DNA from: an uncultured bacterium
GTDB taxonomy: Bacteria > Myxococcota_A > Polyangia > Polyangiales > Houyiibacteriaceae
Direction of reading: 5' to 3'
Length of the DNA stretch: 37,292 bases
Assembly (NCBI GenBank): GCA_937998345.1
Contig: CALLDH010000211.1
Location: 1 to 37,292 of the forward strand
The notes below the pieces were generated by a model. That model was not told the DNA's origin and ran no database searches. It saw nothing but the letters and a program-made list of their open reading frames with translations. Both the position numbers and the translations under genes were made by a program. Positions 1 to 37,292 of the stretch are shown piece after piece (position 1 is the stretch's first letter; the number at the start of each line of letters is the position of its first letter).

Positions 1-150
1 CACTTCGGCATGTTCCAGAACGGTGAGGTGCTGGATCCGTTGGAGCATTTGGCCGCGTTCGTATTCCCGCCGAAGCTCACGCAACGCGGCCACGCCGACC
101 TAGCCAAGCAGCACCGCCGAAAACGCAGCCGGCACCGCTCCCGCTATTGA
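1..150 (+). CDS. C-terminal fragment of a probable M23-type metallopeptidase (5' end outside window)
   Basis: The reading frame is open from base 1 and ends at a TGA at 148-150, leaving 49 residues. The first residues, HFGMFQNGEVLDP, resemble the last strand of LytM/M23 peptidoglycan endopeptidases, where an H-x-[HG]-x-x-x-x-x-G-x-x-x-[DN]-P pattern closes the domain. They are followed by a basic tail rich in Arg, His and Lys. If correct, the protein would cut cell-wall peptide cross-links in the periplasm. Only the tail is visible, so the catalytic HxxxD and HxH motifs cannot be checked and the family call rests on a short motif. It converges on the DUF4136-like gene. Confidence 0.45.
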   Translation, partial: HFGMFQNGEVLDPLEHLAAFVFPPKLTQRGHADLAKQHRRKRSRHRSRY

Positions 151-162
151 GGAAGGGCAAAG

Positions 163-197
163 CCCCGTGGACGACGCAAAGCGTCGACTTTACGGGG
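163..197. terminator. Hairpin between convergent genes, probable bidirectional terminator
   Basis: CCCCGT (163-168) pairs with ACGGGG (192-197). Inside it, CGACGC (172-177) pairs with GCGTCG (181-186) around an AAA loop. The hairpin lies 12 bases after the stop of the M23-like gene and includes the TAA stop (190-192) of the opposing gene. There is no clear T-run on either side, so intrinsic termination is likely but not certain. Confidence 0.5.
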
Positions 198-828
198 TTG
201 TGCAGGTGCGTGGATCCGGCCACTGCTGGAAGATCGCGTCCACGGCGGCGCGGACCTTGGTTTCTGTGCCGGCACCCGTTCCCAGGACCGATTGCGCGAG
301 ACCGGCGAAGATCAACTCTGGATCCTCGCCCTCCGCCGGCGGAGGACCGACGGGGATGAGCAGGCTACCGATATCCCACTCCACGTAGGTCGGACGCCAG
401 TACGCACAGGAGTCCCAGTACCAACCCCAGTAGCCCCACCACCAGCCGCCGACGCACTCATAGTAGTAGCCTCCCTCCGTCGTCTGAGCGAGTCCGTTCG
501 CCGCCCAAAGGTCCGGCTGATTCTCAGGTGTCACCTCGTTGGTGGGCACAAGAGTCAGGCAAACCGGCTCCTTCTGCATTGCCTCGATGATGAGCTGGTT
601 GACCATGTCGTTGAAGGCCATTTGCTCGTCGTCGAGATCGGGCAGGTTCTCCGGGGGGACGACGTCTTCGGTGACGACGCTGAACGATTGAGCCGCTTCG
701 AACACAGCGATCGCATCCCTATCCCATTGGACGTCGATGGAACTGGTTTGGACGACCGTGTCGTCGGCGCAGCTAAGGCTGAGCAGCGAAGAAGCGATGA
801 GAAGTACAAAGGGCGAGTAACGAAGCAT
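190..828 (-). CDS. DUF4136-like envelope protein with a Trp/Tyr-rich insert
   Basis: The protein has 212 residues. The ATG at 828 is preceded by GGAGG at good spacing and begins a hydrophobic signal sequence ending LLSLSC. This looks lipoprotein-like, but the lipobox is imperfect (S-L-S before Cys). The layout fits DUF4136: an early V-x-W-D strand, an N-x-L-x-D-x-x-x segment, a very aromatic stretch near residues 130-150 (WWWGYWGWYW), then a T-Y-V-E-W-D-x-G-S-L-L-I strand and a final helix ending near a Pro. DUF4136 proteins are secreted or lipid-anchored and their role is not known. A longer start at 876 is possible but lacks a better ribosome site. It lies downstream of the pgs operon on the same strand (50-base gap), so co-transcription is possible. 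Confidence 0.6.
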   Translation of the reverse strand: MLRYSPFVLLIASSLLSLSCADDTVVQTSSIDVQWDRDAIAVFEAAQSFSVVTEDVVPPENLPDLDDEQMAFNDMVNQLIIEAMQKEPVCLTLVPTNEVTPENQPDLWAANGLAQTTEGGYYYECVGGWWWGYWGWYWDSCAYWRPTYVEWDIGSLLIPVGPPPAEGEDPELIFAGLAQSVLGTGAGTETKVRAAVDAIFQQWPDPRTCTTP

Positions 829-878
829 GAGGACCTCCAAGTTCGATTGAAATAGCACGGTCCGCGGACCCATCAATC

Positions 879-2165
879 CTAGGAAGGATCCGTGGCTGTG
901 CCGTTGCCATCGCTCTTGTCTACGCGCGGCGCAAACCCGCTCGGAACTCGCGGTGGGGGCGGCACGATGCTCTCTGGGGGAATCGTGGTGCGCAGCATGC
1001 GAGTGCCCCAGGGGGCCCTGGCAGCCACGAAAAGCGACAGCAGAATCAGGGCCAACACGATGCCGGCAATCCAGCGATTCGGCTGACGCTTCTGAAAAAC
1101 GTCGCCCGTCCCTACCTCTGGCATGATCTGCGGCGCGATCTCGAGGCCGTACTCCTCGGCAAGATCGATGATCCGAGTCAGGTGAATGCCAGGCACGCCC
1201 GTCTCGAGGAAAGCGCCGAGCACCGAAGGCGGCATCTCCTCGATGCCTTTGGGCGGCCGGAGGTTGACGCCGGGCATGAACTTGCGCTTCCCCACCTTCG
1301 TGCCGACGGACACCGTGCCGCCACCGACGTTCACATAGGCTTTGATCGTCCGATCGCCGGCGTTTTCATAGTAAACGCGCATTCGCTCGCGGACCCGGTC
1401 CTGGTCGACGAGCGCCAGGTTCGCGGCCGGTTGCCCCTCCTCGTCGTCCACTACGTCGGGTTTCGTTCTTGCTTTCTCCGGTCCGATGTCCGCAAGGAGC
1501 GTCATCTCGTTGCGCTCGATCGCGCGTTCGAGCATGCGACGGCCGCGCTTCGTCAGCCCGATCGCGTCGTCCCCAACGCCACCAAGAGAAGCGGCCACCG
1601 ACTTGTACGGAAAGACTTCGTTCTTCCGCAAGACGGCTTCCATATCGAGCCAGGTGAAATTGGGATCATTGGCGCCCCACTGCGAGGCTGCGGTGCTCGA
1701 AATGATGATGGGCTCGACACCGAGCTCATGGAGCGCCGAATAGACCGCGACATTCATGGAGGGGAAAGAACCGGAAACCCCTACGGCCACCACATCGCCG
1801 CTCTTGATTCGCAGGTCCTTGAGCCATTGGACCACGACGGCGGCGAAGTTCGGGTTCACCGAAGTCTGCTTGGACACCAGGCTTCCACTGCCGCTCGTGA
1901 TCGGGGAAAGCACCTCTCCGATCATTCTGGAGGCAGATGGATCTGTCTTGGGACGTAGGGGAAGGCCCCTGCGCTCGGATGCGTCTCGGATCACGTCCAA
2001 CGCGTCTTGTGCTTTTCGCGCGGCGAGCATCTTCTCCGCGTAGTGGGGCTGCTGCTCCTCCGACGGGAACACCTCGACCGCAACGAGGCCGACGACTGCG
2101 AGGGCCGCGACCAACGCTCGCTGCACCTGGGACGCCCCCTCGGGCTTCCAGTACATCCCCCTCAT
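879..2165 (-). CDS. pgsW: Poly-gamma-glutamate system protein (PgsW family)
   Basis: The protein has 428 residues. The ATG at 2165 overlaps the TGA of pgsC as ATGA, with GGGAG about ten bases upstream, so it was chosen over a start 102 bases earlier. It has one N-terminal TM segment (about residues 17-33), a long extracytoplasmic region with repeated small-residue turns (SGSGSL, VGVSGSFPSMNVAV, YVNVGGGTVSVG), and a second TM near residue 375 before a Pro-rich cytoplasmic tail. This matches the poly-gamma-glutamate system protein that accompanies PgsB and PgsC in some Gram-negative bacteria. Its biochemical role is not established; assembly or export of the polymer is inferred from the operon. 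The symbol is given on context plus overall resemblance. Confidence 0.7.
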   Translation of the reverse strand: MRGMYWKPEGASQVQRALVAALAVVGLVAVEVFPSEEQQPHYAEKMLAARKAQDALDVIRDASERRGLPLRPKTDPSASRMIGEVLSPITSGSGSLVSKQTSVNPNFAAVVVQWLKDLRIKSGDVVAVGVSGSFPSMNVAVYSALHELGVEPIIISSTAASQWGANDPNFTWLDMEAVLRKNEVFPYKSVAASLGGVGDDAIGLTKRGRRMLERAIERNEMTLLADIGPEKARTKPDVVDDEEGQPAANLALVDQDRVRERMRVYYENAGDRTIKAYVNVGGGTVSVGTKVGKRKFMPGVNLRPPKGIEEMPPSVLGAFLETGVPGIHLTRIIDLAEEYGLEIAPQIMPEVGTGDVFQKRQPNRWIAGIVLALILLSLFVAARAPWGTRMLRTTIPPESIVPPPPRVPSGFAPRVDKSDGNGTATDPS

Positions 2166-2620
2166 ATCGTTACGTCTCCCATGAACAGAACCAAGATCAT
2201 GCGAACGAGGATCGCCGCCGTGACGAGGCTGAGCGTCGTCTCGAGCACGCCCTGGCGCTGGTACCAAATCGCGATCAGCCCGGGAATGATGAAGCCGATG
2301 ATCGCGCCTTCAGAAAACGGCGTGATCTGGCTGTCGAGCCACATCCGGAGGGAAAGCCCAACGAGGTAGCCGACCATGATGGTAAGCGCGGTCCGCCGAC
2401 GGCCGTAGACGATGGCGATTTGCGACACCCCCTTTAGAAATCCGAAGGTCACGAGGGCGGCGAGCAAGGTCAGCCCGACGTCGACCGGCTTGTTCATGTA
2501 GAGGGCGAGATAGCCCGGGACGACCATGCCCCCGGCTGCGAGTCCGAAGAGCTCGCCATAGAGAAGGCTGGCCGCAAGGCCAAGCCCGATCGATAGGGTC
2601 AACAACTCAATCTCTGGCAT
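2162..2620 (-). CDS. pgsC: Poly-gamma-glutamate biosynthesis membrane protein PgsC/CapC
   Basis: The protein has 152 residues and about four or five TM helices, the usual size for PgsC/CapC. The family signature G-x-V-V-P-G-Y-L-A-L is present near residues 31-41. In Bacillus, PgsC forms a membrane complex with the PgsB ligase and is needed for polymerising glutamate through gamma-carboxyl links. The ATG at 2620 lies 14 bases inside the end of pgsB and is preceded by GGGGGATGG. It gives the normal family N-terminus, whereas the ATG at 2641 would add seven atypical residues. Overlaps with pgsB upstream and pgsW downstream indicate translational coupling. Confidence 0.85.
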   Translation of the reverse strand: MPEIELLTLSIGLGLAASLLYGELFGLAAGGMVVPGYLALYMNKPVDVGLTLLAALVTFGFLKGVSQIAIVYGRRRTALTIMVGYLVGLSLRMWLDSQITPFSEGAIIGFIIPGLIAIWYQRQGVLETTLSLVTAAILVRMILVLFMGDVTI

Positions 2621-3803
2621 GATCCATCCCCCGATTGGCAAAGTACTCCGCCAGTGCCAATCCTGGCCCCGCGATGTTCCCGAGCCCCATCACCAGGGCT
2701 GAGGACTCGGCTAGGCCAAGCAGAATCTCGAATATGTCGGCCGGGTGATCCCGGTCGACGAAAACCAATCGTGTCGGGTCGAGCCCATTCTTCACCGCGG
2801 CGCGGGCGAAGATGTATTGCCCGGTGCCAAGCAGAACGACTTCGTCGGCCTGCGTCCATCCTGCATACGACTCGGCGAGCTGCTCGGAGCGATCAGCGCG
2901 ATCGGAGCGGCAGTTGAACACGGCAATGCGGCGTTTGAGGTCACGGTGGCGGCGCAACGACTGTTCCCAAATGTAGCGCGTCGAGATGGGATCATTGGCG
3001 GCAAAGCCGTTGACGAAGATGACGTGCCGGCCGAAGAACTCGACCCTGGTTTCGGTCATCGCGCCCGGATCGGGCTTGGCCCTCCACATGCCGCGGAGCG
3101 CGGTTTGGTTGTCGATTCCGATCTCCTCGCAAACCGCGAGGGCGAGCTCGACGTTGTCCTGATGCTCGAGATACGAGAAGGCTTCGACGTCCTCGGTCGT
3201 GAGCGGCTGGCTAATCTCTTCGGCCGCATGAAAGCGAGACCCTCGGTCCTCGGCGACTTGCTGAAAGAACGCACGGTGTTTTCGCTCGGCGCTCAGGAAC
3301 ACCCCACCGACGGGGACCGTCCCGGCAAGCGCCCGAGCGACGTCTTCCTCGCTGGGGCCCATCACATCGAGGTGATCCGGGCGCGCGTTGGTAATGGCGC
3401 CGTGAGTCGCGCGGACGAGCTTGGCCTCGGAGAGCCATTGAAGAGATGGCTGCAGCGCCATGCACTCGACGACGAGCGCTTCGGCACGCTGCGCGGCAGC
3501 CATCGTGACCGCCTGCTTCTGCTCGATGACGTTCGCGCCTCCAGGGCGGTACACGGGCACTTCGCGACCGTTCGGCAAAATGAAGCGCGGCACCGTGCCC
3601 GTGGTCTTGGCCACTGTGCGTACGCCTGCCTCTCGAAGCCCGGCCGCAATGAGCCGGGTCACGCTGGTCTTGCCTCGTGTGCCGTTCACGTGGATCCGGA
3701 TTGGAATCCGCGTGAGCCGCCTGCGATGCACGATCAGCTCGAGCGCCCCCATCGCAATGAGGACGCCGCACGCGATGAGTAGGATGACAATCTCGTTAGA
3801 CAC
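2607..3803 (-). CDS. pgsB: Poly-gamma-glutamate synthase PgsB/CapB (Mur-ligase fold)
   Basis: The protein has 398 residues, the expected size for PgsB/CapB. An N-terminal TM helix (about residues 5-22) anchors it. It is followed by the Mur-ligase P-loop HVNGTRGKTSVTR (residues 38-50, Lys45), a TKTTGT-like second nucleotide segment (AKTTGT), and the ITNARPDHLDVMG motif typical of the family. The enzyme uses ATP to form an acyl-phosphate on the growing gamma-glutamyl chain at the inner face of the membrane. It is the first gene of the pgsBCW operon, with about 240 bases of non-coding DNA upstream that probably hold the promoter. No pgsA/capA gene is visible next to it. Confidence 0.9.
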   Translation of the reverse strand: MSNEIVILLIACGVLIAMGALELIVHRRRLTRIPIRIHVNGTRGKTSVTRLIAAGLREAGVRTVAKTTGTVPRFILPNGREVPVYRPGGANVIEQKQAVTMAAAQRAEALVVECMALQPSLQWLSEAKLVRATHGAITNARPDHLDVMGPSEEDVARALAGTVPVGGVFLSAERKHRAFFQQVAEDRGSRFHAAEEISQPLTTEDVEAFSYLEHQDNVELALAVCEEIGIDNQTALRGMWRAKPDPGAMTETRVEFFGRHVIFVNGFAANDPISTRYIWEQSLRRHRDLKRRIAVFNCRSDRADRSEQLAESYAGWTQADEVVLLGTGQYIFARAAVKNGLDPTRLVFVDRDHPADIFEILLGLAESSALVMGLGNIAGPGLALAEYFANRGMDHARD

Positions 3804-4045
3804 TCGACTCGCCCCCGACAGGTTCGACAGCCCCCGAACGCGAGGCTCTTTATCAGCTGGCGCCCCGGCAGCAACCCCGCCGTTCTACCGCATTGCCTGC
3901 CGCCAAGTGGGCCTTTTTATCAGCAAGCCAGTGAGCAGGACCCGAGAACGGAACTAAACCTATAGGGATGCAGAGAATTGTAATCAACTGTCGGCGTTGC
4001 TCGGATACCTACACGCCCAAGCAGGTCAACGCGGGCAGAGTCTTG

Positions 4046-5065
4046 TCATACAGCGCCAATCGCTTCGAGATGCTGGCAGGTGCGCTCGATGCCTTCGTCC
4101 ACGGAGACGGCAGGGTTGTAGCCGAGCTCGCGGCGCGCCTTCTCGATGCTGAAGTAGTGGTGGGTGCACATGTAGCGGATGGCGAAGCGCGTCATGCCGT
4201 CCTCCGCGTTGAGGGTGCCGCCCTTGAGCGTGTCGATGCCTTCTTTGACCGCCGCAATCGCGTAGATGAGTGACTTGGGTGCTCGGTACTTGATTGGAGG
4301 GAAGCCGAGGCGCGCGGCGACCTTGCGAATGAAGTCCCAGAACGGCATCGGCTCGCCGTTGGTGATGAAGTAGGCCTGGCCTGCGGCGATGCTGTCCAAG
4401 CCACCCTTGGCGAGCGCTTCGTCGGCGAGCAAGACGGCATCGGTCATGTTGCTCACGTAGGTGTAGTCGGAGAGCCAAATGCCTCGGCCAATCTGAACGC
4501 TGAGCTGCCCTTTGCGACCCTTCGCCAAGAGGGTAGGCATGAAGCGATTGTCACCGGGGCCGAAGACCACATGGGGACGGAGCGCGCAGGTCGCCATACC
4601 GCCCTTTCCATTGTCGGCGAGGGTGAGCTTCTCCGCCTCGATCTTGCTGTCCGCGTACGGCGCTTGCGAGATCGATGAATACGGCAGACTCTCGTCCCCG
4701 TTCTCGATGTCCTTGCCCTCGTACACGACGCTCCCGGAGCTGATGTAGATGAATCGCGGCACCTTGTTCGCCCGTGCCGCCTCGAGCATGTTCTCGGTTC
4801 CTCCCAGGTTCACCGCCCAAATCACGTCCTGCTTGTTCTGCTTGGTGTGGACGATCGAGGCGTTGTGGATGACCGTGTCGACGCCGCGGCAGGCTTCGGT
4901 GACCGCTGCCTTGTCGGTGATGTCGACACGCCGGTAGTCCACGCCTTCGACCGGACATTCGGGCGCCAAGTCGAGCACGATGACCTCGTCACCACGTGCC
5001 TTGAGCGCGCGCGCAATCGCGGCGCCCACGAAGCCGCAGCCTCCCGTTACTAAACTGACGGTCAT
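4046..5065 (-). CDS. 3-beta-hydroxysteroid dehydrogenase / C-4 decarboxylase-like (ERG26/NSDHL type)
   Basis: The protein has 339 residues and an extended SDR fold. The Rossmann motif VTGGCGFVG is at residues 6-14. The catalytic pair Y137-x3-K141 (YADSK) is preceded by the conserved YISSGSVVYEG segment. The R-P-H-V-V-F-G-P-G-D-N motif and the late I-R-Y-M region resemble NSDHL/ERG26, which oxidises the 3-hydroxyl and drives loss of the C-4 carboxyl during sterol C-4 demethylation. The ATG at 5065 has GTGGAG upstream; the TTG three bases earlier is less likely. It starts a few bases after the ERG25-like gene ends, and this pairing supports a C-4 demethylation role. A general sugar or steroid SDR remains possible. 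Confidence 0.75.
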   Translation of the reverse strand: MTVSLVTGGCGFVGAAIARALKARGDEVIVLDLAPECPVEGVDYRRVDITDKAAVTEACRGVDTVIHNASIVHTKQNKQDVIWAVNLGGTENMLEAARANKVPRFIYISSGSVVYEGKDIENGDESLPYSSISQAPYADSKIEAEKLTLADNGKGGMATCALRPHVVFGPGDNRFMPTLLAKGRKGQLSVQIGRGIWLSDYTYVSNMTDAVLLADEALAKGGLDSIAAGQAYFITNGEPMPFWDFIRKVAARLGFPPIKYRAPKSLIYAIAAVKEGIDTLKGGTLNAEDGMTRFAIRYMCTHHYFSIEKARRELGYNPAVSVDEGIERTCQHLEAIGAV

Positions 5066-5068
5066 CAA

Positions 5069-5743
5069 CTACTCCACAGTGCCAAAGATGATGTCCGGCA
5101 ACGGCGTAATCGACGCATAGTTGCCGGAGAGCATGCTGTGATGGTGCCGATCGTGCTTCGCAGCAAGAACACCCAAGGTTTTGAAAGGGAAATGCGGGAA
5201 GTCGATGCCTGCGTGATTGAGAATGTTCAGCGCGGTGTACGTCGTGAAGAGCGCGCCTAGCGTGTAGATATGCACGCCGCCCACAAGGGCCACCGACCCA
5301 AAGAATAGCCCGAGACCAAGGATCGTTTCCACAGGATGCAGCAAGAGGCTATCTATCTGCCGTGGGTTCCTCGCGGCATGATGAACCGAATGAACGCCGC
5401 GCAGAATCTTCCATTCGTGGAACGGGTAGCGATGCATGAAGTAGTACCCGAAGTCGTAGAGTAGAACGACGGTCACCGCTTCGAGGATGTATCGCCACGC
5501 AGGCACGGCGTGATCGTAGTAGAGATATTCGCCTAGGCCGAACATGACCGAGAAGATCAGTGTGATCGACACGCCGATGTTCAGAGCGACTCTCCAATAG
5601 AGCTCGCGGTCGCTCTTGGAGCGGTGTGCGTCGTCGCTGATCATGTACTGCTGCGCGTTCTTGGACCGATAGGCATACAGGAGCACCGCCTGCGCGAGAC
5701 CGGCGGACGCGTAGCTAACGAGGATGACGTACAAGATCTTCAT
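5069..5743 (-). CDS. Sterol C-4 methyl oxidase-like protein (fatty acid hydroxylase superfamily)
   Basis: The protein has 224 residues with several TM helices and the diiron histidine clusters of this superfamily: H104-x4-H109 (HRYPFH), H118-x2-HH122, and H197-x2-HH201. Further His residues are at 136 (LLHPVET) and 177 (NHAG). The HPVET, NHAGIDFP and HDRHHHSMLSGNYAS segments resemble ERG25/SMO more closely than C-5 desaturases. ERG25 oxidises the C-4 methyl group of sterols using O2 and external electrons. It directly precedes the ERG26-like gene and follows the [2Fe-2S] reductase in the same operon. The choice of SMO over another sterol hydroxylase is an inference from motif resemblance. Confidence 0.75.
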   Translation of the reverse strand: MKILYVILVSYASAGLAQAVLLYAYRSKNAQQYMISDDAHRSKSDRELYWRVALNIGVSITLIFSVMFGLGEYLYYDHAVPAWRYILEAVTVVLLYDFGYYFMHRYPFHEWKILRGVHSVHHAARNPRQIDSLLLHPVETILGLGLFFGSVALVGGVHIYTLGALFTTYTALNILNHAGIDFPHFPFKTLGVLAAKHDRHHHSMLSGNYASITPLPDIIFGTVE

Positions 5744-5771
5744 GCGGATTTCCGGAGAGTCATATTACCAC

Positions 5772-6935
5772 CTATGGCACCAGTCTGAGAACTAGCGTCC
5801 CTGCGACCATGATCGCGAACACGGCCACGGCGGCCAACTGGGATGCGCGTTTGCTGTAAGAGGATTTCACAGCTGATGCCGCACGAAAGGACGTCGAATC
5901 GCTGTCGAGCTCGAGTGGCTCGCGACTGGCTGGAACGCTTTGGCAAAGGAGCGCAACGCCGCGAGCGATGTCCCGCTCAGACAGCGCTTCGTGCGTCCGC
6001 ATGTGGACCTTGCCGCTGTTTACGTGTGCCATGCAGGAGCCGCAGTACCCTGACTCACAGGAGTGCGCCGGCTGCAGGCCTGCGGCCTGTGCGCATTGCA
6101 GAAGGGTCTTGCCCTTCAGGTACGCAACCGTGCGAGAACGGCCGTTGAGCCATAGGCTGAAGGTGTCGGGCGCTTCGAGAGACGCCGCATCGACTGGATC
6201 GACCTCGTCGCGATCGGGGTCTGCCGGTGAAACGAAGCGCTCGATGTAGACGAGCTCGTCGTGCACCCCGGCTTCGCTGAGGGTGTTCTCGATGAGCTCC
6301 ATGAACGGTTCAGGCCCGCATAGGTAGAACTCGGCGATGTCGGTGTGGTGGAGGAGTGCCTGCACTTGAGCCGGCGTGAGGTAACCACCCTCCGCGTCGA
6401 AGTGATGGTGAACGAGCAGCCGATTCGAATGTGCGGCGGCAAGCTGTCGGAGCTCCTCGCCGTAGATCACCGACTCGCGATTCTGGTTGGCGTAGAGCAG
6501 CGTGATCGGCCGTTTGGTGACGGTGAGCGCGCTCTTGAGCAAGGAAATGATCGGTGTGATCCCGCTTCCGCCCGCAAACAGGAACAGCGGGGCCCCCGGT
6601 CGGGTCGCGGTGTCGAGAACGAAACGGCCCTCGGGCACACTTGCGATGATCGAATCGCCGGCCTTCAGGTTGTCGATCAACCAATTCGAGATCCGCCCGC
6701 CTTCGACTCTTTTAACTCCGATTCTCAGGGGTTCTCGGAGATCTGGGCAACTCGACAGCGAGTAGCAGCGGGTGACTGTGAAGTCGTCCCAGGAAAGCTT
6801 GAAAGTGAGGTGCTGGCCTGCCTTGTAGCGGTATGCCTCCTCGAGCTCTTTAGGCACCGCGAGCTCGAAGGAAGCACACTCCGGCGTCTCGTGAATCACT
6901 GCGGAGACCCTGAGCTCGTGAAAGGGAACGCTCAT
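5772..6935 (-). CDS. FAD/NAD(P)H oxidoreductase with C-terminal [2Fe-2S] domain and membrane anchor
   Basis: The protein has 387 residues. It has a ferredoxin-reductase FAD domain (RCYS at 56-59), an NAD(P) domain (GGSGITP at 122-128, CGPEPF at 206-211) and a plant-type [2Fe-2S] domain with Cys293, Cys298, Cys301 and Cys331. This order matches KshB/PaaE-type reductases that feed oxygenases. Unusually, it ends in a hydrophobic helix (about 366-384), which would fix it to the membrane beside the ERG25-like oxidase. Its start forms an ATGA overlap with the end of tetR. In eukaryotes cytochrome b5 and its reductase serve SMO; this protein is a plausible single-chain replacement here. That partnership is inferred from the operon. 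Confidence 0.85.
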   Translation of the reverse strand: MSVPFHELRVSAVIHETPECASFELAVPKELEEAYRYKAGQHLTFKLSWDDFTVTRCYSLSSCPDLREPLRIGVKRVEGGRISNWLIDNLKAGDSIIASVPEGRFVLDTATRPGAPLFLFAGGSGITPIISLLKSALTVTKRPITLLYANQNRESVIYGEELRQLAAAHSNRLLVHHHFDAEGGYLTPAQVQALLHHTDIAEFYLCGPEPFMELIENTLSEAGVHDELVYIERFVSPADPDRDEVDPVDAASLEAPDTFSLWLNGRSRTVAYLKGKTLLQCAQAAGLQPAHSCESGYCGSCMAHVNSGKVHMRTHEALSERDIARGVALLCQSVPASREPLELDSDSTSFRAASAVKSSYSKRASQLAAVAVFAIMVAGTLVLRLVP

Positions 6936-7615
6936 GGTGCATCCTTCAGACCAGCGGCAACGAGCGCCGATGCGAGGTGCTCGGTCTTGCAGTAGCTCCG
7001 AAGTAGATGCCGAAGGGCGGCGTCGGCGACCCGGTCAGGATCCTCTTTGCATCCGCGATCCATCCACATCGCCAGTCTCACCTGCTGGGATGCGATGACC
7101 ATCCTCGCCATGAGCTCGGGATCATCATCGATCAGGTATCCGTCTTTGATGCCCTGCCGAAACAGATTTGCAGAAAGATCCAAGCCCGCACCGAGGGCTT
7201 CGATCTGTTCCGGGCTTCGCAGGAGCTCAATGGTAGACCAGGCCGTGACCTCCTTGAGCTGCATCTTGGTGAAGTCCCGATGCCTCATGAAGAAAGCGAG
7301 TTGCATCCGAGTGGCCGCAATGAGGGTCTCGAGCGACGTCGCGTCTCGCTGGAACATGCCCTGGGCGAGGCTCATGACCTCTTTCAGGCGCCGGCGGTTG
7401 ACCGCACGGTAGATCTCCCACTTGGAAGGCAGGACGCTGTAAAGCGTTGTGAGCGAAACGCCTGCCTCGGCGGCGATCCGGCTCACCTTGGTTGCCTCGT
7501 AGCCCACCTCACCGAACACTCGCTCGGCAGCGTCGAGAACAGCCCCCCGGTAGAGCTCGCGCTTCTTATCCCTCAGAGATTCCTGAGCTTTCGCAGTGGA
7601 GGCGGTCGTTGACAC
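6932..7615 (-). CDS. TetR/AcrR-family transcriptional regulator
   Basis: The protein has 227 residues, with an N-terminal helix-turn-helix (about residues 24-70: VLDAAERVFGEVGYEATKV, then IAAEAGVSLTTLY) and an all-helical ligand domain. It is the first gene of the operon with the reductase, ERG25-like and ERG26-like genes, and is divergent from the aldehyde dehydrogenase with only about 12-33 bases between them. A palindrome in that gap is its likely operator, implying autoregulation and control of both directions. The start is GTG (7615) with no clear ribosome site, so the N-terminus is uncertain. The ligand is unknown; a sterol or acyl intermediate would fit the context. Confidence 0.85.
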   Translation of the reverse strand: MSTTASTAKAQESLRDKKRELYRGAVLDAAERVFGEVGYEATKVSRIAAEAGVSLTTLYSVLPSKWEIYRAVNRRRLKEVMSLAQGMFQRDATSLETLIAATRMQLAFFMRHRDFTKMQLKEVTAWSTIELLRSPEQIEALGAGLDLSANLFRQGIKDGYLIDDDPELMARMVIASQQVRLAMWMDRGCKEDPDRVADAALRHLLRSYCKTEHLASALVAAGLKDAP

Positions 7616-7627
7616 GTGTGAGTCGGA

Positions 7628-9238
7628 ATGATAAAGGCGAAAATCAGAATGTCAATTCCGATTTCGATAGAGCGGCAATCCGAGTCGAACGAGCGACCGA
7701 CGCATATTCCATGCGTCGACCCGGCCACACGGGAGCCGCTTGGCGACGTGCCCATCGACTCCGCCGAGGATGTCGATGCCGCGGTCGCGCGCGCAAAGAT
7801 CGCGCAGAAGGAGTGGCGCACGACATCCTTCGAGGAGCGGCGCGAAGTCTTGCGTCGGCTGCTCGCATACACGGTCGACGAGAAGGACGAGATCTGTCTC
7901 ACGGTGCAGCGCGACTCTGGCAAGACACGCGAGAACGCGCTCATGGGGGAGATCTGGCCTACTTGCGAGAAGTTTCGGTGGATGATCAAAAATGGCGAGA
8001 AACATCTTCGCCCTGAGCGCGTCTCCGCCGGCTTGCTGATGCACAAGAAGGCGCGCCTCGAATACCACCCTCTCGGTGTCGTCGCCGCGATCATTCCGTG
8101 GAACTACCCTTTTCAGAACATCGTCAATCCGTTGATCCCAGCGCTGATGTCAGGCAACGCGATCGTGCTCAAACCGTCCGAATGGGTCGCATGGTCGAGC
8201 GCGAAATTCGTCGACTCGCTCCGTGAGATCGTTAGACAAGCCGGACACAACCCCGACCTCATCCAAGCGGTGCAGGGATATGGTCCCACCGGCGCCGCGC
8301 TTGCACGCTCCGCTGTCGACACGATTCTTTTCATAGGCTCGGTACGCAACGGGCGGCGCGTCGTCGAGGCCAGCGCAGAGCGGGTCGTCCCGGTGGTCAT
8401 GGAGCTCGGCGGTAAGGACGCTTTCATCGTTTGCGACGATGCAGATCTCGAGCAGGCGGTTCATGCCTCGCTCGCCGGTTGCTACATCAATTGCGGGCAA
8501 AACTGCGTCGCCTCCGAGCGAATTCTCGTGTACGACTCCGTCTACGACAGCTTCGAGAAGCGGGCCACAGAGCTCGTTGACGGGTTCCGGCAGGGCAATA
8601 GCCGTGAGGGCGTGGTCGATGTCGGCGCAATTGTCACCCCCTTGCAGCTCGACGTCATCGAGAAAGCGGTTGACGGCGCGGTCGCTCAAGGCGCCAGACT
8701 CGTGGCCGGCGGCAAGCGGACGCTCACCGACAAGGGCGACTACTTCGAACCCACCATCTTGGCCGATGTCACACCCGAGATGGACATCGCGCAGGAGGAG
8801 GTCTTCGGGCCGGTGATGCTTCTCATTCGAGTGCGCGACGATGCGAACGCAGTCGAGGTCGCGAACGGCGTGTCCTACGGTCTGTCGTCCTCCGTTTTCT
8901 CGAAGGACCGCTCCCGCGCCCGGAAGATCGCATCGGAACTCGAAGCCGGCATGAGCGCGATCAACGAGTTCGCCGGCATCACGTACATGGCGCAAGACCT
9001 GACATTCGGCGGCGTCAAAGCCTCAGGTTACGGGCGCATGAACGGACGCGAGGGCCTGCGCTCGATGTGCAACATCAAGGCGGTGATCGACGACCGTGTT
9101 CCGATGAACCAAGCCAACCGCGTTTTCCCGGTGGCTGACAAGGACTATGGCGTCTTTAGCGGCGTAATCGAGCTCATCTACGGGAGAGGCCTTGCGCAAC
9201 GATGGCGCGGCTTCCTGAGGCTCTTGGGCCGAAAGTAG
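7628..9238 (+). CDS. NAD(P)-dependent aldehyde dehydrogenase with C-terminal extension
   Basis: The protein has 536 residues and is a clear ALDH superfamily member: PWNYP (Asn159), the FIGSVRNGR cofactor loop, MELGGK (Glu259) and the catalytic GQNC (Cys293). It would oxidise an aldehyde to the acid. About 40 residues follow the usual ALDH end, including a basic, amphipathic tail (AQRWRGFLRLLGRK) that might associate with membrane. The start is uncertain: ATG 7628 or ATG 7649, the latter inside the operator palindrome; neither has a strong ribosome site. It overlaps the following GMC gene. In context it may oxidise sterol side-chain or alcohol-derived aldehydes made by its neighbour; the substrate is not shown by the sequence. 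Confidence 0.9.
   Translation: MIKAKIRMSIPISIERQSESNERPTHIPCVDPATREPLGDVPIDSAEDVDAAVARAKIAQKEWRTTSFEERREVLRRLLAYTVDEKDEICLTVQRDSGKTRENALMGEIWPTCEKFRWMIKNGEKHLRPERVSAGLLMHKKARLEYHPLGVVAAIIPWNYPFQNIVNPLIPALMSGNAIVLKPSEWVAWSSAKFVDSLREIVRQAGHNPDLIQAVQGYGPTGAALARSAVDTILFIGSVRNGRRVVEASAERVVPVVMELGGKDAFIVCDDADLEQAVHASLAGCYINCGQNCVASERILVYDSVYDSFEKRATELVDGFRQGNSREGVVDVGAIVTPLQLDVIEKAVDGAVAQGARLVAGGKRTLTDKGDYFEPTILADVTPEMDIAQEEVFGPVMLLIRVRDDANAVEVANGVSYGLSSSVFSKDRSRARKIASELEAGMSAINEFAGITYMAQDLTFGGVKASGYGRMNGREGLRSMCNIKAVIDDRVPMNQANRVFPVADKDYGVFSGVIELIYGRGLAQRWRGFLRLLGRK
7642..7663. promoter_or_regulatory. Operator-like palindrome between tetR and the ALDH gene
   Basis: The 22-base site reads AATC-N-GAAT-N4-ATTC-N-GATT, with all 16 arm positions symmetric. 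This is the size and form of a TetR-family operator. It overlaps the second possible ALDH start (ATG at 7649) and lies just upstream of tetR. A wider CGGAAT...ATTCCG repeat (7624-7629 and 7655-7660) brackets it. Binding here would block transcription or initiation of the ALDH and could also repress tetR. Confidence 0.6.
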
Positions 9239-10836
9239 TGATTAAGGGGTACGACTATATCGTGGTCGGCGGAGGCTCGGCCGGATGCATCGTGGCCGCG
9301 GGCCTGGCCAGTGACCCTAGCAACCGCGTGCTGCTACTCGAAGCCGGGCCGGCTGCTGAAGAGCACCCGGAAACCTTGATCGCAAAGGACTACAAAGAGG
9401 CCTTCATCAACGATGCCGTGATGGGTGAGCGCTTCTCCGTGCCGCAGGCGCACTCGGCCAATCAGCGGACCTTCGCCGGCACCGGCACGGTTATGGGTGG
9501 CAGCGGCTCGGTGAACGCCATGGTCTATACGCGCGGGTCGCGCGAGGACTACGACGAGTGGCCGGATGGCTGGGGCTGGGACGACAACGAACCCGACTTC
9601 GAAGCGATCGAGAAGATGCTGCGGCCAAACCGACGCCCCGCGACAAGATGGACCGAAGCCTGCATCGCATCGGCCCTGGAGCACGGTTTCACCCTGAGAG
9701 AAGATCTGAACGACGGCAACATGAGCAACGCTATCGGCTACGAGTGGATGTCGTACGAAGGCGAGGCTCGGCGAAGTTCATACGTGGCGTTCATCAAGGA
9801 TGCCGGCGAGCGCGCGAACCTCACCGTGCTCACCGGCGCGCGCGCCCATCGTGTCGTGTTCACTCCGGAGAAGCGCGCACGAGCGGTCGAGTTCGAGCAT
9901 GCCGGCGCACTCGAGCGTGCGGCCGCCGCGAAGGAGGTCATCCTATGCGCCGGCGCGCTCGAAACCCCCAAGCTGCTCATGCTCTCTGGCGTGGGCCCGA
10001 GCGAGCACCTTCGAGCATTCGACATCCCGGTAGTCGCCGACCGCCCCTCAATCGGCGATCGACTCCACGACCATCCGAACGTGCCGGTGTTTTTCAAGGC
10101 GCGGAACGACATCGATTGCTTCTATCCCCAGCTCTACAGCTTCTTCCGCACGAACGCGGACAGCGATCTGCCGGCCTCGCAAAGCGACACTTGCTACACG
10201 TACTGGCCCGCCCCTTCGGCGATGCGGCACATGATGCAACGCATGCTGCCGCCCATGGTGATCCCACACGCGCTCTACGGCCCGCGGTCGCGCCAGATGG
10301 TGCGCAGCATGGTCGCCGCGGCTTTCAAGATCGGCGCCCTGCGGCGATTCACCGACCACATGTTCGGCATCATCTTGATCCTCGGAAAGCCGAAGAGCCG
10401 CGGGACCCTTCGCTTGCAGTCGACCGACGTGAACCGGCAGGCCTTGATCGACCCGGCCTATTACTCGGATCCAGAGGATATGGAAACGATGATCAAAGGC
10501 GTGAGGATCGCCCGAGCGATCGGCGGCTCGAGCGGTCTTTCGGAATGGGGCGCCAAGGAGCTCATGCCCGGCGGGCGCGTGAAGAGTGACGAATCCATCG
10601 CGAAATACGTCCGGAAGAACACGATCACGACCTATCACTTCGCTGGCAGCTGCAGCATGGGAACGGGCGAAGCGTACGCCGTGGACCCCGAGCTTCGCCT
10701 GCGAGGTGTGACTGGCCTGCGGATCGCGGACGCCTCCACGATCCCTTGGACTCCAGTCTCGGCCCTCAACGCCCCGAGCATGCTGATCGGGTATCGCGCC
10801 GCAAAGCTCATCCGAAGTGACGCTACCTACAAGTAG
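9238..10836 (+). CDS. GMC-family FAD oxidoreductase (alcohol/sterol oxidase or dehydrogenase)
   Basis: From the GTG at 9238, which overlaps the ALDH stop as TAGTG, the protein has 532 residues; an in-frame ATG at 9202 is also possible. It has the FAD motif VGGGSAGC, the second GMC signature around GTGTVMGGSGSVN, and C-terminal HFAGSCSMG (active-site His near 467) with SALNAPS supplying Asn in place of the second His. GMC enzymes oxidise alcohols, including choline, long-chain alcohols and 3-hydroxysterols. Translational coupling to the ALDH suggests an alcohol-to-aldehyde-to-acid sequence. A Met-rich insert around residues 335-375 might form a membrane or lipid-contact patch. The substrate is unknown. 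Confidence 0.88.
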   Translation: MIKGYDYIVVGGGSAGCIVAAGLASDPSNRVLLLEAGPAAEEHPETLIAKDYKEAFINDAVMGERFSVPQAHSANQRTFAGTGTVMGGSGSVNAMVYTRGSREDYDEWPDGWGWDDNEPDFEAIEKMLRPNRRPATRWTEACIASALEHGFTLREDLNDGNMSNAIGYEWMSYEGEARRSSYVAFIKDAGERANLTVLTGARAHRVVFTPEKRARAVEFEHAGALERAAAAKEVILCAGALETPKLLMLSGVGPSEHLRAFDIPVVADRPSIGDRLHDHPNVPVFFKARNDIDCFYPQLYSFFRTNADSDLPASQSDTCYTYWPAPSAMRHMMQRMLPPMVIPHALYGPRSRQMVRSMVAAAFKIGALRRFTDHMFGIILILGKPKSRGTLRLQSTDVNRQALIDPAYYSDPEDMETMIKGVRIARAIGGSSGLSEWGAKELMPGGRVKSDESIAKYVRKNTITTYHFAGSCSMGTGEAYAVDPELRLRGVTGLRIADASTIPWTPVSALNAPSMLIGYRAAKLIRSDATYK

Positions 10837-10955
10837 GTAAGCGCCCAACTTGAATCCCTCCACGGACACTGACGTCGGACCAGGAGATCTTGCGAAGAGA
10901 CGAGTGTCGCTCCGCAGCGATTGCGCTAGTGTCCGCTTCCCCCGTCGAGACACCA

Positions 10956-11969
10956 ATGAGCAAAATCAAACCCGTCTTCGTCGCAATCCTCGTCGTGAGT
11001 GCCTTCCTAGTGCCGGGCGCCATGTCGGTCCCGCAGGCAAACGCAGCATCACCGATCATCATCCGCTTCGCCTCTCTTGCGCCTCCGGGCTCCGGGTTCA
11101 TGAAGGTCATGAAGGCCTGGAACCGAAGTCTGAAGGAGGCAACAGAGAACCGAGTTGAGCTCCGCTTCTATTCCGGCGGCAGTCAGGGCGATGAGCGCGA
11201 CTTCATTCGCAAGGTGCGCGCAGGGCAGATGGACGCGGCCGGCGTGACGACCACCGGGCTTGGAATGGTGGCTCGGCCGGTGTTGGTGTTGACGGCCCCC
11301 GGCGTGATCACCGAGTACGAGCAACTCGAACGCGCGCGCACGGCGCTCGGAGACCGTTTCTCGAAGCTCTTTGATGATGGTGGTTTCATCATGCTGGCCT
11401 GGGGTGAGGCCGGGAAGAACCGCCTCTTCTCGATGGAGAAGTTCGCTAAGCCCGACGATCTCAAAGCCTTACGGCCATGGGCATGGAAAGACGATCCCGT
11501 GTTCGCTGCCTATGTCACCACGATTGGCGCCAACCCGGTCCGTGTGGGCGTTCCCGAAGTGTACGGCGGCCTGCAGACGCGCATGCTGGACACCGTGCCC
11601 TCCTCCGCCCTCGGTGCAGTCGCGCTCCAGTGGTACACGCGCCTCAACTACATGGCGAAGGACAACCTTGGCATCCTCGTCGGCGGGTCACTGATCAAGA
11701 AAGAGAAGTTCGAACAGCTCACGGAGCACGACCAGAAAGCCTTGATCGACACGAGCGAACGCGCCGCCAGAGCCAACGACACCCTCGCTCGCCGCGACGA
11801 CAACCGAGCCTACGCCTCACTGATCAAGCGTGGCATGATCGAGGTCGACACGTCAGCCTACAGGGCCGAGTGGGATGCGGTCGCGAAGCAGACTCGAGAA
11901 AGCCTAACCGGCCGCGTCTACAGCAAAAGCCTCCTAGAAGCCGTAGAGAAAGCCGTAGCCGACAATTAA
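10956..11969 (+). CDS. TRAP-type (DctP-like) periplasmic solute-binding protein, orphan
   Basis: The protein has 337 residues. The ATG at 10956 begins a good signal peptide (basic start, hydrophobic core, cleavage near ANA/A at about residue 30). An upstream in-frame start at 10890 would bury it. The mature part follows DctP-type proteins: an initial I-I-I-R-F-A-S strand, GSQGDERDFIRKVRAGQMDAAGV, and a central NPVRVGVPEVYGGLQTRMLD segment. Such proteins bind carboxylates or other ligands for DctQM permeases, but no permease genes are nearby. It follows the GMC gene by about 120 bases. A periplasmic carrier role for a sterol or acid is a guess from context. The TAA stop is part of a repeated palindrome. 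Confidence 0.82.
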   Translation: MSKIKPVFVAILVVSAFLVPGAMSVPQANAASPIIIRFASLAPPGSGFMKVMKAWNRSLKEATENRVELRFYSGGSQGDERDFIRKVRAGQMDAAGVTTTGLGMVARPVLVLTAPGVITEYEQLERARTALGDRFSKLFDDGGFIMLAWGEAGKNRLFSMEKFAKPDDLKALRPWAWKDDPVFAAYVTTIGANPVRVGVPEVYGGLQTRMLDTVPSSALGAVALQWYTRLNYMAKDNLGILVGGSLIKKEKFEQLTEHDQKALIDTSERAARANDTLARRDDNRAYASLIKRGMIEVDTSAYRAEWDAVAKQTRESLTGRVYSKSLLEAVEKAVADN

Positions 11970-12000
11970 CCCTTCGAAAAAGGGGACAGTCCCCTTTTTC
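11966..12000. repeat. Palindromic intergenic repeat, copy 1 (terminator-like)
   Basis: The arms AAAAAGGGGAC (11977-11987) and GTCCCCTTTTT (11989-11999) flank one base. The preceding TTAACCCTTCG is identical to that of copy 2 at 19916. The repeat carries the TAA stop of the DctP-like gene, and its right end overlaps the TGA of the convergent hydrolase. The A-run, GC stem and T-run make it a likely terminator in both directions. Confidence 0.8.
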
Positions 12001-12835
12001 ACCCTAGGTCGTTGGCGAGGAATTTTAGGGTTAGCTCGTTGAAGAGTTTGGCGTACTCGACCATGACCCAGTGGCCGCAGCTCGCGATAAGCATCGTACG
12101 GGAGTTAGCGCAGCGGGTGGCGATTTTGGATGCGCCACTCGACGGGCAGAACTTGTCGTTTGCACCCCAGAAGCAGAGCACCGGGCACTGGATCTCGGAG
12201 AGCCGTTCTTCCTGGTTGGCAACTCGGATGCGGGCGATGTTGTCTTTGTGCTGGGTCATGGCGACCTGATATCGCTCTTCAATGACCTCGTCGGTGATCT
12301 TGGTCTCGTCGTGCAGTTGGAGCCTGAAGACCTTTCGCATTGTCTCTTTGCTGATGCCTTCCTTGTAGAGGACGCGAATCATCGCTTTGATGCCCTCCAT
12401 CTCCATGTAGGTCTCTCGCGCCTCGAGGCCTCCGGGGGCCATCAAGACGAGCTTCTCCACGAGGTCCGGGTAGTTGAGGGCCATCGCGATCGCGACCGCT
12501 CCGCCCTGTGAGTTCCCCACCACGGTCGCTCGATCCACGCCAAGCGTGTCGAGGAGCGCCTTGTATTGAGCGGCCACATCGTCGAGGCTGAACGCGCCCT
12601 CTTCGGGCTTGGTCGAATAGCCGTAGCCCATCGTGTCGGGCACGATCGTCCGGTAGCCATGCTCGGCGAGGAACGGGTAGTTCCCCTTGAAGTTGCTCCA
12701 ACCGCTCGCCCCGGGGCCACTGCCATGCACGAATAGGACGACGCCGCGATCGCCACCGCCTGCCTCGTGGAAGTGCATCGTGATGCCACCGCCGACATCG
12801 GCGTATTTTCCTTCGGGAACTGCTTCTACGACCAT
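11999..12835 (-). CDS. Alpha/beta hydrolase of the meta-cleavage-product type (BphD/HsaD-like)
   Basis: The protein has 278 residues. The oxyanion segment HGSGPGASGWSNF and the nucleophile elbow GNSQGG (Ser109) match C-C bond hydrolases BphD and HsaD. The triad is completed by Asp227 (WGANDK) and His255 (CGHWV). These enzymes hydrolyse the ring-fission product made by extradiol dioxygenases, and such a dioxygenase lies immediately upstream on the same strand. GAGG precedes the ATG by eight bases. A palindrome with the KstR-type pattern lies 17 bases upstream of the start. The substrate could be a steroid secosteroid product or another aromatic; the sequence alone does not decide. Confidence 0.85.
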   Translation of the reverse strand: MVVEAVPEGKYADVGGGITMHFHEAGGGDRGVVLFVHGSGPGASGWSNFKGNYPFLAEHGYRTIVPDTMGYGYSTKPEEGAFSLDDVAAQYKALLDTLGVDRATVVGNSQGGAVAIAMALNYPDLVEKLVLMAPGGLEARETYMEMEGIKAMIRVLYKEGISKETMRKVFRLQLHDETKITDEVIEERYQVAMTQHKDNIARIRVANQEERLSEIQCPVLCFWGANDKFCPSSGASKIATRCANSRTMLIASCGHWVMVEYAKLFNELTLKFLANDLG

Positions 12836-12851
12836 GCTTCAAACCTCGGAG

Positions 12852-12865
12852 TAGAACGTGTTCTA
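12852..12865. promoter_or_regulatory. KstR-like 14-base palindrome upstream of the hydrolase
   Basis: TAGAACGTGTTCTA fits the pattern TnnAACnnGTTnnA known for KstR, the TetR-family repressor of actinobacterial cholesterol catabolism. It lies between the dioxygenase stop and the hydrolase start. It is symmetric outside the central two bases. I found no second copy in the intergenic regions of the window. Function is inferred from pattern and position only. Confidence 0.45.
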
Positions 12866-12896
12866 GCGCAAGGGCCGGAGCCGGTCCAACACCCGG

Positions 12897-13817
12897 TCAG
12901 CCCTTCTTGTCGCGTGATTCCTTGGCGCGGCGGTACGCTTTGGTGAGGAGCTGTGGCGGATGGTGCCCCCACTCGCTCACCTTGCCGTGGGTCGTGCTCT
13001 CCCAGCCTTCACCGATCTCGATGGCGCCCGAGCCGAACTCAAAGTGGAATCCGGATGGCGTGTACCCGTAGAACGAAAACATCTTGTCGTTCGGATGACG
13101 CCCAAGTGTTTGGTGGACCATACCGCCGGAAAAGAGAAACCGATCGTAGCACAACCCGACTTCATCCATGGACTTGGCTTGCACCATGAAGTGGTGAATC
13201 CGTTTGAGCTGCCCTCCCCCAAAGGCCAGCGAATGGTGTCGCGCGTTGGCGTGCATGAAGGTGACGTCGATCTTGTGTCCGAAGTACTCGCACCGGATGT
13301 AGTCGCTCAATCTCAACCCGAACATCGACGCGTAGAACGCTTCGTGCTCATCCTGATCCTTCGCCGCGACGACGACGTGCCCAAACCCCTGCTCGCCAGC
13401 CACGAAGCCCGATCGGACAACGTCCGAGGCGAATGGCTCATCGGTCTTCTTGGGGCCGTAATAAATCTCGTTTGGGTTGCCTGCTGGATCGTCGACGCGA
13501 ATCAGTGCCTCCACGTTTCGGCGTGCTGCTTCGTCTGCCGTGCCCTGCGTGACTTCGTGCCCGGCTCCCGCGAAGCGTCGTGCAAACGCTTCGAGCTCAG
13601 CGGGCCCTTCGACCTCCCAACCGATTGCGGCGAGGTCGTCAGCGGGCCCGCGATCGATGAAAAAGCGCTGCTGATAGCCGTCCATTCGCAGTGAAAAGCC
13701 CGTGTCTCCCCGTGAATCGACCACCGCTAGGCCGAGAATCTTGGTCCCGAAACGCTCCCATGCCGCGAGGTCGCTCACCTCGAAAACCAAGTATCCCAAC
13801 TGCTTCACCGAAGTCAT
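12897..13817 (-). CDS. VOC-family extradiol ring-cleavage dioxygenase (BphC/HsaC-like)
   Basis: From the ATG at 13817 (GGGAG upstream) the protein has 306 residues. It has the two-module vicinal-oxygen-chelate architecture of type I extradiol dioxygenases. Predicted Fe(II) ligands are His147 (FGHVVV), His209 (IHHFMV) and Glu260 (FHFEFG). His195, His241 and Tyr250 also fall at positions conserved in BphC. The enzyme opens a catechol ring next to the two hydroxyls; HsaC does this to the steroid A ring. The next gene downstream is the matching hydrolase. With all active-site residues present, catalytic competence is likely, but biphenyl-type, steroid and other catechol substrates cannot be told apart here. 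Confidence 0.87.
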   Translation of the reverse strand: MTSVKQLGYLVFEVSDLAAWERFGTKILGLAVVDSRGDTGFSLRMDGYQQRFFIDRGPADDLAAIGWEVEGPAELEAFARRFAGAGHEVTQGTADEAARRNVEALIRVDDPAGNPNEIYYGPKKTDEPFASDVVRSGFVAGEQGFGHVVVAAKDQDEHEAFYASMFGLRLSDYIRCEYFGHKIDVTFMHANARHHSLAFGGGQLKRIHHFMVQAKSMDEVGLCYDRFLFSGGMVHQTLGRHPNDKMFSFYGYTPSGFHFEFGSGAIEIGEGWESTTHGKVSEWGHHPPQLLTKAYRRAKESRDKKG

Positions 13818-13873
13818 TTGCTGCGCTCCCGGGCGGATCATAGTACGGAGGCCGCATCTGGCTACGGAGAAAG

Positions 13874-14578
13874 TTGATGGAATCCACTACACAGCCGCGA
13901 GGCCTCACGATCCCGACGGCGGCAGTCGTCGGAGCCGTTGTCCTCATTGGCACCGTGTTTCACACCTGGCTGCACCAGCGCGTTCACGGTGTCTACAACC
14001 TGACACAGATCGGCTTGGCATTCTTCTTGGTGATCAACGTAATGATCGCCTGGTGGGAGATCGCGCTCTTCTTCTGCCAAGACCAGATTCACGCTGAGTA
14101 CGAAGCAACCAAGGAAGCGTACCGCGGGCGAGAGCTCACTCGCGTTGCCGAGATCTTCATGAGACCGGTCCCTTTACTCAAGGTGCTCGCGCCCTGCCAA
14201 TGGACCGAAATTTGGTCAGGCTACTCGCTATTCGATCCCGGCTATTCAGACCGCCGTTCGTTTGGTTACAACATCGACGTCGGAAACGGTTTCACGACAC
14301 TCGTCCCCGCGTTGATTTTCGCGTTTGGAATGACGTTCGAGTTGATGCCAGCCCGCGTCCTCGGAATCATCGGCGTCATCATCTTCTGGCAGATGTTCTA
14401 CGGAACCGCTGTTTACTTCTTTCAGTTCTTCAACAACGGCCGCCACCATGGACACTCGGCCAGAGACTTGCTGCTTTTCGTCGGCATCAGCAACTCCATG
14501 TGGTTCGTCTTCCCAGTCTGGGGGTTGTACGCGAGCATCCAGATGATCCTCGACGGCTCGTACGGCATCTTCCTCTAG
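13874..14578 (+). CDS. Polytopic membrane protein resembling emopamil-binding protein (EXPERA; sterol isomerase-like)
   Basis: The protein has 234 residues with about five TM helices and GGAGAAAG before its ATG. The C-terminal half resembles EBP, the sterol delta8-delta7 isomerase: WQMFYGTAVYFF (171-182) lines up with the Q-x-Y-G-x-x-x-Y-F helix, and SNSMWFVFP (205-213) with the N-x-x-W-x-x-x-P helix. WWEIALFF (59-66) supplies a membrane Glu as in the EBP E-G-W-F segment, and W-T-E (109-111) resembles its W-K-E loop. The match is distant and was made by eye. It is divergent from the dioxygenase and converges on the FAD enzyme with a shared CTAG stop overlap. The sterol context makes the isomerase idea attractive but unproven. 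Confidence 0.5.
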   Translation: MMESTTQPRGLTIPTAAVVGAVVLIGTVFHTWLHQRVHGVYNLTQIGLAFFLVINVMIAWWEIALFFCQDQIHAEYEATKEAYRGRELTRVAEIFMRPVPLLKVLAPCQWTEIWSGYSLFDPGYSDRRSFGYNIDVGNGFTTLVPALIFAFGMTFELMPARVLGIIGVIIFWQMFYGTAVYFFQFFNNGRHHGHSARDLLLFVGISNSMWFVFPVWGLYASIQMILDGSYGIFL

Positions 14579-15954
14579 AGCGGCTGGCGGGTCCCTGCTT
14601 TCAGCATCATCCGTTGCATCTGGTTGAAGTCAGCGACGGCGTTGGGGTTGTCTCGCGAGAACGGATATGGAGCTCCGATCGAGTGGGCGGCAACTAGCCC
14701 CGACATGAACGACAGGTCGTGGCCTCCCTCGGGAGTCGTGAAGGTGCCACAGTAATGGATACCGTCTTTCCCCTGCAGGAAGCGCATCATCGACATGATG
14801 AGGAGGTTCCGTAGCGACATCGTGTGCGTCGGATGGGGTAGCTCGATGCGTTTCTGAACCTGGCCGATCGCCTTCTTCGAATTGAAGGTTACCAGCATCG
14901 GTACGCCTTTGTCCTTGAGGCTCGGGTTCTGCGCCGAGATCACGAAGGTGCACTCGAGCGCACCCACCTCATCGATCTCGGAGTACGTGTTGAAGTCCGA
15001 AAGAATTCGCTGGCGATGCTTCTCCGGAAGGATGCTGGTGTCGGAGTGCACCACGAATCTCGCGAACGTCGGATCGACATCGTCGACATACTGCGCCTTG
15101 CTGAAGAGGAGCCTCTGCAACCAGGTCGGAGAGTCGAGCGCGTTCAGCACCGAGGTGGCGTCGCAGGCAAAAACGACCTTGTCCGCTTCGTACATCCGTC
15201 CGTGTGCGTCTCCAATCACGAAGCGCCCGTTGCGACGTTTGACGCTCGTGATCTCGTGGCCCGTGTGCACCTTGTCTGCGAATTGCGCGGTCATCCGATC
15301 GAATACCTGACGCGGCGGCCCTTGCCAGGTGCCCATCTGGGTGGGCTCCTCGAGCGGCACGATGCTTTCGAGCAACGGTAGGATCACCGCAGGGACGCCG
15401 CGCATCGAGGTCGTGATGAAGCTGGCGCAATGAATGGGAACGAAGATCGTGTCCCAGAAGGCGTTCGAGATCCCGAACAGCCTCGCCAGCCAGTAGAGCG
15501 GAATGAGATTCATCGGATTGAAATACGAAAAGTGGTACATCGAGTCGTGCTTGTTCTTCGGCAAGAAGATCGCGTTCACCTTGGTGACGAAGGCAACCAG
15601 CTTCTTCCAGCGCCTGAACTCGCGGGCGAAGCGCTTTTGTACCGCTGTCTGACCATCTTGGCAGAAGTGCCCCTCCGGGGTCTGCACGAAGTACGAGATT
15701 GGCAGCGGCTCGATTCCGACGCCGAGCTCGCCCAGTAGCAACTCGTAGTTGTGGTAATACATCTGCGGCCAAGCAACGACGAGCAGGGGGGACTCCGCGT
15801 GGCCGCCCTCGACGGTCCAGCGAAATGTCTTTGCGTTTCCGCCGAGAGCTGGGCCCCTCTCGAAAAGCTCGACTTCGTAACCAGCGCGGTGAAGTGACCA
15901 AGCCGCTCCGACGCCTGCAATGCCACCTCCGATGACGCCTACCTTCTCAGTCAT
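14575..15954 (-). CDS. FAD-dependent oxidoreductase (amine oxidase / phytoene-desaturase-like fold)
   Basis: The protein has 459 residues. The ATG at 15954 has GGGGG six bases upstream and places the dinucleotide motif GVIGGGIAGVGAAW right at the N-terminus; the long upstream extension was rejected. The E-L-F-E-R-G-P-A-L-G-G-N-A segment and the C-terminal FAD motif (HYCGTFTTPEGGHDLSFMSG) are typical of NAD(P)/FAD flavoproteins of the amine-oxidase superfamily, including one linked to cyclopropane fatty-acid loci. It is the last gene of the CYP51 operon. The reaction is unknown; a sterol desaturase, reductase or dehydrogenase step would fit the neighbours. No signal peptide is visible. Confidence 0.8.
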   Translation of the reverse strand: MTEKVGVIGGGIAGVGAAWSLHRAGYEVELFERGPALGGNAKTFRWTVEGGHAESPLLVVAWPQMYYHNYELLLGELGVGIEPLPISYFVQTPEGHFCQDGQTAVQKRFAREFRRWKKLVAFVTKVNAIFLPKNKHDSMYHFSYFNPMNLIPLYWLARLFGISNAFWDTIFVPIHCASFITTSMRGVPAVILPLLESIVPLEEPTQMGTWQGPPRQVFDRMTAQFADKVHTGHEITSVKRRNGRFVIGDAHGRMYEADKVVFACDATSVLNALDSPTWLQRLLFSKAQYVDDVDPTFARFVVHSDTSILPEKHRQRILSDFNTYSEIDEVGALECTFVISAQNPSLKDKGVPMLVTFNSKKAIGQVQKRIELPHPTHTMSLRNLLIMSMMRFLQGKDGIHYCGTFTTPEGGHDLSFMSGLVAAHSIGAPYPFSRDNPNAVADFNQMQRMMLKAGTRQPL

Positions 15955-15977
15955 GCATATCCCCCGGGAGCCGTTCG

Positions 15978-17222
15978 CTAAGAGTGCTTCGGCACCAAAT
16001 CGACAATCGGTCCATGCCGCAGTGTGTGGCAGACACCCTTGTAAATGCCGAGCGACTCGTAGACCGCCGCGGTCATCATCACCGTTCGTGTCTGCCCGAC
16101 GATCGACATCGGGAAACCACTGTGCACGAGGCCGAACGAAAGCTTCAGCTCGGGGTTGGCCCATCCTCCAGCGCCGCCCAAACCGAAATGCCCGAAGGCT
16201 TCGGGAACATCCATCAAGAATGCGTCGCTACGGTGGTATCCGAGCTTCCAGTGAAGCGGATAGAACGTGACTTTGTCCGCGCGCTTCGTCTGAACTTCAG
16301 CCGATTTCCGGACGTTCTCTTCCGAAACCAAACGCACGCCGTCGAGCTCACCGCCCATGGAAAGGGCGGCATACATCTTCGCGAGCGAACGTGCCGTCGC
16401 GACCCCGTTCATCGCAGGCAGGCACGCCTTCCAGAACGCGGGGTGTGAGTAGAGCTCCTTGGCGTGACCAAGCGTGAGGCCGCGGCTCCAGAGGTCCCGC
16501 ATCTGCTTCGGTCGAACCCAAAAGGGGACGCGGTAGTCGGTGGACAGTGGCTTGGCGCCATCTCGCTGGAGCTCGGGCAGCCCTTTGAAATCGGGGATGC
16601 GGTGCATCTGCGTGTCGGCGTTACCGATGTACAAGCCGTCGAGCTTCAGGGGCTCGACGATTCGCTGTTCGACGAACTCGGGGACCGTCAAGCCCGATAC
16701 GCGGTGAATCAGCTCCCCGACTAGCCAGCCAAACGTGACGGCCTGGTAGGCGTTGGCGGTGCCTGGATGGAAGTCCGGCTCCGTCTTGGCGATACGGGAC
16801 ACGATCAGATCCCAGTCGAGGATGTCGGTGAGCTTGTCCACGAGGTGCGCGACCTTGTGGAGGCCCGCCTGATGAGAGAGCAACTGTCGAACTGTGATCT
16901 GCTCTTTGCCGTTGCAGCCGAACTCGGGCCAGTAGTCGGCAACGTGCGCCTCGTAGTCGATCAGGCCATCGGTCGCGAGCATATGGATTGCGGTCGCAGC
17001 GATCCCCTTGGTGCCCGAGTAACAAATGGACATGGTGTCTTGCTGCCAGGGCGTGCCGTCTTTGCGAGCCGGGCCGGCCCAAATGTCGACGACGGGTTTG
17101 CCTTCCAAGAACACCGCCGCAGCCGCACCACCGCCGTAGTAGTTGATTTGCTTGAGCAGTTGCTCTGCAACCGGTTCGAAGCGCGGCTGGTACACGCCCT
17201 TGATTTCGATCTTGTCAGACAT
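15978..17222 (-). CDS. Serine hydrolase of the class C beta-lactamase / EstB esterase family
   Basis: The protein has 414 residues. The S69-G-T-K72 tetrad is the nucleophile motif of this family, with a downstream Tyr (NAYQAV, about 159) in the second motif and GLGGAGG near residue 365 in place of the KTG box. No signal peptide is seen, so it is probably cytoplasmic, unlike true beta-lactamases. Family members are esterases, transesterases (LovD) and peptidases. It lies between the cycloisomerase-like and FAD genes with short gaps (about 30 and 23 bases). Steryl-ester hydrolysis or acyl transfer to a sterol is a reasonable idea from context only. Confidence 0.85.
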   Translation of the reverse strand: MSDKIEIKGVYQPRFEPVAEQLLKQINYYGGGAAAAVFLEGKPVVDIWAGPARKDGTPWQQDTMSICYSGTKGIAATAIHMLATDGLIDYEAHVADYWPEFGCNGKEQITVRQLLSHQAGLHKVAHLVDKLTDILDWDLIVSRIAKTEPDFHPGTANAYQAVTFGWLVGELIHRVSGLTVPEFVEQRIVEPLKLDGLYIGNADTQMHRIPDFKGLPELQRDGAKPLSTDYRVPFWVRPKQMRDLWSRGLTLGHAKELYSHPAFWKACLPAMNGVATARSLAKMYAALSMGGELDGVRLVSEENVRKSAEVQTKRADKVTFYPLHWKLGYHRSDAFLMDVPEAFGHFGLGGAGGWANPELKLSFGLVHSGFPMSIVGQTRTVMMTAAVYESLGIYKGVCHTLRHGPIVDLVPKHS

Positions 17223-17253
17223 TACCTGGACGGTGCGTAGCGCAGTAATCGCG

Positions 17254-18066
17254 TCATGTCAGGGGCCCGAAGATCGCCGCTGCGAAATCCAACAGGAACA
17301 TCATGATCATGCTCGCGGTGCACGCTGCGGCCGCCGTGATCGGCAAGCTCCAATTCGCGTCGCGCTCTTCGTCGAGACGATAGAAGATCGGGAAGCTCGC
17401 GACGAAGTAGAGCGAGTAGAAGAGCGAACCGTAGGTGAGCATGCGCTCCATGTCCCTGTAGTAGAACTGGCTCTCGATCCAGGGGTTCGCCATCGCCTTG
17501 GTTTCCATCCAGGCCCAGAAGTACGCGACGATCAGCACCAGAACTGGCCAGAGCATTCTGCCAATCGGAATTCGGGAGGTGCGGATTCGCCGGAGCACGA
17601 TGACCGCGGTCGTATGATAGGTGACGAAGTAGGCCTGCGTGAGCAGGTACATGATGAGTGGGACACGCTGCTCCCCCGACCCGACCAGCGTCGAGTCGAG
17701 ATTCAGCTCGATCATCGGGTAGTCGTAGACCATCCCGAGAATGTCGAAGAAGTACTCGCTGCCAAAGTAGTTCGCGGCGAAGTTGAAGATCGCGATGTAG
17801 AGGTTCGCTTTGAACCAGTACGTTTGATACCAGCGGCGGCCGATGGCCCTCTCATCGCGGATCTGGGTGGGGACCAACACCAATGGAAGTGCCGCGGCCA
17901 ACCCGATCGCCAGGAACCCCCACTCGCCTATCCGAGCGGCGACACCGAGCCCCATGACGAGCCCCATCATTGTCATCCAGACCGGCGAGTAGGCGAGAAA
18001 GAACTTCTCGCCCCACGCTTTGCTCGGGTTCTCGGAGAACCAGCGCGGAGTGCGGTCGGTCGGCAT
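17254..18066 (-). CDS. Cycloeucalenol cycloisomerase-like membrane protein (plant CPI1 type)
   Basis: From the ATG at 18066 the protein has 270 residues (plant CPI1 is about 280) and many TM helices. Several plant CPI1 motifs are recognisable in order: ENPSKAWGEKFFL (12-24), YWFKANLY (83-90), NYF (99-101), FVTYH (147-151), LRRIR (158-162), METKAMAN (187-194), and FYSLYFVASFPIFYRLDE (216-233). In plants CPI1 opens the 9,19-cyclopropane ring of cycloeucalenol to give obtusifoliol, the substrate of CYP51. Here it lies two genes downstream of CYP51 in the same operon, which supports the same role. The ORF could extend to 18165, but that part overlaps the preceding small gene. The alignment is from memory, not computed. 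Confidence 0.85.
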   Translation of the reverse strand: MPTDRTPRWFSENPSKAWGEKFFLAYSPVWMTMMGLVMGLGVAARIGEWGFLAIGLAAALPLVLVPTQIRDERAIGRRWYQTYWFKANLYIAIFNFAANYFGSEYFFDILGMVYDYPMIELNLDSTLVGSGEQRVPLIMYLLTQAYFVTYHTTAVIVLRRIRTSRIPIGRMLWPVLVLIVAYFWAWMETKAMANPWIESQFYYRDMERMLTYGSLFYSLYFVASFPIFYRLDEERDANWSLPITAAAACTASMIMMFLLDFAAAIFGPLT

Positions 18067-18071
18067 TGTGC

Positions 18072-18296
18072 TCAGCCAAAGAGAGCAATACGGATCATCG
18101 CTCGTAGGTTCCTGAGCTTCTCGAGCCCGCGGGCCCAGAACTCTTCTTTCGGACCGACGTTCCAACGGTACACGGCGTCATCGGTGTAGTGCGCCCCGAG
18201 GTACGTGCTCCAATCACCTTCCCGCTCAGCATTACGGTTGGCTTCGAGCCCCCGCTCCATCATTTCTTCGAGCTCTTCACGCGGAAAGGCGGGCAT
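18072..18296 (-). CDS. Short NTF2/SnoaL-like protein, apparently C-terminally truncated
   Basis: The ORF has 74 residues with a strong ribosome site (GAGGAG about six bases before ATG 18296). It overlaps the end of CYP51 by 20 bases and ends five bases before the cycloisomerase start. The segment YTDDAVYRWNVGPKEEF resembles the first half of SnoaL-like NTF2-fold proteins, in which about 80-100 more residues normally follow. The end (RAMIRIALFG) departs from the family, so this looks like a remnant cut short where the CPI-like gene begins, or a very small stand-alone protein. Some NTF2-fold proteins are steroid isomerases, but the catalytic half is missing here. Confidence 0.55.
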   Translation of the reverse strand: MPAFPREELEEMMERGLEANRNAEREGDWSTYLGAHYTDDAVYRWNVGPKEEFWARGLEKLRNLRAMIRIALFG

Positions 18297-19674
18297 CGGT
18301 TGCTCCTCGTCGGCGGTAGCGAATACGAATAGGCGGCTTTGGTCCTAGAACCAAGCCCTGGAAGTCCGTCTCGACGGGGTCACCGGCCAACTCGAAGTCG
18401 TAGCGATTGAGAAGGACGGCCATGATCGTCTTGATCTGTAAGATCGCGAACGCATTGCCCATGCACTTGTGTCGCCCTCCGCCGAAAGCGATGTAGGCGA
18501 ACGGGCGCTTGTCTTCTTCGCGGCGCGGGCCGTAGCGGTCCGGGTCGAACTCGAGCGGGTTCTCGAAGACGTCCGGGTCGCGATGCGCGACCATCGGCGA
18601 AACCGCCACCCAGTCGCCCTTCTTGACCTGGTATCCGAGAATTTCGCAGTCTTCGAGGGCCGCCCGGAGCAGGATGAACAGCGGTGGGTGGATGCGTAGC
18701 GCCTCTTTCACAGCGCCCTCGGTCTTCTCGAGGTCGCGCAGGGACTCAAACGAGTAGTCCTCCGCGTCGGCGTAGCGCGCGCGGATCTCGTTGCGAACTT
18801 CCCCGAGAAATCGCGGGTGTTGCAGTAGCTCGATCAAGGTCCACGCGGTCGTGACGGAGCTGGTGTGATGCCCGGCAAACATTGCCGCTACCAGCATCCC
18901 GCTGATCTCGTGGTCGCTGAGCTTGCTGCCGTCGGAGTACTCAGCGTCCATGAGCGTCTGAAGGAAATCTTCGCCGTGGTACCCGGACCGCTTTCGCTTC
19001 TCGACGATCTCCGCAACCATGTCACCGAGACGCGCGCGCGCCCTATCCCGCCGACGAAACGCCGGAATCGGCAGGTACGGATGAATGTAGCCCCAGGCGA
19101 CGATCCCGCGCTCCAGGTCGTAGTAAACCTTGGAGAACTCCTCGTTCATCTCGTTGCGAAACTCTCTGCCGAGCAAGCAGCTGCTCGAAGTGTAGTTCGT
19201 GAGCATCCCGAAGAACTCGCCCGCCTCGATTTCTCCCTCGTCGCCCCAATCTGCGATCGTTTCCTGCGTCTCCCGCGCGACGATCTCCGTGTACGTCCGC
19301 ATGCGGTTGTTGCGAAGCGCCGGGTAGAGCATGTGCATTTGCTCTGCCATCTTTGCGGGCTCGGCGCCGTACGCGACGCCCTCGCCGAACACGGGAACCA
19401 TCATCTTGTACGCCGCGTTGGGGCTGAGCACTTCATCAGGTTGCCGAAACAAGGCCTCATGCGCCTCGGGGCCCGTAAAGAGAATCATGTCCTTGCCGAA
19501 CAGCTTGAACCGCCCGACGCGACCGCACTCGTCGTATGTCTTCTGGAGCAAGCCAATCGTGTCCTTCACGAATGCCATCGTGTGACCGATCAAGGGAAGC
19601 CCACCCTTGAGCTTGGGAGGCCTTTCGAGGCTACGCGTAGCGAGAGGGGTTGCGGTGGTTTGTGCTGGTGCCAT
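18277..19674 (-). CDS. cyp51: Cytochrome P450 CYP51, sterol 14-alpha-demethylase
   Basis: From the ATG at 19674 (a TTG two codons earlier is also in frame) the protein has 465 residues. CYP51 signatures are clear: the B'-helix segment YKMMVPVFGEGVAY (from Tyr89), the I-helix FAGHHTSS (266-273), the E-x-x-R EALR (324-327) followed by HPPL, and the haem loop FGGGRHKCMG with Cys404. The enzyme removes the 14-alpha methyl of sterols in three O2-dependent steps. No N-terminal membrane helix is evident. The B' and I helices look closer to trypanosomatid CYP51 than expected, and the position that sets C-4 methyl preference is Met91. A [3Fe-4S]-type ferredoxin gene is divergent from it; the CPI-like gene is downstream. 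Confidence 0.93.
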   Translation of the reverse strand: MAPAQTTATPLATRSLERPPKLKGGLPLIGHTMAFVKDTIGLLQKTYDECGRVGRFKLFGKDMILFTGPEAHEALFRQPDEVLSPNAAYKMMVPVFGEGVAYGAEPAKMAEQMHMLYPALRNNRMRTYTEIVARETQETIADWGDEGEIEAGEFFGMLTNYTSSSCLLGREFRNEMNEEFSKVYYDLERGIVAWGYIHPYLPIPAFRRRDRARARLGDMVAEIVEKRKRSGYHGEDFLQTLMDAEYSDGSKLSDHEISGMLVAAMFAGHHTSSVTTAWTLIELLQHPRFLGEVRNEIRARYADAEDYSFESLRDLEKTEGAVKEALRIHPPLFILLRAALEDCEILGYQVKKGDWVAVSPMVAHRDPDVFENPLEFDPDRYGPRREEDKRPFAYIAFGGGRHKCMGNAFAILQIKTIMAVLLNRYDFELAGDPVETDFQGLVLGPKPPIRIRYRRRGATDARLSA

Positions 19675-19721
19675 CGTCAACTTTCGTATATCAGGCTTTC
19701 GTCGATCTCTAACCAGGGAAA

Positions 19722-19919
19722 ATGCCGATGAGAATCAAAGTGGATTTCGATCTCTGCCAGGGACACGCCAACTGCATGGGGGAGGTGCCCGAGGTCTTCC
19801 AGGTGGACGACAAAGGGTTCCTCAACATCCTGCAGGAAGAACCGCCAGAAGAACTTCGCGAGCAGGTCGAGCTCGCCGTGAAGTACTGCCCGACCAACGC
19901 GATTACTCTCGAAGATTAA
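19722..19919 (+). CDS. P450-type [3Fe-4S] ferredoxin
   Basis: The protein has 65 residues with C12-x2-H15-x2-C18 (CQGHANC) and Cys56-Pro (KYCPTNAI). This is the three-cysteine pattern of small ferredoxins that serve bacterial P450s, as beside CYP51 in mycobacteria. It is very acidic, as expected for docking to a reductase and P450. It starts about 47 bases from the CYP51 start on the opposite strand, so one short region must hold both promoters. GGGA lies before the ATG at 19722; the ATG at 19728 is nearly as good. Its TAA stop lies in the second copy of the palindromic repeat. Confidence 0.92.
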   Translation: MPMRIKVDFDLCQGHANCMGEVPEVFQVDDKGFLNILQEEPPEELREQVELAVKYCPTNAITLED

Positions 19920-19960
19920 CCCTTCGAAAAAGGGGACTGTCCCCTTTTTTGAGGGGTTAA
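19916..19960. repeat. Palindromic intergenic repeat, copy 2 (stop-carrying bidirectional terminator)
   Basis: The core AAAAAGGGGAC / GTCCCCTTTTT (19927-19949) matches copy 1 except for the central base. In this copy the symmetry continues outward with few mismatches to TTAACCC on the left and GGGTTAA on the right. The left end supplies the TAA of the ferredoxin gene and the right end the TAA of the convergent CPBP gene. It is a near-complete palindrome of about 44 bases with stem and T-runs on both strands. Confidence 0.82.
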
Positions 19961-20760
19961 CGGGAGCGGCAGGGGCCTTCGCCGGGGGGCGGACATTGGG
20001 CAACCGCGAGCCAATCCATCGTGAGGGCCACGCCGACGTGGATGAGGACGCCTCCCCAGATCGACCGGGTGCGCATCGCTAGCGTCCCAAGCGCAATGCC
20101 TGCCAGGATTGCGCCGAGGGTTTCGGGGAGAGGCTTTGGGTAATGGATCATGCAGTAGGGCACGACCATCACGAAGATCGCGCCATAGCCGAACTTGTGG
20201 CGGAGGCCTTGAAGCATGTAGCCGCGGAAGAAGAACTCCAGAGCGAGGAACTGCGCGGCGTACAACACTTGCCACCGGAGGAAGTGACCGAGCGATTGGT
20301 TGGCGTACTTGTAGAACGGGTACGTTCCCAGAAACTGATCTTGCGTCGACACGAACACTACGAAAGGCAAGACCAGGAGATAGAGCCCGATGTAGATCCA
20401 GAGATGCCGTCCGAAGCCTCGAAACGAAATGTAGTAATCGCGAATGCGCTCTCCGGGCATCAACACGATGGTCAGCATGGGAATCACCACGTAGGTCACT
20501 ATGCGAAAGCCCGACCACCAGGCCCTCGCCATCAGGTCCCACTCGTCGCGGCTGTAGACTTTCGAGTCATACGGGACGAGCTCGGAGAAGGTCGCGTTGC
20601 CGCCGAAGTATCGGGACAAGGTGAGCGTAACGGCAGTCGTGACGAGGATGACGATCGGCCGGAAGTCCAGCTCCTCGGCACCCGCGGTGTCCGCTTGCGA
20701 GTCGGCATCTCGCCACGAATCGAGCAAAACTCGGCGGAAAAACAGCTTGATTCTCGTCAT
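19957..20760 (-). CDS. CPBP-family intramembrane metalloprotease-like protein
   Basis: The protein has 267 residues with about seven TM helices. The LEFFFRG segment matches the CPBP (Abi/CAAX protease) motif 1, although only one Glu is present instead of E-E. A following [10 protein letters not shown] helix and the C-terminal [14 protein letters not shown] helix supply the His residues of the later motifs. CPBP proteins cleave in the membrane, act in CAAX processing or protect against self-made bacteriocins. The missing second Glu may mean altered activity. It converges on the ferredoxin and is divergent from gspC. Confidence 0.75.
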
Positions 20761-20818
20761 TGGGGCGCGGGACTATAACCGATTGACCAGGCCGATTGTA
20801 GGCTAAGCTTTGAAGTTC

Positions 20819-21796
20819 ATGGCGTTGGCCGCAAACAACCGATTCAGGAACGTGCTCTTGCTGACGACGCTCGCGGTGTGTGCGTTCTTTGTCGCTCAGG
20901 GCGCGACGGCCCTTTTTGCTGCCAAGGTCCTGAACGCCGAAGCGGATGCAACTCCGCCTCCAGCGAGGAGAGCCATCGCGACCGCAGCGGTTCAGCGTAA
21001 ACGGGATCCCGGCATCATCTTGAAGCGAAACATCTTCGACTCCGCCCTGGGCGACCTGTCCGAGGCGCCGATCGAGAACCCCGAGCTGCCTTTGGAGGAC
21101 CTTCCCGCGGGAGACGTTGAAACGCCGTGCAAGGGAGCCATGCGACTCATTGGTACGGTCGTGCTTCCCGGCGATCTCGAGGGCTCGCTCGCCGCGATCG
21201 TCGGTGCGGACAAGAAAGCGGGGCTCCACCGGGGCGGTACGGACGTCGAGGGCTCGAGGATCCGAGCAATTCATTCCGACGCTGTGGTTCTTCAGAGCAC
21301 GAGCGGCCTTTGTCGGCTAGCGATGTTTGAAGTCGAGGGTGCCGCTGCCAAGCCCAGGCTGACACCCGCGGCCGAGAAGAAGAAGAAGAAGAAGCCTCCC
21401 AAATCGGGCCCGCTCGCGGACCGAAACGCTGGTCTGACCGAAGAAGAGATGGCCGAGGGCATCGAGAAGGTGAACGACACCAACTACAACCTCTCTCGTT
21501 CGATGCTCAACAAGGTGCTCGACAATGCGGGCAAGATCATCGGCATCGCTGCGGTCGCACCCAAGATGGAAGATGGCCAGTCGGTCGGCATGGAGATCAG
21601 GGGGATTCGGCCAGGCACCCTATTGACCAAGCTCGGAATCCAGAACGGCGATATCCTCGAAAGCGTCAACGGCCAGTCCTTGAGCAGCCCAGACGCAGCA
21701 CTGGGCGCGTACACGACCTTGAGAACGGCTGACAAGTTCACCTTGTCGATCCGCCGAGACGGTCAATCGATGATGGTCAACTACAGCTTGCAGTGA
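20819..21796 (+). CDS. gspC: Type II secretion system protein GspC-like (PDZ-containing)
   Basis: From the ATG at 20819 the protein has 325 residues (an in-frame TTG at 20810 is possible). It has an N-terminal TM helix, an ILKRNIFDS motif that opens the GspC homology region, and a Lys-rich linker (about eight Lys near residue 190). It ends in a PDZ-like domain with IRPGTLLTKLGIQNGDIL and VNGQSL. GspC links the inner-membrane platform to the secretin GspD. No other gsp gene lies in the window, which is unusual because gspC often precedes gspD. It could serve a secretion system encoded elsewhere or be a GspC/PDZ paralogue. Confidence 0.8.
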   Translation: MALAANNRFRNVLLLTTLAVCAFFVAQGATALFAAKVLNAEADATPPPARRAIATAAVQRKRDPGIILKRNIFDSALGDLSEAPIENPELPLEDLPAGDVETPCKGAMRLIGTVVLPGDLEGSLAAIVGADKKAGLHRGGTDVEGSRIRAIHSDAVVLQSTSGLCRLAMFEVEGAAAKPRLTPAAEKKKKKKPPKSGPLADRNAGLTEEEMAEGIEKVNDTNYNLSRSMLNKVLDNAGKIIGIAAVAPKMEDGQSVGMEIRGIRPGTLLTKLGIQNGDILESVNGQSLSSPDAALGAYTTLRTADKFTLSIRRDGQSMMVNYSLQ

Positions 21797-21814
21797 GCCA
21801 TCCCGGGGTGCGAC

Positions 21815-24800
21815 TCACCGGGGACCGCCGCGCGGCCCTTGCCAGTCGGCCGGCATCGATCGTAGGTGTAGGTCCCGCTGCGGGAACGCGATCTCGATGC
21901 CGGCTTCTCTGAACGCTTTGTCGATGCTCATGTGGAGGTCGTGCCGAACAGGGAACAAGTGCTCGGCGTTGCGAACGAACACCCGAAGCTCGAACGAAAG
22001 CGAGCTGTCTCCAAAGCTGAGAAACAAGACCTGAGGGCGGGGATCCCGGAGTACACGCCTCGACTCACGAGCCACCCGGTTCAGCACCTCGATCACCCGG
22101 TCGGTGTCCGAGCCGTACGCAACCCCAACTGGGATGGAAACCCGAAGAATCGCATCGGACAAGGTCCAGTTGATCAGTCGCCCGGTGACGAACTCCTTGT
22201 TGGGCACGATGAGCTCTTTCCGATCAAACGCCGTGATCCAAGTGGCCCGGATCCGGATCCTCGACACCGTGCCGTTCACTTCACCGACGCTCACCGTGTC
22301 GCCCACACGGATCGGCCGCTCGAACAAGATGATGAGCCCGGAGATGAAGTTCGCGAAGATCTCCTGGAGCCCGAATCCAAGCCCCAAGCCGACTGCGGCC
22401 ACCAGCCACTGAATGCTCGACCAGCCGATGCCGATCGCATCGAACGCGATTGCCAAGCCGGCCAGCACGACGGCGTATTTGACGATGGTCGAGTACGCGT
22501 ACCGTTCGCCCGGCCCAACCCGGCGAAATAGGGTCGCCTCGAGCAGCGCGGGCAGCGCGCGAATCAACGCCAGCGTGAGCAAGCCGATCAGGAGTGAACG
22601 GAACAGGTCGGCCAGAGTGATCGCCACCAACTGCTCCTCGGTGGAATAACGCTCGACGCCAGACGGATCGAGCTCGGCCACCGTAACCGTCTCGGTGGTT
22701 GTCCAAAGCTCGACCTGCTGGAGAATTCTCGCCGCGGGCAGAAGGTCCGCCCAGATCGCCAGGGTGGCGAGGATCGCGAGAAGGAGGCCGGCGCCGATCA
22801 TCATCCGGCTGACCTCCATGGTCGGAGCCGGCTTCGGATCCCTTTCCTCATGGGCCTCGTCGTCGAGGGCAGCGCGTCGTTGCGCCATCAGTGACCAGCG
22901 GGCGGCAAGCTGAAGGACGATCACCAGCGCGAAGACAAAGACCAGGTTGAGGTGTAGCCGAGTCGTGACTTGGAGCGCCGTCCAATAGAAGCCTCGGAGG
23001 GCAGCGGCGATCAGGGCAAGCGGTATCAGCGAGGACAAGACTTGGACCGCTCGCCAAGCCCAAGGGCGCCGTCGGCCTCGGCCTCGTAGCACCTCGGACA
23101 GCGGACCTCCGGAGCGAAGGGCAAGGTAGTTGAATACCCCTACGGCCAGCATCGAAACCGAAAACGCGAGCCGGCCGACTGATTCACGCCATAGATCGTC
23201 TCCGCGCGTCTCGAACACGAAGATGACGAAGACCGCTGGGACGATCACGAAAGTGAGCCAACGCAGGTCGCGCCAAAGGGCATGGGCCGCTTTGGCCGAC
23301 CAGGCGCAGTGCGCTTCGGCAACTCCGCCCGGACGAACCAGCTGCCGCGAGATGCGCAGGGTCGCCCAAAGACCCGCTGCGGCCAGCAAGCCGTACGCAA
23401 CGCTTCGGGTGAACTGAGTCGCCACGGGGGACAGACCAAGGTGCCAGCCCGCATAGGCGAGGAGCGCCGGTAACCAGACCGCGAGGAGCAAGGTCAGCGC
23501 AAGTGCCTCACTGGTCGGCCCGAAACGGGTGCAATCCTGTTTCTGGGCTTGCTCTCCTAGGGTTTGAATCCGCGGGCGGACCCGTCGGGCAAAGGGAACG
23601 AAGAGGATCGCCAAGAGCAACGCGAGGAGGTTTACGGGCCACCGCCGCGTCGCAGCGTCGCGAACGCCCCTCCCAAGCTGTGCCCAGTATTTCGGGCCGA
23701 AGAGCCAGGCCAGGGCATCCCGTCCGTCGGACAGAAGCTCGGGCTGGACCGCCCTGCCGCTCGGGATCCAGAGAATGCGCTCGTCGATGAAATCGAGCAG
23801 GTCTTTGGTGCGCGCGATTAGCTGCTGCTGCTGGGCGTCGAAATCGACGAGCTTCTGGAAGTACGTCTCATAGTCCTCGATGAGCGCATCCATGTACTTG
23901 CGCTGGGTCTTGAAGAGCTGACGGAGGAGCTTCTCGAGCTCCCGCTGTTCTTCGGCGGGGACCGGCTCTTCGATCGACGCCATCGCTTCGCCCACGAGCG
24001 CATCGATGTCGGCCAATGCCTCCCGTTGCTCGCGGAGCTTGATCTGCTGAAGCTGCACATCTCCGATCTGCTCCTGGCGCATCCGAATGAACCGGCGGTA
24101 CATACCGATGTCCGGGGCTTCGGCTCTATGACGCCGCAAGAGCACGCCGACCGAATCGGCAAGCCCAACGGCCTCCACGCGAGCCGCAAGCCGAGCGAGC
24201 TCCGTTTCGAGCTCGGCGACCTTGGCTTCGGCCCGCTGGAGCTTCTGGCTAACGTCCTCGATCTGGTCGTGAAGCCCACCAGCGCTGGTCCAAACCGAAG
24301 TTAGCGCTTCGTTTCGTTCATAGAGCTCCTGGAGCTTCTCCTTGAACCCGGTCGGCAGCGCCGTCAGCTCCTCGAGCAACTGCCTGGTCGCCTCGTTCTC
24401 GCGTTCGACCGCCAGCCGCTCCGACCCCTGCTTTGCCTCGCGAAGCTTGCTGCTCAACGCCTCGAGGTACGCAATCCGCAAAGTCGCCTGGTCACGTTGC
24501 TTGCTGAGGAGCGTGCCGCGTGCGTCGTAGCTCCCGAGCTCATTCTGGTAGGCTGCGATCTCGGCTTCCACGGCCCTTCGCTTGAGAGCGTCCAATTCCC
24601 GACGCGCTTCGGCCATCGAAGAGTCACCGCTGGGAGGAGGCGAAGCATCATCGAGCTCCTTGAGTCGCCGCTTGGCGATCGACAGCAGCTCCGGAATCCG
24701 CTTGCGCCGCTCTGCCCGTCGTTCGGCTTCGAGATCGAGCTCGGTGGCCTCCCGTCGGGCCGCCGCCAGGTCTTGCACAGCCTCACGTCGTTGCGCATCG

Positions 24801-25132
24801 AGCTCGGCGGCGCTTGCGCCGGGCGGGATCGAAATTGCGTCGCGCTGCTGGAGGCGTGCGATCTCTTCGTCGATGACCTCGGTGCGCGCTTGGGCTCCCT
24901 GCTCGGCCAGGAGGTACTCTGCTGCCTTGGCTTGCCACTCCTCGAGTCGCGCCCGAACCTCCCCCGTTCTGCGCTCGACCTCCAACAGTTCCGGCGATTC
25001 CTGCGCAGAGGCAGGCTCCTCGGGGGGCTGCAGCGGGCTTTGCTGAGCGCCCACGGAAGACGAGAACAGGATGACCGCCCACCAGAGGCCAAGCGTGATC
25101 ATGCCCAGCCGTGTTTCGTCTCGGCTCCTCAT
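21815..25132 (-). CDS. Large MscS/MscK-type mechanosensitive channel with periplasmic coiled coil
   Basis: From the ATG at 25132, which overlaps the thioesterase TGA as ATGA, the protein has 1105 residues. A signal peptide ends near VGA/QQ. A long Glu/Arg/Leu-rich region follows to about residue 450 and is strongly predicted to be coiled coil, then about ten TM helices. The MscS module is near residues 905-1090 and contains the pore helix GLGLGFGLQEIFANFISG, the beta domain RPIRVGDTVSVGEVNGTV and VPNKEFVTGRLINWT. MscK/KefA-type channels open under membrane tension to relieve osmotic shock; the coiled coil may sense the envelope or partners. An alternative start is ATG 25102. Confidence 0.9.
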   Translation of the reverse strand: MRSRDETRLGMITLGLWWAVILFSSSVGAQQSPLQPPEEPASAQESPELLEVERRTGEVRARLEEWQAKAAEYLLAEQGAQARTEVIDEEIARLQQRDAISIPPGASAAELDAQRREAVQDLAAARREATELDLEAERRAERRKRIPELLSIAKRRLKELDDASPPPSGDSSMAEARRELDALKRRAVEAEIAAYQNELGSYDARGTLLSKQRDQATLRIAYLEALSSKLREAKQGSERLAVERENEATRQLLEELTALPTGFKEKLQELYERNEALTSVWTSAGGLHDQIEDVSQKLQRAEAKVAELETELARLAARVEAVGLADSVGVLLRRHRAEAPDIGMYRRFIRMRQEQIGDVQLQQIKLREQREALADIDALVGEAMASIEEPVPAEEQRELEKLLRQLFKTQRKYMDALIEDYETYFQKLVDFDAQQQQLIARTKDLLDFIDERILWIPSGRAVQPELLSDGRDALAWLFGPKYWAQLGRGVRDAATRRWPVNLLALLLAILFVPFARRVRPRIQTLGEQAQKQDCTRFGPTSEALALTLLLAVWLPALLAYAGWHLGLSPVATQFTRSVAYGLLAAAGLWATLRISRQLVRPGGVAEAHCAWSAKAAHALWRDLRWLTFVIVPAVFVIFVFETRGDDLWRESVGRLAFSVSMLAVGVFNYLALRSGGPLSEVLRGRGRRRPWAWRAVQVLSSLIPLALIAAALRGFYWTALQVTTRLHLNLVFVFALVIVLQLAARWSLMAQRRAALDDEAHEERDPKPAPTMEVSRMMIGAGLLLAILATLAIWADLLPAARILQQVELWTTTETVTVAELDPSGVERYSTEEQLVAITLADLFRSLLIGLLTLALIRALPALLEATLFRRVGPGERYAYSTIVKYAVVLAGLAIAFDAIGIGWSSIQWLVAAVGLGLGFGLQEIFANFISGLIILFERPIRVGDTVSVGEVNGTVSRIRIRATWITAFDRKELIVPNKEFVTGRLINWTLSDAILRVSIPVGVAYGSDTDRVIEVLNRVARESRRVLRDPRPQVLFLSFGDSSLSFELRVFVRNAEHLFPVRHDLHMSIDKAFREAGIEIAFPQRDLHLRSMPADWQGPRGGPR

Positions 25133-25992
25133 CGGGGCTTTCGAATTCGCATCAGACCTTCTTGGGCAACCGAAGCGACGAGCGCCCCCTCCTGGGAGTA
25201 AATATGCCCGAAGTTGAGCCCCCGGCCGCCCGACGTTCGCGGGCTGTGTGTGACGTAAAGCATCCATTGGTCCGCACGAAACGACTGATGAAACCAGATC
25301 GCATGGTCGAGGCTAGCAATGATCAGCTCATCCGTCAGAAAGCTGTGACCGTGCTGGTTGAACGAGCCCTCGAGCAGGCCGTAGTCGCTGGCGTACGCGA
25401 GCACCGCCTGATGAATCACCGGGTCGTCGCCGACCGCCGCCCCGGCGCGAAACCAAGTTCGCTGAATCCCGCGGTGCGCCTTCGGCTCCAAGAGGTCGAC
25501 GTGGTCCACTTCGCGCCGCTGAATTGGGCGATCGAGCAGCAACAAGAAATCGATCCCAGGATGACTCGACCCCTCCTGATAGGCGCGCAAGCGCTCTTCA
25601 TTGCTCGGAATCGTTTCCGGCGCTGGCGCCTCGGGCATCGGCGCCTGGTGCTCGAGCCCTTCCTCCTCAGCCTGGAAGGAAACCGACATGTTGAAGATCG
25701 CCTTACCGTGCTGTTTCGCGACCACCCGGCGGGTCGCAAAGGAGCGGCCGTCACGAATGCGATCGACGTCATAGATGACGGGCACGGAGGTGTCGCCTTC
25801 GCGGAGGAAGTACCCGTGCAGCGAATGCGCGACCCGCCCTTCGACCGTCCGGCACGCTGCGATGAGCGACTGCGCGGCAACCAGGCCGCCGAAGATTCGC
25901 GGGCGACCGTCGTGTGGACTGAATCCGCGGAAAAGATCGGTGTCGAGCCGCTCCAGATCGAGCCGCTCGAGAAGGCCTTTTAGGTTGGACAC
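25129..25992 (-). CDS. tesB: Acyl-CoA thioesterase II (TesB family)
   Basis: The protein has 287 residues, almost the length of E. coli TesB (286), with the double hot-dog fold. Residues at the catalytic positions are Asp203 (ASDYGLLEG), Ser227 where TesB has Thr (ASLDHAIWFH), and Gln277 (VAQEGLMR). It hydrolyses medium- and long-chain acyl-CoAs to free acid and CoA in the cytoplasm. The N-terminal PRIFGGLVAAQSL and SLHGYFLREGD segments are also typical. It is the first gene of a two-gene unit with the MscS-type channel and is divergent from the DUF1592 gene. The Thr-to-Ser change is conservative and should keep activity. Confidence 0.9.
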   Translation of the reverse strand: MSNLKGLLERLDLERLDTDLFRGFSPHDGRPRIFGGLVAAQSLIAACRTVEGRVAHSLHGYFLREGDTSVPVIYDVDRIRDGRSFATRRVVAKQHGKAIFNMSVSFQAEEEGLEHQAPMPEAPAPETIPSNEERLRAYQEGSSHPGIDFLLLLDRPIQRREVDHVDLLEPKAHRGIQRTWFRAGAAVGDDPVIHQAVLAYASDYGLLEGSFNQHGHSFLTDELIIASLDHAIWFHQSFRADQWMLYVTHSPRTSGGRGLNFGHIYSQEGALVASVAQEGLMRIRKPR

Positions 25993-26053
25993 CCGGGTGA
26001 ATTAGCACGGCATTTCGGCAACCCAGCAGCTATTATGTAGGGTGGTGTATGTC

Positions 26054-26083
26054 TTGACGTCTGCATCCTTTAGGATGTAATTA
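26054..26083 (+). promoter_or_regulatory. Predicted promoter with internal hairpin upstream of DUF1592 gene 1
   Basis: TTGACG (26054-26059) and TGTAATTA with a -10-like TAATTA (26078-26083) are 18 bases apart in an AT-rich patch unlike the surroundings. Between them CATCC-TTTA-GGATG (26064-26077) is a perfect inverted repeat, a possible operator. Predicted transcription would begin close to the TTG start at 26090, so the message may have little or no leader. Confidence 0.45.
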
Positions 26084-26089
26084 TAGTTC

Positions 26090-27781
26090 TTGTGGGTTAA
26101 ATCTTTACTGGCCGGATGGCTACCGATTTGCTGCACCTTGCTGCTCCTCGGTTGCAATGGGACGATCGGGGACGCCAACCCGAATGGAGAACTGGACACA
26201 CCCGCACCTCGGTGCGGCCGGTCGGTCTGCGGCGCAACCGGCGAGCTGGCAGCGGGGAGCGCGTTTCCACGACTCACCCACGCCCAATGGGAGAACAGCG
26301 TCCGCGACCTGCTCCGCCTGGCAGCAACGCCCAATCTGTCGGGTAGTTTCGAGCCAGACACGCGGCTCAGCTTTTTCGACAACAACGTCCGCGCGCTTCG
26401 CGTGAGCAGTGACCTCTGGGGCAACTACCAGGCAGCAGCAGAGACGCTGGCTGAGGCTGCGACGGCAGACGCTACGGTGCTCGCTGGTCTGCTGCCAGGC
26501 GAGCTACCGAGCGACACCGTCGAACGCGGGCGTGCAATTGCTCGCGATCTCGGCCGTCGCGCCTATCGACGGCCGCTCACCAACGAGGAGCTCGACGCCC
26601 ATGGGGCGCTCTTCGAACAGGGCGCCATGTACTTTCCCGACATGGATCCTCTCGATGGCGGCGTCCGGATGCTGCTCGAGGCGTTTCTGCAGTCGCCCCA
26701 CTTCGTCTACCGAGTTGAGCTCGGGGACAGCCAAAACGGTGACATCGTGCAACTCGGCGGCTTCGAGATCGCCTCGCGGCTCTCGTACATGATCTGGAAC
26801 ACGATGCCCGACGACGAGCTGCTCGACGCGGTGGAAGGCAACGAGTTGAACACCGCAGAGCAAATCGCCGCGCAAGCTGCACGCCTGCTCGACGACCCGC
26901 GCGGCCAGGCGATGCTCGAGCGTTTCCACGCGCAGCTCTTCAACTGGGATCTCTATGGGGACTTAAGCAAGGACCCAATGGAGTTCCCGCTCTCCTACGG
27001 CGGCATGGGCCACGACATGTACGAAGAAGCTCGCGTCTTCGTCGAACGCGTGGTCCTCGAGGAGGACGGCAATTTGGCCGAGCTTCTTACCGCGCCCTAT
27101 ACGTTCGTGAACGCCGATCTTGCCGCTATTTACGGTCTCGAAGGCGCTTTCGATGACACCTTCTCGCGAGCGAGCTTCAGCTCCGTCGAGCAGCCCGAGC
27201 GCGGTGGCCTGCTTACGCAGCTTGGGTTCCTGGCGTCGCACGGCGGGCTCACGGCTTCGGTCCGCCGGGGTGTCTTCATCAATCACCGCGTTCTTTGTAC
27301 CGAGCTTCCGCCACCGCCGGACGCGCTGCCACCGATTCCGGCTGACGACGGCATGACGATGACCTCTCGCGAGCGGATCGAGATGCACACTGGCCCTGGC
27401 ACTTGCGGTGCAAGCTGTCACGGTACTTTCATCAACCCGGTGGGCTTCGCATTCGAGGGCTTCGACGGGCTAGGGCAGCACCGCACTGAAGAGTTCGGGA
27501 TGCCGGTCGACACGTCGGCGACCTTCGAGTTTTCAGACGGTCCAGTTGCCTTCGACGGAGCGGAGCAGTTCAACGACGCAATCGCGGCGCGCATCGAAAC
27601 TCACGACTGTTACACCAAGCACTGGGTCGAGTACGCGTTCGGGCGAGACACCGCCGGATCGGACCTCGATCTGATTCAAGACTTGGGCGATGCCTCCCTC
27701 GACGGGCTTTCGGTCAGGGCGTTGATCCTCCGGCTCGTGCAGAGCGAGGAGTTCAGGGTACGCAATGGGGGTGGCTCATGA
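26090..27781 (+). CDS. DUF1592-type secreted lipoprotein with CX3CH motif (module 1)
   Basis: The protein has 563 residues. A TAG in frame just upstream leaves TTG 26090 as the start that keeps the signal sequence, which ends in a lipobox LLLGC. It shows the series found in planctomycete and myxobacterial proteins: DUF1587-like (LTHAQWENSVRDLL), DUF1595-like (RAYRRPLTNEEL), DUF1592 (SRLSYMIWNTMPDDEL), DUF1588 (RGGLLTQLGFLASHG to NPVGFAFEGFDGLG) and DUF1585-like at the end. The usual haem-type CxxCH is here C439-GAS-C443-H444, one residue longer. The function is unknown; an outer-envelope redox role is suggested by the motif. It is translationally coupled (ATGA) to a DUF1552 gene. Confidence 0.88.
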   Translation: MWVKSLLAGWLPICCTLLLLGCNGTIGDANPNGELDTPAPRCGRSVCGATGELAAGSAFPRLTHAQWENSVRDLLRLAATPNLSGSFEPDTRLSFFDNNVRALRVSSDLWGNYQAAAETLAEAATADATVLAGLLPGELPSDTVERGRAIARDLGRRAYRRPLTNEELDAHGALFEQGAMYFPDMDPLDGGVRMLLEAFLQSPHFVYRVELGDSQNGDIVQLGGFEIASRLSYMIWNTMPDDELLDAVEGNELNTAEQIAAQAARLLDDPRGQAMLERFHAQLFNWDLYGDLSKDPMEFPLSYGGMGHDMYEEARVFVERVVLEEDGNLAELLTAPYTFVNADLAAIYGLEGAFDDTFSRASFSSVEQPERGGLLTQLGFLASHGGLTASVRRGVFINHRVLCTELPPPPDALPPIPADDGMTMTSRERIEMHTGPGTCGASCHGTFINPVGFAFEGFDGLGQHRTEEFGMPVDTSATFEFSDGPVAFDGAEQFNDAIAARIETHDCYTKHWVEYAFGRDTAGSDLDLIQDLGDASLDGLSVRALILRLVQSEEFRVRNGGGS

Positions 27782-29199
27782 GCGCTTTCGGTAGGCGGCC
27801 ATTCAGGCGCCGCCTCTTTCTCACCGGCGCCGCAGGTGTGACCGTCGGTCTGCCATTCTTGGAAACGTTTGCGACGAAGATGGCGCGTGCGGCGAGCCCC
27901 GACGACCCGGGCTTCGTCGTGTTCATGCGCCAAGGCAACGGCTGTTCTCAGGCGCTGTCCTTCAGTAACCCGGCTGAGCCGGAGATGTTCTGGCCTCGAA
28001 ACCTGGGAGCCCTCACCGCCGCATCGATGGCTGCCGACAGCGATCGCGCAACCAGCGAGCTGAGCGCACACGCCGACAAGCTACTGATGGTGCGGGGCGT
28101 CCGCGGGGCCTTCTCGATCTCGGGCTGTGGTCACGCCCGAGGCGCGCTCCAGGCGCTAACAGCCCAGCCAACCGGTGATTCGGAGGCGACCAACAACTCG
28201 CTGGCACTCGGCGAGTCGCTCGACAACCGGATTGCGCGTGAGCTCAATCCAGAAGGCCGTGGTCCACTCACACTGGCCGCGATGCGCCCATACAACTTCC
28301 TCGACAGCGTTCTATCTTACCGTGGGCCGAACGACCGCCGGGGCGCGCAGACCAACCCGAAGGTCGCCTTCGACGACATCATGGGGCTGGTCAATCTGGA
28401 CGAGTCCTCGGCCCAGTCAATCGCCGCGCGCCGCCAAAGCGTCAACGACCTGGTGCGCGACCAGATGCAGACGCTGTTGAATCGAAGCGACCTGAGCTCG
28501 GACGACAGGAACCGACTGGACTTGCACTTCTCCGCGATTCGAGATCTCGAGATCCGGCTTGCAGAGTGCTCGCCACTCGATGAACCCACCGTCAGCGCGA
28601 TCAACGCCATCAATGGAGATCATCAGAACGGAGACCGAGTCGTCGAAGTCGCCGAGCTGCACATCGAAGTTATCGCGCTGGCGCTTTCCTGCGGCTACAC
28701 GCAGGCAGCGACCCTTCAGATCGGCAACGGCAACGACGGCACGCGCTACCGGTGGCAGGGCGAGGAGTTCCCCTCCTATCACTGGATCTCCCACAGGATC
28801 TTCGCCGACGGCTCGGACGGTGATCCGATTCCGGATGCGCAGGCCAAGCACAACGCGGTGGATCGAATCCACGCTCGCCTTTTCGGGAGGCTGCTCGACC
28901 GTCTATCGGCCTACACGACGGAGACGGGAACCCTCCTCGACAAGGGCGTCTGCGCTTGGATCAACGACCTCTCGAACGGCCCGCCCCACTCGATCAACAA
29001 CCTTCCCTACGTGCTCGCGGGCAGTGCGGACGGGTTCTTACGAACCGGCGCATACGTCGACGCGGGGGACGTCCCTCACAACAAGCTCCTGAACACCCTC
29101 GCAACCGCGGTCGGCCTGCGAAAGACCAACGGCGATCCGGTCGACGATTTCGGCCATGCCAGCCTCGAAGGCGGTTTGGTCGATCCAATGATGACTTAG
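27778..29199 (+). CDS. DUF1552 protein, Tat-type signal (module 1)
   Basis: The protein has 473 residues. The N-terminus RRPFRRRLFLTGAAG is Arg-rich with an R-R-x-L-F-L pattern and a hydrophobic stretch, as in twin-arginine signals, suggesting export in folded form. The body follows DUF1552: an early FMRQGNGC strand, a SGCGHARG-like segment, regular helices with L-x-x-H-x-x-x-I-R-D-L-E, and a late LPYVLAGSADGFLRTG region. DUF1552 proteins share features with the DUF1501 / alkaline-phosphatase-like group but have no proven activity. The gene begins inside the stop of the DUF1592 gene, so the two products are probably made together and may interact. Confidence 0.87.
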   Translation: MSAFGRRPFRRRLFLTGAAGVTVGLPFLETFATKMARAASPDDPGFVVFMRQGNGCSQALSFSNPAEPEMFWPRNLGALTAASMAADSDRATSELSAHADKLLMVRGVRGAFSISGCGHARGALQALTAQPTGDSEATNNSLALGESLDNRIARELNPEGRGPLTLAAMRPYNFLDSVLSYRGPNDRRGAQTNPKVAFDDIMGLVNLDESSAQSIAARRQSVNDLVRDQMQTLLNRSDLSSDDRNRLDLHFSAIRDLEIRLAECSPLDEPTVSAINAINGDHQNGDRVVEVAELHIEVIALALSCGYTQAATLQIGNGNDGTRYRWQGEEFPSYHWISHRIFADGSDGDPIPDAQAKHNAVDRIHARLFGRLLDRLSAYTTETGTLLDKGVCAWINDLSNGPPHSINNLPYVLAGSADGFLRTGAYVDAGDVPHNKLLNTLATAVGLRKTNGDPVDDFGHASLEGGLVDPMMT

Positions 29200-29233
29200 C
29201 CGACCCGCGTGGCCGTGATAGACTGAAGGACCG

Positions 29234-29935
29234 ATGGTGGAACCGATGGGGATCTGCGAGAAGCACCAACTCCCGCTGGACGAAAATGGGGAATGTGAGC
29301 TGTGCCGCCTGAGCGACATGCCTTCGAAGTCCCCACCCGCCCGAAGCGCTTGGTGGGCTTTGATCATCCCTCTCGCGCTGGTGTTGGCGGGTATCGCTTG
29401 GACGCTTGCTTCATTCGAACCCGAGCCCGAACGTGCACCGCCCCGAGGCGTTCGAACGACCGCACCGCGACCGGTGATTCCAGAGCCGTCCGCAGAAGAA
29501 CCGCGCGCTCCCGAGCCCGAACCCGCTCCCGCTCCCGAGCGGCCGCCGCCGCCGGTCCCAGGCGACGACATTCCGGTTCCCGAGCCGACACCGGAGGGTG
29601 CGCAGCTCGATGCGACTCCGCCCGGGGAGGGAGACGCGACCGAGGCGCGCATCCCCGAATGGAAATGGAACCTCGCTCGTCGACGCGTCTCCATCACCAT
29701 GTACGCAACGCAATGGTGTGGGGTGTGCCGAAAGGCGCGAGAATACATGGAGACCCGCAGCATCGACTTCGTCGAGCTCGACACCGACGAAAGCTCAATC
29801 GCTGGGGACCGGCTTGGTGAGCTCAATCCGCGCAAAACGATCCCCACCTTCGAGATCGACGAGCAGGTGTACATCGGCTTCCGCGAGGACGCGTTCGAGG
29901 CGAAGATCAACCGGGCCGCCCGGAAACACCTCTAG
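29234..29935 (+). CDS. Zinc-ribbon, TM, Pro-rich linker, glutaredoxin-domain protein
   Basis: The protein has 233 residues. A small metal site is suggested by C8-x2-H11 and C21-x2-C24. A TM helix follows (about 41-58), then a 75-residue linker of Pro, Glu and Ala, and a glutaredoxin/thioredoxin-like domain with W-C162-G-V-C165 and the cis-Pro segment KTIPTFEID. It would place a dithiol redox domain in the periplasm or on the other face of the membrane from the zinc ribbon. It follows the DUF1552 gene by 35 bases with AAGGA before its ATG, so it may be part of that operon and act on its cysteines or haem-type motif. That link is inferred. Confidence 0.85.
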   Translation: MVEPMGICEKHQLPLDENGECELCRLSDMPSKSPPARSAWWALIIPLALVLAGIAWTLASFEPEPERAPPRGVRTTAPRPVIPEPSAEEPRAPEPEPAPAPERPPPPVPGDDIPVPEPTPEGAQLDATPPGEGDATEARIPEWKWNLARRRVSITMYATQWCGVCRKAREYMETRSIDFVELDTDESSIAGDRLGELNPRKTIPTFEIDEQVYIGFREDAFEAKINRAARKHL

Positions 29936-30052
29936 CGCTGCACTCTGGCACGGGGTTCGGTAGCGTCGCTCCGATGATCGAGTTCGTGAGAACGCCCGAG
30001 TCACGAGCTGATCATTACAGATCGCGGCTCTGTGTAAGCCGTGGCACCTTGC

Positions 30053-30080
30053 TTGCCTCGACACGGCTAATGCCGATAAT
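30053..30080 (+). promoter_or_regulatory. Predicted promoter of paralogue A
   Basis: TTGCCT (30053-30058) and GATAAT (30075-30080) are separated by 16 bases. The start codon follows only six bases after the -10, with no ribosome site, so the message is probably leaderless. The same arrangement occurs before the paralogue at 30687. Confidence 0.5.
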
Positions 30081-30086
30081 CACAGC

Positions 30087-30575
30087 ATGGGGGAAGCACT
30101 GAGGGTTAGCGGACCGCCGGTGGGGGTTGGTCTTGGATTCGACGTGTCGATGTGGCCGCTCGTGGTGATCACAATACCGCCAGTCACGACGCCAGACGAC
30201 ATCGAGTACATGCAGCGCTGCTATGAGCATGTCTTCGCGTCGCCCGTGCGCCACGCGCTGATCGTCGACACGACGTCGATTGTCAGGGTGCCGGATGCCA
30301 CATTGCGACGGCAGATGAAGGCCTTCGAAGACAGCCGGCGTCCGATCATTCGCCTGAAGAACATTGGCAGCGCGATCATCATCCAGAACACGGTCATCCG
30401 CGGCGCATACACGGCACTGCGCTGGATCTCGCCGCAGCCCGCGCCGAACAAAGCCTTCCCGACCGTGGAGGCCGCCGCCCGCTGGTGCGTGCAGGGGATT
30501 GAGGAAGACGGGCAGATCGTGCCAATCGCCGCGTACGCCCTCGCCGGACTCGCAGGCAACACCGCAGTCGGCTAG
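30087..30575 (+). CDS. Small protein of unknown function, paralogue A of a tandem pair
   Basis: The protein has 162 residues and no signal peptide or TM helix. It has an alternating pattern of strands and helices, with FDVSMWPLVVITIP near the start, HALIVDTTSIVRVPDATLRRQMKAFED in the middle, and GAYTALRWISPQPAPNKAF near the end. The pattern recalls SpoIIAA/STAS-like alpha-beta proteins that are common in myxobacteria as uncharacterised ORFs, but I do not recognise a named family. It is clearly homologous to the next gene along its whole length. The absence of a ribosome site at a start close to a predicted promoter suggests leaderless translation. Confidence 0.8.
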   Translation: MGEALRVSGPPVGVGLGFDVSMWPLVVITIPPVTTPDDIEYMQRCYEHVFASPVRHALIVDTTSIVRVPDATLRRQMKAFEDSRRPIIRLKNIGSAIIIQNTVIRGAYTALRWISPQPAPNKAFPTVEAAARWCVQGIEEDGQIVPIAAYALAGLAGNTAVG

Positions 30576-30649
30576 GCGGCTCGCCGCTCCGACACCAGTG
30601 CCTCCTGAGGCCTGGAATGGGACGCTTTATCCTGTTTGTGGCGAATTCG

Positions 30650-30677
30650 TTGCAGGCCGTTGGCTACGTTCGATAAC
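30650..30677 (+). promoter_or_regulatory. Predicted promoter of paralogue B
   Basis: TTGCAG (30650-30655) and GATAAC (30672-30677) are again 16 bases apart, and the ATG follows after nine bases without a ribosome site. The agreement in spacing and -10 sequence with paralogue A indicates that the promoter was duplicated with the gene or is under selection. Confidence 0.5.
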
Positions 30678-30686
30678 ATTTAATCA

Positions 30687-31172
30687 ATGGTGGGACTTCC
30701 TGAAGTAGGCGCGCAACCAGCTGGGGTGGGCATCGAATTCGATGTGTCCATGTGGCCGCTGGTCTTGGTGTCGATGCCAGCGAGACTCGAGATCGACGAC
30801 ATCGTCTATCTCCAGGAGTCGTACGAGCATGTTTTCGCTGCACCCACGCGCCACGCCCTCGTGGTCGACACCACGCCGCTCGAAAGCATCCCAGACGCGA
30901 CCCTTCGCCGCAGGATGAAAGAATTCGAAGACGGTAGGCGGCCGATCATCCGCGAGAGAAATATCGGGAGCGCAATCGTCTTGTCGAACTCGTTGGTCCG
31001 AGGCGCGTACACGGCGCTCCGCTGGATCTCGCCGCAGCCCGCTCCAAACAAGGCATTCGCGAACGTGCGCGACGCGGCCCGGTGGTGCGTGGAGGGGATC
31101 GAGGCGGACGGACAGAGAGTCCCTAGCGGGGCATACATCCTCGCTGGCATGTCCGAGGCCGTGGGACTCTGA
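30687..31172 (+). CDS. Small protein of unknown function, paralogue B of a tandem pair
   Basis: The protein has 161 residues and is homologous to the preceding gene from end to end. Shared blocks include FDVSMWPLV, RHAL-V-VDTT, IPDATLRR-MK-FED-RRPIIR, NIGSAI, and an identical GAYTALRWISPQPAPNKAF. The conserved Trp, Asp and Arg residues suggest a common ligand or partner site, while the region after residue 25 differs, which may set specificity. It has its own predicted promoter, so it can be expressed separately from its twin. It converges on a small lipoprotein gene with only six bases between stops. I do not assign a function. Confidence 0.8.
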   Translation: MVGLPEVGAQPAGVGIEFDVSMWPLVLVSMPARLEIDDIVYLQESYEHVFAAPTRHALVVDTTPLESIPDATLRRRMKEFEDGRRPIIRERNIGSAIVLSNSLVRGAYTALRWISPQPAPNKAFANVRDAARWCVEGIEADGQRVPSGAYILAGMSEAVGL

Positions 31173-31178
31173 GAGCCG

Positions 31179-31439
31179 TCAGTTCGGCGTAGCAGTCATC
31201 AGAAGACGGAGCGTGCCACCGCCCGTAATCGCGTCGTGGGAAAGCACTGGTACCGCCAGCGGCTGGTCATCGAGATGCGCTTCGCCGATGAAGGGATTCA
31301 CCTCAGCGGCAAGCGGCGCTTCGCTGGGCGGCGCGGGCACTTCGTACGCGACGCTGCTCGACTCAGTACAGGACGCCAACGCCAGAACGGTGACGAGCTG
31401 GGCCGTACACGGTAGCAAAGCCCGAGGAGAGCAAACCAC
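31179..31439 (-). CDS. Small putative lipoprotein
   Basis: The ORF has 86 residues from a GTG start. The hydrophobic stretch ends LALASC, a good lipobox, so the mature protein would be about 62 residues beginning CTESSS and rich in Pro, Ala and Glu. It begins four bases after the end of the AI-2E-type permease gene and is probably its operon partner. GAGG lies very close to the GTG, so the exact start is unsure. No known family was recognised. Confidence 0.55.
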   Translation of the reverse strand: MVCSPRALLPCTAQLVTVLALASCTESSSVAYEVPAPPSEAPLAAEVNPFIGEAHLDDQPLAVPVLSHDAITGGGTLRLLMTATPN

Positions 31440-31442
31440 GCC

Positions 31443-32441
31443 TCAGCTTCGCACACTTCGTGGAGAGCTGAGGAGCATCGCGAGCCACGTCCATTCCTGC
31501 GATTGCGCCGCGGTCATCCGGACGATGATCGTGAGCGGGACCGACAGGAGCGCGCCGATCGGTCCGAGCACGAAACCCCAGAAAACCATCGAGAGAACGA
31601 CTACCGAAGGCGAAAGATCGGTCGCCTGCCCTGCCCATCGCGGCTCGATCACGATTCCGATGAGCAAATTGATCATGAAGTACCCAGCCGCCAAGCCAAA
31701 CGCCGGAAGCCAGCCAAGGGTTATCAAGCACAGTGCGACCGCTGGAATCGAAGCCAAGATGCTGCCGACGCTCGGGATGTAGTTGAGAATGAACGCGATC
31801 AAGCCGAACAGCAGAGAGTGTCCGAGACCAACGATGCTAGTCAGCCCCGCTACGAGAAAGCCCGTGGCCGCGCTGGTTACCGTCTTGATCAGGAGATAGC
31901 GCTGGACATCGCGCGCCGCCACCTTGAGCGCTTGAACATCCAGCCGACCGAGCCGATCGGTGCCCCTGAGCTTCTGGGCGATAGAGCTGCTTTCGACGAC
32001 GAGGAAAACCGTGATCAACAAAACGAGCGAGCCCGCCGTGACCACACTGAAGGCAAGCGTCAGGCCCGGAACCGTCAGCCCGCGGACGAGCTCGTTCGGG
32101 TCGAACAACTCGACGGCGGTGGCAGGAATCCCCAGCCCCTGGCTCCAGAGCCATGAGGATGTCTCAAACTGCAAACGATCGAAGTCGTCCCGGTACTCGC
32201 TGAACGCGAGAGCAAAATCGGTAGCGGCCCGCGTGGTGAGAAACCCGAGCGTCATGACCACCGCCACCGCCGCGAAAACCGCCAGCGACACCGCAGCCCA
32301 ACTCGGAAGCCCCTTTTCGGTCAGGTCGAGAATCTTCGAAAGGCTGATCGCGATGAGCGTCGCGAGAAGAATCGGAATGACGATCGGCTGCCCTAAATGG
32401 AGCACAACCAAGAAAACCCCAAACGCCGCCACACGAACCAT
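31443..32441 (-). CDS. AI-2E family transporter (PerM/TqsA-like permease)
   Basis: The protein has 332 residues from ATG 32441 (a TTG two codons earlier is also in frame). It has eight or so TM helices with the family layout: paired N-terminal helices, a soluble stretch, VFLVVESSSIAQKL, then the conserved late helices NYIPSVGSILASIPAV and LSPSVVVLSMVFWGFVLGPIGALLSVPL. Members export autoinducer-2 (TqsA), or act as Na+/H+ antiporters or general permeases, so the substrate is not predictable. No ribosome site is obvious. The small lipoprotein gene follows directly. Confidence 0.9.
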   Translation of the reverse strand: MVRVAAFGVFLVVLHLGQPIVIPILLATLIAISLSKILDLTEKGLPSWAAVSLAVFAAVAVVMTLGFLTTRAATDFALAFSEYRDDFDRLQFETSSWLWSQGLGIPATAVELFDPNELVRGLTVPGLTLAFSVVTAGSLVLLITVFLVVESSSIAQKLRGTDRLGRLDVQALKVAARDVQRYLLIKTVTSAATGFLVAGLTSIVGLGHSLLFGLIAFILNYIPSVGSILASIPAVALCLITLGWLPAFGLAAGYFMINLLIGIVIEPRWAGQATDLSPSVVVLSMVFWGFVLGPIGALLSVPLTIIVRMTAAQSQEWTWLAMLLSSPRSVRS

Positions 32442-32497
32442 GCGCAAGAGGCTAGCACCCCACCGGGGCGCGGGGGAAATCGCTTGGTGGACGCGGG

Positions 32498-32878
32498 CTA
32501 GGCGGTGTTACCGATCAACAGTTGGAAGAAGGAGGCGCCGGTGTGTTTCATCATTCCGATGATGTAGACGAGGGCGATCGCTCCGTCGAAGACGCAGATG
32601 CCGTACTGCCAAGGCTCGGCGATGCCTTTGGGAACCATGTAAATGATGCTGGCTACCGCGGTCAGACGGACCATGCCCTGCCAGAACGGTATTGGGGCGC
32701 GGACCTTCATGTCTTGTGCCGACCACATGAGTGCGGCGCCGGCGAAGATCAGGAACGAGCCGCATGTCATCAGCGCGCCGAAGTGCGTGTCCTGTGGTTC
32801 GAGAATGGCAGCGGCCCAAGTCGCGAGGCCAATCGGAATATCCAAAAACCCGGTGACTAGAACGAACTTTCTCAGCAC
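32498..32878 (-). CDS. Small four-TM membrane protein of unknown function
   Basis: From GTG 32878, which has an ideal GAGGAG six bases upstream, the protein has 126 residues. A longer reading from 32947 would add 23 polar residues and lacks a ribosome site. Four hydrophobic helices are evident: VLVTGFLDIPIGLATWAAAI, FGALMTCGSFLIFAGAALMW, VRLTAVASIIYMVP, and ICVFDGAIALVYIIGMM. This resembles small uncharacterised membrane proteins with a pair of two-helix repeats. It lies upstream of the AI-2E-type gene on the same strand with a gap of about 57 bases. Confidence 0.7.
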   Translation of the reverse strand: MLRKFVLVTGFLDIPIGLATWAAAILEPQDTHFGALMTCGSFLIFAGAALMWSAQDMKVRAPIPFWQGMVRLTAVASIIYMVPKGIAEPWQYGICVFDGAIALVYIIGMMKHTGASFFQLLIGNTA

Positions 32879-33040
32879 TACACTCTCCTCGTGGGCCGCG
32901 ATGGACGTGGCGCGGCGGAGTCTAAGCGACCCGGGCGCGGGTGTCACTGGGTTGCGCTGGTGCAGCGGGGTCTACATTGCACTGATTGTCGCATCGGCGT
33001 ACCATCGACCGGTGGCGGGGATGGTTTCGAGGACTTTCGC

Positions 33041-34705
33041 GTGCGCAAGACACACTTGAGGACCACTCACCTGTCTTTGATTCTGGGTCTTCTACTCCTC
33101 GCTGTCACGGGCTGCAGTAGCGGCGCGGACTCGTCACCGACCGAGAAGATAGACGCCGGGCCGGTTGCGCTTCGTCGCCTCACTGCCGAGCAGTTTTCCC
33201 GCAGCATCCGCGACGTGCTCGGAGACCACATCACCGTCCCAAGCCGCATCGACCCCGACGACAGGCGCGACGGGCTCCTCGCGGTAGGGGCTACCTTCGC
33301 CAGTGTCACTCCATCCGGATTCGAGAAGTACGAAGCGGCGGCAAACGTCGTGACGGAGCAGGCGCTCGACACCAAGCATCGCGCCGACCTCGTTCAGTGC
33401 CAGCCCGCCTCGGCAACGACGAGCGACGAGGAGTGTGCGACTGCATTCATCGGGCGCGTGGGGCGGCGACTCTTCCGCCGGTCGTTGACCGGAGAAGAGC
33501 TCGACGCTCGAGTCGCGATCGCGAGTGCAGCGGCGAAGGCACTGGGCGACTTCTACGGGGGGCTCGAGATCGCGCTCGCAAGCCTCTTGGTTTCCCCCGA
33601 TTTCCTTTTCCGGATTGAGGAGGCAGAGCCCGACCGCCGCGATCCCTCGATCACGCGTCTCACGAGCGTCGCGATGGCGTCTCGCCTCAGTTATCTCCTG
33701 TGGAACACCACCCCTGACGACGACCTGATCGCCGCCGGGGAACACGGCGACCTGGTCGATGACGCCCTCCTCGCCGAGCAGGTCGAGCGCCTGCTCTCGT
33801 CGCCGAAGCTCGAGACCGGCATTCGCTCGATCTTCTCTGACCTGTACGACTTCAAGCGGTTCGACGACGGGCTGGTCCGCAAAGACACCGCGCTTTTCCC
33901 AGTCTACACGCAGACTCTCGTCGAGGAAGCCAAGGAGCAGACACTTCGCACGATCGTGGCGCATCTGAGCGCAGACAAAGACTACCGCGACTTGTTCACG
34001 ACCACGGAGTCGTTCCTGACGCGGAGACTCGGCGTCGCATATCGCGTGCCCGTCCCGACGCCCGACGGCTGGGAGCCCTATGTGTTCTCGGATGAGGCGC
34101 GCAGGGCAGGGCTGCTTTCCCACATCAGCTTCAACGCGCTCTACTCCCACCCGGGCCGCAGCTCAGCGACCTTGCGCGGCAAGTTCGTCCGCGAGGTGTT
34201 GCTCTGTCAGGATATCCCGACTCCGCCAGCAAACGTCGACTTTTCAATCGTCGAGGACATCACGGGCGAGCTTCGCACCGCGCGTGAGCGTCTGGAGGCG
34301 CATGTGACAAACGACGCCTGCGCGGGTTGCCACACGCTGACCGATCCTATCGGCCTTGCTCTCGAGAGCTTCGATGCGATCGGGATGCTGCGCGAGGAAG
34401 AGAACGGCGTTCCCATCGATACCTCGGGCGACCTCGACGGAACGGCCTACGAGGACGCAACTGGAATGGGTCGAGCCTTGCGAGACCACCCTGCGCTCGG
34501 GCCGTGCCTGGTGCGCAGCCTCTACCGTTACGCGGCGGGCCGGAACGAGATCGGGGGCGAACTGGCCCTACTCTCCTCCTTGAGCGAACGTTTTGCCGAG
34601 TCGGCGTACAGCGTGCGTGAACTGATGCGGGAGCTTGTCTTGAGCGACGGCTTCCGGACCACGTCGGGGCCCCGAATGGCGGAAGAAGCCGGAGACGAGT
34701 CATGA
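33041..34705 (+). CDS. DUF1592-type secreted lipoprotein with CxxCH motif (module 2)
   Basis: The protein has 554 residues. GTG 33041 is preceded by GAGGA at seven bases and gives a short signal with lipobox AVTGC; upstream in-frame starts lack both. The domain order is as in module 1: LTAEQFSRSIRDVLG (DUF1587-like), GRRLFRRSLTGEEL (DUF1595-like), SRLSYLLWNTTPDDDL (DUF1592), then RRAGLLSHISFNALYSHPG and DPIGLALESFDAIG (DUF1588), and a DUF1585-like end. It keeps a standard C427-AG-C430-H431 haem-binding-type motif, unlike the CX3CH of module 1. It is coupled by ATGA to the DUF1552 gene. The function is unknown. Confidence 0.88.
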   Translation: MRKTHLRTTHLSLILGLLLLAVTGCSSGADSSPTEKIDAGPVALRRLTAEQFSRSIRDVLGDHITVPSRIDPDDRRDGLLAVGATFASVTPSGFEKYEAAANVVTEQALDTKHRADLVQCQPASATTSDEECATAFIGRVGRRLFRRSLTGEELDARVAIASAAAKALGDFYGGLEIALASLLVSPDFLFRIEEAEPDRRDPSITRLTSVAMASRLSYLLWNTTPDDDLIAAGEHGDLVDDALLAEQVERLLSSPKLETGIRSIFSDLYDFKRFDDGLVRKDTALFPVYTQTLVEEAKEQTLRTIVAHLSADKDYRDLFTTTESFLTRRLGVAYRVPVPTPDGWEPYVFSDEARRAGLLSHISFNALYSHPGRSSATLRGKFVREVLLCQDIPTPPANVDFSIVEDITGELRTARERLEAHVTNDACAGCHTLTDPIGLALESFDAIGMLREEENGVPIDTSGDLDGTAYEDATGMGRALRDHPALGPCLVRSLYRYAAGRNEIGGELALLSSLSERFAESAYSVRELMRELVLSDGFRTTSGPRMAEEAGDES

Positions 34706-36057
34706 AGCGGTTCGATCGAAGAACATTGCTTCGCGGAACGCTCGTTGGAGGCACGATCTCAATGGGGCTCCCGTTGCTCGATTGCTTCCTCAACAGCAAC
34801 GGGACCGCGTTGGCGCAGGGCGCACCGCTCCCGGTGAGGTTCGGCGCCTGGATGTGGGGCTGCGGAATGAATCCGGATCGCTGGAACCCGACAACGGAAG
34901 GTGGTGGATACGAGCTCTCCGTCGAGCTGCAGGCTCTCGACCGCGAGCTCGGGACCGGCGCAAAGCTTCGCGAGCAGGTAAGCATCCTGAGCGACTTCGA
35001 CGTCAAGCTCGATGGCCGACCGAACTTCCCACACACGGCGGGTTTGATGGGGACGCTAACCGGAAGCCTGCCCGTAGCGGACTACACGGTTCCGGCACCT
35101 ACTCTCGACACCATCATCGCGGCCGAGATCGGCGGGCTCACGCGATTCCGCTCGCTCGAGATGTCGTGCACCGGCAACCCGAATCAGAGCTACAGCTTCG
35201 AAAGCCAGGGTGTGGCCAACGCGCCCGAGATTTCTCCGATGGCCATGTATGCGCGGGTGTTCGGCCCGGAGTTCGCCGACCCGAATGCAGGACCCTTCAC
35301 TCCGGACCCTCGGCTCATGATCCGGCAAAGTGTCCTGTCCGTGGTCAAAGACGATCGCGATCGCCTGCTTCAGCGGGTCGGCACGCACGACAAGCAACGG
35401 CTCGAGCAGTACTTCACATCCGTGCGACAGCTCGAGCAGCAGCTCGACATCCTGCTCGAGGGGCCGCCGGACCTCGAGAGCTGCTCGAAGGCGCCTACCC
35501 CGGGGCAGGAGACCCTGGGCACCGAGGTCGGCGAATCAATGTCCACCAACCTCCTCATGGCCGACCTGCTTTCCTTCGCACTCGCATGCGATCAAACCCG
35601 AGTATTCAGTATGATGTTCTCCGATCGGATCTCTGGCCTTCGCCAGCCGGGCTCGAGCTCACAGCATCACCAGCTCACCCACGATGAGCCCCTCGATCCG
35701 GAGATTGGGTACCAGCCCGAGGCCACTGAATTCGTGTTTGCCTCAATGGAAGCCTGGGCCGACTTCGTGGAGCGTCTTGCCGCCACTCCCGAAGGCGATG
35801 GAACGCTGCTCGACAACTGCCTGGTTCTTGGTCACTCGGATGTTTCGTTGGCGAAGGTCCACGGGATCACGGGAGTGCCCATGATGATCGCCGGAAGCGC
35901 CGGCGGCGCGCTCAAGCCAGGGGTGCACGTCAGGGGCGCCACATCGCCAACGACCCGGGTCGGTCTGACGATTCAACAAGCCATGGGCTTGAACACCGAG
36001 AGCTGGGGCACCCGCTCCATGGAAGCCACGCAGCCAGTCAGCGAGATCGTGGCGTAA
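34702..36057 (+). CDS. DUF1552 protein, Tat-type signal (module 2)
   Basis: The protein has 451 residues. It starts MKRFDRRTLLRGTLVGG, a good twin-arginine signal with cleavage near ALAQ at about residue 39. DUF1552 features include WMWGCGMNPDRWNP, a NFPHTAGLMGTLTG segment, helices with R-Q-L-E-Q-Q-L, DLLSFALACDQTRV, and LVLGHSDVSLAKVHG followed by IAGSAGGALKPG. The HSD and the late I-A-G-x-A-G-G resemble features of alkaline-phosphatase-like DUF1501 proteins, so a hydrolase-type fold is possible. It is the partner of the preceding DUF1592 gene. Both would be exported, one lipid-anchored and one by Tat. Confidence 0.88.
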   Translation: MKRFDRRTLLRGTLVGGTISMGLPLLDCFLNSNGTALAQGAPLPVRFGAWMWGCGMNPDRWNPTTEGGGYELSVELQALDRELGTGAKLREQVSILSDFDVKLDGRPNFPHTAGLMGTLTGSLPVADYTVPAPTLDTIIAAEIGGLTRFRSLEMSCTGNPNQSYSFESQGVANAPEISPMAMYARVFGPEFADPNAGPFTPDPRLMIRQSVLSVVKDDRDRLLQRVGTHDKQRLEQYFTSVRQLEQQLDILLEGPPDLESCSKAPTPGQETLGTEVGESMSTNLLMADLLSFALACDQTRVFSMMFSDRISGLRQPGSSSQHHQLTHDEPLDPEIGYQPEATEFVFASMEAWADFVERLAATPEGDGTLLDNCLVLGHSDVSLAKVHGITGVPMMIAGSAGGALKPGVHVRGATSPTTRVGLTIQQAMGLNTESWGTRSMEATQPVSEIVA

Positions 36058-36126
36058 GCACGAAACGCTCGTCCGTAAATTGCGATCTTCCCCACAGTGG
36101 TGTTCCGTTGCCATTGACGCGCCAAA

Positions 36127-36154
36127 CCCCCACCTCGACAATGGTCGATGGGGG
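36127..36154. terminator. Hairpin after DUF1552 gene 2, terminator-like
   Basis: CCCCCA (36127-36132) pairs with TGGGGG (36149-36154), and TCGAC (36135-36139) with GTCGA (36144-36148), separated by a small internal bulge. It lies between the DUF1552 stop and the next gene. No T-run follows, so it may instead be a structured leader. Confidence 0.4.
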
Positions 36155-36201
36155 TCGCGGCTCCGATGGGGGCGCGTCGTATCAACGGTTAGGGGGAACC
36201 G

Positions 36202-36933
36202 ATGAAACGCTTTGCTTTTGTTGCTGTGGTATTTTGGATGCTGGCTGCGGTTGGCGGCGCGCAGACACTGCCGGAAACGTTCTCTGTCGAGCAAAACGGG
36301 GTGTCGCTCACCGGGCCTGGCGAAGAAGTCCCACCGGACGTCCCCGAGAAGAAGAAGGTCTACGACAAGAGAGTCGGCGGCAAGGTTTGGCTCGAAGCCA
36401 CGGCTGGCCCGTCCCGCTTTGACGCTACGCGATTCCGCACACTCGATTTCGTTCCCGCTGGCGTCCAGTCCCTGATCCCGAACGTCGTCGTACGCGGTCC
36501 CGAGTTCGGCGCCGCCCTTCGCTTTCGCGCAGGATCATCGACCATCGGCGCCCGATTCAAGCGGGCGGACTATGAACCATTCGACCTGACCTCGATCGGT
36601 CTGGACCTCGGGTTTCTGATCCGGGCAGTCCCTTACGTGCACCCGTCGATTCGGGTCGGCTTCAACTACTACACCACCACCGGTGGTCTGGTAATCCCGG
36701 GCTTCGAAGATTTGGTGAGCAACGTGCGGAGTCATGGTGGCGGCGCCTCGCTCGGCGCCGGCCTCAGGATCCCAATCGTGAAGTGGTTGTCGATCGCCGC
36801 CGATTTCGATTACTCGATTATCGGTCTGGTCTTCCAGGGCAACGAAACGATCACGGGCGGAAGCTTCACCGCGGGCACCGCGGGCACTGCGATCGCCGGC
36901 ACGTTCGCCCTGACGGTCCACTTGGGCACCTGA
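36202..36933 (+). CDS. Secreted outer-membrane beta-barrel-like protein
   Basis: The protein has 243 residues with a signal peptide cleaved near GGA/QT and GGGGGA before the ATG. After a short Pro/Lys-rich segment, the rest is a run of amphipathic strands with aromatic and glycine alternation: KVWLEATAGPSRF, FGAALRFRAGSSTIGARF, SIGLDLGFLIRA, PSIRVGFNYYTTTG, GASLGAGLRIPI, and LSIAADFDYSIIG. It ends FALTVHLGT instead of the usual terminal aromatic residue. This suggests an eight- to ten-stranded barrel or barrel-like lipid-binding protein. No specific family was recognised. Confidence 0.7.
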   Translation: MKRFAFVAVVFWMLAAVGGAQTLPETFSVEQNGVSLTGPGEEVPPDVPEKKKVYDKRVGGKVWLEATAGPSRFDATRFRTLDFVPAGVQSLIPNVVVRGPEFGAALRFRAGSSTIGARFKRADYEPFDLTSIGLDLGFLIRAVPYVHPSIRVGFNYYTTTGGLVIPGFEDLVSNVRSHGGGASLGAGLRIPIVKWLSIAADFDYSIIGLVFQGNETITGGSFTAGTAGTAIAGTFALTVHLGT

Positions 36934-37011
36934 CGCGCCTGCGCTCACCTGCCTGGATGTGCACCGGCTAATCGTTCCGGTTATGCTGTTCTCCGAGGCC
37001 GAGAACAGTCG

Positions 37012-37292
37012 ATGAAGATCATTGTCACGGGCGGTGCCGGCTTCATCGGCGCCAATTTCTTGAACCGGTTGGTGCCAGAGCTCCGAGAGCATCAGTTCGT
37101 CAATCTCGACAAGCTCACCTACGCCGCGAATCTGGGCAGCTTGCGCGACATCGAGCCGCTGCCGAACTACGCGCTGCGCAGGGTCGACATCACGGACATG
37201 GACGGCGTCGATTCGGTGTTTGACGAGTTCGACCCAGATCTCGTGGTGCACTTCGCCGCCGAAAGCCACGTCGACCGAAGTATCCGCGGCCC
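37012..37292 (+). CDS. rfbB: dTDP-glucose 4,6-dehydratase, N-terminal part (runs off the window)
   Basis: The frame is open from the ATG at 37012 to the end, giving 93 complete residues. MKIIVTGGAGFIGANF is the Rossmann motif of extended SDRs, NLDKLTYAANLGSL is characteristic of RfbB/RmlB, and VVHFAAESHVDRSI is the strongly conserved block that follows. The enzyme makes dTDP-4-keto-6-deoxyglucose, a precursor of rhamnose and other deoxysugars for O-antigen, exopolysaccharide or glycosylated products. The catalytic YxxxK lies beyond the window. It probably opens a sugar-nucleotide operon to the right. Confidence 0.9.
   Translation, partial: MKIIVTGGAGFIGANFLNRLVPELREHQFVNLDKLTYAANLGSLRDIEPLPNYALRRVDITDMDGVDSVFDEFDPDLVVHFAAESHVDRSIRG

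Follow-up and report, generated by a model that had tools for sequence, protein, structure and literature searches.

Plants and certain protists are the known sources of cycloeucalenol cycloisomerase (CPI; CPI1 in plants, EC 5.5.1.9). Why would an uncultured member of the Myxococcota carry a homologue close to a sterol 14α-demethylase (CYP51) gene, and on whose sterols would the two enzymes act? We addressed this question on a stretch of DNA of 37,292 nucleotides, hereafter the window, together with the genome it belongs to and its relatives. No description of a bacterial CPI was found in the open-licence literature searched. The gene that raises the question is:

17254 to 18066, minus strand: CPI-family (cycloeucalenol cycloisomerase-like) membrane protein, 270 amino acids; assigned on similarity to AtCPI1, an AlphaFold2 model and conservation in the genus

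This open reading frame starts with an ATG and encodes a full-length homologue of plant CPI in which the motifs ENPSKAWGE, YWFKANLY and FPIFYRLDE are all present and in this order. BLASTP against AtCPI1 as the single target gave 35% identity across 268 amino acids with E=6e-52, the AtCPI1 sequence used being of uncertain letter-for-letter accuracy. The first-pass annotation had recognized the plant CPI motifs in this 270-residue protein, and the significant match to plant CPI1 bears it out. The nearest relatives of this AtCPI1 sequence are bacterial homologues other than that of the window (38-40%, L077/G043 and L078), so the sequence used is independent of the window protein. Profile searches of Pfam and NCBIfam returned no matching model for the window CPI. 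Its AlphaFold2 model is helical and confident (pLDDT 86.8); fold comparison with the PDB gave no match with E<0.001, and the top match of a second look, the mycobacterial Insig homologue MvINS, had a Z score of 6.4, which may be chance for helical bundles. EBP-type isomerases were absent among the matches listed, which is uninformative either way. In a maximum likelihood tree containing a single plant sequence and rooted at the midpoint, plant CPI and the window clade grouped together to the exclusion of divergent CPI-like proteins (support 96/93), the latter mostly from myxobacteria that bear an oxidosqualene cyclase (OSC). This topology suggests that plant CPI is placed inside the bacterial CPI family. 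A scan of viral contigs found no CPI relatives. In all likelihood the window protein is an isomerase of the CPI family that belongs to a sterol ring-stripping module.

The immediate neighbours of the CPI gene are:

15978 to 17222, minus strand: LipL-like serine esterase (beta-lactamase fold), the next gene of the operon; Pfam/NCBIfam
18072 to 18296, minus strand: remnant of an 8,14-Bsr-like NTF2-family sterol reductase, 74 amino acids; matches both ends of the L053 homologue
18277 to 19680, minus strand: CYP51 (sterol 14α-demethylase); best PDB matches all CYP51
19722 to 19919, plus strand, divergent from CYP51: small ferredoxin, 65 amino acids; cysteine pattern CxxxxxC...CP

CPI and CYP51 are in one predicted operon. 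As had been noted from the first inspection, the two genes are two positions apart. Both are on the minus strand with one short open reading frame between them (18072-18296, minus strand), and the LipL-like gene, whose start is at 17222, lies 31 nt past the end of CPI. Since CYP51-CPI synteny is present in nearly all sister species, the arrangement is not due to chance. A PDB search indicated that the window CYP51 is close over its full length to solved CYP51 proteins, the closest structure being Methylococcus capsulatus CYP51 (6mcw, E=8e-143); M. tuberculosis CYP51 (1e9x) matched with E=7e-114. Ferredoxin genes co-localise with CYP51 of the window type (PMC13277303), and by analogy the 65-residue ferredoxin is the probable redox partner of the window CYP51.

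The short open reading frame between CYP51 and CPI resembles the gene of the 8,14-sterol reductase (8,14-Bsr) recently described in Methylococcus together with the numbering of its catalytic residues (PMC13277303). The window Bsr is not intact: the N-terminal 57 and C-terminal 17 residues of the remnant align with an intact homologue of 199 residues in L053, and about 125 residues (about residues 58-182) are missing through an in-frame internal deletion. The remnant overlaps the end of CYP51 and its stop codon lies 5 nt ahead of the CPI ATG. Sister species have intact 199-residue NTF2-family copies at the same syntenic place, and the L053 homologue has Tyr37, Tyr43, Tyr78, Tyr80, Asp133 and Asp136 exactly at the published 8,14-Bsr positions.

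In L044 the Bsr gene carries another deletion and in L049 its frame is disrupted, so that decay of this gene seems to be under way in several species. The syntenic CYP51 proteins are themselves of two types, with 85-90% or about 67% identity to that of the window (L044, L049, L050, L053 and L055). Bsr usually follows CYP51 of the 67% type and is usually missing after the 85-90% type; the window CYP51 is of the 85-90% type, yet is accompanied by a Bsr remnant.

Outside the genus, CYP51 and CPI are linked in a minimum of five lineages (G022, G043/L077, L079, L081 and G167), none of which has an OSC, and in these 8,14-Bsr often lies beside the pair. In L081, a Pseudomonadales MAG, a 3β-HSD-type gene lies between CYP51 and CPI. 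G022 and G167 have divergent CPI-like proteins (29-31%). At L192 7775-10208 and L056 7138-9100, in genomes without OSC, CYP51 adjoins a divergent CPI-like protein (29-31%); such proteins possibly represent a second activity within the family. The recurring 8,14-Bsr/CYP51/CPI trio could also be read as the signature of a sterol double-bond isomerase (e.g. Δ8(14) or Δ8) that has the fold and chemistry of plant CPI in common, acting after CYP51 and 8,14-Bsr on lanosterol-type sterols. A degrader would profit from an isomerase that clears the 8(14) bond, and the more divergent members of the family are found in genomes with a lanosterol-type OSC. However, members of the window clade have the plant CPI motifs over their full length and group with the plant protein, and CPI is kept in the window and several relatives despite a broken or absent Bsr. 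We consider a double-bond isomerase unlikely.

A conserved gene cluster extends from CPI towards the beginning of the window:

4046 to 5068, minus strand: 3β-HSD/C4-decarboxylase, NSDHL-like; human NSDHL in the PDB (6jkg, E=4e-35), PF01073 207 bits
5069 to 5743, minus strand: fatty-acid-hydroxylase superfamily protein, sterol C4-methyl-oxidase (SMO)-like; PF04116 85.6 bits
5772 to 6935, minus strand: ferredoxin/flavin reductase, KshB or oxidase-reductase type; Pfam domains, synteny
7628 to 9238, plus strand: aldehyde dehydrogenase; Pfam, synteny
9202 to 10836, plus strand: GMC-family oxidoreductase; Pfam, synteny
11999 to 12835, minus strand: meta-cleavage-product hydrolase, HsaD-like; top NCBIfam model HsaD, 194 bits (cut-off 400)
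12897 to 13841, minus strand: extradiol dioxygenase, BphC/HsaC type; TIGR03213 298 bits and HsaC model 217 bits, both below cut-off
13874 to 14578, plus strand: protein of 234 amino acids without a Pfam or NCBIfam match, a genus-wide member of the cluster; synteny
14575 to 16164, minus strand: FAD-dependent oxidoreductase, amine-oxidase type; Pfam, true start probably near 15957

Synteny across about 19 species of uncultured Myxococcota gave the genus-wide order CYP51-(Bsr)-CPI...HsaC-HsaD...FdR-SMO-NSDHL, and the SMO-like gene adjoins the NSDHL-like gene throughout the genus. On the other side of the window (26090-36057) we observed two consecutive pairs of a DUF1592/1588/1585-type gene and a DUF1552 gene.

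Genes of steroid catabolism are not confined to this cluster. KshA_C Rieske oxygenases are present in all genomes of the genus, in 4-10 copies except for G010, which has only one. In the window genome the genes for a KshA (top PDB match KshA5, E=7.5e-65), an HsaA and an HsaC-like protein lie side by side; the profile scores of HsaA, HsaC and HsaD are all below the equivalog cut-offs (HsaA 424/450, HsaC 206-217/450 and HsaD 182-194/400 bits). The sister species G016 has a cluster with genes for an HsaA-like protein, an HsaD-like protein, 4-hydroxy-2-oxovalerate aldolase and acetaldehyde dehydrogenase. Amongst CPI-bearing Myxococcota, a strong KshA was found in 17 of the 19 genomes without OSC versus 4 of the 19 with OSC (Fisher p=5e-5, uncorrected for kinship), and at the genus level this split gave p=0.06. 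Two OSC-less CPI carriers, G043 and G306, lack a strong KshA, and the L079 genome has none at all. At L044 6186-7178, and likewise in several relatives, a gene for a KshA_C-type Rieske oxygenase lies opposite TetR-CYP51; it may encode an SdmA- or KshA-like partner and is not found at this place in the window. Attack on methylated sterols has a precedent in Mycobacterium, which converted lanosterol to C19 steroids according to a 1991 study as cited in PMC13277303; the title of that study, as given there, also includes cycloartenol and 24-methylenecycloartanol.

The same cluster might instead remodel exogenous sterols into membrane sterols with no degradation. Its modules are of a biosynthetic kind, in methanotrophs 8,14-Bsr and CYP51 take part in biosynthesis (PMC13277303) and some carriers of CPI-CYP51 are without KshA. 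The HsaC- and HsaD-like, aldehyde dehydrogenase and GMC genes inside the cluster and the several KshA and HsaA genes of the genus nevertheless argue against salvage without degradation, which we regard as improbable.

The origin of the substrate was then considered from the distribution of OSC. The window genome encodes a single OSC, plus a squalene epoxidase. Cycloartenol synthases have the active-site triad Tyr-His-Ile, and at the corresponding positions the OSC of the window genome has Gly/Ala-His-Val. OSCs of Polyangiaceae and Sandaracinaceae are mainly lanosterol synthases (PMC12004948). Within the genus, OSC was found in 5 of 19 genomes and CPI is kept in 17 of 19; squalene epoxidase accompanies OSC in four of the five (G000, G010, G011 and G016), and in G004 there is a lone match. 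Genome incompleteness was ruled out as the reason for the absence of OSC, as four genomes of about 100% completeness (G005, G012, G015 and G018) have no OSC match and retain both CPI and CYP51. We also screened 379 Myxococcota genomes, 41 of them with a CPI-family gene and 14 with a Tyr-His-Ile OSC, and no genome had both, a zero overlap that has P ~0.2 by chance and is not significant alone. These 14 uncultured Myxococcota with a cycloartenol-type OSC and no CPI homologue are L034 and L198-L212 except L208 and L210.

In plants the C4-methyl-oxidase and NSDHL-type steps come before CPI. A de novo route of this kind, in which the bacterium would make its own cycloartenol, remove one C4 methyl and open the ring with CPI before CYP51 acts, would fit the presence of SMO-like, NSDHL-like, CPI and CYP51 genes in one region of a genome with OSC and squalene epoxidase, but we rejected it as the main reading and hold it to be very unlikely given the residues of the OSC, the retention of CPI where most of the genus has no OSC, and the lack of co-occurrence of CPI with cycloartenol-type OSC described above. 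The first-pass annotation had proposed a bacterium following the plant logic from cycloartenol rather than lanosterol. Of this proposal, the CPI family and the positional link to CYP51 in several lineages stand, and the C4 genes of the cluster also agree with the plant order; the cycloartenol start is not supported, the only OSC of the genome being without the Tyr-His-Ile triad and 14 of 19 genus members without OSC. That most sister species keep the CPI/CYP51 set without a sterol-making OSC suggests that it is used on sterols of other organisms. As a counterpoint, the window genome with its OSC and squalene epoxidase may itself make lanosterol, in which case CYP51 and the C4 enzymes could be anabolic. 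The CPI substrate is more probably exogenous, and the evidence speaks for cyclopropyl and methylated sterols from outside, probably algal or plant, that are degraded or salvaged, more than for a plant-type route of the bacterium's own.

We consider it on balance probable that the window CPI is a 9β,19-cyclopropane ring opener in a module acting mainly on the sterols of other organisms. In the genus the substrates would be mainly foreign sterols from algae, plants and protists. The SMO-like oxidase and the NSDHL-like decarboxylase would remove C4 methyl groups, CPI would open the 9β,19-cyclopropane of 4-demethylated (4α-methyl) cyclopropyl sterols to give a Δ8 sterol, and CYP51 with the ferredoxin would remove the C14 methyl, to which relatives would add 8,14-Bsr. 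The stripped ring system would then enter the 9,10-seco pathway (KshA, HsaA, HsaC and HsaD) or be salvaged. Since the 9,19-cyclopropane occupies C9 and C19, it should prevent hydroxylation at C9, on which the 9,10-seco route depends, and this would be the reason for a degrader to keep CPI. More tentatively, bacterial CPI, CYP51, 8,14-Bsr and the C4-demethylation pair may form a unit that feeds the 9,10-seco route and is dedicated to algal and plant cyclopropyl or methylated sterols, with plant CPI within, and maybe derived from, the bacterial family.

The window CPI resembles plant CPI1 in length, in the order of its motifs, in sequence (35% identity from end to end) and in the adjacency of CYP51, which in plants is adjacency in the pathway. 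It differs in being bacterial, in its place in a predicted operon and in having relatives mostly in OSC-less genomes with steroid-degradation genes. With the 8,14-Bsr/CYP51/ferredoxin group of methanotrophs, Mycobacteriales and uncultured myxobacteria (PMC13277303) the locus has in common the CYP51 type, the nearby ferredoxin and, in relatives of the window, an NTF2 reductase gene carrying the published catalytic residues. In contrast, CPI, which is not mentioned in that paper, is added here, and the window Bsr has a large internal deletion. As in actinobacterial 9,10-seco catabolism, the window genome has KshA- and HsaA-like genes and the cluster has HsaC- and HsaD-like ones, but the HsaA-, HsaC- and HsaD-like proteins score below the equivalog cut-offs and the genes are linked to those for CYP51, CPI and C4 demethylation. 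Finally, the window genome shares OSC, squalene epoxidase and CYP51 with sterol-synthesizing Myxococcota (PMC12004948, PMC10202945), whereas most of its genus is without OSC and the sampled CPI carriers are without a cycloartenol-type OSC.

Bacterial transformation of cycloartenol-type sterols has been reported since 1991, going by a title cited in PMC13277303. If the bacterial CPI is indeed catabolic, it would provide a gene for the bacterial attack on such sterols. It would also provide a reason for the retention of CYP51 in bacteria without sterol synthesis, which is a standing puzzle in mycobacteria. If plant CPI does fall inside a bacterial family, this would bear on the origin of the plant sterol pathway.
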